Shown here one piece after another: positions 1 through 64,000 of a stretch of 64,000 bases of DNA. This DNA is from Thozetella sp. PMI_491 (lineage: Eukaryota; Ascomycota; Sordariomycetes; Chaetosphaeriales; Chaetosphaeriaceae). The notes below the pieces were generated by a model. It did no database searches. It saw only the letters and a program-made list of their open reading frames with translations, and was not told where the DNA came from. The stretch covers positions 1,178,001 through 1,242,000 of the forward strand of contig MU270023.1 of assembly GCA_021432635.1 (NCBI GenBank), given 5' to 3'. Positions within the stretch are counted from its first letter, which is position 1; every line of letters begins with the position of its first letter. The translations under genes were made by a program, and so were the position numbers.

Positions 1-3000
1 AAAGATTCTACCCGCGCTGGGATAAAGCGAAACTTGGAGAATGATAAGATTTATCTCATTGCCCAAGGCAGATTGGACCTGCGGAATTATTGATCCAGAG
101 TCAGCCTCAGCTGGGCTGTGGTGCGCGGTCATCTGACCAACGGTCAGTATATACTAAGCACCAATCACTGGCTATCTAACTGATAAACTCTGTCGCCCTA
201 TGATTGGCCAACTGGATTTCTTCCTCTCCTCTGCTGCAATCTACAGTACCTCTTATAAGTCGGCTCACCCCTCGTCGCAAATAAGGCTGACAAAACTTGC
301 CAGCACATTGATTTTCCTCTTACATGACTTTTTTTTTTCCACATCTACCTAGACCCTGTCTTGGTATTAGAACGCGCCGAAGGCGGGTCGACATAATGGG
401 TTTATAGGTGTCAAGCTATCCTAACCTAGCTGCCAGTCACTGTATGTTTTGCTTGTTGTTGCATGCAGGGAAGAGCCTGGCTGAAGAAATTTTCCGGCGA
501 AGCCACTCAAGCTTCCCTATCTACAAATAGTGATCTGGAAAGACTACCGCGTGAAATGCCCTATCATCTATAGTTGTGCCGGCCGTGGGCGCCATATCAA
601 TGGATAATATATCCCGCCGGGCACGGCGGTCGGCCACATCCGCGCCACGCTCACGTGCAAGACGACAATGTCCGGCGCCGATGCTAACGCTTTCGGTCAA
701 AGTACTTGCTCCAGTGCCGCGAGAAGAAGCAGGAAATGAAAGGAGCGCTCCACATCACCTTGGGGGTGGCCGGTGGATGTGCATGGTCAAGTTCGTGGCT
801 CTCACGAAGCTGGACACGATATTCTTCGAGGTGAGTCACTGTTCAGCTTACAGCACGATCCTAATGAGCCAGAAGGGCTAATCAGAAACCCCGTGAGCAA
901 CTCCCCGGTTCAGCTACGGGTTACCTGGAGCTAGCTCTTTCCTGCATTTCATTTTTTTTGGCGGGTCAACTCGCTCAATCCTTGGCAATCGACAAGCTAT
1001 ATCGTCAACCTTCACTCTGACACGCGCGCGAGAGTTACTACGGCTGCCGATTAAGAGGAAGCTAAATAGTGACTTTGGGTCTCACTAATGAGCATGTGGC
1101 TGGAGGTTATCAGGCTTCGGATCGCCATACCTGATAAGGCATGGATGTATGGTTCTGGCAACAACATGTCCTTCACTGCGCCGTATCGGCTGTCCGAGAT
1201 GCACTAGTATAAACCAGGCCTAGGGTTAAGGTGCAAGTTGACCTCCGACACATAAGACCGGCATAGACGACCTCTTCAGCGAAGCGAAAGACCCTCGCAG
1301 CCCGTTTCGTAGCCGCCAGCGCTGTGGCTGAATTTTGACGGAGTTTCGAAGAGGGAGGGTCGAGGCAAGGTCGATGGTGACGATCCGGGACGACACCCCG
1401 CCGGGCCCCAGTTTGGACTACTGCAGCCAACTAGCGAATTTTATCACCAAAAGATTACCTATTCCAAAGATTATACATATTTCTACCTCTATAAATTTAA
1501 CTAAAAAGATCTTAAATAATATATTATATAAAAGTAATATGGTGTTGATATCCCTTGCAAAGCCTACAATCTTGCTTGGATTATTAGGAATGCGGAATGT
1601 AAACTTTTTCGTGGAGTATTTGGTCTTGGGGAAGATCGGGACGTCGTAGGCGGGCATGGCAGCCTCCCTACTATATCCAAGATGTGGCCTATCGGAGAAG
1701 GCTTCACGCCGATTGAGTCATCTTGGCTGCGATAAGGAGACTAACGCAAGTTTTTCCTAAGCAGTTTAGTAACTTATTTTAGTATGCAAGCTTAATAGAT
1801 AGAAGTGGTTAACTACCAGTATGTATTAGCTTGGTATTTCTTTTGAAATTAAGCTATGATTAAGAGAATACTATACTGTGCCCTAGGGCCTAGTTAACCT
1901 AATTAATATATAATACTATACCTTCAGTTATATTTAGGAGGGTTAGGTATAGTCTTGCCAAGTCTTATTTTGTCAACAGTATAGAGGATTGAGTTGGAAC
2001 ACAGCTGAAAGTTGTAGTAATGTATAGATGGTATTTGGGAACAATCTTGTACCATAGATTTTGCTAGATAATCCAGGCTCTTTATACCTTTTCAAATGCA
2101 GGACCAGGTTCATTCAGTGGCTCTGACTCTCCCGCAGCTCCATAGCGAACTTACAGCAGAGGCGCCATGCATCACGATAATGGCCTCATTTCCACCTCCC
2201 TAGGATCTTCCGTGAGTAGCTCCTTAAGCAAGAATGCTGTTTGAAACATGCACCTATGATATAGCTCTACTTACCCGTAAGAAGAGTGTACAATAATCTC
2301 GTCAGCAATTCGCATAAGAATACCCCCGCATCATCAGCGGACTTATTCCATCGAATTTCACGACGGACTTCGGTAAGGAAGATAGCGGGCATATCAGAGG
2401 GGAAATTTGGGACGCGGAACAGCCATGGCTTGTCCCAGGCAATGCCAATGCTTAAGCGTGGGTTACCGGCTTAGGTCCTAAGCGTCGTAGACTTCGGGAG
2501 TGTGCGCCGCCGCTCCCACCATCAAAGTCTAATCAGCAGTGGCATTTCGATGATAGAAACCGTGAATGTACAACATATGTACTGCTTCCAAATCAATTTA
2601 CTCTTCCTGGCGCTTACCACCAAGGCCGCCATTTGGCACGTGCGATATACGGCAGATGCCCACCTCCTCCGGGAACGGAGAGTGATTTCTGTGACCAATT
2701 CGGTCGCTGCGGCTTGGCACAACAGCGAATGTAAAGACGCTTAACAAGTCGGCAAATGTAGCCGGCTATCGGCCGGACTGTAGAGAAAACTCAATTCGAC
2801 GATTTCGGAGGAACCCTTGGAAGCTGGCCCACGACCCCTGTCCCAATTCGTAACCAGTCCCATCGACCTTTTTCCGGTCGGGAATAGCTGATTAGGAATC
2901 TTTAGTTCATTTACCTGCATACCTACCCACAATTGGACCCCTGTCTTCCTAGGCACCTTCCATCCCCCTAGTCCGAGCTCCGCTAAATTTTCACCGGTCC

Positions 3001-3554
3001 TGTTACGTCATTGTATAGTCATCACTGATTCCTAATCACCTTGTTCGGTCGGTGGCTTTAGCCAATTGTGATTAACCCAGGTAGGATAACAGAGGCTAGG
3101 TTTCACGAGTTCAAAAAAAAAAAAAAAAAAAAACAATTACAAGACGCTTTCTATATGCCCGTATGCCATGTAACTTAGAGGAATCGCCCGAGATTTCACT
3201 AGCTCCACTGTTTATCATCCTCGATCTAGTAAATTGATGACCCCTGCAGCTTCAATACTACCAAATTCCTGCCCATCCACTTCGTAATGGGTAGTTACAC
3301 ATCAAGAATCTCCACCCCGGTGGCGGAAAGAAAGCATATTGAGAGTCGTTCTAACACGCCCACAAACAACTTAGCAGCTCCGTGAGGGAATTTGCTGCCA
3401 CAAATATAAAGGGGATGAAGGCCCGGCATCAGGCCGCATTCAAGCTCTACAGCAAAAGAAAATTTCTATATTCTCGTGTCATCCAAACTACCACCCAGCG
3501 CCGCTGAAAGCAACTTACAAAGCATAGCACCGTGAAAAGAAGCGACTCAAGATA
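1..3554. other. noncoding stretch, no gene recognised
   Basis: I find no open frame with a recognisable domain and no tRNA-like or rRNA-like segment. Short frames of 60-104 codons occur on both strands but overlap each other, lack good start contexts and match nothing I know. GC-richer patches (about 560-860) alternate with AT-rich patches (about 1430-2080). The only clear landmark is a run of 21 A at 3113-3133. Bases just before 3555 probably hold the old promoter of the decayed glutathione S-transferase gene. Confidence 0.5.
3113..3133 (+). repeat. 21-base poly(A) tract
   Basis: An uninterrupted run of 21 A lies in noncoding DNA. It could be a simple homopolymer or the tail of an old retroposed copy. 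I recognise no LINE or SINE body upstream of it, so no family is assigned. Confidence 0.9.
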
Positions 3555-4429
3555 ATGGATAATCAAGCAATTGATTTTTACTCACATTGTAAGTCTTGGG
3601 CTATACTCTGTTTACACGATATATTTAACCTAGGTGCTGATGTCTTACATAATATAAGCAGGGCCCAAACCTATAAAAGAACATAATCTTATTTAAGGAA
3701 CTCAGAATTACATATAATCCTATATATCTTAACTTTGGGGCAGGTGATAGTAGAGTGGAACACGAAGAATTTTTAAAGAAAAACCCTGCTGGGCAAGTCC
3801 CCTAGATAAATGATCTAGCAACAGGCTAGTCTATTCCTTGCTTAAACCTTATTATATTGCACTAACTTTTTACCTAGGCATTAGACTAACTAAGTTAAAT
3901 CTGATCAACTAGTATCTAGCTAAGCACTACAATGTAAAGGGTATATTTAAGGTAGAAGGTAAATAGGACAAGCTTCTTGTTCGGCAGTGGCTGGGATTTC
4001 AGGCCGCCTTATAGGGACCGTTCTTTGCTCAGGTAAGCAAGGCATAATCAAGAATCAGTATATTTACCAACATTATGAATAAAGTTGACTAATCTTCCTT
4101 CCTACTAGGCAATGATTGCTCAGCACGTTCTTAAGAACAAAGAATCCACCAAGCATTTTCAGGCTCTTGTAAAACAAACTGTCACCACGGTCAACTGTGC
4201 CTTAGAAGGAAAGGAGTATCTTGTGGGCAGAAAGGTCACTCTTGCGGATCTGTCGTTTATTCCCTAGGACATGATTTTAGATGTGATTTGCATGGGAGAC
4301 CCAGAGGCTGCAACTGCGGAGGGGCGCAAAAAGCTATGGCCAAATTGGTATAAATGGTATCAAATGCTTCTCCAGCGCCCGGCCGTGCAGAGAATGATTT
4401 CCATTCGAAAGAATGCACAGAAGATATGA
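3555..4429 (+). pseudogene. glutathione S-transferase, decayed
   Basis: The remains follow a fungal glutathione S-transferase (GstA/Ure2-like) in order. A short first exon begins at the ATG at 3555 (MDNQAIDFYSH) and is followed by a GTAAGT intron. A thioredoxin-fold half includes VEHEEFLKKNPAGQVP near 3754-3801. The helical half contains QWLGFQAAL before an intron at about 4033-4109. A final exon contains LEGKEYLVGRKVTLADLSF near 4204-4260 and LWPNWYKWYQMLLQRP near 4333-4380, with a stop at 4427-4429. Several in-frame TAG and TAA codons stand where Trp or Gln codons are expected, which fits RIP-type C-to-T change. The intact family conjugates glutathione to electrophiles. Exon edges in the AT-rich 5' half are uncertain, but the family call rests on the well-kept C-terminal half. 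Confidence 0.75.
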
Positions 4430-4614
4430 GATTATCACTCCTGTGGCCAGTAGTCTGAACTATAAAGCACTGCGTATACTATTCATCCAATTCATCTATA
4501 ACACATCGAAACCGGTAGTTTTAACAAGCGTAAATATATAGCATTAATAACTACGCCGAATTCCCTGTAGTTCGATAATTAAGAAGGAAATCTAAGTGTA
4601 ATATGATGTAAGTA

Positions 4615-5644
4615 CTAGTCTCCACCCCCACTAACACCAGAAACAAAAACCGTTAGAATTGTTGCGAATCTTAGATGGTACTAATTAGTATACATCCGCT
4701 CTGACTGCGCATAACGCTTTCGTTCGGGTAATATTAAAAAAAGGACTCACGTTGCTCCTGCCAGTATCAGTTCTATCATTTTTGAATTAGTCAAGTGAAA
4801 TAGGATAGACAGATAGATAACCGTCGAAGCTATTATGACACAAATCCGAGCCCAAACGCTGTTGATGAGAATGCAGATAACTACTGGCGTTAGAAGAAGA
4901 AATGTTATCAGCATTAGCATCAGTGCCCTGGCGGTACGCTTTATCATCGATCCAGAGTATATGTACATGTCGGGATCTGTTGATATATCGTGGTGCCGAT
5001 TCTGTACTTATACTCAGCTAATCGTGGCGACAAAAGGGGGGTTGCGGGTTTGGGGCTTGTGGGGTTTATCATACTGCTCTAAAACCTTTATAGTAGTCAA
5101 TAAATAAATCTTCCACCCAATCCTCAAGCGTCTTCATTGCGCCATCATTGGAGGATGCAAGGGTCATCAGTTCGCGTTCGTGGTGTATATATCTCCGCTC
5201 GGGTCTAACTATGCATCCCTTCGCATCAAGCCACCGGCGTAGACTTGAAACGCTCCTTGGAGCTGCGGCCCCCAGCTGCAAGATCTGGTGCGTGTCTTTT
5301 ACAAACGAGTCTTTCTGCCTCATTAGACTGAGCCTAGAGAGGAAGGAGAAACAATATAAGACAGAGGAGTTGGAGGAACATACCGTAGTCCCTTAGATGA
5401 TCGGTAATTTGACCAAGGAGAGCAGTGCGCGCGCCGTTGGTATCAGTACGACTCCTGGCAAGATTGAGAGGTGCTGGTTCCCGCTCATCTAGATCATCTA
5501 GCTGCTCCTCCAGCTGGCAGACCTTTTCCTGTTTTGATAAAAGAAGTCTAGACCGGAGGCGGAGGAACCGTCTGCATATGAAGAAGTCGCCACTGCTTGC
5601 AATGAATGCACAGAACCGGGGGTAGCCAGGCCTGTACTCTTCGA
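4615..5644 (-). CDS. DUF6594 membrane protein, 5' exon unresolved
   Basis: Four exons join in one frame: 5644-5384, 5310-5075, 5001-4751 and 4669-4615 (stop TAG). The introns are 73, 73 and 81 bases, and the phases match at each junction. Joined, they give 266 residues plus an unplaced start. The order is that of fungal DUF6594 proteins: GYPRFCAFIAS and a basic FFICRRFLRLRSRLLL stretch, then a probable coiled coil (KVCQLEEQLDDLDERE). Next come SSLRRWLDAKGCIV and YIYSGSMIKRTAR, two hydrophobic membrane segments (ITFLLLTPVVICILI and CVIIASTVIYLSILF), and the conserved MIELILAGATFATILTVFVSG end. A CACTAAC..TTAG acceptor just before 5644 shows that a further 5' exon exists, but I cannot fix it. 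The role of the family is unknown. The gene looks intact, unlike the adjacent decayed glutathione S-transferase. Confidence 0.8.
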
Positions 5645-6303
5645 CTAAGAATGGTTAGTGGAGAACTCGCGCTATGTTAGATGAGAATGATCAGACTCTT
5701 TTTAACTCGAGCTCCCCGGTCAGCTGTCTTGCATCCTAATTCTACATCATGTGCTGAATTTGGCCCTGGTCTGCTCGCGAACCAAGGCTTCCAGGTCAAG
5801 ACGGAAGCAAACAGGGTATTCATTAATACGGCAAGTCTGTAGAATTTATATTGTTCAGAATGCCTGAGTTCTGCAGTCCTAGGTAGGGGCAAACATGGCG
5901 GCTTGACGCTCTGGGGGCTCTATGCTGCCTTCATCACGGGGATATTTATACAGAGCTACTTTGGATCAGTTGATCAGTTAACAACTGCCGACAGGCTTGA
6001 ATTGGAGGCGACCAGCACAGCCCCACCACCATAAGAGGGGCAGTTGCAGTCTAGCACAGAGCTCAGCCATATCAGCGGGTGTAGTACGCTGGCAGTGCAG
6101 GACGCTATTTGACGTAGAGCACGACGTGTCCGGCGGCAGAGCCTCATTGAGCCCGCTCTCCAAGTACATTGTACATGTTTGGAAAAACTGGGTTTAAGAT
6201 ACGTCGAGTCCGCCCGCACCACGCGACGCTATCCCTCACACTCCAGTAGTTCTCACTCTTTGCCAACAACCGACCGACTGAGCCGCCGTGCCACTAGACA
6301 AAG
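5645..6303. other. intergenic stretch
   Basis: This is a probable shared 5' region for the minus-strand DUF6594 gene and the plus-strand small gene at 6304. It should contain the missing first exon of the DUF6594 gene. A TATAAA-like motif on the minus strand near 5846 could be its promoter element. I see no other gene. Confidence 0.45.
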
Positions 6304-6675
6304 ATGGGACATCTGTCCGAGTGAGCCTTTTATAGTTCTATGCTCTCCTATTTATCTCTAATATTCTGAGCTAGCTACAACGAGCCTGAAATTAAAATTG
6401 TTGGTGAACGCCCCTCTTACAAAAGTACAGCGGTGGGTATCTCCCCCTCAGTCTCTGTCCGAATACAGATCATCGCATTTGACTAATATTTCTCGTAGCG
6501 CAGCAGCTTTCACTCTGGAGATCGCGTGTTCTGGGTGGATGGCGAGGACAGAAAAGGACCCTACCTAATCTCCTCGCCCTCTGACGATGGAGGCTATACC
6601 CTCTGCGAACTGGACGGTGTGACGCCAGTCAATGACGGTGCAGCCGTAGACGGAAGCGACCTGGAAGATGCCTGA
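6304..6675 (+). CDS. small 83-residue protein of unknown function
   Basis: Three exons, 6304-6320, 6375-6432 and 6499-6675, join in phase. The introns are 54 bases (GTGAGC..CTAG) and 66 bases (GTGGGT..CGTAG), the second with a GACTAAT branch site. The product begins MGHLSDYNEPEIKIVGERP and continues with FHSGDRVFWVDGEDRKGPYL, then GGYTLCELDGVTPVNDGA, and ends in an acidic VDGSDLEDA. The pattern of a V-x-W strand, then GPYLI, then YTLCE, then an NDG turn suggests one small beta-rich domain. I believe similar short proteins occur in other moulds but can give no family name or function. The gene sits 451 bases upstream of the caspase-like gene on the same strand. No long open frame marks it, so the model depends on the splice sites, but regular residue usage across all three exons supports it. 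Confidence 0.6.
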
Positions 6676-7126
6676 TAGTCACAGCCTTGGGATTCCGCCA
6701 TGGATCTTATTGCATGGAGCCTATCGACAGAGTATTCATTTTTATCGCGTTTCCGGTGCTTTCTGTCTCTTCTGTATCTTGCAGTTCTGCTGTAAATTTC
6801 GAGGCGGCCACGTGTCAGCCAAAGAGTGGTGTTCTTCTCGAGGTGGCGTAGGCGACATGGGGTAACGGTGACATTAGCCCCCAATGAAGGAACAGGGGGT
6901 TGGGCCAGCAAGGCCGGGCAACAATGTGTACAATTTGCCGTCAGCAATGTTTCAGGCAGGCTGCCAGAGCCTTTGGCTTTGGGGGCAGCACATCCACAAA
7001 GGCAATACGAAGCGCCTGTCGTAGCCTAATCCCCAGCCTGCTTCTTGTTACGCCACCAAACATCCCTCCCTCCATGACACTCATCAGACAGCCAATCTTG
7101 CCCGCCGAACTCAAACACTTCCAATC
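6676..7126. other. upstream region of the caspase-like gene
   Basis: These 451 bases hold the 3' region of the small gene and the promoter of the caspase-like gene. I see no convincing TATA box and no further gene. The open frames here on both strands are short and match nothing. Confidence 0.5.
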
Positions 7127-9175
7127 ATGGGAGAAGAGAATACTATCCCCAATCATCACGCGCTTCTCATTGGTGTTAATTTTTACCCCGACGAAGAGCC
7201 GCTGAAAGGTTCCGTGAATGACACGAACGAGATTAAGGACTATCTAACCAGGACACGGGCTGGGATCGACGTCCAGCTCCTCACTGCAAGCTCTGCAGAC
7301 GCGAAATGCCTTACCGAACGCCCAGAAGACCTGGCGACCCACGATAATGTAGTGGCCGGCCTTGACAGCATAATTTCGAAGGCTTTGCCGGGAGATCTCG
7401 TCTATATACACTTTTCCGGCCATGGCATCCTTCTTAACCCTAAAACCCAATTTTCGAACGGCTCGACGGGCGACCTTGCCTTAGCTCTCCTACACAGGAC
7501 GGGGGAAGCAGTAACCGTTCGCTATCTTCGCGGCTCCGAGTTGGCATCCCGGCTTAAGGCCATGGTATCCGAGGGGCTGTTAGTTACGGTAGTGCTGGAC
7601 TGCTGCTTCTCTGGAGGTGTGATGCGCAAGGATGATAACTCAATCCGCTCTCTCCCTTGGAGTTCCTACATCGATGCGGCATATCCTTCCATGGTGGACA
7701 AATATTTTGGTTCATGGGACACAGCTCCCGAAGACCGTAATCGCGGTGCTTCCATGGATATAAACTGGATGGTAAATCCTGATAGCTACTGTGTCCTCGC
7801 CGCCTGTGGACCTACAGAAACCGCGAAGGAGATGGTAAGCGAGGGGCAGCATCATGGTGTGCTGTCCTACTATTTGCTCAAGGAGCTTCGCAAACGTGGC
7901 GGCGTTGGAGGAAGGCTGCACCATATCTATGCGCATCTACGTGCCACCTTCCTGAAGCAATGCCCGCAGCAACGCCCGATGCTCTATGGCAACAAAAATC
8001 TCTGCTTCTTTTTCGAAAACAGCAGTAGCGGGTTCGATACAGCCCCAATCCCCGTCTCCCAAAGCCGGCGAAGCAGCAGCACGCTTCAGTTAGAAGCTGG
8101 CCAGGCCCATGGAGTCCGCGATGGAGACAAGTTCTCACTATGGGTCTCTGAGACCTCTAACCCTAATCTTTTGGGCGACAGGGGCCCGATCATATCTAGA
8201 GTTAGCCGTGCTGGCGCTCTCCGTTCAGATCTAGAGATCCTAGACCCCAAACCTGGCGATAACATGTCAGGGGCCACAGCTACGGCAAACACCCATCTCG
8301 CGCTTCGGAACTATTCTATAAGGCTTGATCTTAGGCTAGATTGCCGCGATGCGTGGAAAGATGTGCTGCAAGACTGGCCTTCGCTCGATGTGCAGTTTAT
8401 AGAAGACACAATCCCAGAAGCTAAATTCGCATTTTACCTTACTATTCTCGACAAGGACAACTACCAAATTCAAGACGAGTCGAAACAGATCATCCCCGGC
8501 CTGCCAGCTCTTCCTTACAGCCTGCAAGAAAATGCGGGCTTTGTGCTAGATATAGCACAGCACCTGGCTAGATTCAAGTTGCTGAAGGAGACTACCAATT
8601 TGTCTTCATTTGGAGATCTATTTAATGTCAAACTTCGAAACATGACATCAGGCGAGATATACAGCCCTGGGTGCATACAGAACGGTCAATTGCAGCCCGG
8701 GTGTTCACACCTTAGTTGCTATGCCAAGGCTCGCCACGGCGATGTCTTGAAGTTGTCGCTCTCCAAGACAAAAGAACTGGAAGAGAGCGACCTTGCCCAA
8801 CGGAACCTCTTTGTTCATGCATATGTCATGGGTTCCGGCTGGGAGATAGATAACTTGCTCCACGCAGATTTTGCCGTTATTCCGCCAGCTAAGTTCGGTG
8901 AAAGCAGGCACTTTCGCGCGGGAGCCCCTGGCAGCTGGGAGAAAAGAATCAAGTTGACCGTTCCACAATATCTAAGGGACAGGGGCCAGCTCTACTGCGA
9001 CGACATTGTCAAGATATTTATCACCTTAGAAAGTACTTCGTTCATGTCGCTAGAGCTGCCGAAAATTAGCCATTTGCATAGGCGGCACAAGAGCAATCCT
9101 GATCGACCGCTCGTTGAGAATTATCCGGATGATAGATGGGCAGTATTGAGCTTCCATATTCGTACGTCTGTATAG
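7127..9175 (+). CDS. caspase-like (peptidase C14) protein
   Basis: A single-exon gene of 682 residues whose ATG follows a C-rich leader (CCAATCATGG). Residues 10-250 form a caspase/metacaspase-type domain: HALLIGVNFYPDEEPLKGSV strand and loop, the catalytic histidine in YIHFSGHG (His99), and the catalytic cysteine in VVLDCCFSGG (Cys160 by analogy with D-x-C-x-S-G). Both residues of the dyad are present, so the enzyme could be active. A later strand carries YCVLAACGPTETAKE and a SYYLLKEL helix, as in metacaspases. Residues of about 320-680 form a second region with GVRDGDKFSLWV, rich in predicted strands, with no recognised family. It has neither the Pro/Gln-rich prodomain nor the zinc finger of classical fungal metacaspases, so it belongs to the broader C14 set found in accessory loci. 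It lies tandem with a TPR-CHAT gene. Confidence 0.9.
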   Translation: MGEENTIPNHHALLIGVNFYPDEEPLKGSVNDTNEIKDYLTRTRAGIDVQLLTASSADAKCLTERPEDLATHDNVVAGLDSIISKALPGDLVYIHFSGHGILLNPKTQFSNGSTGDLALALLHRTGEAVTVRYLRGSELASRLKAMVSEGLLVTVVLDCCFSGGVMRKDDNSIRSLPWSSYIDAAYPSMVDKYFGSWDTAPEDRNRGASMDINWMVNPDSYCVLAACGPTETAKEMVSEGQHHGVLSYYLLKELRKRGGVGGRLHHIYAHLRATFLKQCPQQRPMLYGNKNLCFFFENSSSGFDTAPIPVSQSRRSSSTLQLEAGQAHGVRDGDKFSLWVSETSNPNLLGDRGPIISRVSRAGALRSDLEILDPKPGDNMSGATATANTHLALRNYSIRLDLRLDCRDAWKDVLQDWPSLDVQFIEDTIPEAKFAFYLTILDKDNYQIQDESKQIIPGLPALPYSLQENAGFVLDIAQHLARFKLLKETTNLSSFGDLFNVKLRNMTSGEIYSPGCIQNGQLQPGCSHLSCYAKARHGDVLKLSLSKTKELEESDLAQRNLFVHAYVMGSGWEIDNLLHADFAVIPPAKFGESRHFRAGAPGSWEKRIKLTVPQYLRDRGQLYCDDIVKIFITLESTSFMSLELPKISHLHRRHKSNPDRPLVENYPDDRWAVLSFHIRTSV

Positions 9176-9846
9176 CGGGGGATGTGTTTGAATCTAGATC
9201 TCAATGAACCATTTGCGAGAGTGAAGTTCTACATGCGATTAGCTTGGACCTAGATTGGCGGCAGCACGTAGAGTGTGTTAGAGGAGATTGGCTATGCGAT
9301 AGTACTTTAGAGTGGTGTCTAAGTATTTTCAAGTTTTTTGCTTTATCTATGTTTCAGCTGGCGTCCTAGGCTACTATAGTCGAGCTGTTTAAGATACAGC
9401 TTGAGTTTGTAGAGTACTTGTGATTGGGTTTGTTATGCTGGGCTTATACCTCAAATGAGAGGAATTGTTATTATTGTTTCCCCGGCGTCATCCATGCCAA
9501 ACCTTTGCCTGCGCCCATTTCTTCGAAAACAACTGCCAACTTGACGACCGGCTACTTGACCGCCAGCCAAGATCGTTTGCAACGCCTGCCGTTCCTACCT
9601 CGGCGGATTTGAATTATTGCCCCGAAAGTGGGGCGGCGCCTTGAAGTAGGGTCACTAATACGTTTAACTGGTCAGGATGCCACGAAACCTGCATGCGTAG
9701 AAAATATTGGTAGGCTGTACTGTGTACAGCTCAACAGTGGTACGGCTCTCTCCTATAAATCCACCTCGCCCCTAGAGAGCACCAAACCCATTCCAGCCTC
9801 GAACCCACTCTTGCCACTCGTAAATGCCCAAACGCGCTACAATAAA
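9176..9846. other. upstream region of the TPR-CHAT gene
   Basis: The open frame of the next gene extends back to a stop at 9610-9612, but it contains no ATG before 9847. The translated leader is not TPR-like, and a TATAAA lies near 9753. I read 9613-9846 as promoter and leader rather than coding. An upstream exon cannot be excluded. I see no other gene. Confidence 0.5.
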
Positions 9847-12447
9847 ATGCCGAGGTTCTTTGCAGCAATTCGGGATGCCATTGAAAATTATGGATTGGCA
9901 TATCTCTACACTTACACAGAATATGGAGACGAGTCGACACTCGCACTGGCTGTCAGGCAACATCAAGAGAAACTCGATGCTACACCAGAAGGCCACCCAG
10001 AACTCGCACGTCGGTTGCACGATCTGGGAACTGGATATTACAAGTTGTATCAACGGCTAGGAGCTATGGAACACCTACGGGAATGCATCGAACAACACGA
10101 AAAGGCGATTGGTATAGATCCAAGCGACCCCTCCAATCTGGGAATTCATCAATCTCTCGGAAAGGCCTATCTTGAAGTGTATCGAAAATTGGGGAACGTA
10201 AGATACCTCGATATGGCAATGCGATACCTCAAAGAAGGGCTTAACACAATGCCGGATAGCCATCCGAACCGTGCCGACACACTTCAGGCTCTTGGAGCTG
10301 GTTATATCGAGAGATACCGGAGGACAGCAGTTGACGAAGACTTGAAGATAGCCATAGAACGACTCAAAGAAAGTCTCAATCAAGTGTCAGATAGCCCTCT
10401 TGGCCGGGCAGATCGAGCCTCGTCCCTCGGAGAAGCGTATCTTGAGCGGTATCAAAGGACAATGTCCGAAGAAGACCTAAATACGGCCATCAAACTACTC
10501 GAGAAAGGCTACATCGCCCAGGGCAATGATACATACGACTTCCTAGGCTTGAAATCCAGAGCTGAGCCCCTCGGAGCGGCATACCTCGAGCGATACCGAA
10601 GGAAAACGGCGAAAAAGGACATAGAGATGGCCATCCGAAGATACCAAGAAGCTCTCAGCCATACGCCGTGGACTGATCCAAAGCGAGCACGTCGATCGCA
10701 AGCCCTGGGAGGTGCATACCTCGAGAGGTACCAACGAAGAGGAGCGAGGGCAGACCTAAAGAACGCAATCTATCACTATGAGGATGCCGTTCGACAGTTC
10801 CATGCGCCTACTCTTGACCGTGTACAGGCCGGTAAAGTCCTAGTCCGACTGTATGACAAAGTCCAAAGTTCAACGTTGCAATACTCCCTGCAAGCTGTGT
10901 TGTTGATTCCTCTGCTCGCGCCCCACGGAATCGATATTTCAGATAAGCAGCACCTACTCGTGAAAGTGGCTGGCCTAGCTTCTGACACGGCAGCAGCTGC
11001 TTTGACGGCAAAATTTTCACCGTATAAAGCCATCGAACTTCTTGAGACTGGTCGTGGGATTATTGCAAGCTCCTTGAGCGAACAGCGGTTCGATCTGTCC
11101 GATCTACAGCAGAAACACCCTCAGTTGGCGGAGGAATACACAAATCTTCGGGATATGGTAGTCATGAGATGGTCGGAGAGTTTGCAGCGCGAAAAGATGC
11201 TCACCAGGGAACTGGAGGATACAATCCAAAAGATTCGCTCCTTCCCTGGGTTTGGCCAGTTTCTCATGATCCCGTCCGAGGACGAACTAAAAGTCACCAC
11301 AGCTTTCGGGCCGATCGTCATCATCAACACGAGCGATGACCGTTGCGATGCGCTTATCATAGAGGAAGGGGGGATTACAGGCTTGCGGCTTCCTGATTTG
11401 CACAATAGCGATATTCGGGCTCGCGCGGTGGCTATAACGGGATTACAATCCCTCAACACGCAACTTTTGGAGTGGCTCTGGGACACGATTGCGAAGCCAG
11501 TTCTTGACGTGTTAGGTTTCACCCAGACACCCTCCGGAACCTGGCCTCGTATATGGTGGATTCCAACTGGGCTCCTTACCAAGTTTCCCATTCATGCGGC
11601 AGGGTACCACGGTTCTTCGAATACGCTCTTAGACCGTGCTATCTCGTCCTACAGCTCCTCTATTCGAGCTCTTGTGCAAAGCCGTGAGAAGTGTCGCTCG
11701 GTAGTGGGAGGCCAAGATTCCGAGAAGGTGCTTCTAGTCGGCGTGGAACAGACCCCAGGGCATAGGAGGCTTCCATATGCGCCTAAAGAGATTAACAGCC
11801 TAGAGCGCCTTTTTGGATCCATGCAGTTACAGGTTATAAGGCCCAAGCCATGCCAGAAGGAAATCCTGTCTGCTTTGAAGGACTGCAAACTTTTCCACTT
11901 CGCCGGCCACGGGTCCACAAACCAGCTAGATCCATCGAAGAGCTCCTTGCTCTTACACGACGGACAGCTCACGGTGGGAAGCCTCTTCAAGAATAACTTG
12001 CGTAGTGGCGCGCCATTCCTCGCCTACCTTTCCGCTTGCGGAACAGGACAAGTCACTCACGATCAGCTAACCGATGAGTCGGTTCATTTGATCAGCGCCT
12101 ACCAGCTCGCCGGTTTTCGCCACGTCGTTGGCACTTTATGGGACGTGAACGATAAGTTCTGCGCGGAAACGGCCGTTGCCGTATACGAGTGGATGAAATG
12201 CCATGGCATGAACGACAAATCCGTTAGCGAAGGCCTTCATTATGCGATCAGGACATTCCGTGACAAGTGGGTTTCGGAAAACATGAACGAGCCATCTAAT
12301 CGCACTCGGAGTGTTGGAAATAGAGAGGGCATGCCGGCTGCGGAGCAATCGCGCTCCAATCAGTCTATAGAGAGGGATCCGAGAAATGTCGAAGTACTTG
12401 AAGACACGCCGCTATATTGGGTACCTTATGTTCATTTTGGAACCTAA
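9847..12447 (+). CDS. TPR-CHAT protease
   Basis: One exon, 866 residues from the first in-frame ATG (AAAATGCC context). Residues of about 50-330 are six tandem TPR units of roughly 48-50 residues, each marked by a variant of LG-x-AYLERYRR followed by DL-x-x-AI. A helical spacer follows. The C-terminal CHAT domain (about 480-866) carries PRIWWIPTGLLTKFPIHAAG, the histidine motif FHFAGHGSTN (His688) and the cysteine motif YLSACGTGQ (Cys731), then GFRHVVGTLWDVND. CHAT means 'caspase HetF associated with TPRs'; the domain is a clan CD cysteine protease related to separase and caspases, and the catalytic dyad is intact here. The TPRs probably bind a partner or trigger. The last residues, PLYWVPYVHFG, match the end of the convergent giant protein. 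The stop lies 198 bases from the stop of that gene. Substrate unknown. Confidence 0.9.
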   Translation: MPRFFAAIRDAIENYGLAYLYTYTEYGDESTLALAVRQHQEKLDATPEGHPELARRLHDLGTGYYKLYQRLGAMEHLRECIEQHEKAIGIDPSDPSNLGIHQSLGKAYLEVYRKLGNVRYLDMAMRYLKEGLNTMPDSHPNRADTLQALGAGYIERYRRTAVDEDLKIAIERLKESLNQVSDSPLGRADRASSLGEAYLERYQRTMSEEDLNTAIKLLEKGYIAQGNDTYDFLGLKSRAEPLGAAYLERYRRKTAKKDIEMAIRRYQEALSHTPWTDPKRARRSQALGGAYLERYQRRGARADLKNAIYHYEDAVRQFHAPTLDRVQAGKVLVRLYDKVQSSTLQYSLQAVLLIPLLAPHGIDISDKQHLLVKVAGLASDTAAAALTAKFSPYKAIELLETGRGIIASSLSEQRFDLSDLQQKHPQLAEEYTNLRDMVVMRWSESLQREKMLTRELEDTIQKIRSFPGFGQFLMIPSEDELKVTTAFGPIVIINTSDDRCDALIIEEGGITGLRLPDLHNSDIRARAVAITGLQSLNTQLLEWLWDTIAKPVLDVLGFTQTPSGTWPRIWWIPTGLLTKFPIHAAGYHGSSNTLLDRAISSYSSSIRALVQSREKCRSVVGGQDSEKVLLVGVEQTPGHRRLPYAPKEINSLERLFGSMQLQVIRPKPCQKEILSALKDCKLFHFAGHGSTNQLDPSKSSLLLHDGQLTVGSLFKNNLRSGAPFLAYLSACGTGQVTHDQLTDESVHLISAYQLAGFRHVVGTLWDVNDKFCAETAVAVYEWMKCHGMNDKSVSEGLHYAIRTFRDKWVSENMNEPSNRTRSVGNREGMPAAEQSRSNQSIERDPRNVEVLEDTPLYWVPYVHFGT

Positions 12448-12645
12448 GCCCTATACCCAAGTAATAGATATATTACAGGGAGCTCTAGATGGAGTGATTA
12501 TCGACTGTAGCGCCTATATCAAGAAATTCAAGATACTTATGTCTTGCGAATAGATATCTCACGGAGCGAGGCCGCTTCTCTCGTAGGCGCGATAGAACAG
12601 CCAAGAGCATGGAGAGCAAGACTTGGGGCTGAAAAAAAGTAAGAA

Positions 12646-15600
12646 TTACACGCCGAAATGAACATAAGGAACCCAATAAAGAGGCTCGTTCTCGCACAAC
12701 GCAACATCTCTTGCATTCCTCTGGCCTCTTGGCCCCAATATACTCACACCACCATCGTCACTGTCGCTATCGTCATCTGAACAGAGATTTCCCTCGTTAT
12801 TGTCGTCGGGTATCTTATAATCGCCAACATCCTGCTCAATACTCGACGCGGAATCTTGATGACAACTGGCTGGCGAGCTGTACTGCGCTCTGTCATCTTC
12901 GAAGAATGAACGCCTCTCCGCCAGCTCAGCCCCGAAATGCTTCACCAGTTGCGGAATCTTTGATATAGTCTCCATCACACGTTTTCGATGGTCAGGGCTA
13001 ATCAGCGCTGCCATTTCTTTATCCCAGTCCACATAATCACCTTCGTCTGACTCGTAGGTTTCTAACCAGCGATCGCGGAGCCGCTTCACCGCGCGGTGCA
13101 GTCCCCGGCAGACCGCTTCGTCCGCCAGTCCACTCTCTGCGCGCGCGAGCTCCTCGTAAGTAAACCTCGCCACGTCCAGGCACGACCTGTCGTTGACCGT
13201 CCACAGTGTTCCGATGACGTGCCTGAACCCGGCAATCTGACAGGCACTGATAAGGTGGATACTGTCGTCCATAAGGACTTCTTGGCGATCCTCGGTACCC
13301 TGGATCTCCCCTGTACTGCAGGCTGACAGATAGGCGAGAAAAGGTGCCTTCTCGCAGAGGTTCTGTTCGAATAACGAGCCAACCGTCAAGGGATCCTCCT
13401 CCCAGTCGTTGAGGAGAAGGCAACTCTCGGACGGATCTTTGTCGTTAGTTTTGCCGTGCCCGGCGAAGTGGAAGATGGCACACCCGGGAAGCAGAGAGAG
13501 AAGCTCGGATTTTTTTCGCTTTAACGATTGAATATTGGTGACTTTCATAGACATGGACTCGCACAGCCCTTTGACGGAGTTTACCTCTCCCACAGCGAAA
13601 GGAAGCGCTCCAGAACCAGAAAGTCCTGGGGTGGAGTCCATGGCAACGAGAATCGCATGAAGTGGCGCATCGGACCTGCTCCTCGCGAGATGGCCCAAGG
13701 CGCGGCGTCGACCGTTTACGATCGCCTTGACCGACGAACTGTAAGATGACATAACCCAGTCCATGACCGTTTCAGTCGAACCTGGGGCATGGTGACCAGC
13801 GGCATGTAAAGGAAACTTGGAAAGAATCCCTGTTGGAATCCACCAGACATGTGGGTACGACTCGCCGTCTAACGGTGGTCCTGTGAATCCTAGAGATATG
13901 AGTATAGGCTTCATCATGACGTCCCACAACCTTCGGAGAACAGCTGGCCTTGTAATGCCCATCTCCACTAGTCTCTTCAGGTGGGGAGGTCTTATACGTG
14001 CTAAGTAGAGAGGTCGAATCCGAGTTTTCTCAATAATGAGCGCGTAACATGATATTATGCCGACGTTGATTACGACGATTGGACCATTAGCTGCCGCTAG
14101 CTTCATCTGGGTCTCGCTCGGGGCCGAGAGGAAGTTTTCAAATCCATCACGACTGCGGATCTCGGCGATCAAGTCATCAAACTCCGTTCCCGTATGGTAA
14201 CGCGCCTGCATTTCGCCGCGTAAGCGGGTAGCACTTGGTACAGAAGGCTGGTCGAGTAGTTCGCGGAGTTGAGTAAAACGATCTGCAAGCTCGGGATGAA
14301 AAGACTGCAATTCACGCAGGTCACTGCGCAGTTCTTCGAAGGAGGTCGAAAGCAGCCCTCGTGCCTGTTCCAAGAATCTGATGGCAGTGGCTGCTGTCTT
14401 ACCGGCCCGTACCGCTAACTCTGCCGCAAGCGGGCCAAGACTTGGACGACTGGGCGTGTACGATTTAAATCCGCCGCCCTTGTGACGACTTTCCAGCACG
14501 TGAGAAGAAACGGCGAGCCGTGGGATGAATCCGATCATTGCCTCTGCCGCCTCGTAAGCCCCTTCGCTGTTATTTGCCATCATCTCGAGCTTGATCAGCA
14601 TTTCGCCGAAGGCCATGACACCGGAGGCGTGATTGTTTCCAGGCTTCTTCAGGAGCTTCATCGCGCGCCAACAGGAGGCAACGGCTTTCTCCCGATATGA
14701 CTCGTCATAATCAGTATTCCAGATGTGGAAGAATATGAGCCCTAGCAGCATTTGATATCCTTCGTGTTGTTCCAAGTCCGACATCGGTACGGTAGCAAGT
14801 GATTCCCCTTCGCGCTTGTTCGCACGTATCCATTCTCCACTGCCGCATAGATCATACAGAGCGAGGTAGGCCCTTTCGTAGTTCGGGTCCTGTACGTGCA
14901 CAAGCCCTTCTAATTGAAGCTGAAGCGCAGGATTCCACCCGAACCTCGCCCTGTGTTCGTAGACCAAAGAAAGCCAGCTAGATATAATGAAATTTCGGTC
15001 GCCACCGTTTGCGGCAGCGATTAGTGCTTGCTTCATCGACCGCATTCCTTCCTCTTCGCTGTATCTATAAAGTGTCTTTGCATGAGCGAAGGCGTTTCTA
15101 TAATTCTGATCAAATCCTTGGTCAGATAGAGATCGAATTTCGTTTCGCAGAAACCGGATCACATCCTCTCGTGCATCTGAACCCTTCGATAAACCAGCTG
15201 TTTCGGGTGGGATTGAGTCGAGAATGACCTCAAAATCGCCCCAAAGCTCTGGCAATCCCAGGTCCTGTTCGGGAGCCAACTCGATGGCTTCACACGTTAG
15301 TTTGAGGGCTTGGTTGAGATCGTCATCGACAGCGAATCTCTGAAAACGGTGGAACAAGAGAGGCCCAAGATGCGCCAAGATGCGAGACCTTGGAGCTGTG
15401 TCGACCGATGTCGCCAAGAGTTCCTCTAATAAGTCAATAGCTTCGTCTAGATCTCCCCTCGAATGCTTATCTTGGTAACGCTGGCCAAGTAAGTTAGCAA
15501 GCCTCCAAGAAAACTCAAATCGGTCGTTGGAAAAACGGTCGGGAATAATTGAGATGAGCTCTCGACCGATATCGATGGCTCTCGACAAATCGGATCTATC

Positions 15601-18600
15601 ATAAGTTCTTGATTTCCTGGAGATGACCGAGTCCCTCTTCCCTATAGCCTGGTAGAGGTAAGCCAAGACCAATGCCCGTCTGTCCGATTTCTCTGGCGTC
15701 AAATCGGCGGCTTTTTGGAGGCACCGAATAGCTTCATCGATATCGGGCATCGTGTTTGACTTCATGGACGGGATCAACAGGTAGAGTCCGAGCGTAAAAT
15801 AGGAGCGTACGTGGTTCGGATCGCCTGGCATTGATTGCTCGAGCTCATCTCGGGCGCGCTGGATGTCTTCGTCCTCATCATCGCCAAAGGGGACCCATCG
15901 TAGGTGTCTGCCGAAGACATACCAGCAGTCACCTCCGGGGTGATCATCATCGGTTTCATTACCGAATGTAAACCAATTTTCCGGGTCGTTGAGGTGTTCT
16001 TCGACCTCTCGAACGGAGCCTTGGTCGGTCGACTTTGCACCACTCCAGAAGCTCGTCCATGGTAGGTTTCTAGAAGCAAAGTCGCGCGCTCGTTGTCCGA
16101 AGGTAAACCAAGATTCGTTGTTTTCCGTGTGGTTAGCTGGAGGCGGTTCAGATTGCTGCTGGGCATCATGAGCGTCATCGTCAACATTCTGATTATGAGT
16201 CTGATCGCTCGTGTTTGCAAAGGACCAATAGTCGCTTTCTGAGAAGTAATCAGTGGCCTGTTAAGATAAAGAATGGACTCGTGTTTTCAAGCACCTTCAG
16301 GGCGAGCAAAGATGGCAGGTTCGACTTCAGTAGCCCAGTCCCGCTTTCTCCACACACCAGTATTCGCAACCAGTCCTCCAATATCGTCTTGTGTAGTCCT
16401 ATGGCCGCGAGTTGAAGCAAATGGCGAGGCTGTTCTCGCGCAACGCAAGTCACCCTCGGAAAGCGATCGCTTAATCGCTGGGAACTGGTCTCTACCCAGA
16501 CGTGGCCTACTTTTTAATAGATCAGTGAGCAGTTTGAGCGCCTTGGCACGTTGGCCATTCCTGAACATGACTTCGGCATGGTGCGACAGGACCTGATAAT
16601 TGCCGGTGATACAGAAGAGTAGGTTTTCGTCGAATTTGGGAAGTTCCTCAGTGGTATTGCCGTCACTTTGCTCTAATAGCGATGCGGCGCTAGAGGAGTC
16701 TCCGGTCGGATCACCTTCTTTTGCTAGGAACTCGCAAAGCAGTCGCATCCCCCTGGCTTCCTTGAGCAACGGGTGCTTATCAACTATGCGGCCGTCAGCC
16801 TTGACGTCTTCTGCTAATGCCTGTTCCGCTCGCGAGAAGTTGATCGCAGCAGAGGCAAACAATCTCTTCCCAAAATCCATGGATCCGCGCAAGCGGTGCA
16901 GCGGTGCGCTTCTAGACGAAAAGTGCATGAAGGGGTCGGCCATAAGCAGCATTTCCTCCACGGCCTCGACGTCTAATAGCATATTTGGGGAAACGACTGG
17001 GAGCTTGGCTAGGGCAACTGCTGTCTCAACTAGCATGTGTCGCACCAGGAGTTGCTGGGGTATCAACATGGGTGAAAATGATCCCCAATCTGAGATCTCG
17101 AGCTCCGTACAGGAGGGTCCGCAGCCACCCCCACTGCCTGTGTCAGTGACAGACGTGATAGAGAAGGTCTTGGCGTCGCAATAGTGTTGAATCGAAGTCA
17201 AGATCCATGACAGCGTTTCCGTCATCTGTGCCAGCAAAGCCGGTGGGGAGTCGCTGAAAGTTGTGTCTAGCACACGGGCCTCCAGGAAATGAAGGTGGTA
17301 TCGGAGAACGTTGAAAACCCCCCAGCGAGGAAAGCCGGAGCGGAAGGCGACGGTTTCCCTACGTTTACCTCGAGCCTTTTCGGAAAGATCTGAGATCCCA
17401 TGATCATGTCGAAAGTGCCACAAAATATAACCACCGTCGAGCAGATTGCGCGCAGCAGTCCACGCTGGTCGTAGCTCGGTCGGCAAGTTACGCCCTCCGC
17501 AGGTAGCCAGGCCTCTGGGATGATTCGTGATTCTTGTAGTAAGCCAGTTGCCAAAGTAGTGGCTCGGAAGTATTCGTGTCATGTAACGGGAGAGCTCGCC
17601 AGTGGACAGAAAGTCCCATCTATGTGGGGACGACGTCGATGCTGTGATGTCTCGGCTCAGAACTGCCAGGAGCACGTCAGCTCTGAATTCAATGCTCCTT
17701 AGCTTCTTCTGCTTCGCGATAATTCTTCCAAACGTGTTCTGAGCCTCGGAGACCATGCCGCTTCGTGCTTGACACCACCCGAGCATCATTTCGACGTGCC
17801 AGATTGCCATTCCAGTCACATTTGCATCCCCTCGATCAACCTGTTGGTTGACAGTAGAGATGAGATCTTCCAGTCGGCTACAGGCGAGTACCCAGCGGCC
17901 CTTGCGCATTAGGAGTTCGATGCGGAGGTCGCTGTTCCTGACAGCTGCCGACTGGTTTGGCAATGAAATGCCTCGTCCGAGGACGTAAATATCCTCCAAA
18001 GCATGTTTTGGCCATTCGATAAAAACATCGGGCGGCCTGGTTCGCCCGCGAAGGTGTGATCGTTGCCGTGGCAGAGGTTCATCGTCGCCGAGCTCGCGCA
18101 GTGCCAATTGGCATACTCTCGCAATCCACCAAGCAGATGCACCCTCAAATCGCTCTTCCAAAACCTGCTGGATAATGCCCCCTACATGCTGGCGCTTCCC
18201 ACTGCTTTGGTAGGGTATATCACGACAACCATTTGATTCCTCGAAGAAGCTATCCGTCAGGATCTTCGCAAGGGCCTTGATCTCTTCATGGTCTGCGCTC
18301 ACGACGAAAGAAAACACACCAAGGAGTGCAGCTAGCGTCTTGTAGTTGGCCAAGTCTCTCCTCTCCAGTTCGTTGAGAAGGAGAACCAATTCTTCCTGGG
18401 AACTACACCAACTTTCGAAATTGGCCACATCGCCATCGGTCATCATCCAACCCAAAGACACAATGTTGTCTGATAATCTCTTGACGACCGATTTCCAGTG
18501 ATAATTACCCAAGGCTTCGCCAGCCGCACCAGATATAACGCGCCCCAAGAGGCGAAGGGCGAACGTCGCATCACACCGCATACTGTATCGTTGCATTGGA

Positions 18601-21600
18601 GGCAGATTGGAGTAGATATCGTCCAAACCGGGGAAAGGGTCGTTCGATTGTAGAAGCTTGCCGAGAAACTCCACTAGTCCGGCGTGCTCAAAGGATGGCA
18701 TAGCGAAAAATTGGTGAGTGTTAGGCATCAGCCGACTGAAGCATTCTTGAGCCTCTACATTACCGTCCATGTTGATCATTTTCGAAGCCAGGATAACGAA
18801 AGATATGAAAACTAGTCGCAGCTCGTTGGCGTCAGAATCATAATGAGATGGAAGTGTAGGATTTGGTTGAAACAGGTTGAAGGGGTTGGTAAGAAATGGA
18901 GCGATGGGATTTTGCATCGACGCTTGCTGTAATGACTCGCTTGTTTGGTTGAACAGCCATTTCGTTGATAACATCAGCGATGGAAACAAAAGGCCGCGAT
19001 TCGGGCCGAGAGGCCGGCGGTGTTGAGTCGCAGGCTTGCGGTTCTGGAGAGGGGACTTGCTCTCTTTCGGATTAGGGCTACTTTCTAGACCAGAGCTTTT
19101 ACGGTTCTGAAGACCATGTTCTTGTTCTTGCCTCAGTGGTCTCTGATGTGGAGAATGTGGTCTGCGATGCGCAAGGGGCGATTCATGGGTGGAGTTCCCA
19201 CGGCCGTTTGTTTTCGGCACGATTTCTGGAGCAACGAACTCATTGATGGCGATCGATACAAGCTGTACAAACTTGTCCATGCGACTCACTTCTCGGCCCC
19301 AGTCATCATTGGTCATGTCTCCATCTGACTGAAGCGAAAGCCGATCCGTTAAGGCGCACCACTTGGTCCTAGCGGTCTCGAGTGCAGTGCGCGATACACC
19401 AAGGAGTTTCAACAGAGGCTTCGCCGACTTTTGGGTTCGGCTTAGGCAATCAGGAAACGACAATAGCAGTCCTAAGGCGGCCACTAGCATTGCTTCCCTG
19501 CCCAAATACTGCAGCTGGTTCTTCTCCCATTTTCTCCCGAATGCTGCCGATCGAGGTTCGGGAAAAGCTGCGGCCGACAGTATCTCCTTTTGTTGGAAGG
19601 TACTGATAAAGGCTTTCAGTGCCGGGATCGAGCTTTCATGGGCGGCGAGAAGAGACTGCACTCCCCTGGATGCGCCTAACTCTTCCAAGGTCACATTCTC
19701 GTCCCCGGCCTGGCTTGCTTCATCCAGCCTTGAGATACTATGTACGATCTTCTCCCACAGAGCGTCGTGTTGGTCCCTCTTCTCTACCCAGCCGAGTCTC
19801 TCTTTGGCGTGCGATTTGATTGCGCGAAAGAGTCTCGGCGAGGTAGCTACAAGGTCATCTTTTCCTGTTATCTTGCGGAGGAATTCAATACTTGCTCCAA
19901 GATGGCCTGGAGAAAATAACTTTCCAGGAGAGTGAATGGGGGACATGCTGTGGCGTTTCTCCAAATCCACAAACTCCAGGATTGCCCTCAGCATCGTCGG
20001 GTCAAACCACCACATATCCACAATCTCGCGAAGAATTTCGTCAGGAAGATAGTCCAGGGCAAGCTCAATCATACGAGCGTTCCCATGGAAGAGCACCTGC
20101 CCAAGAGGCCACGCGTTATCCACGGTAGGGTGGACGTTCTTGAACAAATCAAATAAGGTCCTAGCAATGCATTGATGATTCCGAGAACCTGCATCCGATA
20201 ATGGTGAAGAAGTTGTTATAAGCAGGAAGTAGTCCAAGAGACAGAGACAAGGTGATGTGGCCTCGAAAGCCTCGCTGGGCGTCATCAATCTTTCAACTGG
20301 CAAGGCGTGACCTTCTCTGACTGGCTTCGAGTATCTGACAAGAGCGATAAAATCACGGAGTAGACACGGCCCGTCGGTGATAGCCTCATCGACAATACGA
20401 GCAGCGAAAGAGAAATCAATGTCGAGATAAGCAACAAGAACCGCGGCGGACCTGCGGTCGTGTCGCTTGAGGGCGGCCGCAAGAGTGTCGAGGTTTGGCC
20501 TGAAGCCATGTGCAAGAAGCCACCTGAGGCCTCTCTTCCTGGCTCTCACGCTCTCCTGATCAGAGGACAGGAGGTTGCTGAAGAGCTTTGAGTTGATTTC
20601 ATCGCTTCGCACACATGTCTGTCTCATCGCATCTGACAAATGCCACCAGTTCTCGACTAGGAGCTTGGGTTCGTGGTTGCCGAAGATCTCTAGGCACCCC
20701 ACTCTATCCACTGTTCCCAGAAGGTCTTTCCATTCGTCAAGTACCGGTAGAATGTCCCTGTTTCGCGACCTCAAAGCTCGGCCGTAAACTTTGCCCGGCG
20801 GGGTGCCCTTCGAGCTCAGAGCATCAAAGAAGTGCTGGAAGATGAACTCGAAAAGATCTTTCAGCTGCTTAACGTTCTCAGAACCGTGCCATGCGATTCT
20901 ATCCTCCGGGCTAGCGTCCAGAGCGAGCACGAGAAGTTCCCATGGATCTACCGACGCCTTTGTCTCCGAACTAAGCGCTTCGTAGATGTCCTCATACGCA
21001 ACCTGATATCGTACCGAACGCTCTAAAGCTACTCGAGCGAAGTGGTTTGCAGTTTCTCTTTTCAAAGAAATCGGATCCTCTTTAAGGAGATGGATGACAA
21101 GACCCCTCTGGCGAGACGACAGAGCTTGCAGGACCATAGGAGCCCTATTGACGATTTGGATGTAGTTATTCTTTGGAGCCGATTCTATATCGGGTCTCGG
21201 ACTAGGTGGGCTTTCCAGTTGCAAGATATGAGACATGGATGAGCCTATCCCACGAAGCGTCTCATAACCCTCGGCGACATCACTGAGTCCATCGGCGATT
21301 TCGCTGGTAAGCTCAGGGCTCAGAAAATTGCTCCCACGGAAGCCTTCCACAAATTCAGTTAGCCTGCTGGATCTTGATGGGGTTCGCTGCCCTGTGTTGT
21401 GAAGGCCTTCAAGAAGACGAGAAAGTATTCGGATAAGGTTAAGCACGATTTCGCTTGTGGGTCGAGCTCTTAGCGTGTAGAAGCCTTGAACAAGCTGATT
21501 TAGAACATAGAGAAAGTGGAAAGTGCGTCCTCCCATGTGCTGAATATCGCGAAATCTATTGAGGCTTTCGAAAAGCTCGTTTAGTCTGCTGGGTATGTGA

Positions 21601-23474
21601 GAGGTCCCTTCCCTTGTTGGTTGGCTGTCTTGAAACCTAACAAGGCCCTGGAGGAGCTCGCGCAGCGGATTGGGCACTCGAGGCGTAGAATCTTCTGTAC
21701 GGTGAAGATACCGGCGATTCAGTTCGGCGACGGCGACAGAGGTGGACGGTTGGTTATGGGGTATCTCGAGATACCGTTCGTCGACCTGCTCTCTCGCTTC
21801 CAGGTATGCCAAAAGCTGGCTCAGCGTTTCCGACACGACTTGCCCTCCAGGCTGTAACAGCTCCCGAAATTGTTCATAAAGATTCCTGACGGTTGGCTGA
21901 AGATTCCAGTTGTTTTCCAGCAGAGCAATTATCATCAGTTGCTCAGTGGCAGTCTGTCGCAAGGATGTGTTCATCGATGCGCCGAGACGGGCGATATGGA
22001 TATCAAATAAGGCTAGGGAGGCTTCTCGGGCAATTATGCCGGTACCGAGTGAGTTCTGTTGCGCAGCAGCTTTTACCAGATGCTGCAAGAAATCACATAC
22101 TCGGCCAAACCAGCTTGTCGGGATGAAGCTAGAGCTGCCGGCCGCCTGGCTTCGGAGAAGTGAGATGGCCTGCACGGGGATGGTTAGCGGAACACATGGG
22201 CAGTGAAATCTTCCGGGTCATACCGTGTAGAGTCTTAGTAGGTTGGCTGTGCCATGCGCCGTCTCGTTCCGAATGGGACTTCCTTACGTTAGGCGAGACA
22301 TGCAAAGGCTTCACAGTCAACTAGGGACTCACAACTCAAAGCATTCTCCCTGCAAAATCGGCTTCGCGCCTGGTGTATCATCCGTATGCAAGACTAGAAG
22401 ACTCAGATTCGTCATTGGCGGGTCTTTATCGATCGTGTTGGGAGGCTCCCGGCTACCGAATGCGACTTTTGCTTTCGATAGAGATCGCGCGTCAGGGTCA
22501 AACAAACAAAGATGAGAAATTGCCTGCTCAAACTCAGTGTACCGCCCGTGATGCCCTACTAGTTTCAGCGATTCTCCTATCAGCTTCCCAAGTTTATCAC
22601 TTGGGTCAGACTTGAGATTCGTCACTTCCTCAAGCATCTCTGAGGTGAGCGATCTGAGGTCCTGGTCACCGCTTTGGATGGTCGCGCGTATCCAGTGAGT
22701 CTCGGACGACGATTGCTTGCCAAATGCTGAGGCGAAGTAACTGCTGAGGAACGGATTTGACCAACGCACACACACCGCCCAACAGAGCAGGCCGAAAGAG
22801 TAAAGATCAGAGCTCGTCATGTTATTGCTGGAGAAAAGTTCAGGCGCGTCACTCCAGCGAGACTGTCCGAGTCTTCGACGACTGTCGTCGGCGAATGAAA
22901 CACATCCGAAATTGGCCAGCTTTGCTGTAAATTGACGCCGACGGTCGTGGCCTTGATTTGGAAAGAGAAGGACATTATCCCCGTGTAAGTCGTTGTGTGC
23001 GATGCCGTTCTCATGAAAGACCGAGAGGGCTTCTGCCACGTCGATGCAAATGTGCAGGGCATCATAATCAGTGATGGTCTTCCTTGCTGTCAGATGACTT
23101 GACAAGGCGCCAATGTCCGACTGTTCATAGACAAGCCTCGGTATTTCCTCCGGTAAAACCGCATCCCATAGAACATGTCGAGCTCGAATTATGAAACTGC
23201 TACTCCTGATAGTAGAGATGGAAAGTACACGGAACTCTGACGTGGCTTGCTCCCATGGGTCAGCAGCCAAGCTTCCGGGCTGTCGTTGAGCTCGGTTATT
23301 TGCCACAGCTCCTTCGCGTATGATGCTCGAATCAGTCTGCCTAATGTAAGTCCAAATGAGAAATCTGCAAGTATCCGGGTGGTCGAGCTGGAACAAATCG
23401 CCGTTTGAACCGTAAGAAAACCGCTCGCGAACACCAACTAGTCCGCCCGAATTCGAAGTGAGTTGGGGATCCAT
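12646..23474 (-). CDS. giant kinase-like/solenoid/TPR-CHAT protein
   Basis: Four exons join in phase to about 3,554 residues: 23474-22333, 22278-22224, 22169-16295 and 16238-12646. The introns are 54, 54 and 56 bases, the first two with CTAAC branch sites. Residues 1-380: kinase-like, with HNDLHGDN (160-167), NFG instead of DFG (188-190), APE (210-212) and DLYSFG, but no visible glycine loop or VAIK lysine. Residues 400-2357: long, mostly helical, unrecognised, with a 40-residue degenerate repeat near its start and a Pro/Gln/Arg-rich patch midway. Residues 2358-2493: acidic linker with W-x-x-F-G repeats. Then come TPRs and a CHAT protease with FHFAGHGKTN (His3285) and YLSACSTGE (Cys3331), ending PLYWVPYVHFGV. 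A better-scoring donor (GTGTGT) upstream of 16295 would shorten the protein by 21 residues. A 68-base intron may lie in the 5' leader (23542-23475). Separate kinase-like and CHAT genes are the alternative, but the CHAT segment is open back to its acceptor. Confidence 0.75.
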
Positions 23475-25598
23475 CTTTCAAAGCGGAAGCAAGCTAGTCA
23501 GAACCTCATAGCAACCAAAGACGGCAAAGGTAATAGACTCACCGCGTCTGCGCACAAGTTGAAGGAATAGCAGTGGTACTTCGACCGCCAATGAGATGAC
23601 AATGTCGATGTGGACTCAGTGGGCTAGAACTGAGGGATGTACGCAAGTCCACTTCTAAATTGCGTCCAGGGCTTTTCGGACAGTGTTGGCGAGAATATCA
23701 CTCCTTGCACCTTATAAAGCTTCTAAAGGACTTGAAGAAGCGGGTTTCGTTATTAAAGCTGTAAGCGACTCTGGCGATATTGATGCGGCTCTCTCTAGGA
23801 CTAGAGCTTTAAGCGAGTCTCCATATAAATATATATATATACTATCAATGCGCATAAACAAGCGCGGCCTCAATGCTAGAACTGATGCAGCAACTGCGAG
23901 CCCAAATGTGCACTTGTAAATAACTGATTGATGCGGTACCATGGTTTGTGCATATATATTGGTGCTCTAAGGGGCTAGCTGCGGGGTAGACAGTTTCCCT
24001 CTAGAGCACGATCGGCCCGTCCTGGGTACGGCTGAGGTTTTAATACAAGGCAATTGGACACCGAGCAAGACCCCCAAATCCTTTAGCTGAGAACGACAGG
24101 GGACATTGGGGGCGGACTTACACTGGAATTTCAGACTCTGCCCAGTATTGCACTTTCTACCTCCAGCTCTATCTCTTACCAATAAGCGGCGCGGAGGAAA
24201 TTAAGACAATAAGGCCGAAGTACGGAGTAATAGCCCGGCAGGAACGTGACTGACGTTCACAAGGCGTATAGGATTGGGCGGCATAACTATGCAAAAAACA
24301 GCCCACGTCCGTCCATTTAGAGACAGCTCTTTATCACGAGACATCACCTGCCTTATTCTGTGATTTGTGGAACAAGGGGGACCTATACAGTATAGTTTGC
24401 GCTTTAGTGGCGTATAATTATACACCGACACCCATTCCTACCTAGTGGAAGGGGAATCCTTTTCCTATCGCTACACGTAATCAAGTCTTATTCACTAAAG
24501 TCTTACTATGTAGTAGAGTATATGTGCAGCACTAGCCAACAAGCACAACTGTCTCGCACAGCGGATGCCATGCCCAGCATCGTAGGCACAATTAATGAAT
24601 CAAGTAAATCGCACAGCAAAAAGATTGATGGGGTAGGTGCACAGAGGCGTACGGAGCCGGTCATTCACTGGATGGGGCCACGCCGGCCATATAAGGTTGC
24701 CCGGACCGCCGGTTCGGCGCACGATCGCCGGAGAAACCGGGGCACGGCAAACCTTACGGCCCCGTGAGCTACCGGCCACCTACGCTCTTGCCGGCCGTCA
24801 CTCAAACGGCATCTGGCTTTCGGAGATGGCTTTTCGGAGATGGCTGCTGTCGGATGCTCATATAGCTCGCTCCTCTTACTAGTGCATGTGACTTAGTACT
24901 GAAGTCTTACTATAAGACTGCAAAGCTCCCAGTATGTGTATCTGCTATTAGGCTATCTCCCCCTCTTACAACCCCCTTTTATTAGAAGCGGGGAGATATG
25001 TCGGACTGTTCTTTTCGCCGGCCCTGTGGGGAGGCGGCCTAGATTAGACCAAACAAGCTGCCCCCTGAGCCAAGTGCATCAGTGAGCAAGGCCCGCCAGC
25101 CCTGATCGGGGGAAGGAAGAAGCTTAGCATTATCAGTATTAACCACACGTTCGTTCTTGGCCATCGTCATTTATAAGCTTGTGGCCTTGCTTATTCCCAC
25201 CGCTGTGACCATTACAGGGGTCATCCCAATCTACATCCGTTCGTCTTTAGCTCGAGACTTGTTATCAGGCTCCCTTCCCATCGTTCTTTATCGATTATGC
25301 ATAGCCCGAAGTATTCAGGAAACCTAGGACTCGCGCGTATCTTGAGAAACTCGCTCTCAATACGTAGCGAACATGTACCTGCTACAGGCTTGGGACGGGG
25401 TCGAAGCAAAAGGTCTTCCTGAGGCCCTGGCTACACTATTATCCTCTTTCAGCGAGTTAGATTTATCTGGGCAGTTTGGGGACAAGGGGCTGAGATAATC
25501 TGCACAGCTCCGTATTTATCAAGGTCAAGTGGGAAGGTAGAAGGTGCGAAGGACGCATCCTAGAAGACCTCTGGACGATACATGGCTTCCTTCTCGGG
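23475..25598. other. intergenic stretch between protease locus and triterpene cluster
   Basis: The end next to 23475 should hold the promoter and perhaps a 5'-leader intron of the giant gene. The rest is mixed AT-rich and GC-rich sequence with many short frames and no recognised domain. I see no RNA gene. A short duplicated phrase (TTCGGAGATGGCT) occurs twice near 24818-24845. Confidence 0.5.
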
Positions 25599-27272
25599 CT
25601 ACTTGAAAGAGACCAGCACACCGTGCCGATTGTTAAGACTAATGCCAAGCTTCTCTGTCCATGCTCTCGAGTCAGTGCTTTCAATTGAGTTGAAGGATTG
25701 CACCATACGTATAGCAACATATGAAGCCATTGCCAAGGCCAGATGCTCTACAAATCGATGTTAGTAAACCTGTCTAAGGTTAGGCTCACGTGGCAACTTA
25801 CGTCCTGGGCAGACCCTTGGGCCCGGCTGAAAGGGAATGTAGCCGGGGGCATCCCTCTTAACGTTCGCCCATCGATCCGGGCGAAACGCTTCGGGGTCGG
25901 GCCCAAATATATCAGTATTACGGTGGGATTCCCAAGCCCAAAATGACACGGCTTGCCCTTTTCGTATCAATATGCTTGACATACCATCCTTGCCGCCACC
26001 CCTAGGAAGCCAGGTGTCCTTATTCGCAGTCTTGGCATTGAACGGATTGGTAGGTAACACGCGCAGAGCTGCTCTACCAGGTCAGTTACATTGCTTTGCT
26101 TTTCTACACACCAACGGAGTATTGATGCTGGGAGCTGGGCAGCGACCGCTCTCATCAGGTAGGAAGAACTTGCCTTCATTGAAGATGTACTGGAGCCGTG
26201 CGATGCTTCTCAGGTCGTCGTATATCGGCGGGTCTGAACCGAAGGCAAGCTGGACCTCGGATTTCAGTGCATCGAACTCCTGGGGGTGTTTTGCCAAGAA
26301 CCAGAAGGTGGAAGACAAAAGACTGGTCACTGAGTCGGTGCCCGCTAGATATACGGTAATGGCCTGGTCTCGAACGCTCTCGAAGCCGTGCCCGTCCTGG
26401 ACTGCTTTCGTCACGAAAGACGTGCCAGGACGCTTCTTGTCGGCCTCGCCAGGCTCCTCGGCGCTCTTTTGCATCGCCTCCCTGACGAAGCCGCCAATGT
26501 AGTTCCGTACCAAAGCCGACGCTTTGTGAAATTGTGCTCGGTTATATAGCCAAGACCCCGGGCCCGACTGGCCGAAGCGTGCGATTCTCTCCTTGACATA
26601 TCGAATGGCCTCCATCACCTCCACTTCTTCTGGCTTCTGCGCAAGTGAAAGAGGCCCCGGCGAGCTCCCGATAGCAAAGACGGAGAGCCAGTCTGTGGTA
26701 AGGGCAAAGAATAGTTCTTGTATGTCCACCGTTCTGGTGCCGCCTCTGGGGATTTGAGCTAGCAGCAGCTGGAACTGTCGCTCTAGCGATTCCAGATCCA
26801 AGACGGAGCGGAGATCAGTGAGCTGGGTGCGAAACATCTTTCTGGCCGTGCGCCATGGCGCGCCGTCCATCCTGAGGATCCCGTGTGGCGTGACGGGGAG
26901 GAACAGAGGATGCCGCAGAGGGGCGACATCGAAGTCGTCGAATTGCCCTTGGAGGATGTGCTTGATATTCTCGGGATCGCACGTCACCACGATCTCCAGC
27001 CATAGCACCCTGGAGATGAATGTGTTTCCGTGACGGTGAAAGAGGTCAGAGAAGTAGGGGAGAATGTTGCGACGTTGAAATTGTTTGACCAGTTCTATGG
27101 GTTTCAAGAGACTCCCGTGGAGCCAAGAATTCTCGTACACCGGTCGTTGGCAGCCATGCTGGGCAATCACGCTTCGCTGGCGATAGAATCTCCCTATCGC
27201 CTGGAAGATCAACGCGAGGCCCCCAATGCACGCAGCTAAGAGGAGCAAATGGTTGTAGATGATGGTAAGCAT
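25599..27272 (-). CDS. cytochrome P450, CYP52-like
   Basis: Three exons, 27272-26174, 26068-25802 and 25747-25599, give 504 residues. Intron 1 (105 bases) has a GC donor (GCAAGT) with an AACTGACC branch site; intron 2 is 54 bases. The product starts with a membrane anchor (MLTIIYNHLLLLAACIGG). It then shows the I-helix YLAGTDSVTSL, the ExxR of the K helix in NEALRVLP, which intron 1 interrupts, the PERF-like FRPDRWAN, and the heme-binding FQPGPRVCPG, cut by intron 2. The end, NRHGVLVSFK, fits the family. The pattern (long first exon, PRGGG before the beta region) resembles CYP52/CYP539-type alkane or fatty-acid hydroxylases of the endoplasmic reticulum. Beside a squalene-hopene cyclase it more likely oxidises the cyclised triterpene. 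It is transcribed away from the cyclase from a shared 823-base region. All key residues are present. Confidence 0.88.
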
Positions 27273-28095
27273 ACTGGCGTCTCTGGGTGCTAGATTGCAA
27301 AACGTACGACGTCCTCTACCGTTAAACCTGGAAAGAGGCGATGCGTTCCCTCGGTGCACACCAGAGCGACGCGGTTAAAATTCTCCAGCTAGCATCGTGG
27401 GTTGAGCAGATGCGAAGAGGTGGAGAGAAATGAGACTCCAGCACTACGCTGACCACATGAGTACGGGATTTTGTGCTGCCTATTCGGGAAAAACTGCCAT
27501 CAGCACGTGGCTTATACTACGTCCTACTACCCTAGCTCATGCACACGTAGTTTGCCAAGGCATTGTGCCTGTTTGCTGCCAAATGCTCATGGGGGCAGGT
27601 GGACTTATCTCCGCCTTCGAGCTAGGTGTGAGTACCTAGCTAATAGTTATGCAAGACTAGGAAATAAACGGGTCCGCCGTGAAGCTGACAGCAGGCTTCG
27701 ATTACGAGAACATGTAATCCTGTCGATATTTCCCTGATCGGGAAATCCGTGCATTCTTGGCAGCAAGTAATCTTTATATGGTGCTTCGGCCTTCGCAGAG
27801 AAGTTGGTGCCCTGCTGCGGGGACATGTTAATACCGAGGGTGACTCCCGGAAACGGAGCATGACTGAGCTCTAGTGAATACCACCCTACGAGACGAATCC
27901 GACAGCCTAGCAGCAGTTGCACAGTCCCCCGAGTGACCGACGCTTCCTAGACCTAAAACTATTATCGAGGATGCTCCTCGTGCGTGACTTGGCATTCAGT
28001 CTGTACCTATCATATAATTCCCCAGCACAGCTTGTCTTCGGTCCTCAGTCTATACTAAGCTCTTTCCTGCGTCCAAATCGTCTGTGCCTTCAAAT
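27273..28095. promoter_or_regulatory. divergent promoter region, P450 and hopene cyclase
   Basis: These 823 bases separate two divergent starts, so both genes probably share control elements. A CATATAAT motif near 28009-28016 stands about 80 bases before the cyclase ATG and could be its TATA element. I recognise no specific regulator site. Confidence 0.5.
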
Positions 28096-30138
28096 ATGGC
28101 GTCTGTGGGAGATGCTGGCCTGCTGGCCAATGTCTACAATGCATTGGACTTGGCTACCCAGCACGCCCGCAACCTGGTCAAATCAGATGGTCACTGGCTC
28201 GGGCCCATGTCCTCAGATGTAACCATCACGGCCGAATGGATTTTTCTCATCCAATCCCTCAACCTGCCTGTCTCCGTGACAGACCGCCAAGCGTATCGAC
28301 ACCACTTTCTCTCATCGCAGCAGCCCGACGGCTCGTGGGCCATTGCCCCTAGATATCCACATGGCGGCAATCTCTCCGCGACTATCGAGGCTTACCTTGC
28401 CCTCAAGATACTCGGCCTTCCTATCCAAGATCCGGCTATGACCAAGGCTCGTGCCTACGTTCTGGCGCAGGGTGGGGTGGAGAAGATGAGAATATTCACA
28501 CGTTTTCACCTGGCGATGTTTGGCCTGCTCCCCTGGGCCGCCGTTCCGCAGATGCCCCCGGAATTGATCCTCCTCCCCTCATGGTTCCCCATTAATATGT
28601 TCCGCTTCTCTTCGTGGGCTCGTATTACCATCGTGCCTTTCCTCGTCATCCGCACCAGAGAACCCATCTACGCTTTGCCCAACGGCCGCCACGTGCAGAA
28701 TGATTTCCTGGACGAGCTTTGGTGTAATTCAGAGAGGAAGCTGGTCCCATATACTGAGAGCTTCTTGAAGCTAGCAACGAATAATCCGGTGGCTCTGCTG
28801 TTCCAGATAGCCGACTTTCTCATCTGGCTTCTCTGTCTAGTCCAGTTCGTTCCGCTACGGGCTTGGGCCCTGCGGCGGTGTGTAGACTGGCTCAAGACGC
28901 GGCAAGAGGATTCGGGCGACTGGGCGGGCATCTTCCCTCCCATGCACCTCTCGATCTATGCGCTCCTCCTCGAGGGCCACACGCTCGAAGACGATGCGGT
29001 GCGCCGAGGGCTAGGGGCCCTCAATCGTTTCTGCTACCAGACGGAGGAGCAGGGACGGTGGATGCAACCCTGCGTCTCGCCCGTGTGGGATACGTTCCTC
29101 ATGGTGCGCGGTCTCTTGGATGCCCGAACCGTCGAAACAGACGACGAACTGCTCACGCGGGGGCTGGAGTGGACCGTGGCGAGACAAATCACCACGCGCG
29201 TCGGCGACTGGCACGTCCGTTGCCCCACGGGGATTCCCGGCGGCTTCAGCTTCGAGTACTCCAACACGTGGTATCCCGACGTCGACGACACGGCTGCCGG
29301 AATCCTCTCGTTCATCAAACAAGACCCCAATTCACTCACATCCAGCCACGTCCTCCGGGCGGCGGCTTGGGTTCTTAAGATGCAGAACCGGGATGGCGGC
29401 TGGGCAGCCTTCGACGTAGACAATGACGCCCTATTTCTCAACTCGATCCCCTTTTCCGATATGGACGCTCTTTGCGATCCCTCCTCAGCGGATATCGTCG
29501 GCCGAGTGCTCGAGGCATTTAGCCTGATGCTAGAGGTCAGTTCTCGCAACCAGAAGGCAAAGTTCAGATCTGGGCCGAGCGAGGTACTCCTAGCGGCCCT
29601 TTTGGAAGCGTCTAACCGTGGTATCACCTACTTGGAGGCCACACAAGAGCCAGCCGGGGCCTGGTATGGTCGGTGGGGTGCCAACTACATCTACGGCACG
29701 AGCAACGTGCTCTGTGGTCTCATGTACTTTACCAAGCAGCCGCGCGTGAAGAAAATGGTGTCTTCAGCCTTGCGCTGGCTGGAGTCGGTACAGAATGAGG
29801 ACGGCGGCTGGGGCGAGGGTCTAGACTCCTACATCGACAGCACGAAAGGGGGTATTGGGCCGTCGACCCCTTCGCAGACAGCTTGGGCGCTGATGGCTCT
29901 TCTTGCGCACCTGCCTGCCGACACCCCGGCGATTACTAATGGTATTCAGTGGCTCGTATCCTCTCAGGTTGATTCGTCTCGCGGAGCAGCGGGAGAGAAA
30001 CCGGCAGCCACTTGGAAGGAGGACGTATATACGGGCACCGGGTTCCCGGGTCACTTCTACCTCGGTTATGCCCTGTACAGCCATTACTTTCCCCTCATGG
30101 CCCTTGGTCGCTACGCAAGGGCCACATGCCCAGTTTAG
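28096..30138 (+). CDS. squalene-hopene cyclase
   Basis: A single-exon gene of 680 residues from the ATG at 28096; the frame extends four codons upstream but without an ATG. Class II terpene cyclases of this family protonate squalene and fold it into hopene or related pentacyclic triterpenes at the membrane. The acid motif is present as DVDDTA (395-400), matching D-x-D-D-T-A of bacterial squalene-hopene cyclases rather than the DCTAE of oxidosqualene cyclases. Several QW repeats are seen, such as QQPDGSW, QNRDGGWAAF, QEPAGAWYGRWG and QNEDGGWGEG. The length is near that of bacterial enzymes. Fungal squalene-hopene cyclases are thought to derive from bacteria, and one makes the fumihopaside skeleton in Aspergillus fumigatus. 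The flanking P450 genes make a tailored triterpenoid product likely. No defect is seen. Confidence 0.95.
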   Translation: MASVGDAGLLANVYNALDLATQHARNLVKSDGHWLGPMSSDVTITAEWIFLIQSLNLPVSVTDRQAYRHHFLSSQQPDGSWAIAPRYPHGGNLSATIEAYLALKILGLPIQDPAMTKARAYVLAQGGVEKMRIFTRFHLAMFGLLPWAAVPQMPPELILLPSWFPINMFRFSSWARITIVPFLVIRTREPIYALPNGRHVQNDFLDELWCNSERKLVPYTESFLKLATNNPVALLFQIADFLIWLLCLVQFVPLRAWALRRCVDWLKTRQEDSGDWAGIFPPMHLSIYALLLEGHTLEDDAVRRGLGALNRFCYQTEEQGRWMQPCVSPVWDTFLMVRGLLDARTVETDDELLTRGLEWTVARQITTRVGDWHVRCPTGIPGGFSFEYSNTWYPDVDDTAAGILSFIKQDPNSLTSSHVLRAAAWVLKMQNRDGGWAAFDVDNDALFLNSIPFSDMDALCDPSSADIVGRVLEAFSLMLEVSSRNQKAKFRSGPSEVLLAALLEASNRGITYLEATQEPAGAWYGRWGANYIYGTSNVLCGLMYFTKQPRVKKMVSSALRWLESVQNEDGGWGEGLDSYIDSTKGGIGPSTPSQTAWALMALLAHLPADTPAITNGIQWLVSSQVDSSRGAAGEKPAATWKEDVYTGTGFPGHFYLGYALYSHYFPLMALGRYARATCPV

Positions 30139-31390
30139 GTATCGAGAGGTCCGCGGAGTACGTGCTATCTGCATATACGGCGCAAGGTTGAGTGTCATAG
30201 ACGATACGACCTAAATGAATCGCGGTCTGTTTATGGCCTTATGCAGGTGAGACATGCTCGACGCAGGTGAGACAGTGAGTCGTACCTAGGGTATTTCGTT
30301 ATAGCGGCCGAACCCAATCCTATTTGACGTTCTATTCTGTGAATGCAGAAGCTCCTGTGCACTTGCGTCTGTTGAAAACCAGCATTTTGTCCGTAGTACT
30401 ACGCAGGCGAGCCAAGTTCGATGCAGGTGAGACCGGTTCAATGCAGGTGAGACAGGTCCGATGCAAGTGAGACAGAATATATAGGAGATTTCTCGTTATT
30501 ATGGGGCTTCTTTAGTTTGTCATACTAATCCATTGCACACAAGAGGTCGTCTGCTTGTGCAGTCCCAGAACCCAACGTTCGTCTGACGTATTTGTCCATC
30601 ATTGGGCAGAGAGCGACTAGCTGCACATACAGCCTCTCATTTCTCTCAGCCTCCGTATAACCAGCCGGAATCTGAAATCATATTCTCCGCCTCTGCTGTA
30701 CTGTCAGTCTGATAGCTGTAGGATCATGGTTGCGTGTAAGTTAGCGACGAAGCTATAGAGCATCCCTTGGCATAGTGCTAAAAATAAGCGCTATGCATCG
30801 GCCTGGCCCTCAAAGTTTAGCGTAGATTACACATCTGGATACGAGGTGCATTTGACCAATAAATGTCGTACGGAGGGCCATTAGGAGTCCCTGAGAAGCG
30901 GGGGTATTATGCACAGGGTTTATCCTCGCTGAAAGCCCTGTCGCTCCAGCTACTTACTACAGGGTAAGATCGCCTCTCCCACCAAGTTCGTTCTAATCGG
31001 CGCCAGCAACATCTCAACACCCCTGTAGCCCAAAAACGCGTAGTCGCCGTGCGGGACGTCGTCAGCGTAGTAACGTCCCGGGGTGATGCATTGGGATGTT
31101 TCACCTAATATGGCAGCCCTAAGGGAGTCGTTCCGCAGTCACATCAGTTGTCATTGCGACTGTTCAGTCGTCCGGGAACGAACGTCTTTACGTTCTCAAC
31201 TTTAAACCAGCCGCTCTCGATTTCATCTGGACTTCAACTGAACACGCTCGAGTATACAAGGGTCCTGCTTGCCAAAGAGATGCCTAGTCTTGGTCGCTTT
31301 AGAACCGCCTCGCTAGTCGTCAATATCAAAAGCAATAGCTAGGTATACCCATTTACGACGGCTGTGCTTCACTTTGAATGCTCTCTGGCT
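30139..31390. other. intergenic stretch with tandem repeats
   Basis: It holds the 3' region of the cyclase gene, two short blocks of a 20-base tandem repeat (30241-30480), and the promoter of the second P450. I see no gene in it. Confidence 0.6.
30241..30480. repeat. 20-base tandem repeat in two blocks
   Basis: Units of exactly 20 bases share the core ATGCAGGTGAGAC followed by seven variable bases. Two units stand at 30241-30280 and four at 30401-30480, with 120 unrelated bases between them. Core variants are ACGCAGGTGAGAC, ACGCAGGCGAGCC and ATGCAAGTGAGAC. This may be a small minisatellite, or a repeated protein-binding site downstream of the cyclase gene. The core also reads like a splice donor, but no coding frame accompanies it. 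Confidence 0.85.
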
Positions 31391-33119
31391 ATGGGTTTCC
31401 TAGCATGGCTTGTCTTGGTTTCGCTTATCCTAAAGTTGGGACACCACTATGTACTTATGATGCGTATCAACGCGGCGTGCCGCCAGCTAGGGACGCCGCA
31501 GTACAGTGCCCTAACATATTGGAGCGACTTTCTCCGCGGTATATGGGACATGCCAGGCTTGCTCGCCGAGCGGTACAGTCGTTACCCAGATAAGGCATTT
31601 GTTATCCCGGTCGTCTTCTTCGGTCCGCTCATCCTGATTCCTCCCCGCCTGGACACTGAGTTCCGCTCAGCTATCAACTCCACGCTGAGTGCGCAATATG
31701 CACAATTCAAATTTGTTCAGCCGTGGCATATATTCCCCCATCCGACCTGGGGCAAAAGGCCCCTGTCGCCGTACAGCACGGGCTTTAGCAGGGTACTGAG
31801 TGGAGCTGCTGTTGTCAATCTTGAACGCTCCCATCTGGCGGAAGAGCTGGTTAGGTCGTGGAAGGAACTGTGGGCTGAAGGGGAAATCGAGAGAGCAGAC
31901 GACGGCAGGGTAATGGGGAGCGTCCTCAAGATTAACCATACATTAATGACGATGATGACGAGGAGGATGTCGGCCATATGTGTAGGCAAGAAACTGTCTA
32001 GGGACAGGACTTACATCAAGATGCTCCTACGTCTCCTGGAGACCGTTCTGACCTCCATCTGGGTTCTCAATTTATTCCCAGACTGGACCAAGCCGTGTGT
32101 ACTCACGTTTCCAGGTCCTCAAGATATAAGTTATACTGATCCAAAGCATCGAGACAGGGCTTTGAGACAACTGATCTGCCAGCCGGCGTGGAGACTGCTT
32201 CGAGAGATTAATGACCGCTACCTTCTCAAAGTATTCGACAACAGGATAGCCGTCATGGAAAGTGGGAAACAAATGGGCCCCGAGGTGCGCATCTGCCAGT
32301 GCCAGAACTTCATCACGGAGTTATATTAACCTGGATGCTTGTCCGAAGGACGATATGGCTACTATAGTGGTAAAAACTGCCTCGAAATTCTCGGACCGGC
32401 GCTTTTCCGAGAAAGAAAATTTGATCCCTAGATTTCTGCTCCTTCATTTCCCGGCAATCCACACCACATCCAGCATGCTCTCCATGGCGATAGACAACCT
32501 CGTAAATTATCCGGAATTTTCCAGTCGTCTTCGACAAGAAGCACTAGAGGTGTTCCAGAAACCCGGCAAGCCAGAGGCCTGGACAGCAGATGAACTCTCT
32601 CGGCTCAAGTATCATGATTGCTTTCTGACCGAAACGATGCGTCTCGAGCCAGTTCTTGAAGCCACGGTACGCAGGACTTGTATCAAGAAAGGGGGGCACA
32701 CCTTCTCCGACGGCACCCACATCCCTGAATGGTTTGACGTCAGTATCGCTACAAATCAGGTGCACAAGGACCCGAGGCTGTGGGAACGGCCATCTACGTT
32801 CAACCCCGATCGGTGGTTGGAAAAGTTACAAAGTGTTCCCTATTCGGGCGACTCGGATTATTTTGCTTTTGGCACAGGGCGCCATATATGGTATGCTTCT
32901 CAGCCCTTCAATTCTGCACTTTTTAGGCTCATTTACTAACCTAACTGAAGCCCTGGTAGATTCTATGCCTTTTCCGTGATGAAGATCATGTTAGCGTACA
33001 TCAACTTGAACTTCGAGGTAGAGGCTGTGCCAGGGGAAACGGCAAAATCCTTGCGGTTTGGCGTACTGAAAGGGTCTATGGAAAGAAAGGTGATGTTTCG
33101 AGAAAAGCAGTCGTGGTGA
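31391..33119 (+). CDS. cytochrome P450 beside the hopene cyclase
   Basis: Three exons, 31391-32284, 32349-32890 and 32951-33119, give 534 residues; the introns are 64 and 60 bases. The ATG at 31391 begins an N-terminal anchor (MGFLAWLVLVSLILKLG). The oxygen-binding helix region reads FPAIHTTSSMLS, as in fungal P450s of the gibberellin-oxidase type. The ExxR is in TETMRLEP, and the PERF-like motif is FNPDRWLE. The heme motif FGTGRHICPGRF is complete only across intron 2, whose splice divides the cysteine codon as TG|C. The acceptor ends in CTGAAG after a TACTAAC branch site. Choosing the next downstream AG instead would remove CPGR. It is probably an endoplasmic-reticulum oxygenase acting on the triterpene. 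It runs in the same direction as the cyclase. No defect is seen. Confidence 0.85.
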
Positions 33120-33920
33120 AGAAATCCTATACGCTTTACTAGAGCTCCTGGAAGTATTGCGAAGAATAGTAAGCTAGAATTCTTGTCTTCATTCGATAGT
33201 TTTAACAATTATTGACGCAGATCAGGGATGCTAATTATTAATTGATTCCTAGATTAAAAGTTTATTTACAGTGTACTACTACTAAAAAAATAAAATTACA
33301 TTCTTTTCATAGAAGATAAATATCCTTCTTCGAGGGAACTTGGCAACACCGCGGTAGTGGCCAAGACTTGTTATAGGTTTAGAAGTAATTATACCATGAC
33401 AAAAAAAGGTGCTCCCTCTAGCAGTCTGCTCTAGCAGACATTAATCACGATCGTGTAGGCCGTCAGCCACGTTAACCACCTGAAGCAGTCTGGGTCCTTT
33501 CCGCTCCAGGGGACCGGCCCTGTTCAGTCGGGCCCGAGTCGGGCCCAAACAAGCTGCAAAGCGACGATGATATGCAACATAGATTACAATCTCACTAGAC
33601 CCATAACGCTTACCCCAAGACGAGCCGTTCGACTACCGGAAATGCTTGGCCGGCCAGTGAGATGATGGACGAGTTCCGAGCACGCTCACAATTGGCATCG
33701 GTGGCCTTGGCGCTGCAGTATCTTCGAACGCGCCAATCCTTGTCGTGCGGAGAATCTCTGGCTCTGTTGCGATACTGAATTTAGAGATCATAGATAGAAG
33801 CATTCGGGCCTTACGCTACTGCTTACTGTGCTGCACATCAGTCATGTAGAGCTCTCATTCGGTCTATTTACAGAATTAGGCAGCTAGGTTGTCCCATTCC
33901 GAAATGCATGAGTTACTCAT
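33120..33920. other. intergenic stretch, partly AT-rich
   Basis: It contains the 3' region of the second P450 and then AT-rich DNA. A short inverted pair CTTGGC/GCCAAG lies at about 33338-33366. I see no gene. Confidence 0.5.
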
Positions 33921-35053
33921 CTAGGAAAGCTGAGTGATGCATCCAGGCTGAACCTTCTCTAGCCGCTCAACGAGCTCCTTCCAAATATCCATTTGCAACC
34001 TCTGGCCTTCTGTATTGCTGAGCCAGCCAGGCACCCAATATTCCTTGATTTTGGAACCCGAGATAAGTTTCCCATGGCTTTCGTCGCCTAGCACTAAACC
34101 ACTCAGGATTACTTGACTTCCCACCTCTGGGGTTTGCGCTCCTATGGCCCTTAGAGCTCCAATAGCAGCCTTTGTGAGTGATCCTGTGTCCCGACCTAAT
34201 TTAGTGGAGTAAAGGCCTGGTGCTACTATGTTTATAACTATATTTGTTTGCTTTACTGGACATAGGGCTGCGAACTGGTGTATAGTATACTCCTCTACTA
34301 GCTTTGTGAGGGAGTATCTAGTGAGTTTATATGTTAGTATAATTCATTCCCTATTCTGACTGATGTGTGATACTGGTAGTAAATGGGACTTATCTTTAGG
34401 TTATATTAGCCTGTTTTAGGTTGTTGAATCTATTGAAAAGAATATTGTTCTGACTTTTGTTAATCTTGCTCTTAGCAGTATAGCTAAGAGTATTTTTGAT
34501 AAAGGCAAAGGTGGGATATATATTAAACTTCTGCCTGTTTATAATTAATTATAGTATTATAAGAGTTACAAGGAAAATAATGCTAATTATATTGATAAAA
34601 AGGGTAATTTCTATGCCCTTAGCTAGTTATTACTAATCTATTATAAGGCTAGTATTAGCAATAAAACTATTGATCCTGTCTAGTTCTGTTGATGCTTTTT
34701 TAGAAAAGGCCTGAATAGATAAATAAGATACTATATTGAGGTGTTAAACCTGTTATAGATATGAGTCTTTTTAAAGTGAGTAGAGTGCTGCTGAATTAGG
34801 CTTGTATGCTTACTTCTATGACTTCCTAGCGCCCTGCTAATTTCTTAATGTCTTTCTTGGCGTTTTCGCTGGCTTTTATATTTCTTACGGCGAGAATAAC
34901 TCTTAAAGCGTTGAATTTGACGAGGTGTTGAGTAGTCTTAAGGCCTAGGCCGGTATTACTGTCCGTGATAATATAGGTTTTGCCTGAGTAAGTTGCCTCA
35001 CTCGCCAATATAGGTACCTTCTTCATCTGCTTAACCGACACTTTTAGCATCAT
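33921..35053 (-). pseudogene. short-chain dehydrogenase, decayed
   Basis: The N-terminal piece (35053-34826) reads GKTYIITDSNTGLGL, the Rossmann dinucleotide loop TGxxxGxG in slightly changed form, then VILAVRNIKASENAKKDI. The C-terminal piece (about 34360-33921) contains the catalytic YSLTK (Y-x-x-x-K), NIVAPGLYSTKL and a typical IWKELVERLEKVQPG end. The roughly 450 bases between them are AT-rich, full of stops and unreadable. Intact relatives reduce or oxidise carbonyl and hydroxyl groups with NAD(P)H. Its place at the edge of the triterpene cluster suggests a lost tailoring step. The AT-rich interior fits RIP spreading from the nearby repeats. Confidence 0.75.
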
Positions 35054-37315
35054 ATCTATATTGCCACGTGGCTAGACGACACTTCCAAAATTGTGGTTGA
35101 GGCGTGATAATCAAGTCGATGTTGAGTCGGGATTGTTTCAAGCTTATGGTGGCGGCGTGCAGGTGTGCGCGGTCAACGTTTGTTCAGGATCAATTGGAGA
35201 TGGATATTTCCGATGCCACTGACTTCGGGGCCTTTATATACCACAAGAGTCTGCCATTGCGACGACATCCGGTAAGTACCTCAGATACTATCACTCTGGG
35301 CGCTGTGATCAGCGCGAGCCCTCAAATTGACCACAGGGCGGTATCGCTTTGGTCGCCAATTATATATTAGTGAACCTATCCGGTTAGCGTCCCCTACATC
35401 TCAGATATAGGAGACTGGGTACTCACACCTGAGGGCCAGAAGTTCGTGCCTAGCGTGGTACGAGGCGAGGCGCCAACAGTTAATAGGTAAACACAGGGAA
35501 TTCTCCCTCGTTTCCGTCTAATGAGCCCATCAAAGGACAATCCAGGTGTGGTTGAGTATTTCCATTGCCGAGTATGAACCTCCCTGGGCCTGCCGTAATA
35601 TTGCTGGATACTCTGTAAATTCACATGGGCTGTGCCACCCCTGTCCCCGACGATGTCACGGTAAACGAAGAACTCCGACCCGCAAGCGAAGGCGCCAAGC
35701 CGCCTATACCCAAAGGGACATATACAAAGCTAGCCAGATCGGGTCACTGATATCTGATTGGCTCACAAGGCGACACCCCACCTACCGTGGTATGGTCGTT
35801 TCGATGATCTGCGCTGGGCACTGTTGACAAGCCCCACGCGTCCCCCTTTTGTCGGAGTAGCGTAAGTACTAACGCGGCAGCTCTAAGACTCTAGCCAGAT
35901 TCTTAAGTGATCTAGCGTACGCTTGCTCCGCGCCGGACACGAGATCTTGACGCCAGGTCACGTAACGGTTTCTCGGCGGACAAATCTTGCCAGTCGGCCA
36001 CCTGCCACTTTATAACCGCGTTTTGAGCAGGACGCTGCGGATGTACCAGCATCCTTCCCGTGAATATTGACGACCTGGCTTGGCGGCTATGCCAGTATGA
36101 AGCTATAATTCGTTTACCAGGGCTCCCCAGGGATTAGTAAGTCGGAGCAGCGGAAAATCAGGTCCCATGTAATGAGAGGCAAGAATACTAGTAGGCCTTA
36201 TTTATTTACTAAGAAGTAGACAGGTCTTGTTTATATTAAATACACTTTCTCCTAGTATAGCCTGCCAGATATAAGACATAGAATACCTCAGCCACTGCTC
36301 TAGAGCGATCTATCTCTAACGTTATTCCCTTAGCAACTAGACACAGAGTCCGCCAAGTTGATATATTGATATATGCCTTTTTTTAACTCGACCTTACTTT
36401 CTTCTTTGATCTTGTCTCTTATATGATTTTCTTAGGGTTCTTTAACGTCAGCGATATACTCTTTCCCCTGAGATTCTACTCCAAGTTTAATATATTAAAG
36501 TTAATTTGGGTAGACTATATCCTCCCAGATTTTATATATAGGTAAACCAAGCCCCTTTATTAGATCTTATTAATATCTAGTAAGATTTCTACTTAACCTT
36601 AGTAATATTAGTGTTATATATTGACTTTTTAGAGAGTAAGCCTAGGATATTTATAGTATCCTTATATTATATTTTACAGGCGTATTCCCTTGTTAACTAG
36701 AAATTATTAGGCCCTAAGCCTATTATAGATAGTGTAATAGTTACTGTAGTTTTACTTGTTATTTATTAACAGATCTATAACTAATACTTGGTTGGATTGA
36801 CACACCTTAATAAGCTTTATCAAATGATTTAATTACGTGGTAGGATTGGTAGATTAATATAAGTGAATCTAGTATTAGCGCTGAAACCTATAAGGTATGG
36901 TTAAACGCTGTTAATTATTATTTAGACACTAATTTTAACTATTAATAGACTTGATCTAGAACTTATACTGTGGACTAGATTGTTAAATATATTCTATGGC
37001 GATATAATATATATAAACAGCTTCTTAGCCGATTATATAACCATTAGAGAATAATCTTATATCCTTACCCCTTAAGCTTTAGCTGCTATGCTTGAAACGA
37101 TTAACTTTGCTAAGCTTTTAAATAGCCTAGGAGAAAATAAGACGCTAAAGCTTGATAGGCTAGAATATACACAAGCGTTTCTATCTCTCCTGTATTAGCT
37201 TATTAATTCCTTATAGTACATTGTATGGTCGCATTATAAAGCTAGCCAATACAATAATATAATATACCTCATATTACTAGGCTTTATAACTACCTTACTT
37301 CTGGAATATGGCTGA
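35054..37315. other. intergenic, AT-rich from 36.1 kb
   Basis: The first kilobase is GC-balanced without a recognised gene. From about 36150 the DNA is strongly AT-rich and dense in stops on both strands, like the other RIP-altered blocks. It may hide an old repeat I cannot classify. Confidence 0.5.
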
Positions 37316-37672
37316 GACTGTACAAGTTATCCGCTCCTCTCAAACCAACTTAACAGCGCCATTGATGACTTTTATGCCAACACTGCTACCAACCCCAAAG
37401 GCATAGAAGTATCGCTGCTATTGTGGGTGCTGTTTATCAGCGGCATCTCAGCTCCAGGAGAAAGGGACCGGTCGTGGTTATCACTGTTGATATTGGAAAC
37501 TTGCAGGCGATTGGGACTCGACGACTGGGCGGCCGTTCGCGGTGAACTGTGCCAGTATCCTTGGATTTACACATTGCACGATTTCCCAGGTAAATGCCTG
37601 TGGGAGCAGGCTAAGATTAAGAACGATATATTTGATCGTACAAACGAGGACATGGAAGCGGGCCCGATATAG
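37316..37672 (+). pseudogene. fungal transcription-factor fragment, C-terminal end
   Basis: An open stretch reads LLLWVLFISGISAPGERDRS, then LGLDDWAAVRGELCQYPWI, then HDFPGKCLWEQ. That is the pattern of the C-terminal end of fungal Zn2Cys6 transcription factors: WALFxGG, then W-x-x-V-R..L..FPW, then H-D..G..LW. No zinc cluster or middle domain is readable upstream, where the DNA is AT-rich. It is therefore a remnant, possibly of the regulator of the triterpene cluster some 4 kb to the left. Confidence in the family is moderate, because only the tail is kept. Confidence 0.55.
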
Positions 37673-37852
37673 AATGTATCAAGCCTTTGGAACAGTACGA
37701 GCTTTCGCCCCCTTCGTCATTGTCTGTTGTCCTTTGCACCCGACCTCTCATCTAGCCTAGTTATAACTGGTAGGACGGCAAGTGTTCGGGAAAAGGTAAG
37801 CCTTGATATCCGCGATTTGTAACGCTTATTAAACCGATAGCATAGCCCAAGC

Positions 37853-38902
37853 CTATGATGGCGGACACGAGGGGAGATCAGCATAAGATGGAAACGGTCC
37901 TTGAAGCTTCTGTAGCGATACGCCTCCATTGAAATTCGCTATCTTTTCTACCGGTAAGCGGAGAGCAGCTGGATCGATGACGGCCCGGGTTTTTTGGATT
38001 AGTTCGCATGCTTCGTGATAGCTCGGTGCTCCCGGGCCAGGTGGACGTACGCCTAAGCGACGGATCGAGGGGATGATGCAGGCGCAGTCAAAGCCGACAT
38101 CTTCATTCTCCAGAAGACCGTTGAACATGGGGAGGGGGTGTACCGGATTCGGTCTGCTCCTGTACGGGCCGGTGAGCCGCAGCTGCTGTTGGGAGCGCGG
38201 AGCCAGGATCCACAGCGGCATGTCGTCACTGTCGACGTCTACGACCACCTTGTAATCCGTTGTCTCGGTCAGTACGGTTGGCACCGTAAAATGCTGCGGA
38301 TATCTCGCGTCGCTCCGAACCCCTAGAACGCCAAGATACACAACAAATCGGGGAAATGGCGGAGCCGACCCAGTCGCCGACGTTACTGCGTCTTGGGATC
38401 GCGCCTTGAGCTCAAATAGCGAAGGCGCGACATGAGGAGAGTCGCCCAAGACAGCAGGGCAGCGGGTGCTGGGCAGAGTCATTCTGCCAATGTCGAGACC
38501 GATCGAGTACTCCCAGCCATTTGTGCCCTTGAAAAGCGGGATCTGGCAGCCGCCGTCTCTGTCCCGACGCTCGACGAGCACTGAAATCGAATTCCGACGC
38601 ACACACGAGAGAGCACGCATCCAACGCTGCGTGACCTCATTATCGTAGTAATGGTCATTGGAGAAGCTGCGTTCATCCTTAGAGTACCAGCAGCTGTGCC
38701 AGTCGGCAGTCCACTCGTTGCCAAAGGGGTTCTCGAACGTAGTTGTGTCCAGGTGATCACCGTGCTGCGTCTCACACTCCTCAGTTCCCTCTTGCTCGCC
38801 GGCACTCCAGTCTTCCTCGTCATCTTCAAACTCCTCTGGCCCATCGCTACTGCCACCAAAATCCTGTTTTGGGGGAATCCTTACGTTTTCTGTCTGGAAC
38901 AT
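37853..38902 (-). CDS. hypothetical protein, 349 residues
   Basis: The ATG at 38902 (MFQTENVRIPPKQDF) opens a frame of 349 residues with codon usage like the other genes. The N-terminal third is strongly acidic (EEFEDDEEDWSAGEQ). The middle has GWEYSIGLDIGRM and FVVYLGVLGVRSD; a Pro-rich part follows (RRLGVRPPGPGAPS). I see no signal peptide, membrane segment or known domain. Open segments upstream on the same strand (about 38940-39110, reading DNTIALFTLASFTDLGDISE) and a candidate 53-base intron suggest one or more 5' exons, but the phases do not give a single clear solution. Function unknown. It sits between the transcription-factor remnant and the AT-rich repeat block. Confidence 0.6.
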   Translation of the reverse strand: MFQTENVRIPPKQDFGGSSDGPEEFEDDEEDWSAGEQEGTEECETQHGDHLDTTTFENPFGNEWTADWHSCWYSKDERSFSNDHYYDNEVTQRWMRALSCVRRNSISVLVERRDRDGGCQIPLFKGTNGWEYSIGLDIGRMTLPSTRCPAVLGDSPHVAPSLFELKARSQDAVTSATGSAPPFPRFVVYLGVLGVRSDARYPQHFTVPTVLTETTDYKVVVDVDSDDMPLWILAPRSQQQLRLTGPYRSRPNPVHPLPMFNGLLENEDVGFDCACIIPSIRRLGVRPPGPGAPSYHEACELIQKTRAVIDPAALRLPVEKIANFNGGVSLQKLQGPFPSYADLPSCPPS

Positions 38903-40800
38903 TAGCAGCCTGCGCGGGTGGAGCCTCAACAGTTGACGTCGTTAACCTTGCCTGGCTAGAGTAGGCGACATTGTAGCAAGGACCATTTGGGATGACATTG
39001 GGGATAAGCCACTCGACGATGGATCCTCGGATATATCACCCAAATCGGTGAAGGAGGCCAAGGTGAACAAGGCAATGGTGTTGTCGGGCAACGAGCAAAT
39101 TCGGTCTCTCTGCTTAGGGGAAGTAAGTGGTGGTGGTAGGATTCAGCTCAATTTGTTGCTGCGGCGGAATGCTTGCGGGGATTGGTTCAAGGGGCGGGGG
39201 AGGGGGGGACTTGAAACAAAGGCCAGGCTTCAGGCTTGCCTCGCGGGAATCAACCAGAGCAGGTACCCTGCAATGCTTAGCCATCGCCGGTTTAAAACAC
39301 GGAATGGCCCCGTTGGAAGGAGCCAGGTTGGAGGAATCCCTCGTTAAGTTCTTATTTATTCTCCCGAGAGTGAAATACATGCTCTTGGTCGGGATGGAAT
39401 CTGGCTGGCTGCTCGAGCCAACGAACACGGCCAACGACGGTCGCTGCGCGTTTCGCTTGCCGCCGGCTGGCTACCCATCATCGCTCTGGATTCACAAGCC
39501 CAGCTGAATATGCAAGTGCCCAATGTCGTCATAGCTGCCAGACCCCGCTCTCTTCAAGTTATTCTAGAGATGCCTTATGCCCAACAATCAGCTTACTAAC
39601 GGATTACTTCTTAGCTTATAGGAAAGCCTCGTCCCAGCCCATTTTTCTCGGGAAGTTTCTCTCCTCTCTTAGCATGTCTCAGCGAACTAGTTTCTTACCC
39701 GAGGTATCGGCAGATAATTAAACTTGCTTACAACCAAGCTCCTGTTATAGAGAGGAGCAAAATCTTGAGGTTACTTGATCAACCGAATATGGCTCGCATT
39801 ACCATTCATCTATTTAATTTGCTCAGTAGCTACAAGTCTCTTGTACCGTGTGCTATAATGTCAATACAAAGTGTTGGTGTTTCACTGCTAGAGGCTTCCC
39901 AGGAAACTAATATTAGTCTCGCGACCCTCCACTTCGATTTATCCATCATTAAAATCAAAGCGCCCAAGGAATTTCAAATCCTAAGGAACAAGCTTGTGCT
40001 AAAGAGAAAGGAGGCTAGTAAGAACGGCGTCCAACACACCACTACGTATAAGTTAGGTGCTTTATTTCGACATTAGCTGCCGCAAACATCTAGTTTAATC
40101 AAGGCCTATAACACAAGAGCATCAGAGATCGCCTCTTACCGCTACGTCAATCTAAAGCCGATATAGTACCAGGATATTTTCGCCGACCATATTAGAATTA
40201 ATAGCACAAGCCTCTAGGCTGCTACAACCTCTGGCCCTGACGCTATTATTATATATCTGCTTATATGCCTATTAGCTTGTATATAGTCTAGACCCAAAGT
40301 AATATTAATTTAGATAGAGTTAGTTTCTAATAGGAAGAAAGAGCTTGCTAAGCTAGACAAGACTAACCTAATATATTAACACTTTATTTAGCTCTTAAAG
40401 ATTATTTTAAATTAAGAGTAGCTTGCTAATTAGAATACTAATATTAGGTCGTAGCTTTAGACAGCTAATAAAGCTATAAGTATTAAATATAAATAACTAA
40501 TGTTAATCCTAAATAATATTTCCCTCCCTATAAATACTACTTTAAATTTATATAAGAGTATCTATTAGGTATAAAAGCTAGCTATAAAAGCTATAGATAA
40601 GCTGATTAAAGGGTAACTATAATTTATTATAACTAGCCCTATATTATTAGGTCTTTCTGCCTAGTATCTATACCTTAATATAATAGTATTATAGGAATCC
40701 CTAGTCCCTATTAAACAATATAATAATCTTATTAACTCAGGCAATATCCTTACTATTAGCCTATAAATAAACCAGAAAGATAAAGAAGAGATATACTAGT
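38903..40800. other. possible 5' exons, then AT-rich relic DNA
   Basis: The part 38903-39440 may hold 5' exons of the hypothetical gene on the minus strand. From about 39500 the GC content falls. The frame at 39765-40076 has no recognised domain, and 40080-40800 is AT-rich with dense stops, probably an old repeat into which the Copia element inserted. I cannot classify it. Confidence 0.45.
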
Positions 40801-41357
40801 TGTTAATATGTGACCCACTATTAAATATAGATCCTAAATATATATTATAAAACGCACGGGCCACATACCTCTAGGGCAGGCAAGAAAGCCCTATACTTAT
40901 AAAAGATCCACGCAAGTAAAAATAACCACACGCCTCAAAGCATCCACGATTCCACACAACGGCCACCTCCTATACAAAACAGCCATACCACATAAAAACG
41001 CTAAAAACAGACTAAAATATACGCTAAGCCCTTTTAATATATATCTACTAGTAAGGGTATAAAACGCGTAAGAAGATGAAGCGTTTTAAATACAAGCGAG
41101 TGTTTTATACGCTGGTCTTTACGAGTATACTAATATGGTAAAAGATGGGCCATCTTAATATGGTAATTAGTGGGGCTATATAGTCTATATATACGTAGCT
41201 TTGCTCCCTGATTTAAATCTTGGATCTTTATCCTTTTACACACATACACTCATACACTTACACTTCCACCCTAAAAGATCCGCTGGCTGGACCCACTTTT
41301 CATGTGTATTCCACTGCTTACGTCATTAAAATTGATTATTTATCATACCTTTTAACA
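40801..41357 (+). repeat. 5' LTR of the Copia element
   Basis: Begins TGTTAATATGTGACC and ends TTTTAACA. It aligns throughout with 49961-50520; the 3' copy is richer in T and A, mostly by transitions. Confidence 0.92.
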
Positions 41358-41390
41358 GGTTATGAGCCTGGAGCTCTAGCCTTTTATATA

Positions 41391-41497
41391 TAACCCTATC
41401 CCTAACCCTTACTTTAAGAGGGTATAACTTAACTAAACCAAGCCCGATTCTATCCGTTCCTCAAGCTATGATATACCCTAACCCTAACCCTAACCCT
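41391..41497 (+). repeat. telomere-like CCCTAA repeats
   Basis: Three full CCCTAA units plus CCCT stand at 41476-41497, and an imperfect pair (AACCCTATCCCTAACCCT) at 41392-41409. They lie just downstream of the 5' LTR of the Copia element, near where its first open frame begins. They are interstitial, not a chromosome end. Confidence 0.85.
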
Positions 41498-44400
41498 GGA
41501 CTGGTTCCTATGGGTCTTCCACTCTATACGGCTTTTAAATCCTCTAAACTAATGAGGATCGACGATATCTTACCCCTTCTGGTTATAAAGAGCCTCTTTT
41601 TCAACGATCAAGCTTATCCTTACTCCTATACAACAAACGATACTATATTGTCCCTTAACCTATTGATATCGACCTATATATCGAGGAATTCTTTAATATC
41701 TACCTATACCCGGATTAAAATCTATTTATTAAGTGGTATATCGAGCTACTATACGAGTATCACAACGGAAGACGACTAATCGGATACTATAACTATGAAA
41801 TCTACGACTATATAGAGACTTATTTTGGCCACCCTCTCCTTTTACAAGCTATATAACGCTTTGGCCAACTTATAGATCTTATACGACCTAAGGAAGAGTA
41901 TTATTATAAGAATGAGCTTTTACTTATTAAACTAAGATTATATTACTATTAAATACGGGTGGTTTTAGACCTAGATCTAGACCTTATAGATTTATATTGC
42001 CCTGAGGATCTAATCCTTTACTAAGCTTTTCTAACCTACTTCTTATACTTATATAAAACCTTTAAAAACTACTATACGTAGTAAAGGCACGGGGTTTTAA
42101 ACAATCTTCCTTATATTTATACTTATAAAATGGGTGAAAAAACTAGCCCTATTATCCCTAAACTAAAGGGTATTATAAACTATATTATATAGAGCCTATA
42201 TATGAAAGCCTATTTAACTAAAGAAGGCTTAATCAAGGCTATATCTAGAGAGGATATTACTCCCTCTAAGATAAATAAAGCCTTAGCTGAAATACAGCTA
42301 TATTTAGAAGATAGGCCTTTATTATAAATAAAATACTATACTATTGTTTTTACAGTGTGGGAAGGCCTTAAAAATCTATATAACCCTACGGGTTTTACGT
42401 TGGAATATTTACTTATAAAAGAGTTCTTTGAATCTACACTTGATAAGTATATTTCTTTAGAGGAATATTTAAATAAAGTAAAAGAGCTTATCGACAAGCT
42501 ATCCTTTAGAGATATAAACCTACCCGATTAGGTTATAATCTCGTGGATTTTATATAGCTTAGGGGATGAGTATAGCGGCTTAGTAAGCTTTATAACTTAA
42601 GATTTAAGAAAAGACCTTAAAGCTTATACTTTTGATATTATAACCTCTAGTCTTATAGACGAGGCTAAACGTTAAGACTTAAAAGAAGATACCTAAGCTT
42701 TGTATACTTAAATAAAGGGTAAATATAAGGGTAAAAAACCGTGGAAAGTAAATAAACGTATTACTTTTTATACGCATTGCAAACTACCCGGTTATACGCA
42801 CTACACCTGTGCGTTTTTACACCCTGAAAAAGCGCCTAAAAACTGGGTTAATAAAAGTGGTTTACCAACTTATAAAGTTAATAAACTATATTATAAAAAT
42901 CCTAGGTTTAATAAACTTAATAAAGAAAATAAGCTGTATAAACCTAAAGAAACTAGTAATTATACTAGTAAAAAGGAGGATTTAAATCCTACCTTAAAAA
43001 TGGCTAAAGAAGTATATTTTACATCTAATCCAGATGATATGGATATAGATGAAATAGCAACCTTGGAATCTATATATGATTAAAGCGATTAAGAGGATCT
43101 TATAGATCTAGATATAGCCGAGGTATTTTATACATATATAAAATCTCTTATAAATAATAATATAACTAATAATAATAAACTAGGAAGAGTAATAGTTAAA
43201 ATAAAGGCTAAAACCTAAGAGATTAAAAATCTAGAGGTAAAATACTTTACTAGTAAAGACTATAAATATAAAGCTAACTTTATATTTGATTCTACTGCTA
43301 CTAGGCATATAATTATAGATCGATTACTATTTTGTAGCTTTAAAGCTATAAATAGTAAAGTCAGCTGGGGAAATGCTAAAAGTATAGATATAAAAGGAAT
43401 AGGAAACGTATATATATAATTTCTAGATATAAATAAAAAGCTATTACTTAAAGATTACTTTTATATGCCTTAACTAGGCGTAAATCTTATAAGTATAGCT
43501 AATTTACTAGCTGAATATATATATATATATATTAAGTATTACTTTTTTTTACTAAATGGTATTACTAATATTATTATAGGAGAATAAATAAATAAATTAT
43601 ACTACTTATTTATAAAGGTATTAAATAAGATAAATAACTAAATATATAATATATAAGTATAAGATCTAGATTTAGATCTAATATATAAAAGAATGGAGTA
43701 TATAAATAAATAAACCTTAAACTATATATTTAATAATACGTTGGGTATAAATAAGATTAATAACCTTAATAATAATATAAATAACTGTAAAGTTTATATA
43801 AAGGCTAAATTTAAAAATAAAATATATAAAAAATCCACTAATAATAAAGATCTAGACTATCTTAAAAAAGTAGCTAGTGATCTATATAGTCCTTTTAAGC
43901 AAAGAATATATAATAACTATAGATACTTTATAACCTTTTTAGATTGTAAAACATGATATTTAGAGGTTAAGCTTTTAAGGAATAAAAGCGAAGCTTATAA
44001 AGCTTTTAAAGCCTTTAAAAACCAAGTAGAAAATAATAATAATAATAAACGTATAAGGATATATTAAACCGATTAAGGTAGGGAATTTATAAATAAAAGA
44101 TTTAATAAATATTTTATAAATAATGGTATAAAACACTAGCTATTCTTAGCTTATATTAAAGAATTAAACGGCTTTATAGAGCGTATAAATTAAACGCTTT
44201 TAAATAAAGTAAGAGCTTTATTAATAATAAGTGGTTTACCTAAATATTTATAGGGAAAAGCTTTACTAGCTGCTGTATATATATATAATCACACCCCATA
44301 TAGTGCTTTAAGATATAAGACCCTTTATAAATTAAAGAACGGGACTTAACCTGATATAAGTAATATAAAGATATGGGGATCTTTAATATATTATAAGATA

Positions 44401-45589
44401 AAAGGACTTAATATATTTAAGTTAGCTGATAAGGCTTATAAAGGGGTATTAGTTGGTTATAGAGCTGATAGTTACTAGTATGAAATATATGATTTTATAA
44501 TTAAAACCTTAACTTAGTATAGAGATATATATATTTTAGAAGGCTAGTTTATACCTAGTAATACCTATATAGATTAAGATTTAAATAAAGATCTTAATAA
44601 AGATCTTAATAATATAGATCCTAATAAGGATCTTAATAATATAGATCTTAATATAAATAAAGAATCTATAGCTAGAAATACTAGATCTAGAAATAAAGCT
44701 AGTAATAAGGGTAATATAACTAGTGAAAATAGTAAAGAATCTATGCCTCTTATAACTAGATCTAATAATAATATAGACTCTAATATAGAGTTTAACCCTA
44801 TAAATAAACCTTTTATAGAGGTAATTATACCTAAGAAGGATAAAGAGTATTATAAATAATTTTGATTGGTATATTATATAAAGAAAGATATATTTTATAT
44901 AAAATTAAGTAATAAAGAACCCTTTACTTATAAATAAGTTATAAGTGGTCCTGATAGCTTAAACTGGTAAACTGCTATGAAAGTAGAAATAGAGGAACTA
45001 ATAAAATAATATATGTGGGATATAGTAGATTTACTATTAAACTGTATGGCTTTAAGGGGCTGGTGGGTTTATAAAATAAAGAAAGACTATAATAAATTAA
45101 AATATAAAGCTAGATGGGTTATATAAGGTTTTAACTAAGTATATAGTTTAGATTATATTGATATGTTTAGTATAGTTTATAGATTGGAGACGTATTGTAT
45201 ATTTTTTATAATAGTAATATATAACGGCTGGGAAATACTTTAGTTTGACGTTAAAAATGTGTTTATATATATATATATAGATATAGATATATATATAACC
45301 TTTCCTACTAGTTTTTATAATAATATAAATATAAAAAATAAATGCTTTAAGCTTAATAAAGCTTTATATAGTCTTAAATAAAGCCTTAGGTTGTAGTATA
45401 AGTATTTATTAACTATATTAATAAGACTAGGTTTTATAGTTTTTCTGTATGATAATAGTGCCTTTATAAATAAAGCTTTAAAAATTGTGGTTTTATATTA
45501 TATTAATGATTTAATAGTTATAGGCTTAAATAAAGATATAATACTAAATATAATAAATGAAACGTTAAAATATATAAAGCTTTAATATT

Positions 45590-45680
45590 GGGAATTGCTA
45601 GGGACGCATGACGAATTGCTACGGACGCATGATCTTACGGACGCATAACGGTTTTACCGCTTCTTATTGGCCCAAATTTT
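45590..45680 (+). repeat. left terminal inverted repeat of the MULE
   Basis: About 91 bases starting GGGAATTGCTAGGGACGCAT, with an internal repeated phrase (GGACGCATGA). It is nearly identical, inverted, to 48923-49013. Confidence 0.9.
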
Positions 45681-48600
45681 TAATGTTAATACACGTACCA
45701 CACTTAAAATTCTACCAAAGTACCCCAAGCTATTTTAGCTGTTTTTCTTTAGTTAAGCTAATGCGAACGCGTCTCGTCGCCTCTTCAAGAAGCTTTAGTT
45801 AAACTATAGTAACGACAACCCAATGCCTATCCCTGTTCGCCCGATCGAAAGCCGGCGGCGGCAACGCTCTGATACCACAACTCGTTCAGAACAGCCGCCT
45901 CCCAAACGATAATGTTAAAACCCAACACCTGGCTCCCCTAGTTCGTCAGATATCACCAACACCTTAGGAACCAGTGTTGGTCCCTACTATAGTGTCGGCG
46001 ATGATAGCGCTGTACCAAACCTCTTTTCTACGTTTCTAGAATACTTTACAACTATCCCCCGCCCGCATAATAAAGCGTTTAACAACCCTCTATAGACCAC
46101 TAGGAGCGATTCAAAGATCTATCTACTAGATCGATTTACCAAATATCCCCGACAAGCGAAATAAAATCATATTCGCATTCCCGTCCCAGGCCCCAAGTCC
46201 GCCGAAATTACCTATCTCCAAAATCAAGCTGCTTCCCAGTTGCCACCTGTTACAACTCCAGCTACATCGCCCCAGGCCCAGTTTGCCTCCGCCCTAAAGC
46301 TTGTCCAAGAGGTGATCGATACAGATCAGCAACTCACCTTCGACCTTACACAGTCATATAAACAAGTTCGCTGCTAGCAAGAGAGATAGGGATATTCCCC
46401 ACTTTAAGATCTAATCTCCCCCCCTCTAGGGGAAGCCCCGCCTCTATATCCAGGCCTGCCAACAGAGCAAGGTAGTCATACATCAGGGTCAGAGTCTGAC
46501 AAATCAGTCATACCTCTAATCCCAAACCCACCTATACCAGACAAACCAACTACTTCTGTGGAAGAGCTTTTTAATATAGTCAATACTTTTGGTAAAGCTA
46601 ATAGATTTGCCGTTGGCAGATATAATAGCTATACCCAAGACGGCCAGGTAATACGGTATACTTTTCAGTATGACCGCTATAGAGCGCCCCAGCCTAGTAG
46701 GGGGGAAGGACTCCGGAATCAAAAGCCCCGGAAGTGCAGCTGCAAGTGGAAAGTCATTACTAAGGCCCTCGAGGAAGGCAGGTAGCTTCTTTAAAAACAT
46801 ACCAACCCAGAGCACCTCTAATATAATCATACACCCAGTATTAATTCATCTGCCTACCCTACCTATAAAAGGCTTACTAACTCCGTTAAGGAGTTAATCA
46901 AGTCAATAAGTCAACGGATAGGCATCTAGGCATATAACGTCTGGGTAATTGTCACTAAACAACACCCTGAATTAGTTTTAACCAAGAAAGACATTTATAA
47001 TGCTAGGATAAAGAACAACTAGGAGAAGCTTAATAGTTATAGCTCTACTACTACTCTGATCAAGTTATTTAACGATAAAAAGATTCCCTATGTCGTAAAA
47101 TAGGCTGATAACAATCCAGACCGTCTGCTGGGACTTATATAGACCTATCCTTCTTATATACAGCTATAGAAGCAGTTTTCTAAGGTGATAAGTTTTAACA
47201 ACACTTACAATACTAACTACTATAAGCTTCCCCTGTTCTAGGTGATTGGCCAGACCTGCCTAGGAACTGTCTTTAACACTATGTTTAACGTGATTAATAA
47301 TAAGAGGCTTAAAGGGTTTTAATTTCTAGCCGATACTGTCCAAGAACTAGTTGACTAGCACGAGATTTAACTTCCTAATGTGGTAATCACTAACTTTAAT
47401 ACATAGATAAAGGAGGCTTTTAAAGCCACTTTCCCAGACACACAACAACAGCTATATATCCACTACATTAATTCAAACATTTTTCTCCAGTCAAAAAGGA
47501 AGTGGAAACAACCTTTTACTCTAGACAATAACAATATTAACAGTAGCGACAGGGAAGTCCAGGTCTCGCTTAATTCTAACGATAGAGACGTAATCCAAGA
47601 TACTAAAAAGCCAGACAAAACCCCTCCAGGGCCAATTACTTATAATTATAAGGAGGTACTAGCACTTTAAAAGTTTGTTATGTTTGCTAAGACCAAGGAG
47701 GAGCACAAAGAGGCCTAGGCCAATATCTACAAGGAATTTAATAACTAGAGAGTTATTCTTATATATCTTTATCAGATATATATAAGTGTATAGGCCTAGT
47801 AGGCCTAGTGTTATATTTAAAGGTACTAAAACTTTAGTATCTAGGTCACATCTAGGACAGAGGCAAGCAATAACAATATTAAAAGCTACCTCTTAAACAG
47901 TATAAGCTACTTATATCGACTGGTTAAGGCTATCAAAGAAATGCTCAGTGATCAGGAGAAGGATTTTGTCTATACTTGTACACAGGACAAGGTGCTTTCT
48001 TCTTATAAGTATTTAAGACCTGGGTTAGAATACCTAGGTAAATTACAGATAGTAGTATCTGAGAAGGGTCTCCAACTTATTATTACGCTGTGTCATAAGG
48101 CAAAGACAGTAATCCCATTGGTTAAAAACCCTAAGCTATAACTAATCAGCTCTTATAACGATAATTACTTTGTTTTTATCTAGCTAGGCATACCTTGCCA
48201 CTATAAGATCTATAAGGTCTTAAAGACTAGGAGTGTCTTTACTAAGTAGGACATCTATCCACAGTGGCATATCTACAAGCCAACCTCCAAAGATCCTTAT
48301 CAGCAGATTCACAACTTAAAGATTGCTATATTACTATATAGCAGGCCAAGCAATAGTATATAGCCTCTGCTAGTCTAACTGTATATAGGTAACCAGAGCC
48401 AGTTGTTAACCTAGAACAGCAGCCGGCTAGCTGGCCGTTATAGCCGACCTCCAAGAAGCTGGAATAAGGCTATGCTTGCCTGATTAGAGCTTGAAAAAGC
48501 TTAGGGTAGCTAGTTATTAGAAGGGGGAGAAGCATTATAGCGTTAGAGTAGTTAGCAGGCGCCAGCTACCCTAGGTGCTAGGGCAACAACTAGGGTGCGT

Positions 48601-48922
48601 GTAAGTGGTCGGAGGACTTAGCCAAGCGTTTGGAGGCTAAGAAGCCAGTGGGAGCAGATGAGTAGTGATGACGAGGGACCTCGGTATCAGCTGCGGTCAT
48701 CGCAGCTATATAGATAATAGCTAGTAATATATTAGGCATCTCTAGCACTTTATATAACGGTCGTTACACTTTACAGGCTTGATATACTCACTTTCTGTAA
48801 CGGCCGTTATAAAATCTTAACAAGATGCTCAGCTACCTATCTAAGGATCGCTGGTGTAAGAGAGGGCTATTGTTAGTGAGTTTTACTCACTGCCTTTGTG
48901 GGGCAAGTAGTTGTAGGCACTG

Positions 48923-49013
48923 AAAATTTAGGCCAATAAGAAGCGGTAAAACCGTTATACGTCCGTAAGATCATGCGTCCATAGCAATTCGTCATGCGTC
49001 CCTAGCAATTCCC
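48923..49013 (-). repeat. right terminal inverted repeat of the MULE
   Basis: Reverse complement of 45590-45680 with only a few transitions. It ends ..TAGCAATTCCC, followed at once by the target duplication TTAATATT. Confidence 0.9.
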
Positions 49014-49960
49014 TTAATATTTAGGCGAAGTTAATACTTTTTTAGGTATAGATATAATGGTTGATAAAGTAAATAAAACCCTTATAATATATTAAAAAGA
49101 ATATATATATACTTTAATAAATAAATATGGTATAGATATAAATCTAGTATCTATACTAGCTGAATCTAGTATAAAACTATAAAGAAGTGATATAAAAGCT
49201 TTAAAAGAGGATATATTACTATACTAATAAATAGTTGGATCCTTATTATATTTAGCTTTAAAAATAAGACTAGATATAGTCTTTACTGTTTAAAACTGTG
49301 TTAAATATGTATTAAATCCTAATAAAAGCTATTTTAAGGCTATATATTATATAATTAGATATCTAAAAAAGAATCTTGATTTAGGTATAAAATATATAGC
49401 TATAAATCTTATATTAAAAGGCTATTGTGATAGTGACTGGGCTAGTTGTATAGATACTAAATGGTTGACTATTGGATATATATTTATACTAGGTAATAAT
49501 ATAATAAGCTGGAATATTAGTTTATAAAAGACTGTAGCTTTATCTATGTGTGAGGCTGAATATATGGCTTTAATAGAGGCCTTAAAAGAGGCTATATATC
49601 TATCCTATACTATAAAGGCTATAGAGTAATATTTAAAGGTGGGTATACTGGTAAATATACTGGTTATATATGAAGATAATGATGTAGCTCTTAAGCTAGC
49701 TAATAACCTAGAGTTTTATAAAAGATTTAAATATATTGATATATGATATTATTTTATAAGAAATCTAGTAATAGATAATAAAATAAAGCTCTTATATATA
49801 TTTATAAAAGAGTAACTAGTTGATCTACTTACTAAGGCTTTACCCTATACTATATTAAGTCCTTGGTTAAATAAAATATAATTAGTTTAAATAAGTAGTC
49901 TTTATATAATATATAAGTTAATCTATTTATGATTTTAACCGTATATAGATTAAGGGGGAG

Positions 49961-50520
49961 TGTTAATATGTGACTCACTATTAAATATAGATCCTAAAAT
50001 ATATATTATAAAACGCATGGGCTATATATCTCTAGGGTAGGCAAGAAAGCCCTATACTTATAAAAGATCTATGTAAGTAAAAATAACTATATGCCTCAAA
50101 GTATCTACGATTCCACACAATGGCTACCTCTTATATAAAACAGTTATACCATATAAAAACGCTAAAAATAGACTAAAATATATGCTAAGCCCTTTTAATA
50201 TATATCTATTAGTAAGGGTATAAAATGCGTAAGAAGATGAAGCGTTTTAAATATAAGCGAGTGTTTTATATGCTGGTCTTTATGAGTATACTAATATGGT
50301 AAAAGATGGGCCATTTTAATATGGTAATTAGTGGGGCTATATAGTCTATATATACGTAGCTTTGCTCCCTGATTTAAATCTTGGATCTTTATCTTTTTAC
50401 ATACATACACTTAAATATACTTATATTTCTAGCCTAAAAGATCTGCTGGCTGGACCTACTTTTTATGTGTATTCTACTGCTTACGTCATTAAAATTGATT
50501 ATTTATCATACTTTTTAACA
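49961..50520 (+). repeat. 3' LTR of the Copia element
   Basis: Begins TGTTAATATGTGACT after the purine tract at 49951-49960 and ends CTTTTTAACA. Partner of 40801-41357. Confidence 0.92.
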
Positions 50521-53500
50521 ATATAAAACACCCTTTTAGAATAGTTAGCTTAGATCTCCTTGAACACCTTATCTAAGATAATCTACTTTAGCTATTAAAT
50601 ATCTTAAACTACTTAGCTTATTATATCTATAATAATTATCGCAATAATATACTTATCTTACTTTATACTTTAATAATTATTAAAGCTATCTATTAGATAT
50701 TCTTAGATATAACCTTAGAGCTAAGTATAATATCTACTCTTTTATATAAAATAAAGTAGGCTTAATCAGCTATAATAAAAGAGAAAGATAAGGTATAATT
50801 TATCTTTACCTTATTATTCTTAACCTATAGTTAAACGTTTTTATATATAGCTTGTTTTAAGTTAGAGTCTTTTAACCTACCCCCTTCTAGCCTAAAGGAA
50901 GTTATAGTTATAGCTGTTATAAACTTGATTTATATTTCCGTTGCTCTACTTTATAATCTATATAAAAGACCTTTAAAGTATAAAATTAGGTATATTAGGG
51001 GAAGTATTAAAAGGTCTAGGATTACTATATTAGTTTAAGTCTAAAATTACAAGGTTTATAAGAATAGTCTTAGCTAGAAAGTAGTTAACTATAGCCTATT
51101 TAATAAGAAACTAGTTAACTTATTTTATATAGTTACCTTACATCTAAGTTTTATAGATTATATTATGCTTATTAATATTAGTACTTACGGACTGTAAAAC
51201 ATTAAGATTTATTTCCTTAAATCGTTTATTTTGCTTTATAATAAAGGCGAATAGATTGCCAACCTTGATTTACCACTCAAACTCTAAAATCTAAATCTGA
51301 TTTATCTATATAATAAAGATAACCCTAAGTATAAGGGTTATATAGTTAAATATCCCTACTAGGGTTTATTATTTACTATGATTAACGATTAGAAAGAGCT
51401 TCTCGACCTGCCCAAGGGAGTCAGTATTATTCGGTCTATAGGTAACTAGGCTAGAAGGCTGGCAGTAGCTTATATAAGTCTTTAATTAGGGCATTAAACT
51501 ATAGTGCTACGCGATAAGTTCTGCTGGAGTTGTATTTTACACCTTTGGCTCAACTCTCAGAGAGGTAGCAGGCTCTACTATAGCACTATTGGTTTGAAAC
51601 ATCTGCCACCGAAAGATCTTCTTTCACACATGGTTGGGTTGATTATTATAGGCTGAGAATATCTTCTTATCCCACTAGTATACATATAAAGCTACTGCTT
51701 CAAGGTTCTAATCTATCCGCTACTGTTATTTCCATCAATCTGGCTTAGGTAATATTTAATACACTGCATGCACCGCCCACCTAGCCGCCAGCGCTGACCA
51801 GGCCAGAAAGCTGAGAGCCAATGGTTCTACGCCTACGCCCATGTCCATGCACACCTAGGCTTCCCTTGGGGTGCATACAAGCCTCAGAGGGTCCAACAGT
51901 AGGTATGGGGTGAGGCTCTCATTTCTCTGCGTTAGCCCTCTTACTCGGTTGAAGAATCATGGAAGAGGTAAGTGCTTGGCATTGTTGATTATGTGAATAA
52001 TTGATGCATATCTGACGACTACTTTCAGGAGGTTTGCACTCAATTGGCGATGCATCGCGGAAGTGCCCTTCGATGACGTCAAACACATTCCGGCAAAGTC
52101 CAAACAAGCCAGGATACAAGGTTATTGCGTGTTATCACGGCACGGAAATCTGTATGGAATCAGCCCACGAACTGTCCAAACCGTTTTCTACGGAGGAACG
52201 GCGGTCAATATACGCCATGCACACGCCGGCCGCTACTCTAGCAGCGGTGGAATTAGGCCACACTTCTTGTAGAAAGGCGACAGCCCAAATCTTGCACGTC
52301 AACCGCATTTAGCCTCAACTTGCGAGTACCCTGGAGGGTTTCAGGCGTTTGAGAGACACCAGTATCGGGGATTTCTCAGCCCTTGTCTCATGTTACTTGA
52401 AGTGCTTCGATGCCCGAGAACAGACTGCAAAAGTAGGAATAGCGTAAATTTTACGCGGTTAGGCCCTGCGAAAGGAATGCCCTCTTCTAGCAGGTATCAT
52501 CGGCAGTTCGCCGCGGTGGCCAACATTACGAGATAACTCGTGATCAGCCCTGCTCTATTTGCTACCTACATAGCCTTGGCATGATACAGGTCTCGTCTTA
52601 TTTCATTTACAATGTCGACCACAAGAGATGGCTGGAGTATGTCTGCGCCGAGTGCGGCGGCGAAGCCCAATAGTTACTTTTAAATATACCTAATTGTAAG
52701 ATACCGAATTCAAGTTCTAGGTTATAAAAGGGCATATATAAACTTCGAGACATCGACATCGCCCCTGCCGTGATATTGAAGAGTTGTAGCTAGTTATAAA
52801 AGAAGGCCGAGAATAGTCTGCGTCTTTTTAAAGAAGACCTACTCCTGCACCGAGAACATTACTGGTTTCAATCCATATCCATGGAGATAAAACGCCGGAA
52901 AGTTTGCACGTCCTCGGTTCCTTCTCAGATGATAGGCCACAGGAAACCAAACTGAAGGACGGGCGAGGAGCGACTCGGCTTAAAGGCCGCAGAGGCTGAG
53001 GCCATGTCCCCATGCCGTGCAACCCCGAATGGTGCGCCTAATATGCCGGTGAGAAGCAATCAAACTTTGGGCAGCAAACCTGCTCATTTATCTCTTACGC
53101 ACTTACCTACTACCAACTTGCGAGGCGCTTCCAAAGCTATTAGAGAAAGTATCGAGCCCCGAACTGGATACCCATAGTACCATAACACCATGCATTGACA
53201 CAAGAACTTCGAGAAAGGAATATGCCCTCGGTGAATTAACTTCGATCCAAACACTCACACAAGTTTTACTTGATTGGTTATTTCGGACCTAGCAGCTGTT
53301 GTTCCGAAGCTTATGTGAGCGCGGCTGCCCAGGCAGAAGAGAATCTCATCGTGGCAAATGATTCAGTTCATTCATGTTTTCGGCCTCCAGCATGCCGATC
53401 ATTGCTACCATACATTTACTTCACTGGCTCCGGTCTTAACCATCGCCAATTGTAGTCCAGGTAGGACTGTGCCACGGGCGGCGCTGTCTGTCTAGCTGAC

Positions 53501-54155
53501 GTGGAGTTGCATTCTCTGCCGGCAAACGGCGCTTTTCTCTTGGCACTCATAGTGAAAGGACCTAGTTGCCTCACAATACGTCTAAAGCGCCGAAAGCTGT
53601 CACTATATACGAAGTCGACAACTCGTGAAGCCTATTAATTAAGTATCAATGTGCGTGTTGATTAACCAGGGATCTTATTATAATTCAATTGCTGACAATG
53701 GAGCTGCGTAGATCTTTCAGACCCCAAATCGCCGATCTCAATGTTCTCAACAACACCAGAAACTGACATATCGGCTTTAAGTTTCCTAACTTAGAACAAT
53801 CTCATAACTCTCTGCTGGGAGATCTGTGCCCTTCGCAACCTTTAGAAGATCCGACTCGCTGAGCGCTGCGGTTCGAAGGAGAAGATCACACTGGTGAGCG
53901 GCAAGGATGATGCCATACGCCGAAGTTGATTTCGGGTGTAACCGTGCCCGTACACCGCCGCCTCAGATCGGCCGGCAATTGCCATAGTCATGCTAGCACT
54001 TCGAGTTGTGATCACGAGACTCTGGTACATGTCTCCTTCTATATATACTGCCTGCTGTCTCTCCGAATTTCTCGTAATTCAGATCCATCAGTCCCATTTC
54101 TTTTAACGAAAGTCATCTCGACCCAGACTTACTCGCTTAAGAATCAAACGCAACC
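50521..54155. other. AT-rich relic DNA, then GC-balanced intergenic DNA
   Basis: The part 50521-51450 is AT-rich with dense stops and is probably the other half of the repeat interrupted by the Copia element. From about 51700 the DNA is GC-balanced. Short frames (such as those at 52034-52312 and 53270-53455) have no domain and overlap others. I see no gene. The last 150 bases hold the promoter of the cysteine-rich peptide gene. Confidence 0.5.
54041..54048 (+). promoter_or_regulatory. TATA-like element of the cysteine-rich peptide gene
   Basis: CTATATATACTG stands about 115 bases before the ATG at 54156, a usual distance for a fungal TATA box plus a short leader (the leader ends AACGCAACC before the ATG). 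Confidence 0.5.
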
Positions 54156-54479
54156 ATGAAGTTCACTGCTACCACTTTCGCGCTCTTCATCAACCTCGTG
54201 CTCTCCGCTTCAGTTCCCGAAGCATCCTTCGGTATGGTTCAAAAGCTCGACACTAGGGCAGTATCGGGCGACATGATCATTTCCCGATCGTTCCCCTGTG
54301 CCTCCAACGACCCTACCGTTTGCTGCGCGGTATGTAACTCATACACCTGAGCTCCTAATATCCTATCATTCGAGAATAGCTTGAGTCATGAAGGAGGCTT
54401 TCTAACTTAAAACAAGTGCCGTGGCGGGTTTGGGACCTGCATCAATGGACAATGCAGTTGCAACGGTGGGGATTGCTAG
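54156..54479 (+). CDS. secreted cysteine-rich peptide, defensin-like spacing
   Basis: Two exons, 54156-54329 and 54417-54479, separated by an 87-base intron (GTATGT..TCTAACTTAAAACAAG), give 78 residues. Residues 1-20 are a signal peptide (MKFTATTFALFINLVLSAS), and a short pro-segment follows (PEASFGMVQKLDTR). The mature part has eight cysteines: FPCASNDPTVCCA, then CRGGFGTCINGQCSC, then NGGDC at the end. The spacing is C-x7-CC-x-C-x6-C-x4-C-x-C-x4-C. GTCINGQC fits the gamma-core pattern G-x-C..C of disulphide-rich antimicrobial peptides, but the C-x3-C of true defensins is absent, so it may be a knottin or another small fold. Likely secreted and disulphide-bonded; it could be an antimicrobial peptide or an effector. 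The gene is intact, and the start context (AACCATGAAG) is good. Confidence 0.82.
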
Positions 54480-56229
54480 AATATTCGAGCCTGTCCCCGA
54501 CCTGCAGCGTTAAAGACATGATTGAAGATGTTGCGTGAGAAGGATGTGTTGGAGAGTACGGTGTATAGTCATTCATTGTTATGAGACTGGCCACCTCATA
54601 TCTCGTTAGAGACTAAAAAATTGAAACCCGTTAGTATGGGTGCTGGTACTTCGTCTGATTATATGTGGATTTACCATACGTGAGTACTGTACAGACGTAA
54701 GTAAACGACTATCACATGTAAATATCCGTGTCAGTGTTGGGGCTTCTGACGTGATCCACAGCTTCCTCCGATCAAAACCCTCACACTCGGACCTACTTTG
54801 TCATTCTTCCAAACCTTCAGGTACCTGCTGCTTATTTTTCAAGTCAAGTTGTCTTGACAAATACTCAATACCCCGGTCTTTTAGTCCTTTTCCCCCTCCT
54901 CTTTAATTTTCCGCCATGGGAGGCATCGTTGAGCTGATAGCCTTACTACAGCCAGTGGCAAAATTACCGCATGCCAGGCTCAGAAGCGAAATGCCGTATA
55001 ACGCTCTGCTCCAGAAGAAGAATTCTCCGCTAAAGTTAAGCGCACTAGCGGATGGCCGCCCGATAATGACGTAAGTACCCTGTAAGCCTCCTGGCTGGGC
55101 CCGCGGCAAGGCAGCGTCCAGCTTGGCCACGCCCACTAGCAGCATAGAGACCCTGTTGAAAATCCCGGCACATATAGGAGTTAGTGGTAATACACAACAT
55201 TTATCCGTCACCAATAGCCCCCCGGGGCCCTATTTGCCTCCCACGCCCAATAATTGACAAGAAACTATATCAGGTCCCATCGACTCCTCAGTCTGTGAAT
55301 ATATCTGTGTAGAACGAGAAGTAGACCGGTATTATAGCTTGATAGGAAGGCTATCCCCAGGCTTCTCAAAGTTACACCACCCCCTGTGGACGTGCGCGCT
55401 GAATGTATCATGTGGTGTATAGTGTATTTGAGAAGTATATATGCATCGCTAAAAATGTACTTATTTAACGGGGGTGGTACAAGATCGTGTATCCACAGTA
55501 ATCTCGCTACCAAGAAAGCAGTGGATATTCTGCACATCGGGTATAAATAATGCTCCCCGGCGAGGGCCATGAGCTCCCTGAATCCACAGTCTTTTCCGTA
55601 CAGACCACATACTGAGAAACCCTTCATACTGAGGGTAGCGCCACAGAAAGCACAAGGTTATAAAATAGTGGTTAAGCTTTCATTTTCGGAAGGCCTAAGA
55701 TCGATACGGGTATCAAGAGTGTAATATCCCGTAAGACCCAGGCTTCGTTCCTATCCTCTACACTCCGGTATATCTGTTTGAAAAGGTTGTCCCGAAAAAG
55801 GGAGTCTTTCGGGAGTTTTTACTCTGCGCTGAGCAAGGCAGAGTAAGTCATCTTGCTCGTTTCCGTAATAACAAGATCCGACTTGTCCATAAAACTACCC
55901 TTGGTCGCGAGCAGAGTCTTATAGCGCGGATCCTGGTATTACACACTCTTCTCCTCGCGCGGCTTCTAATCACTCGGTTTCGGGCCCATTATTGTGAACT
56001 TAGTGTACCTTACGGTGCGCAAGCAGAAAGCTCCGCATCGAAAGGTGACCTCTTTTGGCACCCGCCCTTCTCCTGCTTGCATGTAGTAGACCAGGGAGAA
56101 TAAATATCTCCTCGATAAATCTTGTGTGTAGAATTCCACTCCTCATCGCTCCATAACAAGCCTCTAGATCGTTAACAGAGTCTCAAAGTAACCGAAACAG
56201 CAACCCCGCCTCACAGTCTCGTCTTCGCC
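54480..56229. other. intergenic stretch with dispersed repeat copies
   Basis: It contains the 3' region of the cysteine-rich gene, a short copy of the GTGTC..GTTGGGG terminal phrase near 54730, and one longer copy of a dispersed repeat (55380-55727). Minus-strand frames at 54903-55214 and 55265-55627 overlap these repeats and have no known domain. Confidence 0.5.
55380..55727. repeat. dispersed repeat, copy A
   Basis: Two segments match copy B (58650-58826). One contains GTGTATAGTG..GAGAA..CTAAAAA..TACTT, the other CATTTTCGGAAGGC..AAGAGTGTAATATC. About 200 extra bases separate them here. The family is unknown. Confidence 0.65.
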
Positions 56230-56715
56230 ATGGCTACCGCCACTACCCTCCTGCCCGTGGCCGTGCCCGGCCTCCACAGCGTTCTCAATACAGCTGAGCT
56301 TGAGGCGGCCACTACGCTGTAACTTTCCCAGTGGGCTCCCTAAACAGGATCTCGTTTCGCTAATGACCCCCAAAACAGCTACAACGTACTCCACCCCAAC
56401 GATGACAACCTGCCTAAAACTCCTGATCACATCCGTGCCGGGGCTCAGCAGCTAATCGAAAAGTTCGGCATCACCAGCAAGTTCTGTTTCCACCTCCTCC
56501 ATGGCCATGACAAGCTGGAGAAGGGGACTATCATGGTTCCGATCACGTCGACATGGCAGACAGACGCTCTCGAAACGGAGGACTACGGAAGCGCAACGGA
56601 ATCTGGCATCATCAAGGTGCTCTTCGCTCTCGTTAGGAGTGCGGCTCCAACTCTGGACGCAATACTTCTTGGGTCTTGCGCTTTCGTACTCCGAGGGATC
56701 CCAGGTGTAGGATAG
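56230..56715 (+). CDS. hypothetical protein, 141 residues
   Basis: Two exons, 56230-56318 and 56379-56715, with a 60-base intron (GTAACT..GCTAATGACC..AACAG) whose phases match. The ATG stands in an excellent context (CGCCATGGC). The product starts MATATTLLPVAVPGLHSVLN. It contains LYNVLHPNDDNLPKTPDHIR, built across the splice, then AGAQQLIEKFGITSKFCFHL and HGHDKLEKGTIM. The end (LLGSCAFVLRGIPGVG) reads less like a folded protein, so a further intron or a shifted frame near 56560 is possible. I recognise no domain. No signal peptide. Function unknown. Confidence 0.5.
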
Positions 56716-58649
56716 CGCGACATACTATGAGTTGTGGGAAGCGTTGATAGATGCGCGATACAGCCGCGTGTTTTCTGGCCTGAGATAGTTAAGGTGGTGG
56801 ATAAAATGGAGAAGTTTGCTATGCTTTTGCTGGTTGTGCTTGCTGCCTATCTCTACTAGCTGCGAGATAATAGACGCGTGGCGTTGTTGGCAGAGCTTGA
56901 GAAGCGACAGGTCCTTGTCGTTGATTATTGCGGCGGTTTATATTACTGTAGGATTTCCTGCCAGCTACGTCTAGATATAAGCTCTGGTTGCTAGGCTCCT
57001 GAAAATTTGACATATTCTATAAGCTTATGAGCCTGTAACTCTAATTGGACTATTAGCAGGCTTATGGAAGGCTGTGAAAGAATTGGATGACAAGTAAAAT
57101 CTAGTACTGTTGTAAAAGGTAATAATATTAATGAGAAAGAGGATAATAGAGGGTTATTAGCAGGTGAGAGGTGAGATAGGGAGGTATTATAATACTAAGG
57201 TCCTAGGGTTAGTCCTCTACGTGTAGTAGGTTTATTCCTAAGGTAGGAAGGCAGGACGAGTGCAATCAATGGATATATATAGTGGTAAAATCTATAATAT
57301 AAGTATATAGCTTATAAACTAAATTAATTACTAAAGAGTAAAGGCTAGCTGATCTATCTAGGTAGGGACTAGGGTCTTAAATAATAGATTCCTCTTTAAG
57401 GGGCTTGATCATAAGGCGATCACTACTGATCAGAGGTGATTACTTCCTATTAGTAGGGTTATATAATACATACCTGTATCACCCAAACGTCTTCCCCCTA
57501 GGCCTTATTGGCGGTCGCGGGGTCAGGGCTAAAGCCTTGCTTCTAATAGGATGCTAGTAGTTGAGTTTGCCCTAGGCCTTATATCTCTTTAACTTAATTG
57601 TTGCTACATGGTAAGTTGGGTTTTGGCTAGGTATAGATTGTGGACGTTACTGTCTTAGCCTTGTGATAGGGAGAACTATACTAGTGGGGCCACCTAGTCC
57701 TCGCCAAGCCCTGGCGCCGCGGCCGCGGGCAGCACATAGGTCTTGCTTTGCCATAGTACGCGGCCAGGTTCAGTTTTATACATGTACAGCCCTGACCTGC
57801 CCTGCCACCCAATTACTACGGAGCTATCCCTAAGAGTAGATACCACACCTTACTACGTGGTGCTGGGTTGCTATTAGGAAGTATTAGCTGGATATGCGTC
57901 TACGTCTTGTCGGTTCCTTATACATATCGCATTACGCGTTATAGCTTATAAGTCATCCAGGTGTTCCACCTTAGACGTGTCTCCTGCTATCTTCCTGCCT
58001 ACTGTCTGTTAACAGGCGATACAAAGCAACCTGGCTAACATACCTATCTATAGTATTGCCCCAGCCTACAGAGCCTAAGAGCCAGCCTTAGTCTACACCC
58101 CTACTTAGATCCTCAGGGCAGGCCGCGGGCTTGGCAACATTTCACTGCTACCTTGCGTCACGTAACCCTTATCTCGGTTAAGCTGCGCCTGTGTTATGCC
58201 ACTATATGGGATGCTGCTGTGGCTTAGTTCTTCCCAAATTCCATCTTGCTAGTCGGGATGGCATGCCTTGCGATAGAGTGTCCTTCCCCTTCTCAGACTG
58301 TTCTTCTAGGCAGGCCCTAGCTAGCGTAACAACAGCCGAGACAAAAACATTGCCAGGTTTTTAGCGTTATCCCTCTGGTCTAGATAGCCAATGGAGCGAT
58401 CTTACCTTGCAGCATCTGGGCCGCTTACTTCCAGCAGATTCCTCACTGCTAGATATCTATGCTTGGCTGCCAAGCTCATTGCCCTCTGGTACTATAAATA
58501 TCCCTGCCCACTACGTTCAACACCAGTGGATAAGCATGTTAAGGTTTGTGACGCAGGTTGAACGCAACAGGCTCCAATGACGGACAAGGACATGGGCCAC
58601 CTGAGTCCCAGATCCCAGGCCCCTAATTGGCACTGCTTGGACCTGCGCC

Positions 58650-58826
58650 GCCCACTGTGACCTGCACTTTGAATGTACTGTGTGATGTATAGTGAGTTCG
58701 AGAAAGTACCTATGCCCCGCTAAAAAATACTTGACGAGGGTGTTTTTGGGTTCCAAAAATGGTGGGTCTGGGCTTCCATTTTCGGAAGGCTCAACATCGA
58801 CACGGGTACTAAGAGTGTAATATCGG
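58650..58826. repeat. dispersed repeat, copy B
   Basis: Matches copy A at 55380-55727 in two segments but lacks the middle part. Its right end runs into a 12-base inverted repeat. Confidence 0.65.
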
Positions 58827-58837
58827 TGTCGATGTTG
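58792..58837. repeat. 12-base perfect inverted repeat with 22-base loop
   Basis: CAACATCGACAC (58792-58803) and GTGTCGATGTTG (58826-58837) are exact reverse complements. The right arm phrase GTGTC..GTTGGGG recurs near 54730. This may be the ends of two short elements facing each other. Confidence 0.8.
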
Positions 58838-59095
58838 GGGGTTCCGATTTTTGGTTCCTCGACTACTAGCCTTACAGGACCTTTGGGATTGACCGTTTCC
58901 TTTTAATGGAGAGTTTCTTGTCAAGTCTAACTTTATCGCATAATGTAAATTGTAAGGCACGACAAGTGCGAAACTTGAGTGCACAATTAGGTGTATTCGT
59001 AGATCCAGGCATAGCAACTGGCCAAATGCGGTTGGAAATCGGTAGGCTGTCTTTCCGCGGTGTCTCGAAAGACGTCATCTATTTGCGGGGTGTAG

Positions 59096-60946
59096 CTATG
59101 TCAAAATTATCTCGTCGAACTGATGAGCCTGCCTACCAGCCAACTCGAAAGCTTCTCCTTGCATGATTCCGTGAATATAGGCATCCCCAATAACCTTATA
59201 CCGCGGCTCAGGCAATAAATGTGGAGCTAATACAAACGGTGCACACCCTCCTCCCAGGATTGACACGACATGCCCTGGACGGCATTGTTGCGCAGCATAC
59301 CCGATGTATCCCTTTTGTGTGACAACAAAGCTCCTGCCTGCGCTGGCGGTCAACACAGCTTGCTCAACACTGATCAAGTCCCTCTCTTGGCCTGAACTGT
59401 AGCCATCCCCGGCCGAAGTCCATTTCCACCACTTCTCAAGCCGGTTTTCGATATTTTCCACGTTGTCTTGAACCAGGGCGTACTCCTGTCGTTCGATAGA
59501 CCATATCCATCTACCGCACAATGCCTTCAAAAGTGATTCGGTCTCTACATGTTCTGCCAAGGTCCGTATGCTCTTCGCCCATAGTTGACGCTCCTCCCAA
59601 GGCTGCCGAAAGCACTCTGGGCTGACGTCGCGGATCACGTCAAATACAAACCCGTTCACGGCGACCGTGCTGGGGGCGGTACGCCGCCACATCGCTTCAG
59701 ATTTCCCGGATGCACCAAGGTGCAATCTCTGGAGGACTATGCGATTGCTCAATTGTACCATCGCGGTCTCATCGTTACTCGGGTCGTCGCTAGGGGTGAT
59801 GGTCCAGTCAGGACAAAAGGAGGGAAGGTTGAGAAGGCGGCGGTCACCACCGAGAGCGCCAAGGAGATCCAGCCTCTTGTAGTGTTGGATATATTCCATT
59901 GTGAAAGTTTCGAACACGTGCTCGACAGCAGCGGTGTAATCCAGCGAAATTCGGCCGTCGAGCTCTTCCGGAGCCAGTCCGAGAAGGCCATAGATTTTGT
60001 CCCGCTGATCTGTAGAAAGACGCCTCCGAAATAGAGTCAGAGTCCAGTGAAAGTCGCGGATGCTTGGAGATGTCCCGGCCCACGCAGTGAGACCGAGAAA
60101 ATTGTTCAAACCATGCCACACGTCGTGAGAGATTCCGTCGTCTTCGCTGACAGAGAATTTGCGCGAGAACGATCCCGAATTAGGGTCGCAGCATGAACGG
60201 CCGTGCTTTATCAAGTTGGATGCCCCGCGGGCAAGGATACTGGCCGATATCTGCCTCGGGCCGCAGTAGAAGATGACATCACGCGCGAGGAGAAACCTCA
60301 ATGACAAGTCAGTCGATTGAGTGGTGCTAGCACAGCACCCTGCGACTTACTCTTGTACTGTCCACACACGCTTCCACCAAGGGAGATAAAACAATTTGAT
60401 CAGCGCTATTGCCAGCTCATCGCTATTCGCGTCCAACTTTCCAGCTGAAAGATGGGGCTGGAGACTAGGTTGCACATGGCGCGTGTTATCTTCCGCGGAG
60501 AGCGAGAGATACTGAAGGGCTATTTCGATGCCGCTGTATGGATCACCTAGAAAGGCGGCAACTGAGGTTGCGTTCTGGTATATGTGTCTCATATGGTTGA
60601 CCTGTTGTGATCTCTCTGCAAGATCCGCCTGGTTGATGCAGATTGCGTCAACCCACACGATCCGCAAATGGTCCTTGAGCACGAGGCGATTGAGAGCCCG
60701 GTACAGGGTTCGCGTCACAGGGAAGTCTAGGCCATCTATTGTTATGCCAACACTATTACGTGGATCTCCCCACACGTAAGACACAGCCTCGTAGGCGGGA
60801 GCATCCTCCAGAGACGCGACTTTCAGTTCACCCGCAATATCGGCAAATTCGGTTTCCTGTTCAAGTGTGCGGGTGGGTTGAAGATAGAGAAGTCGAAATT
60901 GCCTGCTGCCGAGCTTTTGAAAGACTCGACCAGCAGAGGCTTCCAT
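59096..60946 (-). CDS. HET-domain (heterokaryon incompatibility) protein
   Basis: Two exons, 60946-60351 and 60296-59096, with a 54-base intron (GTAAGT..GACTTGTCATTGAG), give 598 residues. The ATG at 60946 is the last one before the conserved part. Residues of about 50-200 form the HET domain: AYEAVSYVWGDP, a central IVWVDAICINQADLAER, then HIYQNATSVAAFLGDP and PWWKRVWTVQE, across the splice, to FLLARDVIFYCG. HET domains act in fungal self/non-self recognition and can trigger cell death when paired with the right partner. The C-terminal half is a helical region common to this family, with YGLLGLAPEEL and the usual GFVFDVI and GYIGYAAQQCRPGHVVSILGG. The gene looks intact. It is divergent from an ankyrin-repeat gene across 521 bases. 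Confidence 0.9.
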
Positions 60947-61467
60947 CGCTTTCTGTTCCAAGGAGCGGTTATTAGACAGGAAAACATGGCTATGCTGTTC
61001 ATATGCATAGATAATTTTATGCGTAGGCCTTGGACTGCGAACCCCTCCTGCCCAGACGAATTTCTCACCGCCTTTAGAGCGTGAATTTGGAGATATCCAA
61101 GGTGCCCCGCCAAAATTGTAATTGACGGGGGTGTTGCGTTTAGGGGTGAGATCCCTCAGTGGGCGCATTTTGGAACAAGCGGCCCGTGGACCCACTTAAC
61201 GCCACGAGACCCGTGGCAGTATTGTCTTCCAGTAAAATCCGCCAACCCTTACCAAGGGCTTCGTAACGGTGCGGCTGAACAACAGTCAAACCCACACGAG
61301 AGCGGTGGTTTCTCGCTCATCCCAGTATGCCGCCTGCTCGTCTCCTTCTGGCCCAAACCACTGCGGAGCAGAACCAGTGTCACGTTGGTCTAGAAGCCAA
61401 GTAACCTTGCCGTCTCTGCATTCACGTTTACGCGCCATTCACTACCACGAATTATTACTCACTCCGC
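60947..61467. promoter_or_regulatory. divergent promoter region, HET and ankyrin genes
   Basis: These 521 bases lie between two divergent start codons. The HET-gene frame stays open upstream of its ATG to 61195, but that part (KRNTPVNYNFGG..) is not conserved HET sequence. I see no clear TATA box and no other gene. Confidence 0.5.
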
Positions 61468-64000
61468 ATGGCTAGTATCGCAAGCTCCGGCCCGGACCAG
61501 CTCCATTTACAGTTCATCGCAGCCGCCGCGCGAGGAAATGAGCCGCGCCTCCGGGATCTATATTTGAGTGAGCCGTCCTGGACATCAAACACAGATCGCA
61601 GCGTTCTACGACAGGCGCTTCAAAAGGTTGCTACCCGAGGCAGCCTTCCCCTCGTCCACCTGCTGCTCGACTGGGGCGCCGAAGTCAACCCTCGGCATGA
61701 AACTGAAGTTTCAGCCCTCTTCAAGGCAGTCGAGTCGCGCCATCTATCGGTGGTAAGTGAACTCTTGAAACGTGGGGCCATCCCGGATTGGCGTCGCCCA
61801 AAGGATGGCGTCACTGCGCTGTTTATCGCATGCCGCCACGGCCTCAACGCTATTGCCCTCGCGTTGCTGGAAGCAGGTGCGGACCCTAATGCGCGTGACC
61901 GTGACGGGCGGACCCCCTTGCTATATGTTGTCATAGAGAGGTCCCAGAAGTGGAACACTGGGACGCTCAAGGTCCTGCTCGAAAGAGGCGCCGACATCGA
62001 GCAGCGCGACTCGGTCGGGCGGACGGCCCTTCTCTGGGCTGCAGTGAACGGAGACCTCAACAGCGTGCAGATACTTCTTAGCGGGGAGCTGGGGAAGACT
62101 GCCGATATATCCGCATCAAACATCAGAGGCGCCACGGCGCTCTACCTTGCATCCGAGAGGAACAAAGTGGAGGTGGTCAAATTTCTGCTCGAGCAAGGCG
62201 CCGATCCTCAGAATGTCAGCGACGGGGGATGGACAGCTCTGCACGCCGCCGCTCAGAAGGGCTATAAAAGCGTAGTCAAACTTTTGCTCGAGGCGGGCGT
62301 CGCTGTCAATGCTTGCTTAACGAATGGCATGACGGCGCTACATTGGGCGGCGACAAATGGCCATAGCGACGTTGTGACGCTTCTGCTGACCAGACCGGAG
62401 ACTATCCTGGACATCAAGGACAGCTTTAATCGGACGCCCATGATATGTGCGGCAGAGAGACGTCACAGAGATGCTGCTCTGCTCCTGTCGCCAAGTCGAA
62501 ACGGCCACAGATTGTCAGTAGCTGAAGAGCGCGCGTGCCGTGACTTCGAAGCGACGGTTGTCGAATTTGGCGATTTTCGGGACGGCAAGAAGCAGCTCGT
62601 CTTCAAGCACTCTGTCTACGAGCTGATCTATGGTTGGGACTCTGAGAGGGACAAGCCGACTATTCCTATATCACCCGCGCATGTCAAATACCAGCCTGCA
62701 TTCAGGTGGATTCATCTCCCTGCTAATAATGTTTGTGTGCCTTCCATGCTGCTGCTTGTATAGGTCGTGTAGCTGACGCCGCATAGGTTGCTTGGGCAGA
62801 GGTAAGAAGACTCGCTGTTGCCGCATGAGCTTTGACGCTGAGTTATCAAAAGACCATTTTCGCGAAACTATTGGCTGAGGATGGTTTCAAAGACATGGAG
62901 TCATACCAAGCACTAGACGACTGTTTCGACCAAGAACAGCACGGGCCACAAGCTCACGACAATTCCATGAGGCCATTTTGCCAGCGAATTTTGCCTCCCT
63001 CGTCGGCTTCAGCGGGTCCAGATCTAGGTGCTTCGCTGCTATCAGCCTCGGTTGATATAGATAAACTTGACGCCGGGACCAAAGCACAAGGCACTACTGA
63101 AAGAGTGGCCCCAACGGGGTTACTGGAGCAAGACGAAAGCAGGCCAACAAATCGACGTTCCAAGGCCGAGCAAATAGCTGAACGGCACCCCAAACGGCCC
63201 AAGCGGTTGAAAAAGGAAGAAAAGGAAGTTGTAGAGGAGCCTGGGCGCCTTGTTCTTTTTGTAAGTGTTGCGATCTCCCGTAGTCCAACTATCTGCTGAC
63301 TTCGCAGATGCCATTTCTCCACTATGAGACAGTTGCACGGCGTGAAATGATGGATAAATCTATCAAGGCTGTGCGCAGGGGTGGAAAGTTGGCAGGAGAC
63401 CATTCAAGGGACATCATGCTCCTTGAGGCGTACCTGAATCGCGAGCGGCCTCTCCATGTCCGCAGGACTCTGGATCAATACTTCTACTCGGGAATCGACA
63501 CCTCAGACCGGGACAAGGACCAGGTAGTCTCGAAGTACTGCCATAAACATCATCTCGAGGGCAGAATGTTAATGGTCGACCAGCTGTGGCTCTGGGTAAT
63601 CCGCGGAGGTGAGAATATTGCCAAAAATGTGACACGGGCGGGCGCCCTGACCTTTTTTCACAGATCTTGTTGTCACCTGTTTTGCTGAGCGTTGGGAACA
63701 GCCCAAGGCAGACCCCTTGAACGTGTTGAATACCGTCATAGAGGGCATCAACGCGGAGCCGTTTGTAACCTCTGTGTATCAACTAGCCATGCTGATATCC
63801 AGCTACTGCTGCAACATCTTCGACCGACCCCGAGTCGATCAAGCCTATCAATTTCTGGATATGTTTGAGAACTCCACTGGGCGGATGATCAATCGTCAGA
63901 CCCAGCTTCTGCGTAGCTTCTACGAGGTTTCCGAACTATCAACCCGATGGCTGCAAAATCGGCGGCAACACCAAGACCACTCGGGAAAAGTGTCGTCCTC
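61468..64000 (+). CDS. ankyrin-repeat protein with fungal CorA-like tail, partial
   Basis: Five exons are visible: 61468-62730, 62787-62801 (only 15 bases, VAWAE), 62853-63260, 63308-63608 and 63664 to the window edge. The introns are 56, 51, 47 and 55 bases and all phases fit. About 774 residues are seen; the 3' end is outside the window. Residues of about 40-340 carry some nine ankyrin repeats (for example GWTALHAAAQKGYKSVVKLL). Next come HLPANNVAWAE, a basic low-complexity stretch (RHPKRPKRLKKEEKEV) and the conserved block RTLDQYFYSGID, RDKDQVV, MLMVDQLWLWVIRGD, VVTCFAERW and YQFLDMFENS. This block is typical of large fungal ankyrin proteins that end in a CorA-like membrane region, which should follow beyond 64000. 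Role unknown; such proteins are common near HET and NLR-type genes. Confidence 0.88.

Follow-up and report, generated by a model that had tools for sequence, protein, structure and literature searches.

According to a review, caspase-like proteases fused to repeats or kinase-like domains have been published as sensors of cell death in fungi, and how the diverse putative cell death sensors of fungi are activated is a major open question (PMC12881547). Here, we describe a giant gene of Thozetella sp. PMI_491, located on contig MU270023.1 in an analyzed stretch of 64,000 nucleotides (the window), whose predicted product carries a kinase-like head, a long orphan middle, and a TPR-CHAT end in one chain. 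It resembles fungal NLR-like or fused receptors with a CHAT or S8 protease in that a protease is fused to repeats or kinase-like domains (PMC12881547 and PMC10197012). No Pfam match to NACHT or NB-ARC was found in exons 1, 3, and 4 at an E value of ≤1, and the protein is thus not classed as a fungal NLR. With fungal TPR-CHAT proteases (the gasdermin-partner type of Podospora anserina and the CHAT allele of Aspergillus fumigatus hetB), it shares a TPR array and a C-terminal CHAT domain with His and Cys, a likeness taken from published descriptions of those proteins. It differs from such proteases by about 2,350 extra N-terminal residues, i.e., the head and the middle. Since the idea of a fused sensor-protease is already in print (PMC12881547), the giant is not a new kind; what is unusual, on our best reading of its sequence, would be the combination of a pseudokinase-like head and an orphan middle with a known TPR-CHAT theme.

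A weak NCBIfam match to Csx29 was also obtained (E value of 0.0085; 15 bits versus a cutoff of 300). Csx29 (Craspase) has a TPR-CHAT plan, which the giant shares; however, the giant is fungal, has no CRISPR context, and is a far larger protein. Overall, we consider it somewhat probable (about 0.55) that the giant is a self-contained sensor-protease, encoded by one gene, for regulated cell death or allorecognition in fungi, and the published role of fungal CHAT proteases in cell death fits such a reading (PMC12881547 and PMC10197012).

The gene occupies positions 23474 to 12646 on the minus strand and comprises four exons:

22333 to 23474, minus strand: exon 1, residues 1 to 380 and part of 381, kinase-like head
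22279 to 22332, minus strand: intron 1, 54 nt, GTGAGT..AG
22224 to 22278, minus strand: exon 2, a micro-exon of 55 nt
22170 to 22223, minus strand: intron 2, 54 nt, GTATGA..CAG
16295 to 22169, minus strand: exon 3, orphan middle, up to about residue 2357
16239 to 16294, minus strand: intron 3, 56 nt, donor GTGCTT, acceptor TTCTCAG
12646 to 16238, minus strand: exon 4, linker, TPR region, and CHAT protease, ending at the stop

Spliced together, the exons gave 10,665 nt in frame, encoding 3,554 residues plus a stop codon with no internal stops. This confirmed the proposal of the initial annotation that four open segments are joined at three introns into ∼3,554 residues, and at the level of the sequence, the gene model holds. 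Introns 1 and 2 are convincing, and inspection by eye shows a branch-like CTAAC toward the 3′ end of each; because 55 nt is not a multiple of three, the frame is lost if the micro-exon is skipped. Intron 3 is likely but has a donor that is weak with respect to the fungal consensus. The region around it contains seven in-phase donor/acceptor pairs of 45 to 130 nt, the 56-nt pair being the shortest, and a better-looking GTGTGT donor at position 16357 reaches the same acceptor in phase across 119 nt, which would yield 3,533 residues.

The weak donor would suit an arrangement of two genes, one for the kinase-like head and orphan middle, closed by the TGA at position 16287, and another, just downstream, for a separate TPR-CHAT protease. 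Such an arrangement would also fit the first Met of the last open reading frame (ORF) (residue 2494), which lies close to where the TPR region begins, and the nine other Pfam-scanned CHAT ORFs of the genome, in front of which there are TPRs or nothing recognized. We nevertheless regard it as unlikely: the gap from ORF to ORF is <30 nt, two different in-phase donors reach one acceptor, and 143 codons are open ahead of this Met, a stretch equally open in 0.16% of mononucleotide shuffles. Moreover, alignments to TPR-CHAT proteins begin at residues 2424 to 2483, upstream of the Met; given both observations, the last ORF has no credible start of its own, as had been stated initially. The codon score of the 143-codon stretch (25.6 bits) was positive but exceeded those of two other frames (19.9 and 17.0 bits) just modestly, which is compatible with two genes as well, so that codon use alone is no proof of the exon 3/4 junction.

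In the single chain that we favor, the head matched Pfam Pkinase (1e-15; residues 75 to 249, about positions 23252 to 22728), in agreement with its earlier description as kinase-like, and a search of PDB sequences returned 502 sequences, many of them kinases, at an E value of ≤0.01 (best, 5.8e-9). Among the PADLOC defense system models, mad6 was the best match over the kinase region (3.2e-16), which we read as general kinase similarity; sequences P0002 and P0003 remained unmatched. In one alignment inspected by eye, the head reads HNDLH in the catalytic loop and NFG at the DFG position: the catalytic-loop lysine is replaced by His, and the Asp and Asn of the loop are kept. No lysine occurs in the first 131 residues. 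Thus, the HxD aspartate is retained, and neither the beta-3 lysine nor the DFG aspartate was found. These residues make a pseudokinase the most likely identity of the head, with residual kinase activity possible because of the retained Asp and Asn.

Its nearest relatives in the same genome are eight kinase loci (L019 to L026; 30 to 37% identity), all of which run on into ankyrin repeats. By eye in one alignment, the VAIK-type lysine and the HxD aspartate with its lysine are present in all eight relatives, and the DFG-type aspartate in all seven that are readable there, the eighth being split at this point. In the giant, by contrast, the middle shows no ankyrin repeat by profile and the head lacks most of the catalytic residues, and no CHAT was found in the 8.5 to 9.5 kb taken at each of the eight loci. 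An active kinase head that phosphorylates a partner, with the CHAT end as a regulatory or secondary output, would be in line with the Pkinase match, the retained Asp and Asn, and the catalytically intact appearance of most of these relatives, but it is improbable in view of the lysine-free N terminus, the change of DFG to NFG, and the His in place of the catalytic-loop lysine. Of the initial suggestion of a sensor coupled to a protease, the presence of a kinase-like head, an orphan middle, and TPR-CHAT in one chain stood; the head itself had to be reinterpreted as a probable pseudokinase whose nearest relatives in this genome are kinase-ankyrin loci.

Between the head and the TPR-CHAT end lie about 1,975 residues, for which the initial annotation (about 1,950) had recognized nothing. 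This still holds: no Pfam domain was found above the cutoff, no relatives were detected in the protein database (at word-based sensitivity), the PDB, or the same genome, where the middle is present as a single copy, and in the search of PDB sequences, neither the middle nor the TPR-CHAT exon matched anything at an E value of ≤1. When profiles of five segments from the middle were compared with those of 17 targets, all probabilities stayed at or below 1%, whereas the controls in the same comparison reached 96% for the TPRs against the TPR-CHAT alignment, 64% for the TPRs against P0007, and 96% for the kinase. With an ankyrin profile derived from one database protein and from repeats found in this genome, the best score was −3.6 bits, compared to shuffles of up to 1.8 bits, and the giant had no Pfam ankyrin match at an E value of ≤1; we therefore rejected an ankyrin array. 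Two further candidates were dropped, namely, a weak match of residues 1088 to 1298 to an ankyrin ORF (blastp E value of 0.27) and a 27-residue match of the middle to sequence immediately preceding the CHAT ORF of L042 (E value of 1.0). For two segments of the middle, structures modeled from the single sequence were of too low confidence for use (pLDDT, 42.6 and 39.6; pTM, 0.28). Foldseek returned nothing at an E value of ≤0.001 for the first of these models, and the 50 entries listed, mostly generic helical repeat proteins, were left unused. From these low-confidence models, the middle is probably mostly helical, and it may form the solenoid proposed initially. Two segments within it stand out:

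21267 to 21701, minus strand: stretch of 27-residue repeats, scored from residue 556 to about 609 and followed by eye to about 700
19032 to 19214, minus strand: basic His/Arg/Pro/Gln-rich linker, about residues 1385 to 1445

The former had an offset-27 score of 55 (best of 100 shuffles, 39). The latter, with an internal repeat score of 45, is probably disordered.

Past the exon 3/4 junction, the following features were located:

15883 to 16110, minus strand: four W-[FYV]-x-F-G motifs, residues 2401 to 2476
14431 to 15882, minus strand: TPR region, about residues 2477 to 2960, from alignments to TPR-CHAT proteins
13090 to 13944, minus strand: CHAT protease domain (PF12770), Pfam extent
13458 to 13456 and 13320 to 13318, minus strand: codons of His3285 and Cys3331, the CHAT dyad

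The motif region had a spacing-45 score of 46 (best of 300 shuffles, 43). Although single repeats of the TPR region fall under the Pfam cutoffs, the region aligns to TPR-CHAT arrays, which together with the profile probabilities given above supports the claimed TPR array in front of the CHAT domain. The CHAT domain scored 94.5 bits against a cutoff of 24 (1e-26). Across 27 alignments, which covered 26 proteins, the His was conserved in all 27 and the Cys in 26; both residues are present in the giant. The protease assignment of the initial annotation stands, and the C terminus is a predicted, intact-looking TPR-CHAT protease of the fungal type. A gene fused by chance, or one that is decaying and has no function, might explain why the searches made returned no relatives for the middle and would parallel the stops in some other CHAT copies of the genome; more than 3,500 codons without a stop and the intact dyad make it an unlikely explanation.

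Among 24 long CHAT proteins retrieved from elsewhere, 20 were 38 to 45% identical to the giant over the CHAT end, and the other four were 29 to 36% identical. None of the 24 has an annotated kinase domain or the domain order of the giant, and the searches made returned no relative for the chain as a whole. The architecture had been called undescribed, which applies to this order among the 24 proteins and not to the general idea, already published (PMC12881547). A literature search that reached subscription papers only in small part found no paper on CHAT and a protein kinase domain in one fungal architecture, none on fungal Peptidase C14, CHAT, and TPR together, and only that review on fungal ankyrin, protein kinase, and CHAT protease together.

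The giant gene adjoins two genes on the opposite strand, neighbors that the initial annotation of the giant had left unmentioned:

9613 to 12447, plus strand: ORF of a second TPR-CHAT gene, convergent with the giant, first Met at about 9847
7025 to 9175, plus strand: Peptidase_C14 (caspase-domain) gene, C-terminal half unassigned

C14-CHAT neighborhoods occurred at 4 of the 13 CHAT loci in the genome, whereas random placement would give 0.047. The other nine loci had no C14 match within 10 kb, so that not every CHAT gene has a C14 partner. A C14 domain is present as well in three of the 24 long CHAT proteins mentioned above, and these three match both neighbors in the order seen in the window; C14 and CHAT are joined in gene models of Fusarium and Colletotrichum.

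Separase is built similarly, its long helical body being followed by a caspase-fold protease at the C terminus. In addition to this resemblance in plan, the neighboring TPR-CHAT passes the Peptidase_C50 cutoff (32.4 versus 27.8 bits), and three of seven genome relatives scanned had C50 matches at an E value of ≤0.01, one of them above the cutoff (L046). Still, the giant itself clearly matched CHAT and had no C50 match at an E value of ≤1, the orphan middle is single copy, and C14 and CHAT genes adjoin the giant, so that a separase-like or other housekeeping protease without a role in cell death is very unlikely.

If the giant is a cell death or allorecognition sensor-protease, the chain would be held inactive at rest, and recognition and switching would fall to the pseudokinase head together with the middle, which is probably helical. 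Recognition might consist of binding of a ligand, partner, or foreign protein or of docking of an upstream kinase; binding would free or cluster the TPR-CHAT end, which would then cleave an effector. The first candidates are the neighboring C14 caspase-like protein and a gasdermin-type pore-former encoded at an unlinked locus. No gasdermin was detected in 20 ORFs of the window or in the genome with PF04598, but this model was silent in all 14 control genomes, and absence is therefore not concluded. A three-gene caspase cascade of cell death, running from the pseudokinase through the orphan module of ∼2,000 residues and the CHAT protease to the neighboring C14, is a tentative extension that we consider doubtful.

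In the giant, what is probably a pseudokinase switch is linked to a CHAT protease by a module without relatives in the searches made. Its place in a recurring C14-CHAT neighborhood suggests protease-to-caspase signaling in fungi, which is directly testable.

The giant gene occupies the minus strand of the window, where the features relevant to its analysis are as follows:

23474-12646, minus strand, giant gene with a kinase-like head, an orphan middle and a TPR-CHAT protease end
between giant introns 1 and 2, minus strand, micro-exon of 55 nt
residues about 1385-1445 of the giant, basic linker in its middle
7025-9175, plus strand, neighboring C14 caspase gene
9613-12447, plus strand, neighboring TPR-CHAT gene, its end and that of the giant lying ∼200 nt apart

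Splicing of the minus-strand sequence joined the four open segments in a single frame of 3,554 residues, as proposed in the initial annotation. At introns 1 and 2, as read from the sequence, the donors resemble the consensus and a CTAAC branch-like sequence is present, and the micro-exon must be included to preserve the frame because of its length. Intron 3, with donor GTGCTT, is the weak point of the model: its site offers seven in-phase donor/acceptor pairs of 45 to 130 nt, the shortest being the 56-nt pair, and a 119-nt pair shares the acceptor of the latter and has a better-looking donor at 16357. The frame carries on into the CHAT exon with either donor; codon bias backs the junction only weakly. 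Alternatively, the CHAT exon might have its own start. This is unlikely, since 143 codons are open before its first Met (equalled in 0.16% of mononucleotide shuffles), and since alignments to TPR-CHAT proteins begin at residues 2424-2483, upstream of this Met (residue 2494); the last segment thus lacks a convincing start, as had been claimed. The giant is very probably a real, single gene.

Its protease end was likewise borne out. TPRs from about residue 2477 are followed by a CHAT domain (1e-26) with both His3285 and Cys3331; across 27 alignments, which covered 26 CHAT proteins, His was kept in all and Cys in 26. Soon past the last exon junction, before the TPRs that follow the orphan middle, stand four W-[FYV]-x-F-G motifs (window 15883-16110, residues 2401-2476), possibly a short interaction motif; the stricter pattern W[FY]xFG occurred in no other protein of our set of 30. 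One member of this set, a predicted Xylaria arbuscula protein (P0008, 2428 aa), has two tandem TPR-CHAT halves; it may be a genuine double protease, or the annotation may have merged two genes.

The head, residues 75-249, matched Pkinase (Pfam, 1e-15), in agreement with the kinase-like assignment, but is probably a pseudokinase. Eight further matches in the genome (E ≤ 0.001, 30 to 37% identity) mark a kinase-ankyrin family of eight or more loci (L019-L026), the nearest kin of the head in this genome, in which the kinase motifs are mostly intact. Ankyrin-repeat sequence continues on the same strand at all eight (confirmed by Pfam at seven and by a purpose-built ankyrin profile at L026), and within a single ORF at L021 and L022. 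In one alignment of the head and these relatives, read by eye, all eight retained the VAIK-type lysine and HxD[LIV]K, seven the following Asn, and all seven readable ones the DFG-type aspartate. In contrast, the giant has HNDLH, NFG for DFG, and no lysine before residue 132, which together suggest the pseudokinase reading; it does retain the catalytic-loop Asp and Asn.

The middle (residues about 382-2357) was confirmed as unrecognized: no relative at E ≤ 1 was found among 7,985 scored database candidates, in a search reaching only relatives with shared exact five-residue words, nor was there a second copy in the genome, a PDB match, or a Pfam domain above cut-off (only TPR_6, at 20.1 bits, and MCD, at 14.1 bits, showed below it). 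Profile comparison with the ankyrin, TPR and C14 proteins at hand also gave no match, while controls worked. A 27-residue repeat starts near residue 556, scoring 55 where 100 shuffles reached at most 39, and could be followed by eye to about residue 700. Helices were predicted from models too weak for trust, so that the "solenoid" of the initial annotation is something we infer.

The architecture was sought elsewhere. With the whole chain as query, 7,389 candidates yielded two proteins (E ≤ 0.001), each matched at the TPR-CHAT end only. With the CHAT part as query, searched against proteins of about 1,955 to 6,220 residues, of which only the 2,085 candidates with most shared words were scored, 24 proteins were found; none had an annotated kinase domain, and three had a C14 caspase domain. 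Head and middle gave nothing better than E 1.0 against 11 other CHAT stretches of the genome (9.5 kb each); the nine CHAT-bearing ORFs among these that were scanned with Pfam had TPRs or nothing recognized ahead of CHAT. Because shorter proteins, unannotated genomes and the fragmentary CHAT places on contigs C40 and C42 fell outside, the absence of the kinase-CHAT order holds within the searches made and is not proof of true absence.

After merging of 14 CHAT and 15 C14 matches to 13 and 13 loci, a C14 match lay within 10 kb of four CHAT loci (contigs C7, C9, C11, with two, and C132) and of none of the other nine. Random placement predicted 0.047 and reached four in 0 of 200,000 trials, an estimate that disregards the clustering of fast-evolving genes, so that the real significance is lower. 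On contig C20, a broken CHAT copy, at which no C14 domain was listed, adjoins a stretch that resembles the C14 protein of the window in its C-terminal half. Three of the 24 long proteins, including those of Fusarium pseudocircinatum (covering residues 46-673 of the C14 protein) and Colletotrichum fructicola, match both neighbors with order kept, although such joined gene models are possibly mis-joined. C14 and CHAT may form a two-protease system.

Next to the giant, a squalene-hopene cyclase gene (28018-30138) between two cytochrome P450 ORFs likely represents a triterpenoid cluster (26082-32939). An AT-rich tract (40001-52000), in which GC content per 2-kb step is 25 to 40% and long open frames are few, resembles degraded repeats, and a HET-domain ORF (60347-61195) adjoining an ankyrin-repeat ORF (61405-62763) is perhaps another incompatibility-type locus (59096-62763).

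In published work, the CHAT proteases of fungi are tied both to the activation of gasdermins and to heterokaryon incompatibility, and protease domains are said to be capable of fusion with repeats or with kinase-like domains (PMC10197012, PMC12881547, PMC11138114). The giant is therefore most likely a sensor-protease of regulated cell death, for which we infer trigger, substrate and outcome: head and middle would sense, the TPR-CHAT end would cut, and the C14 neighbor would be the first candidate substrate. Relative to the fusions described there, the giant is a new variant, carrying an orphan module big enough to merit interest.
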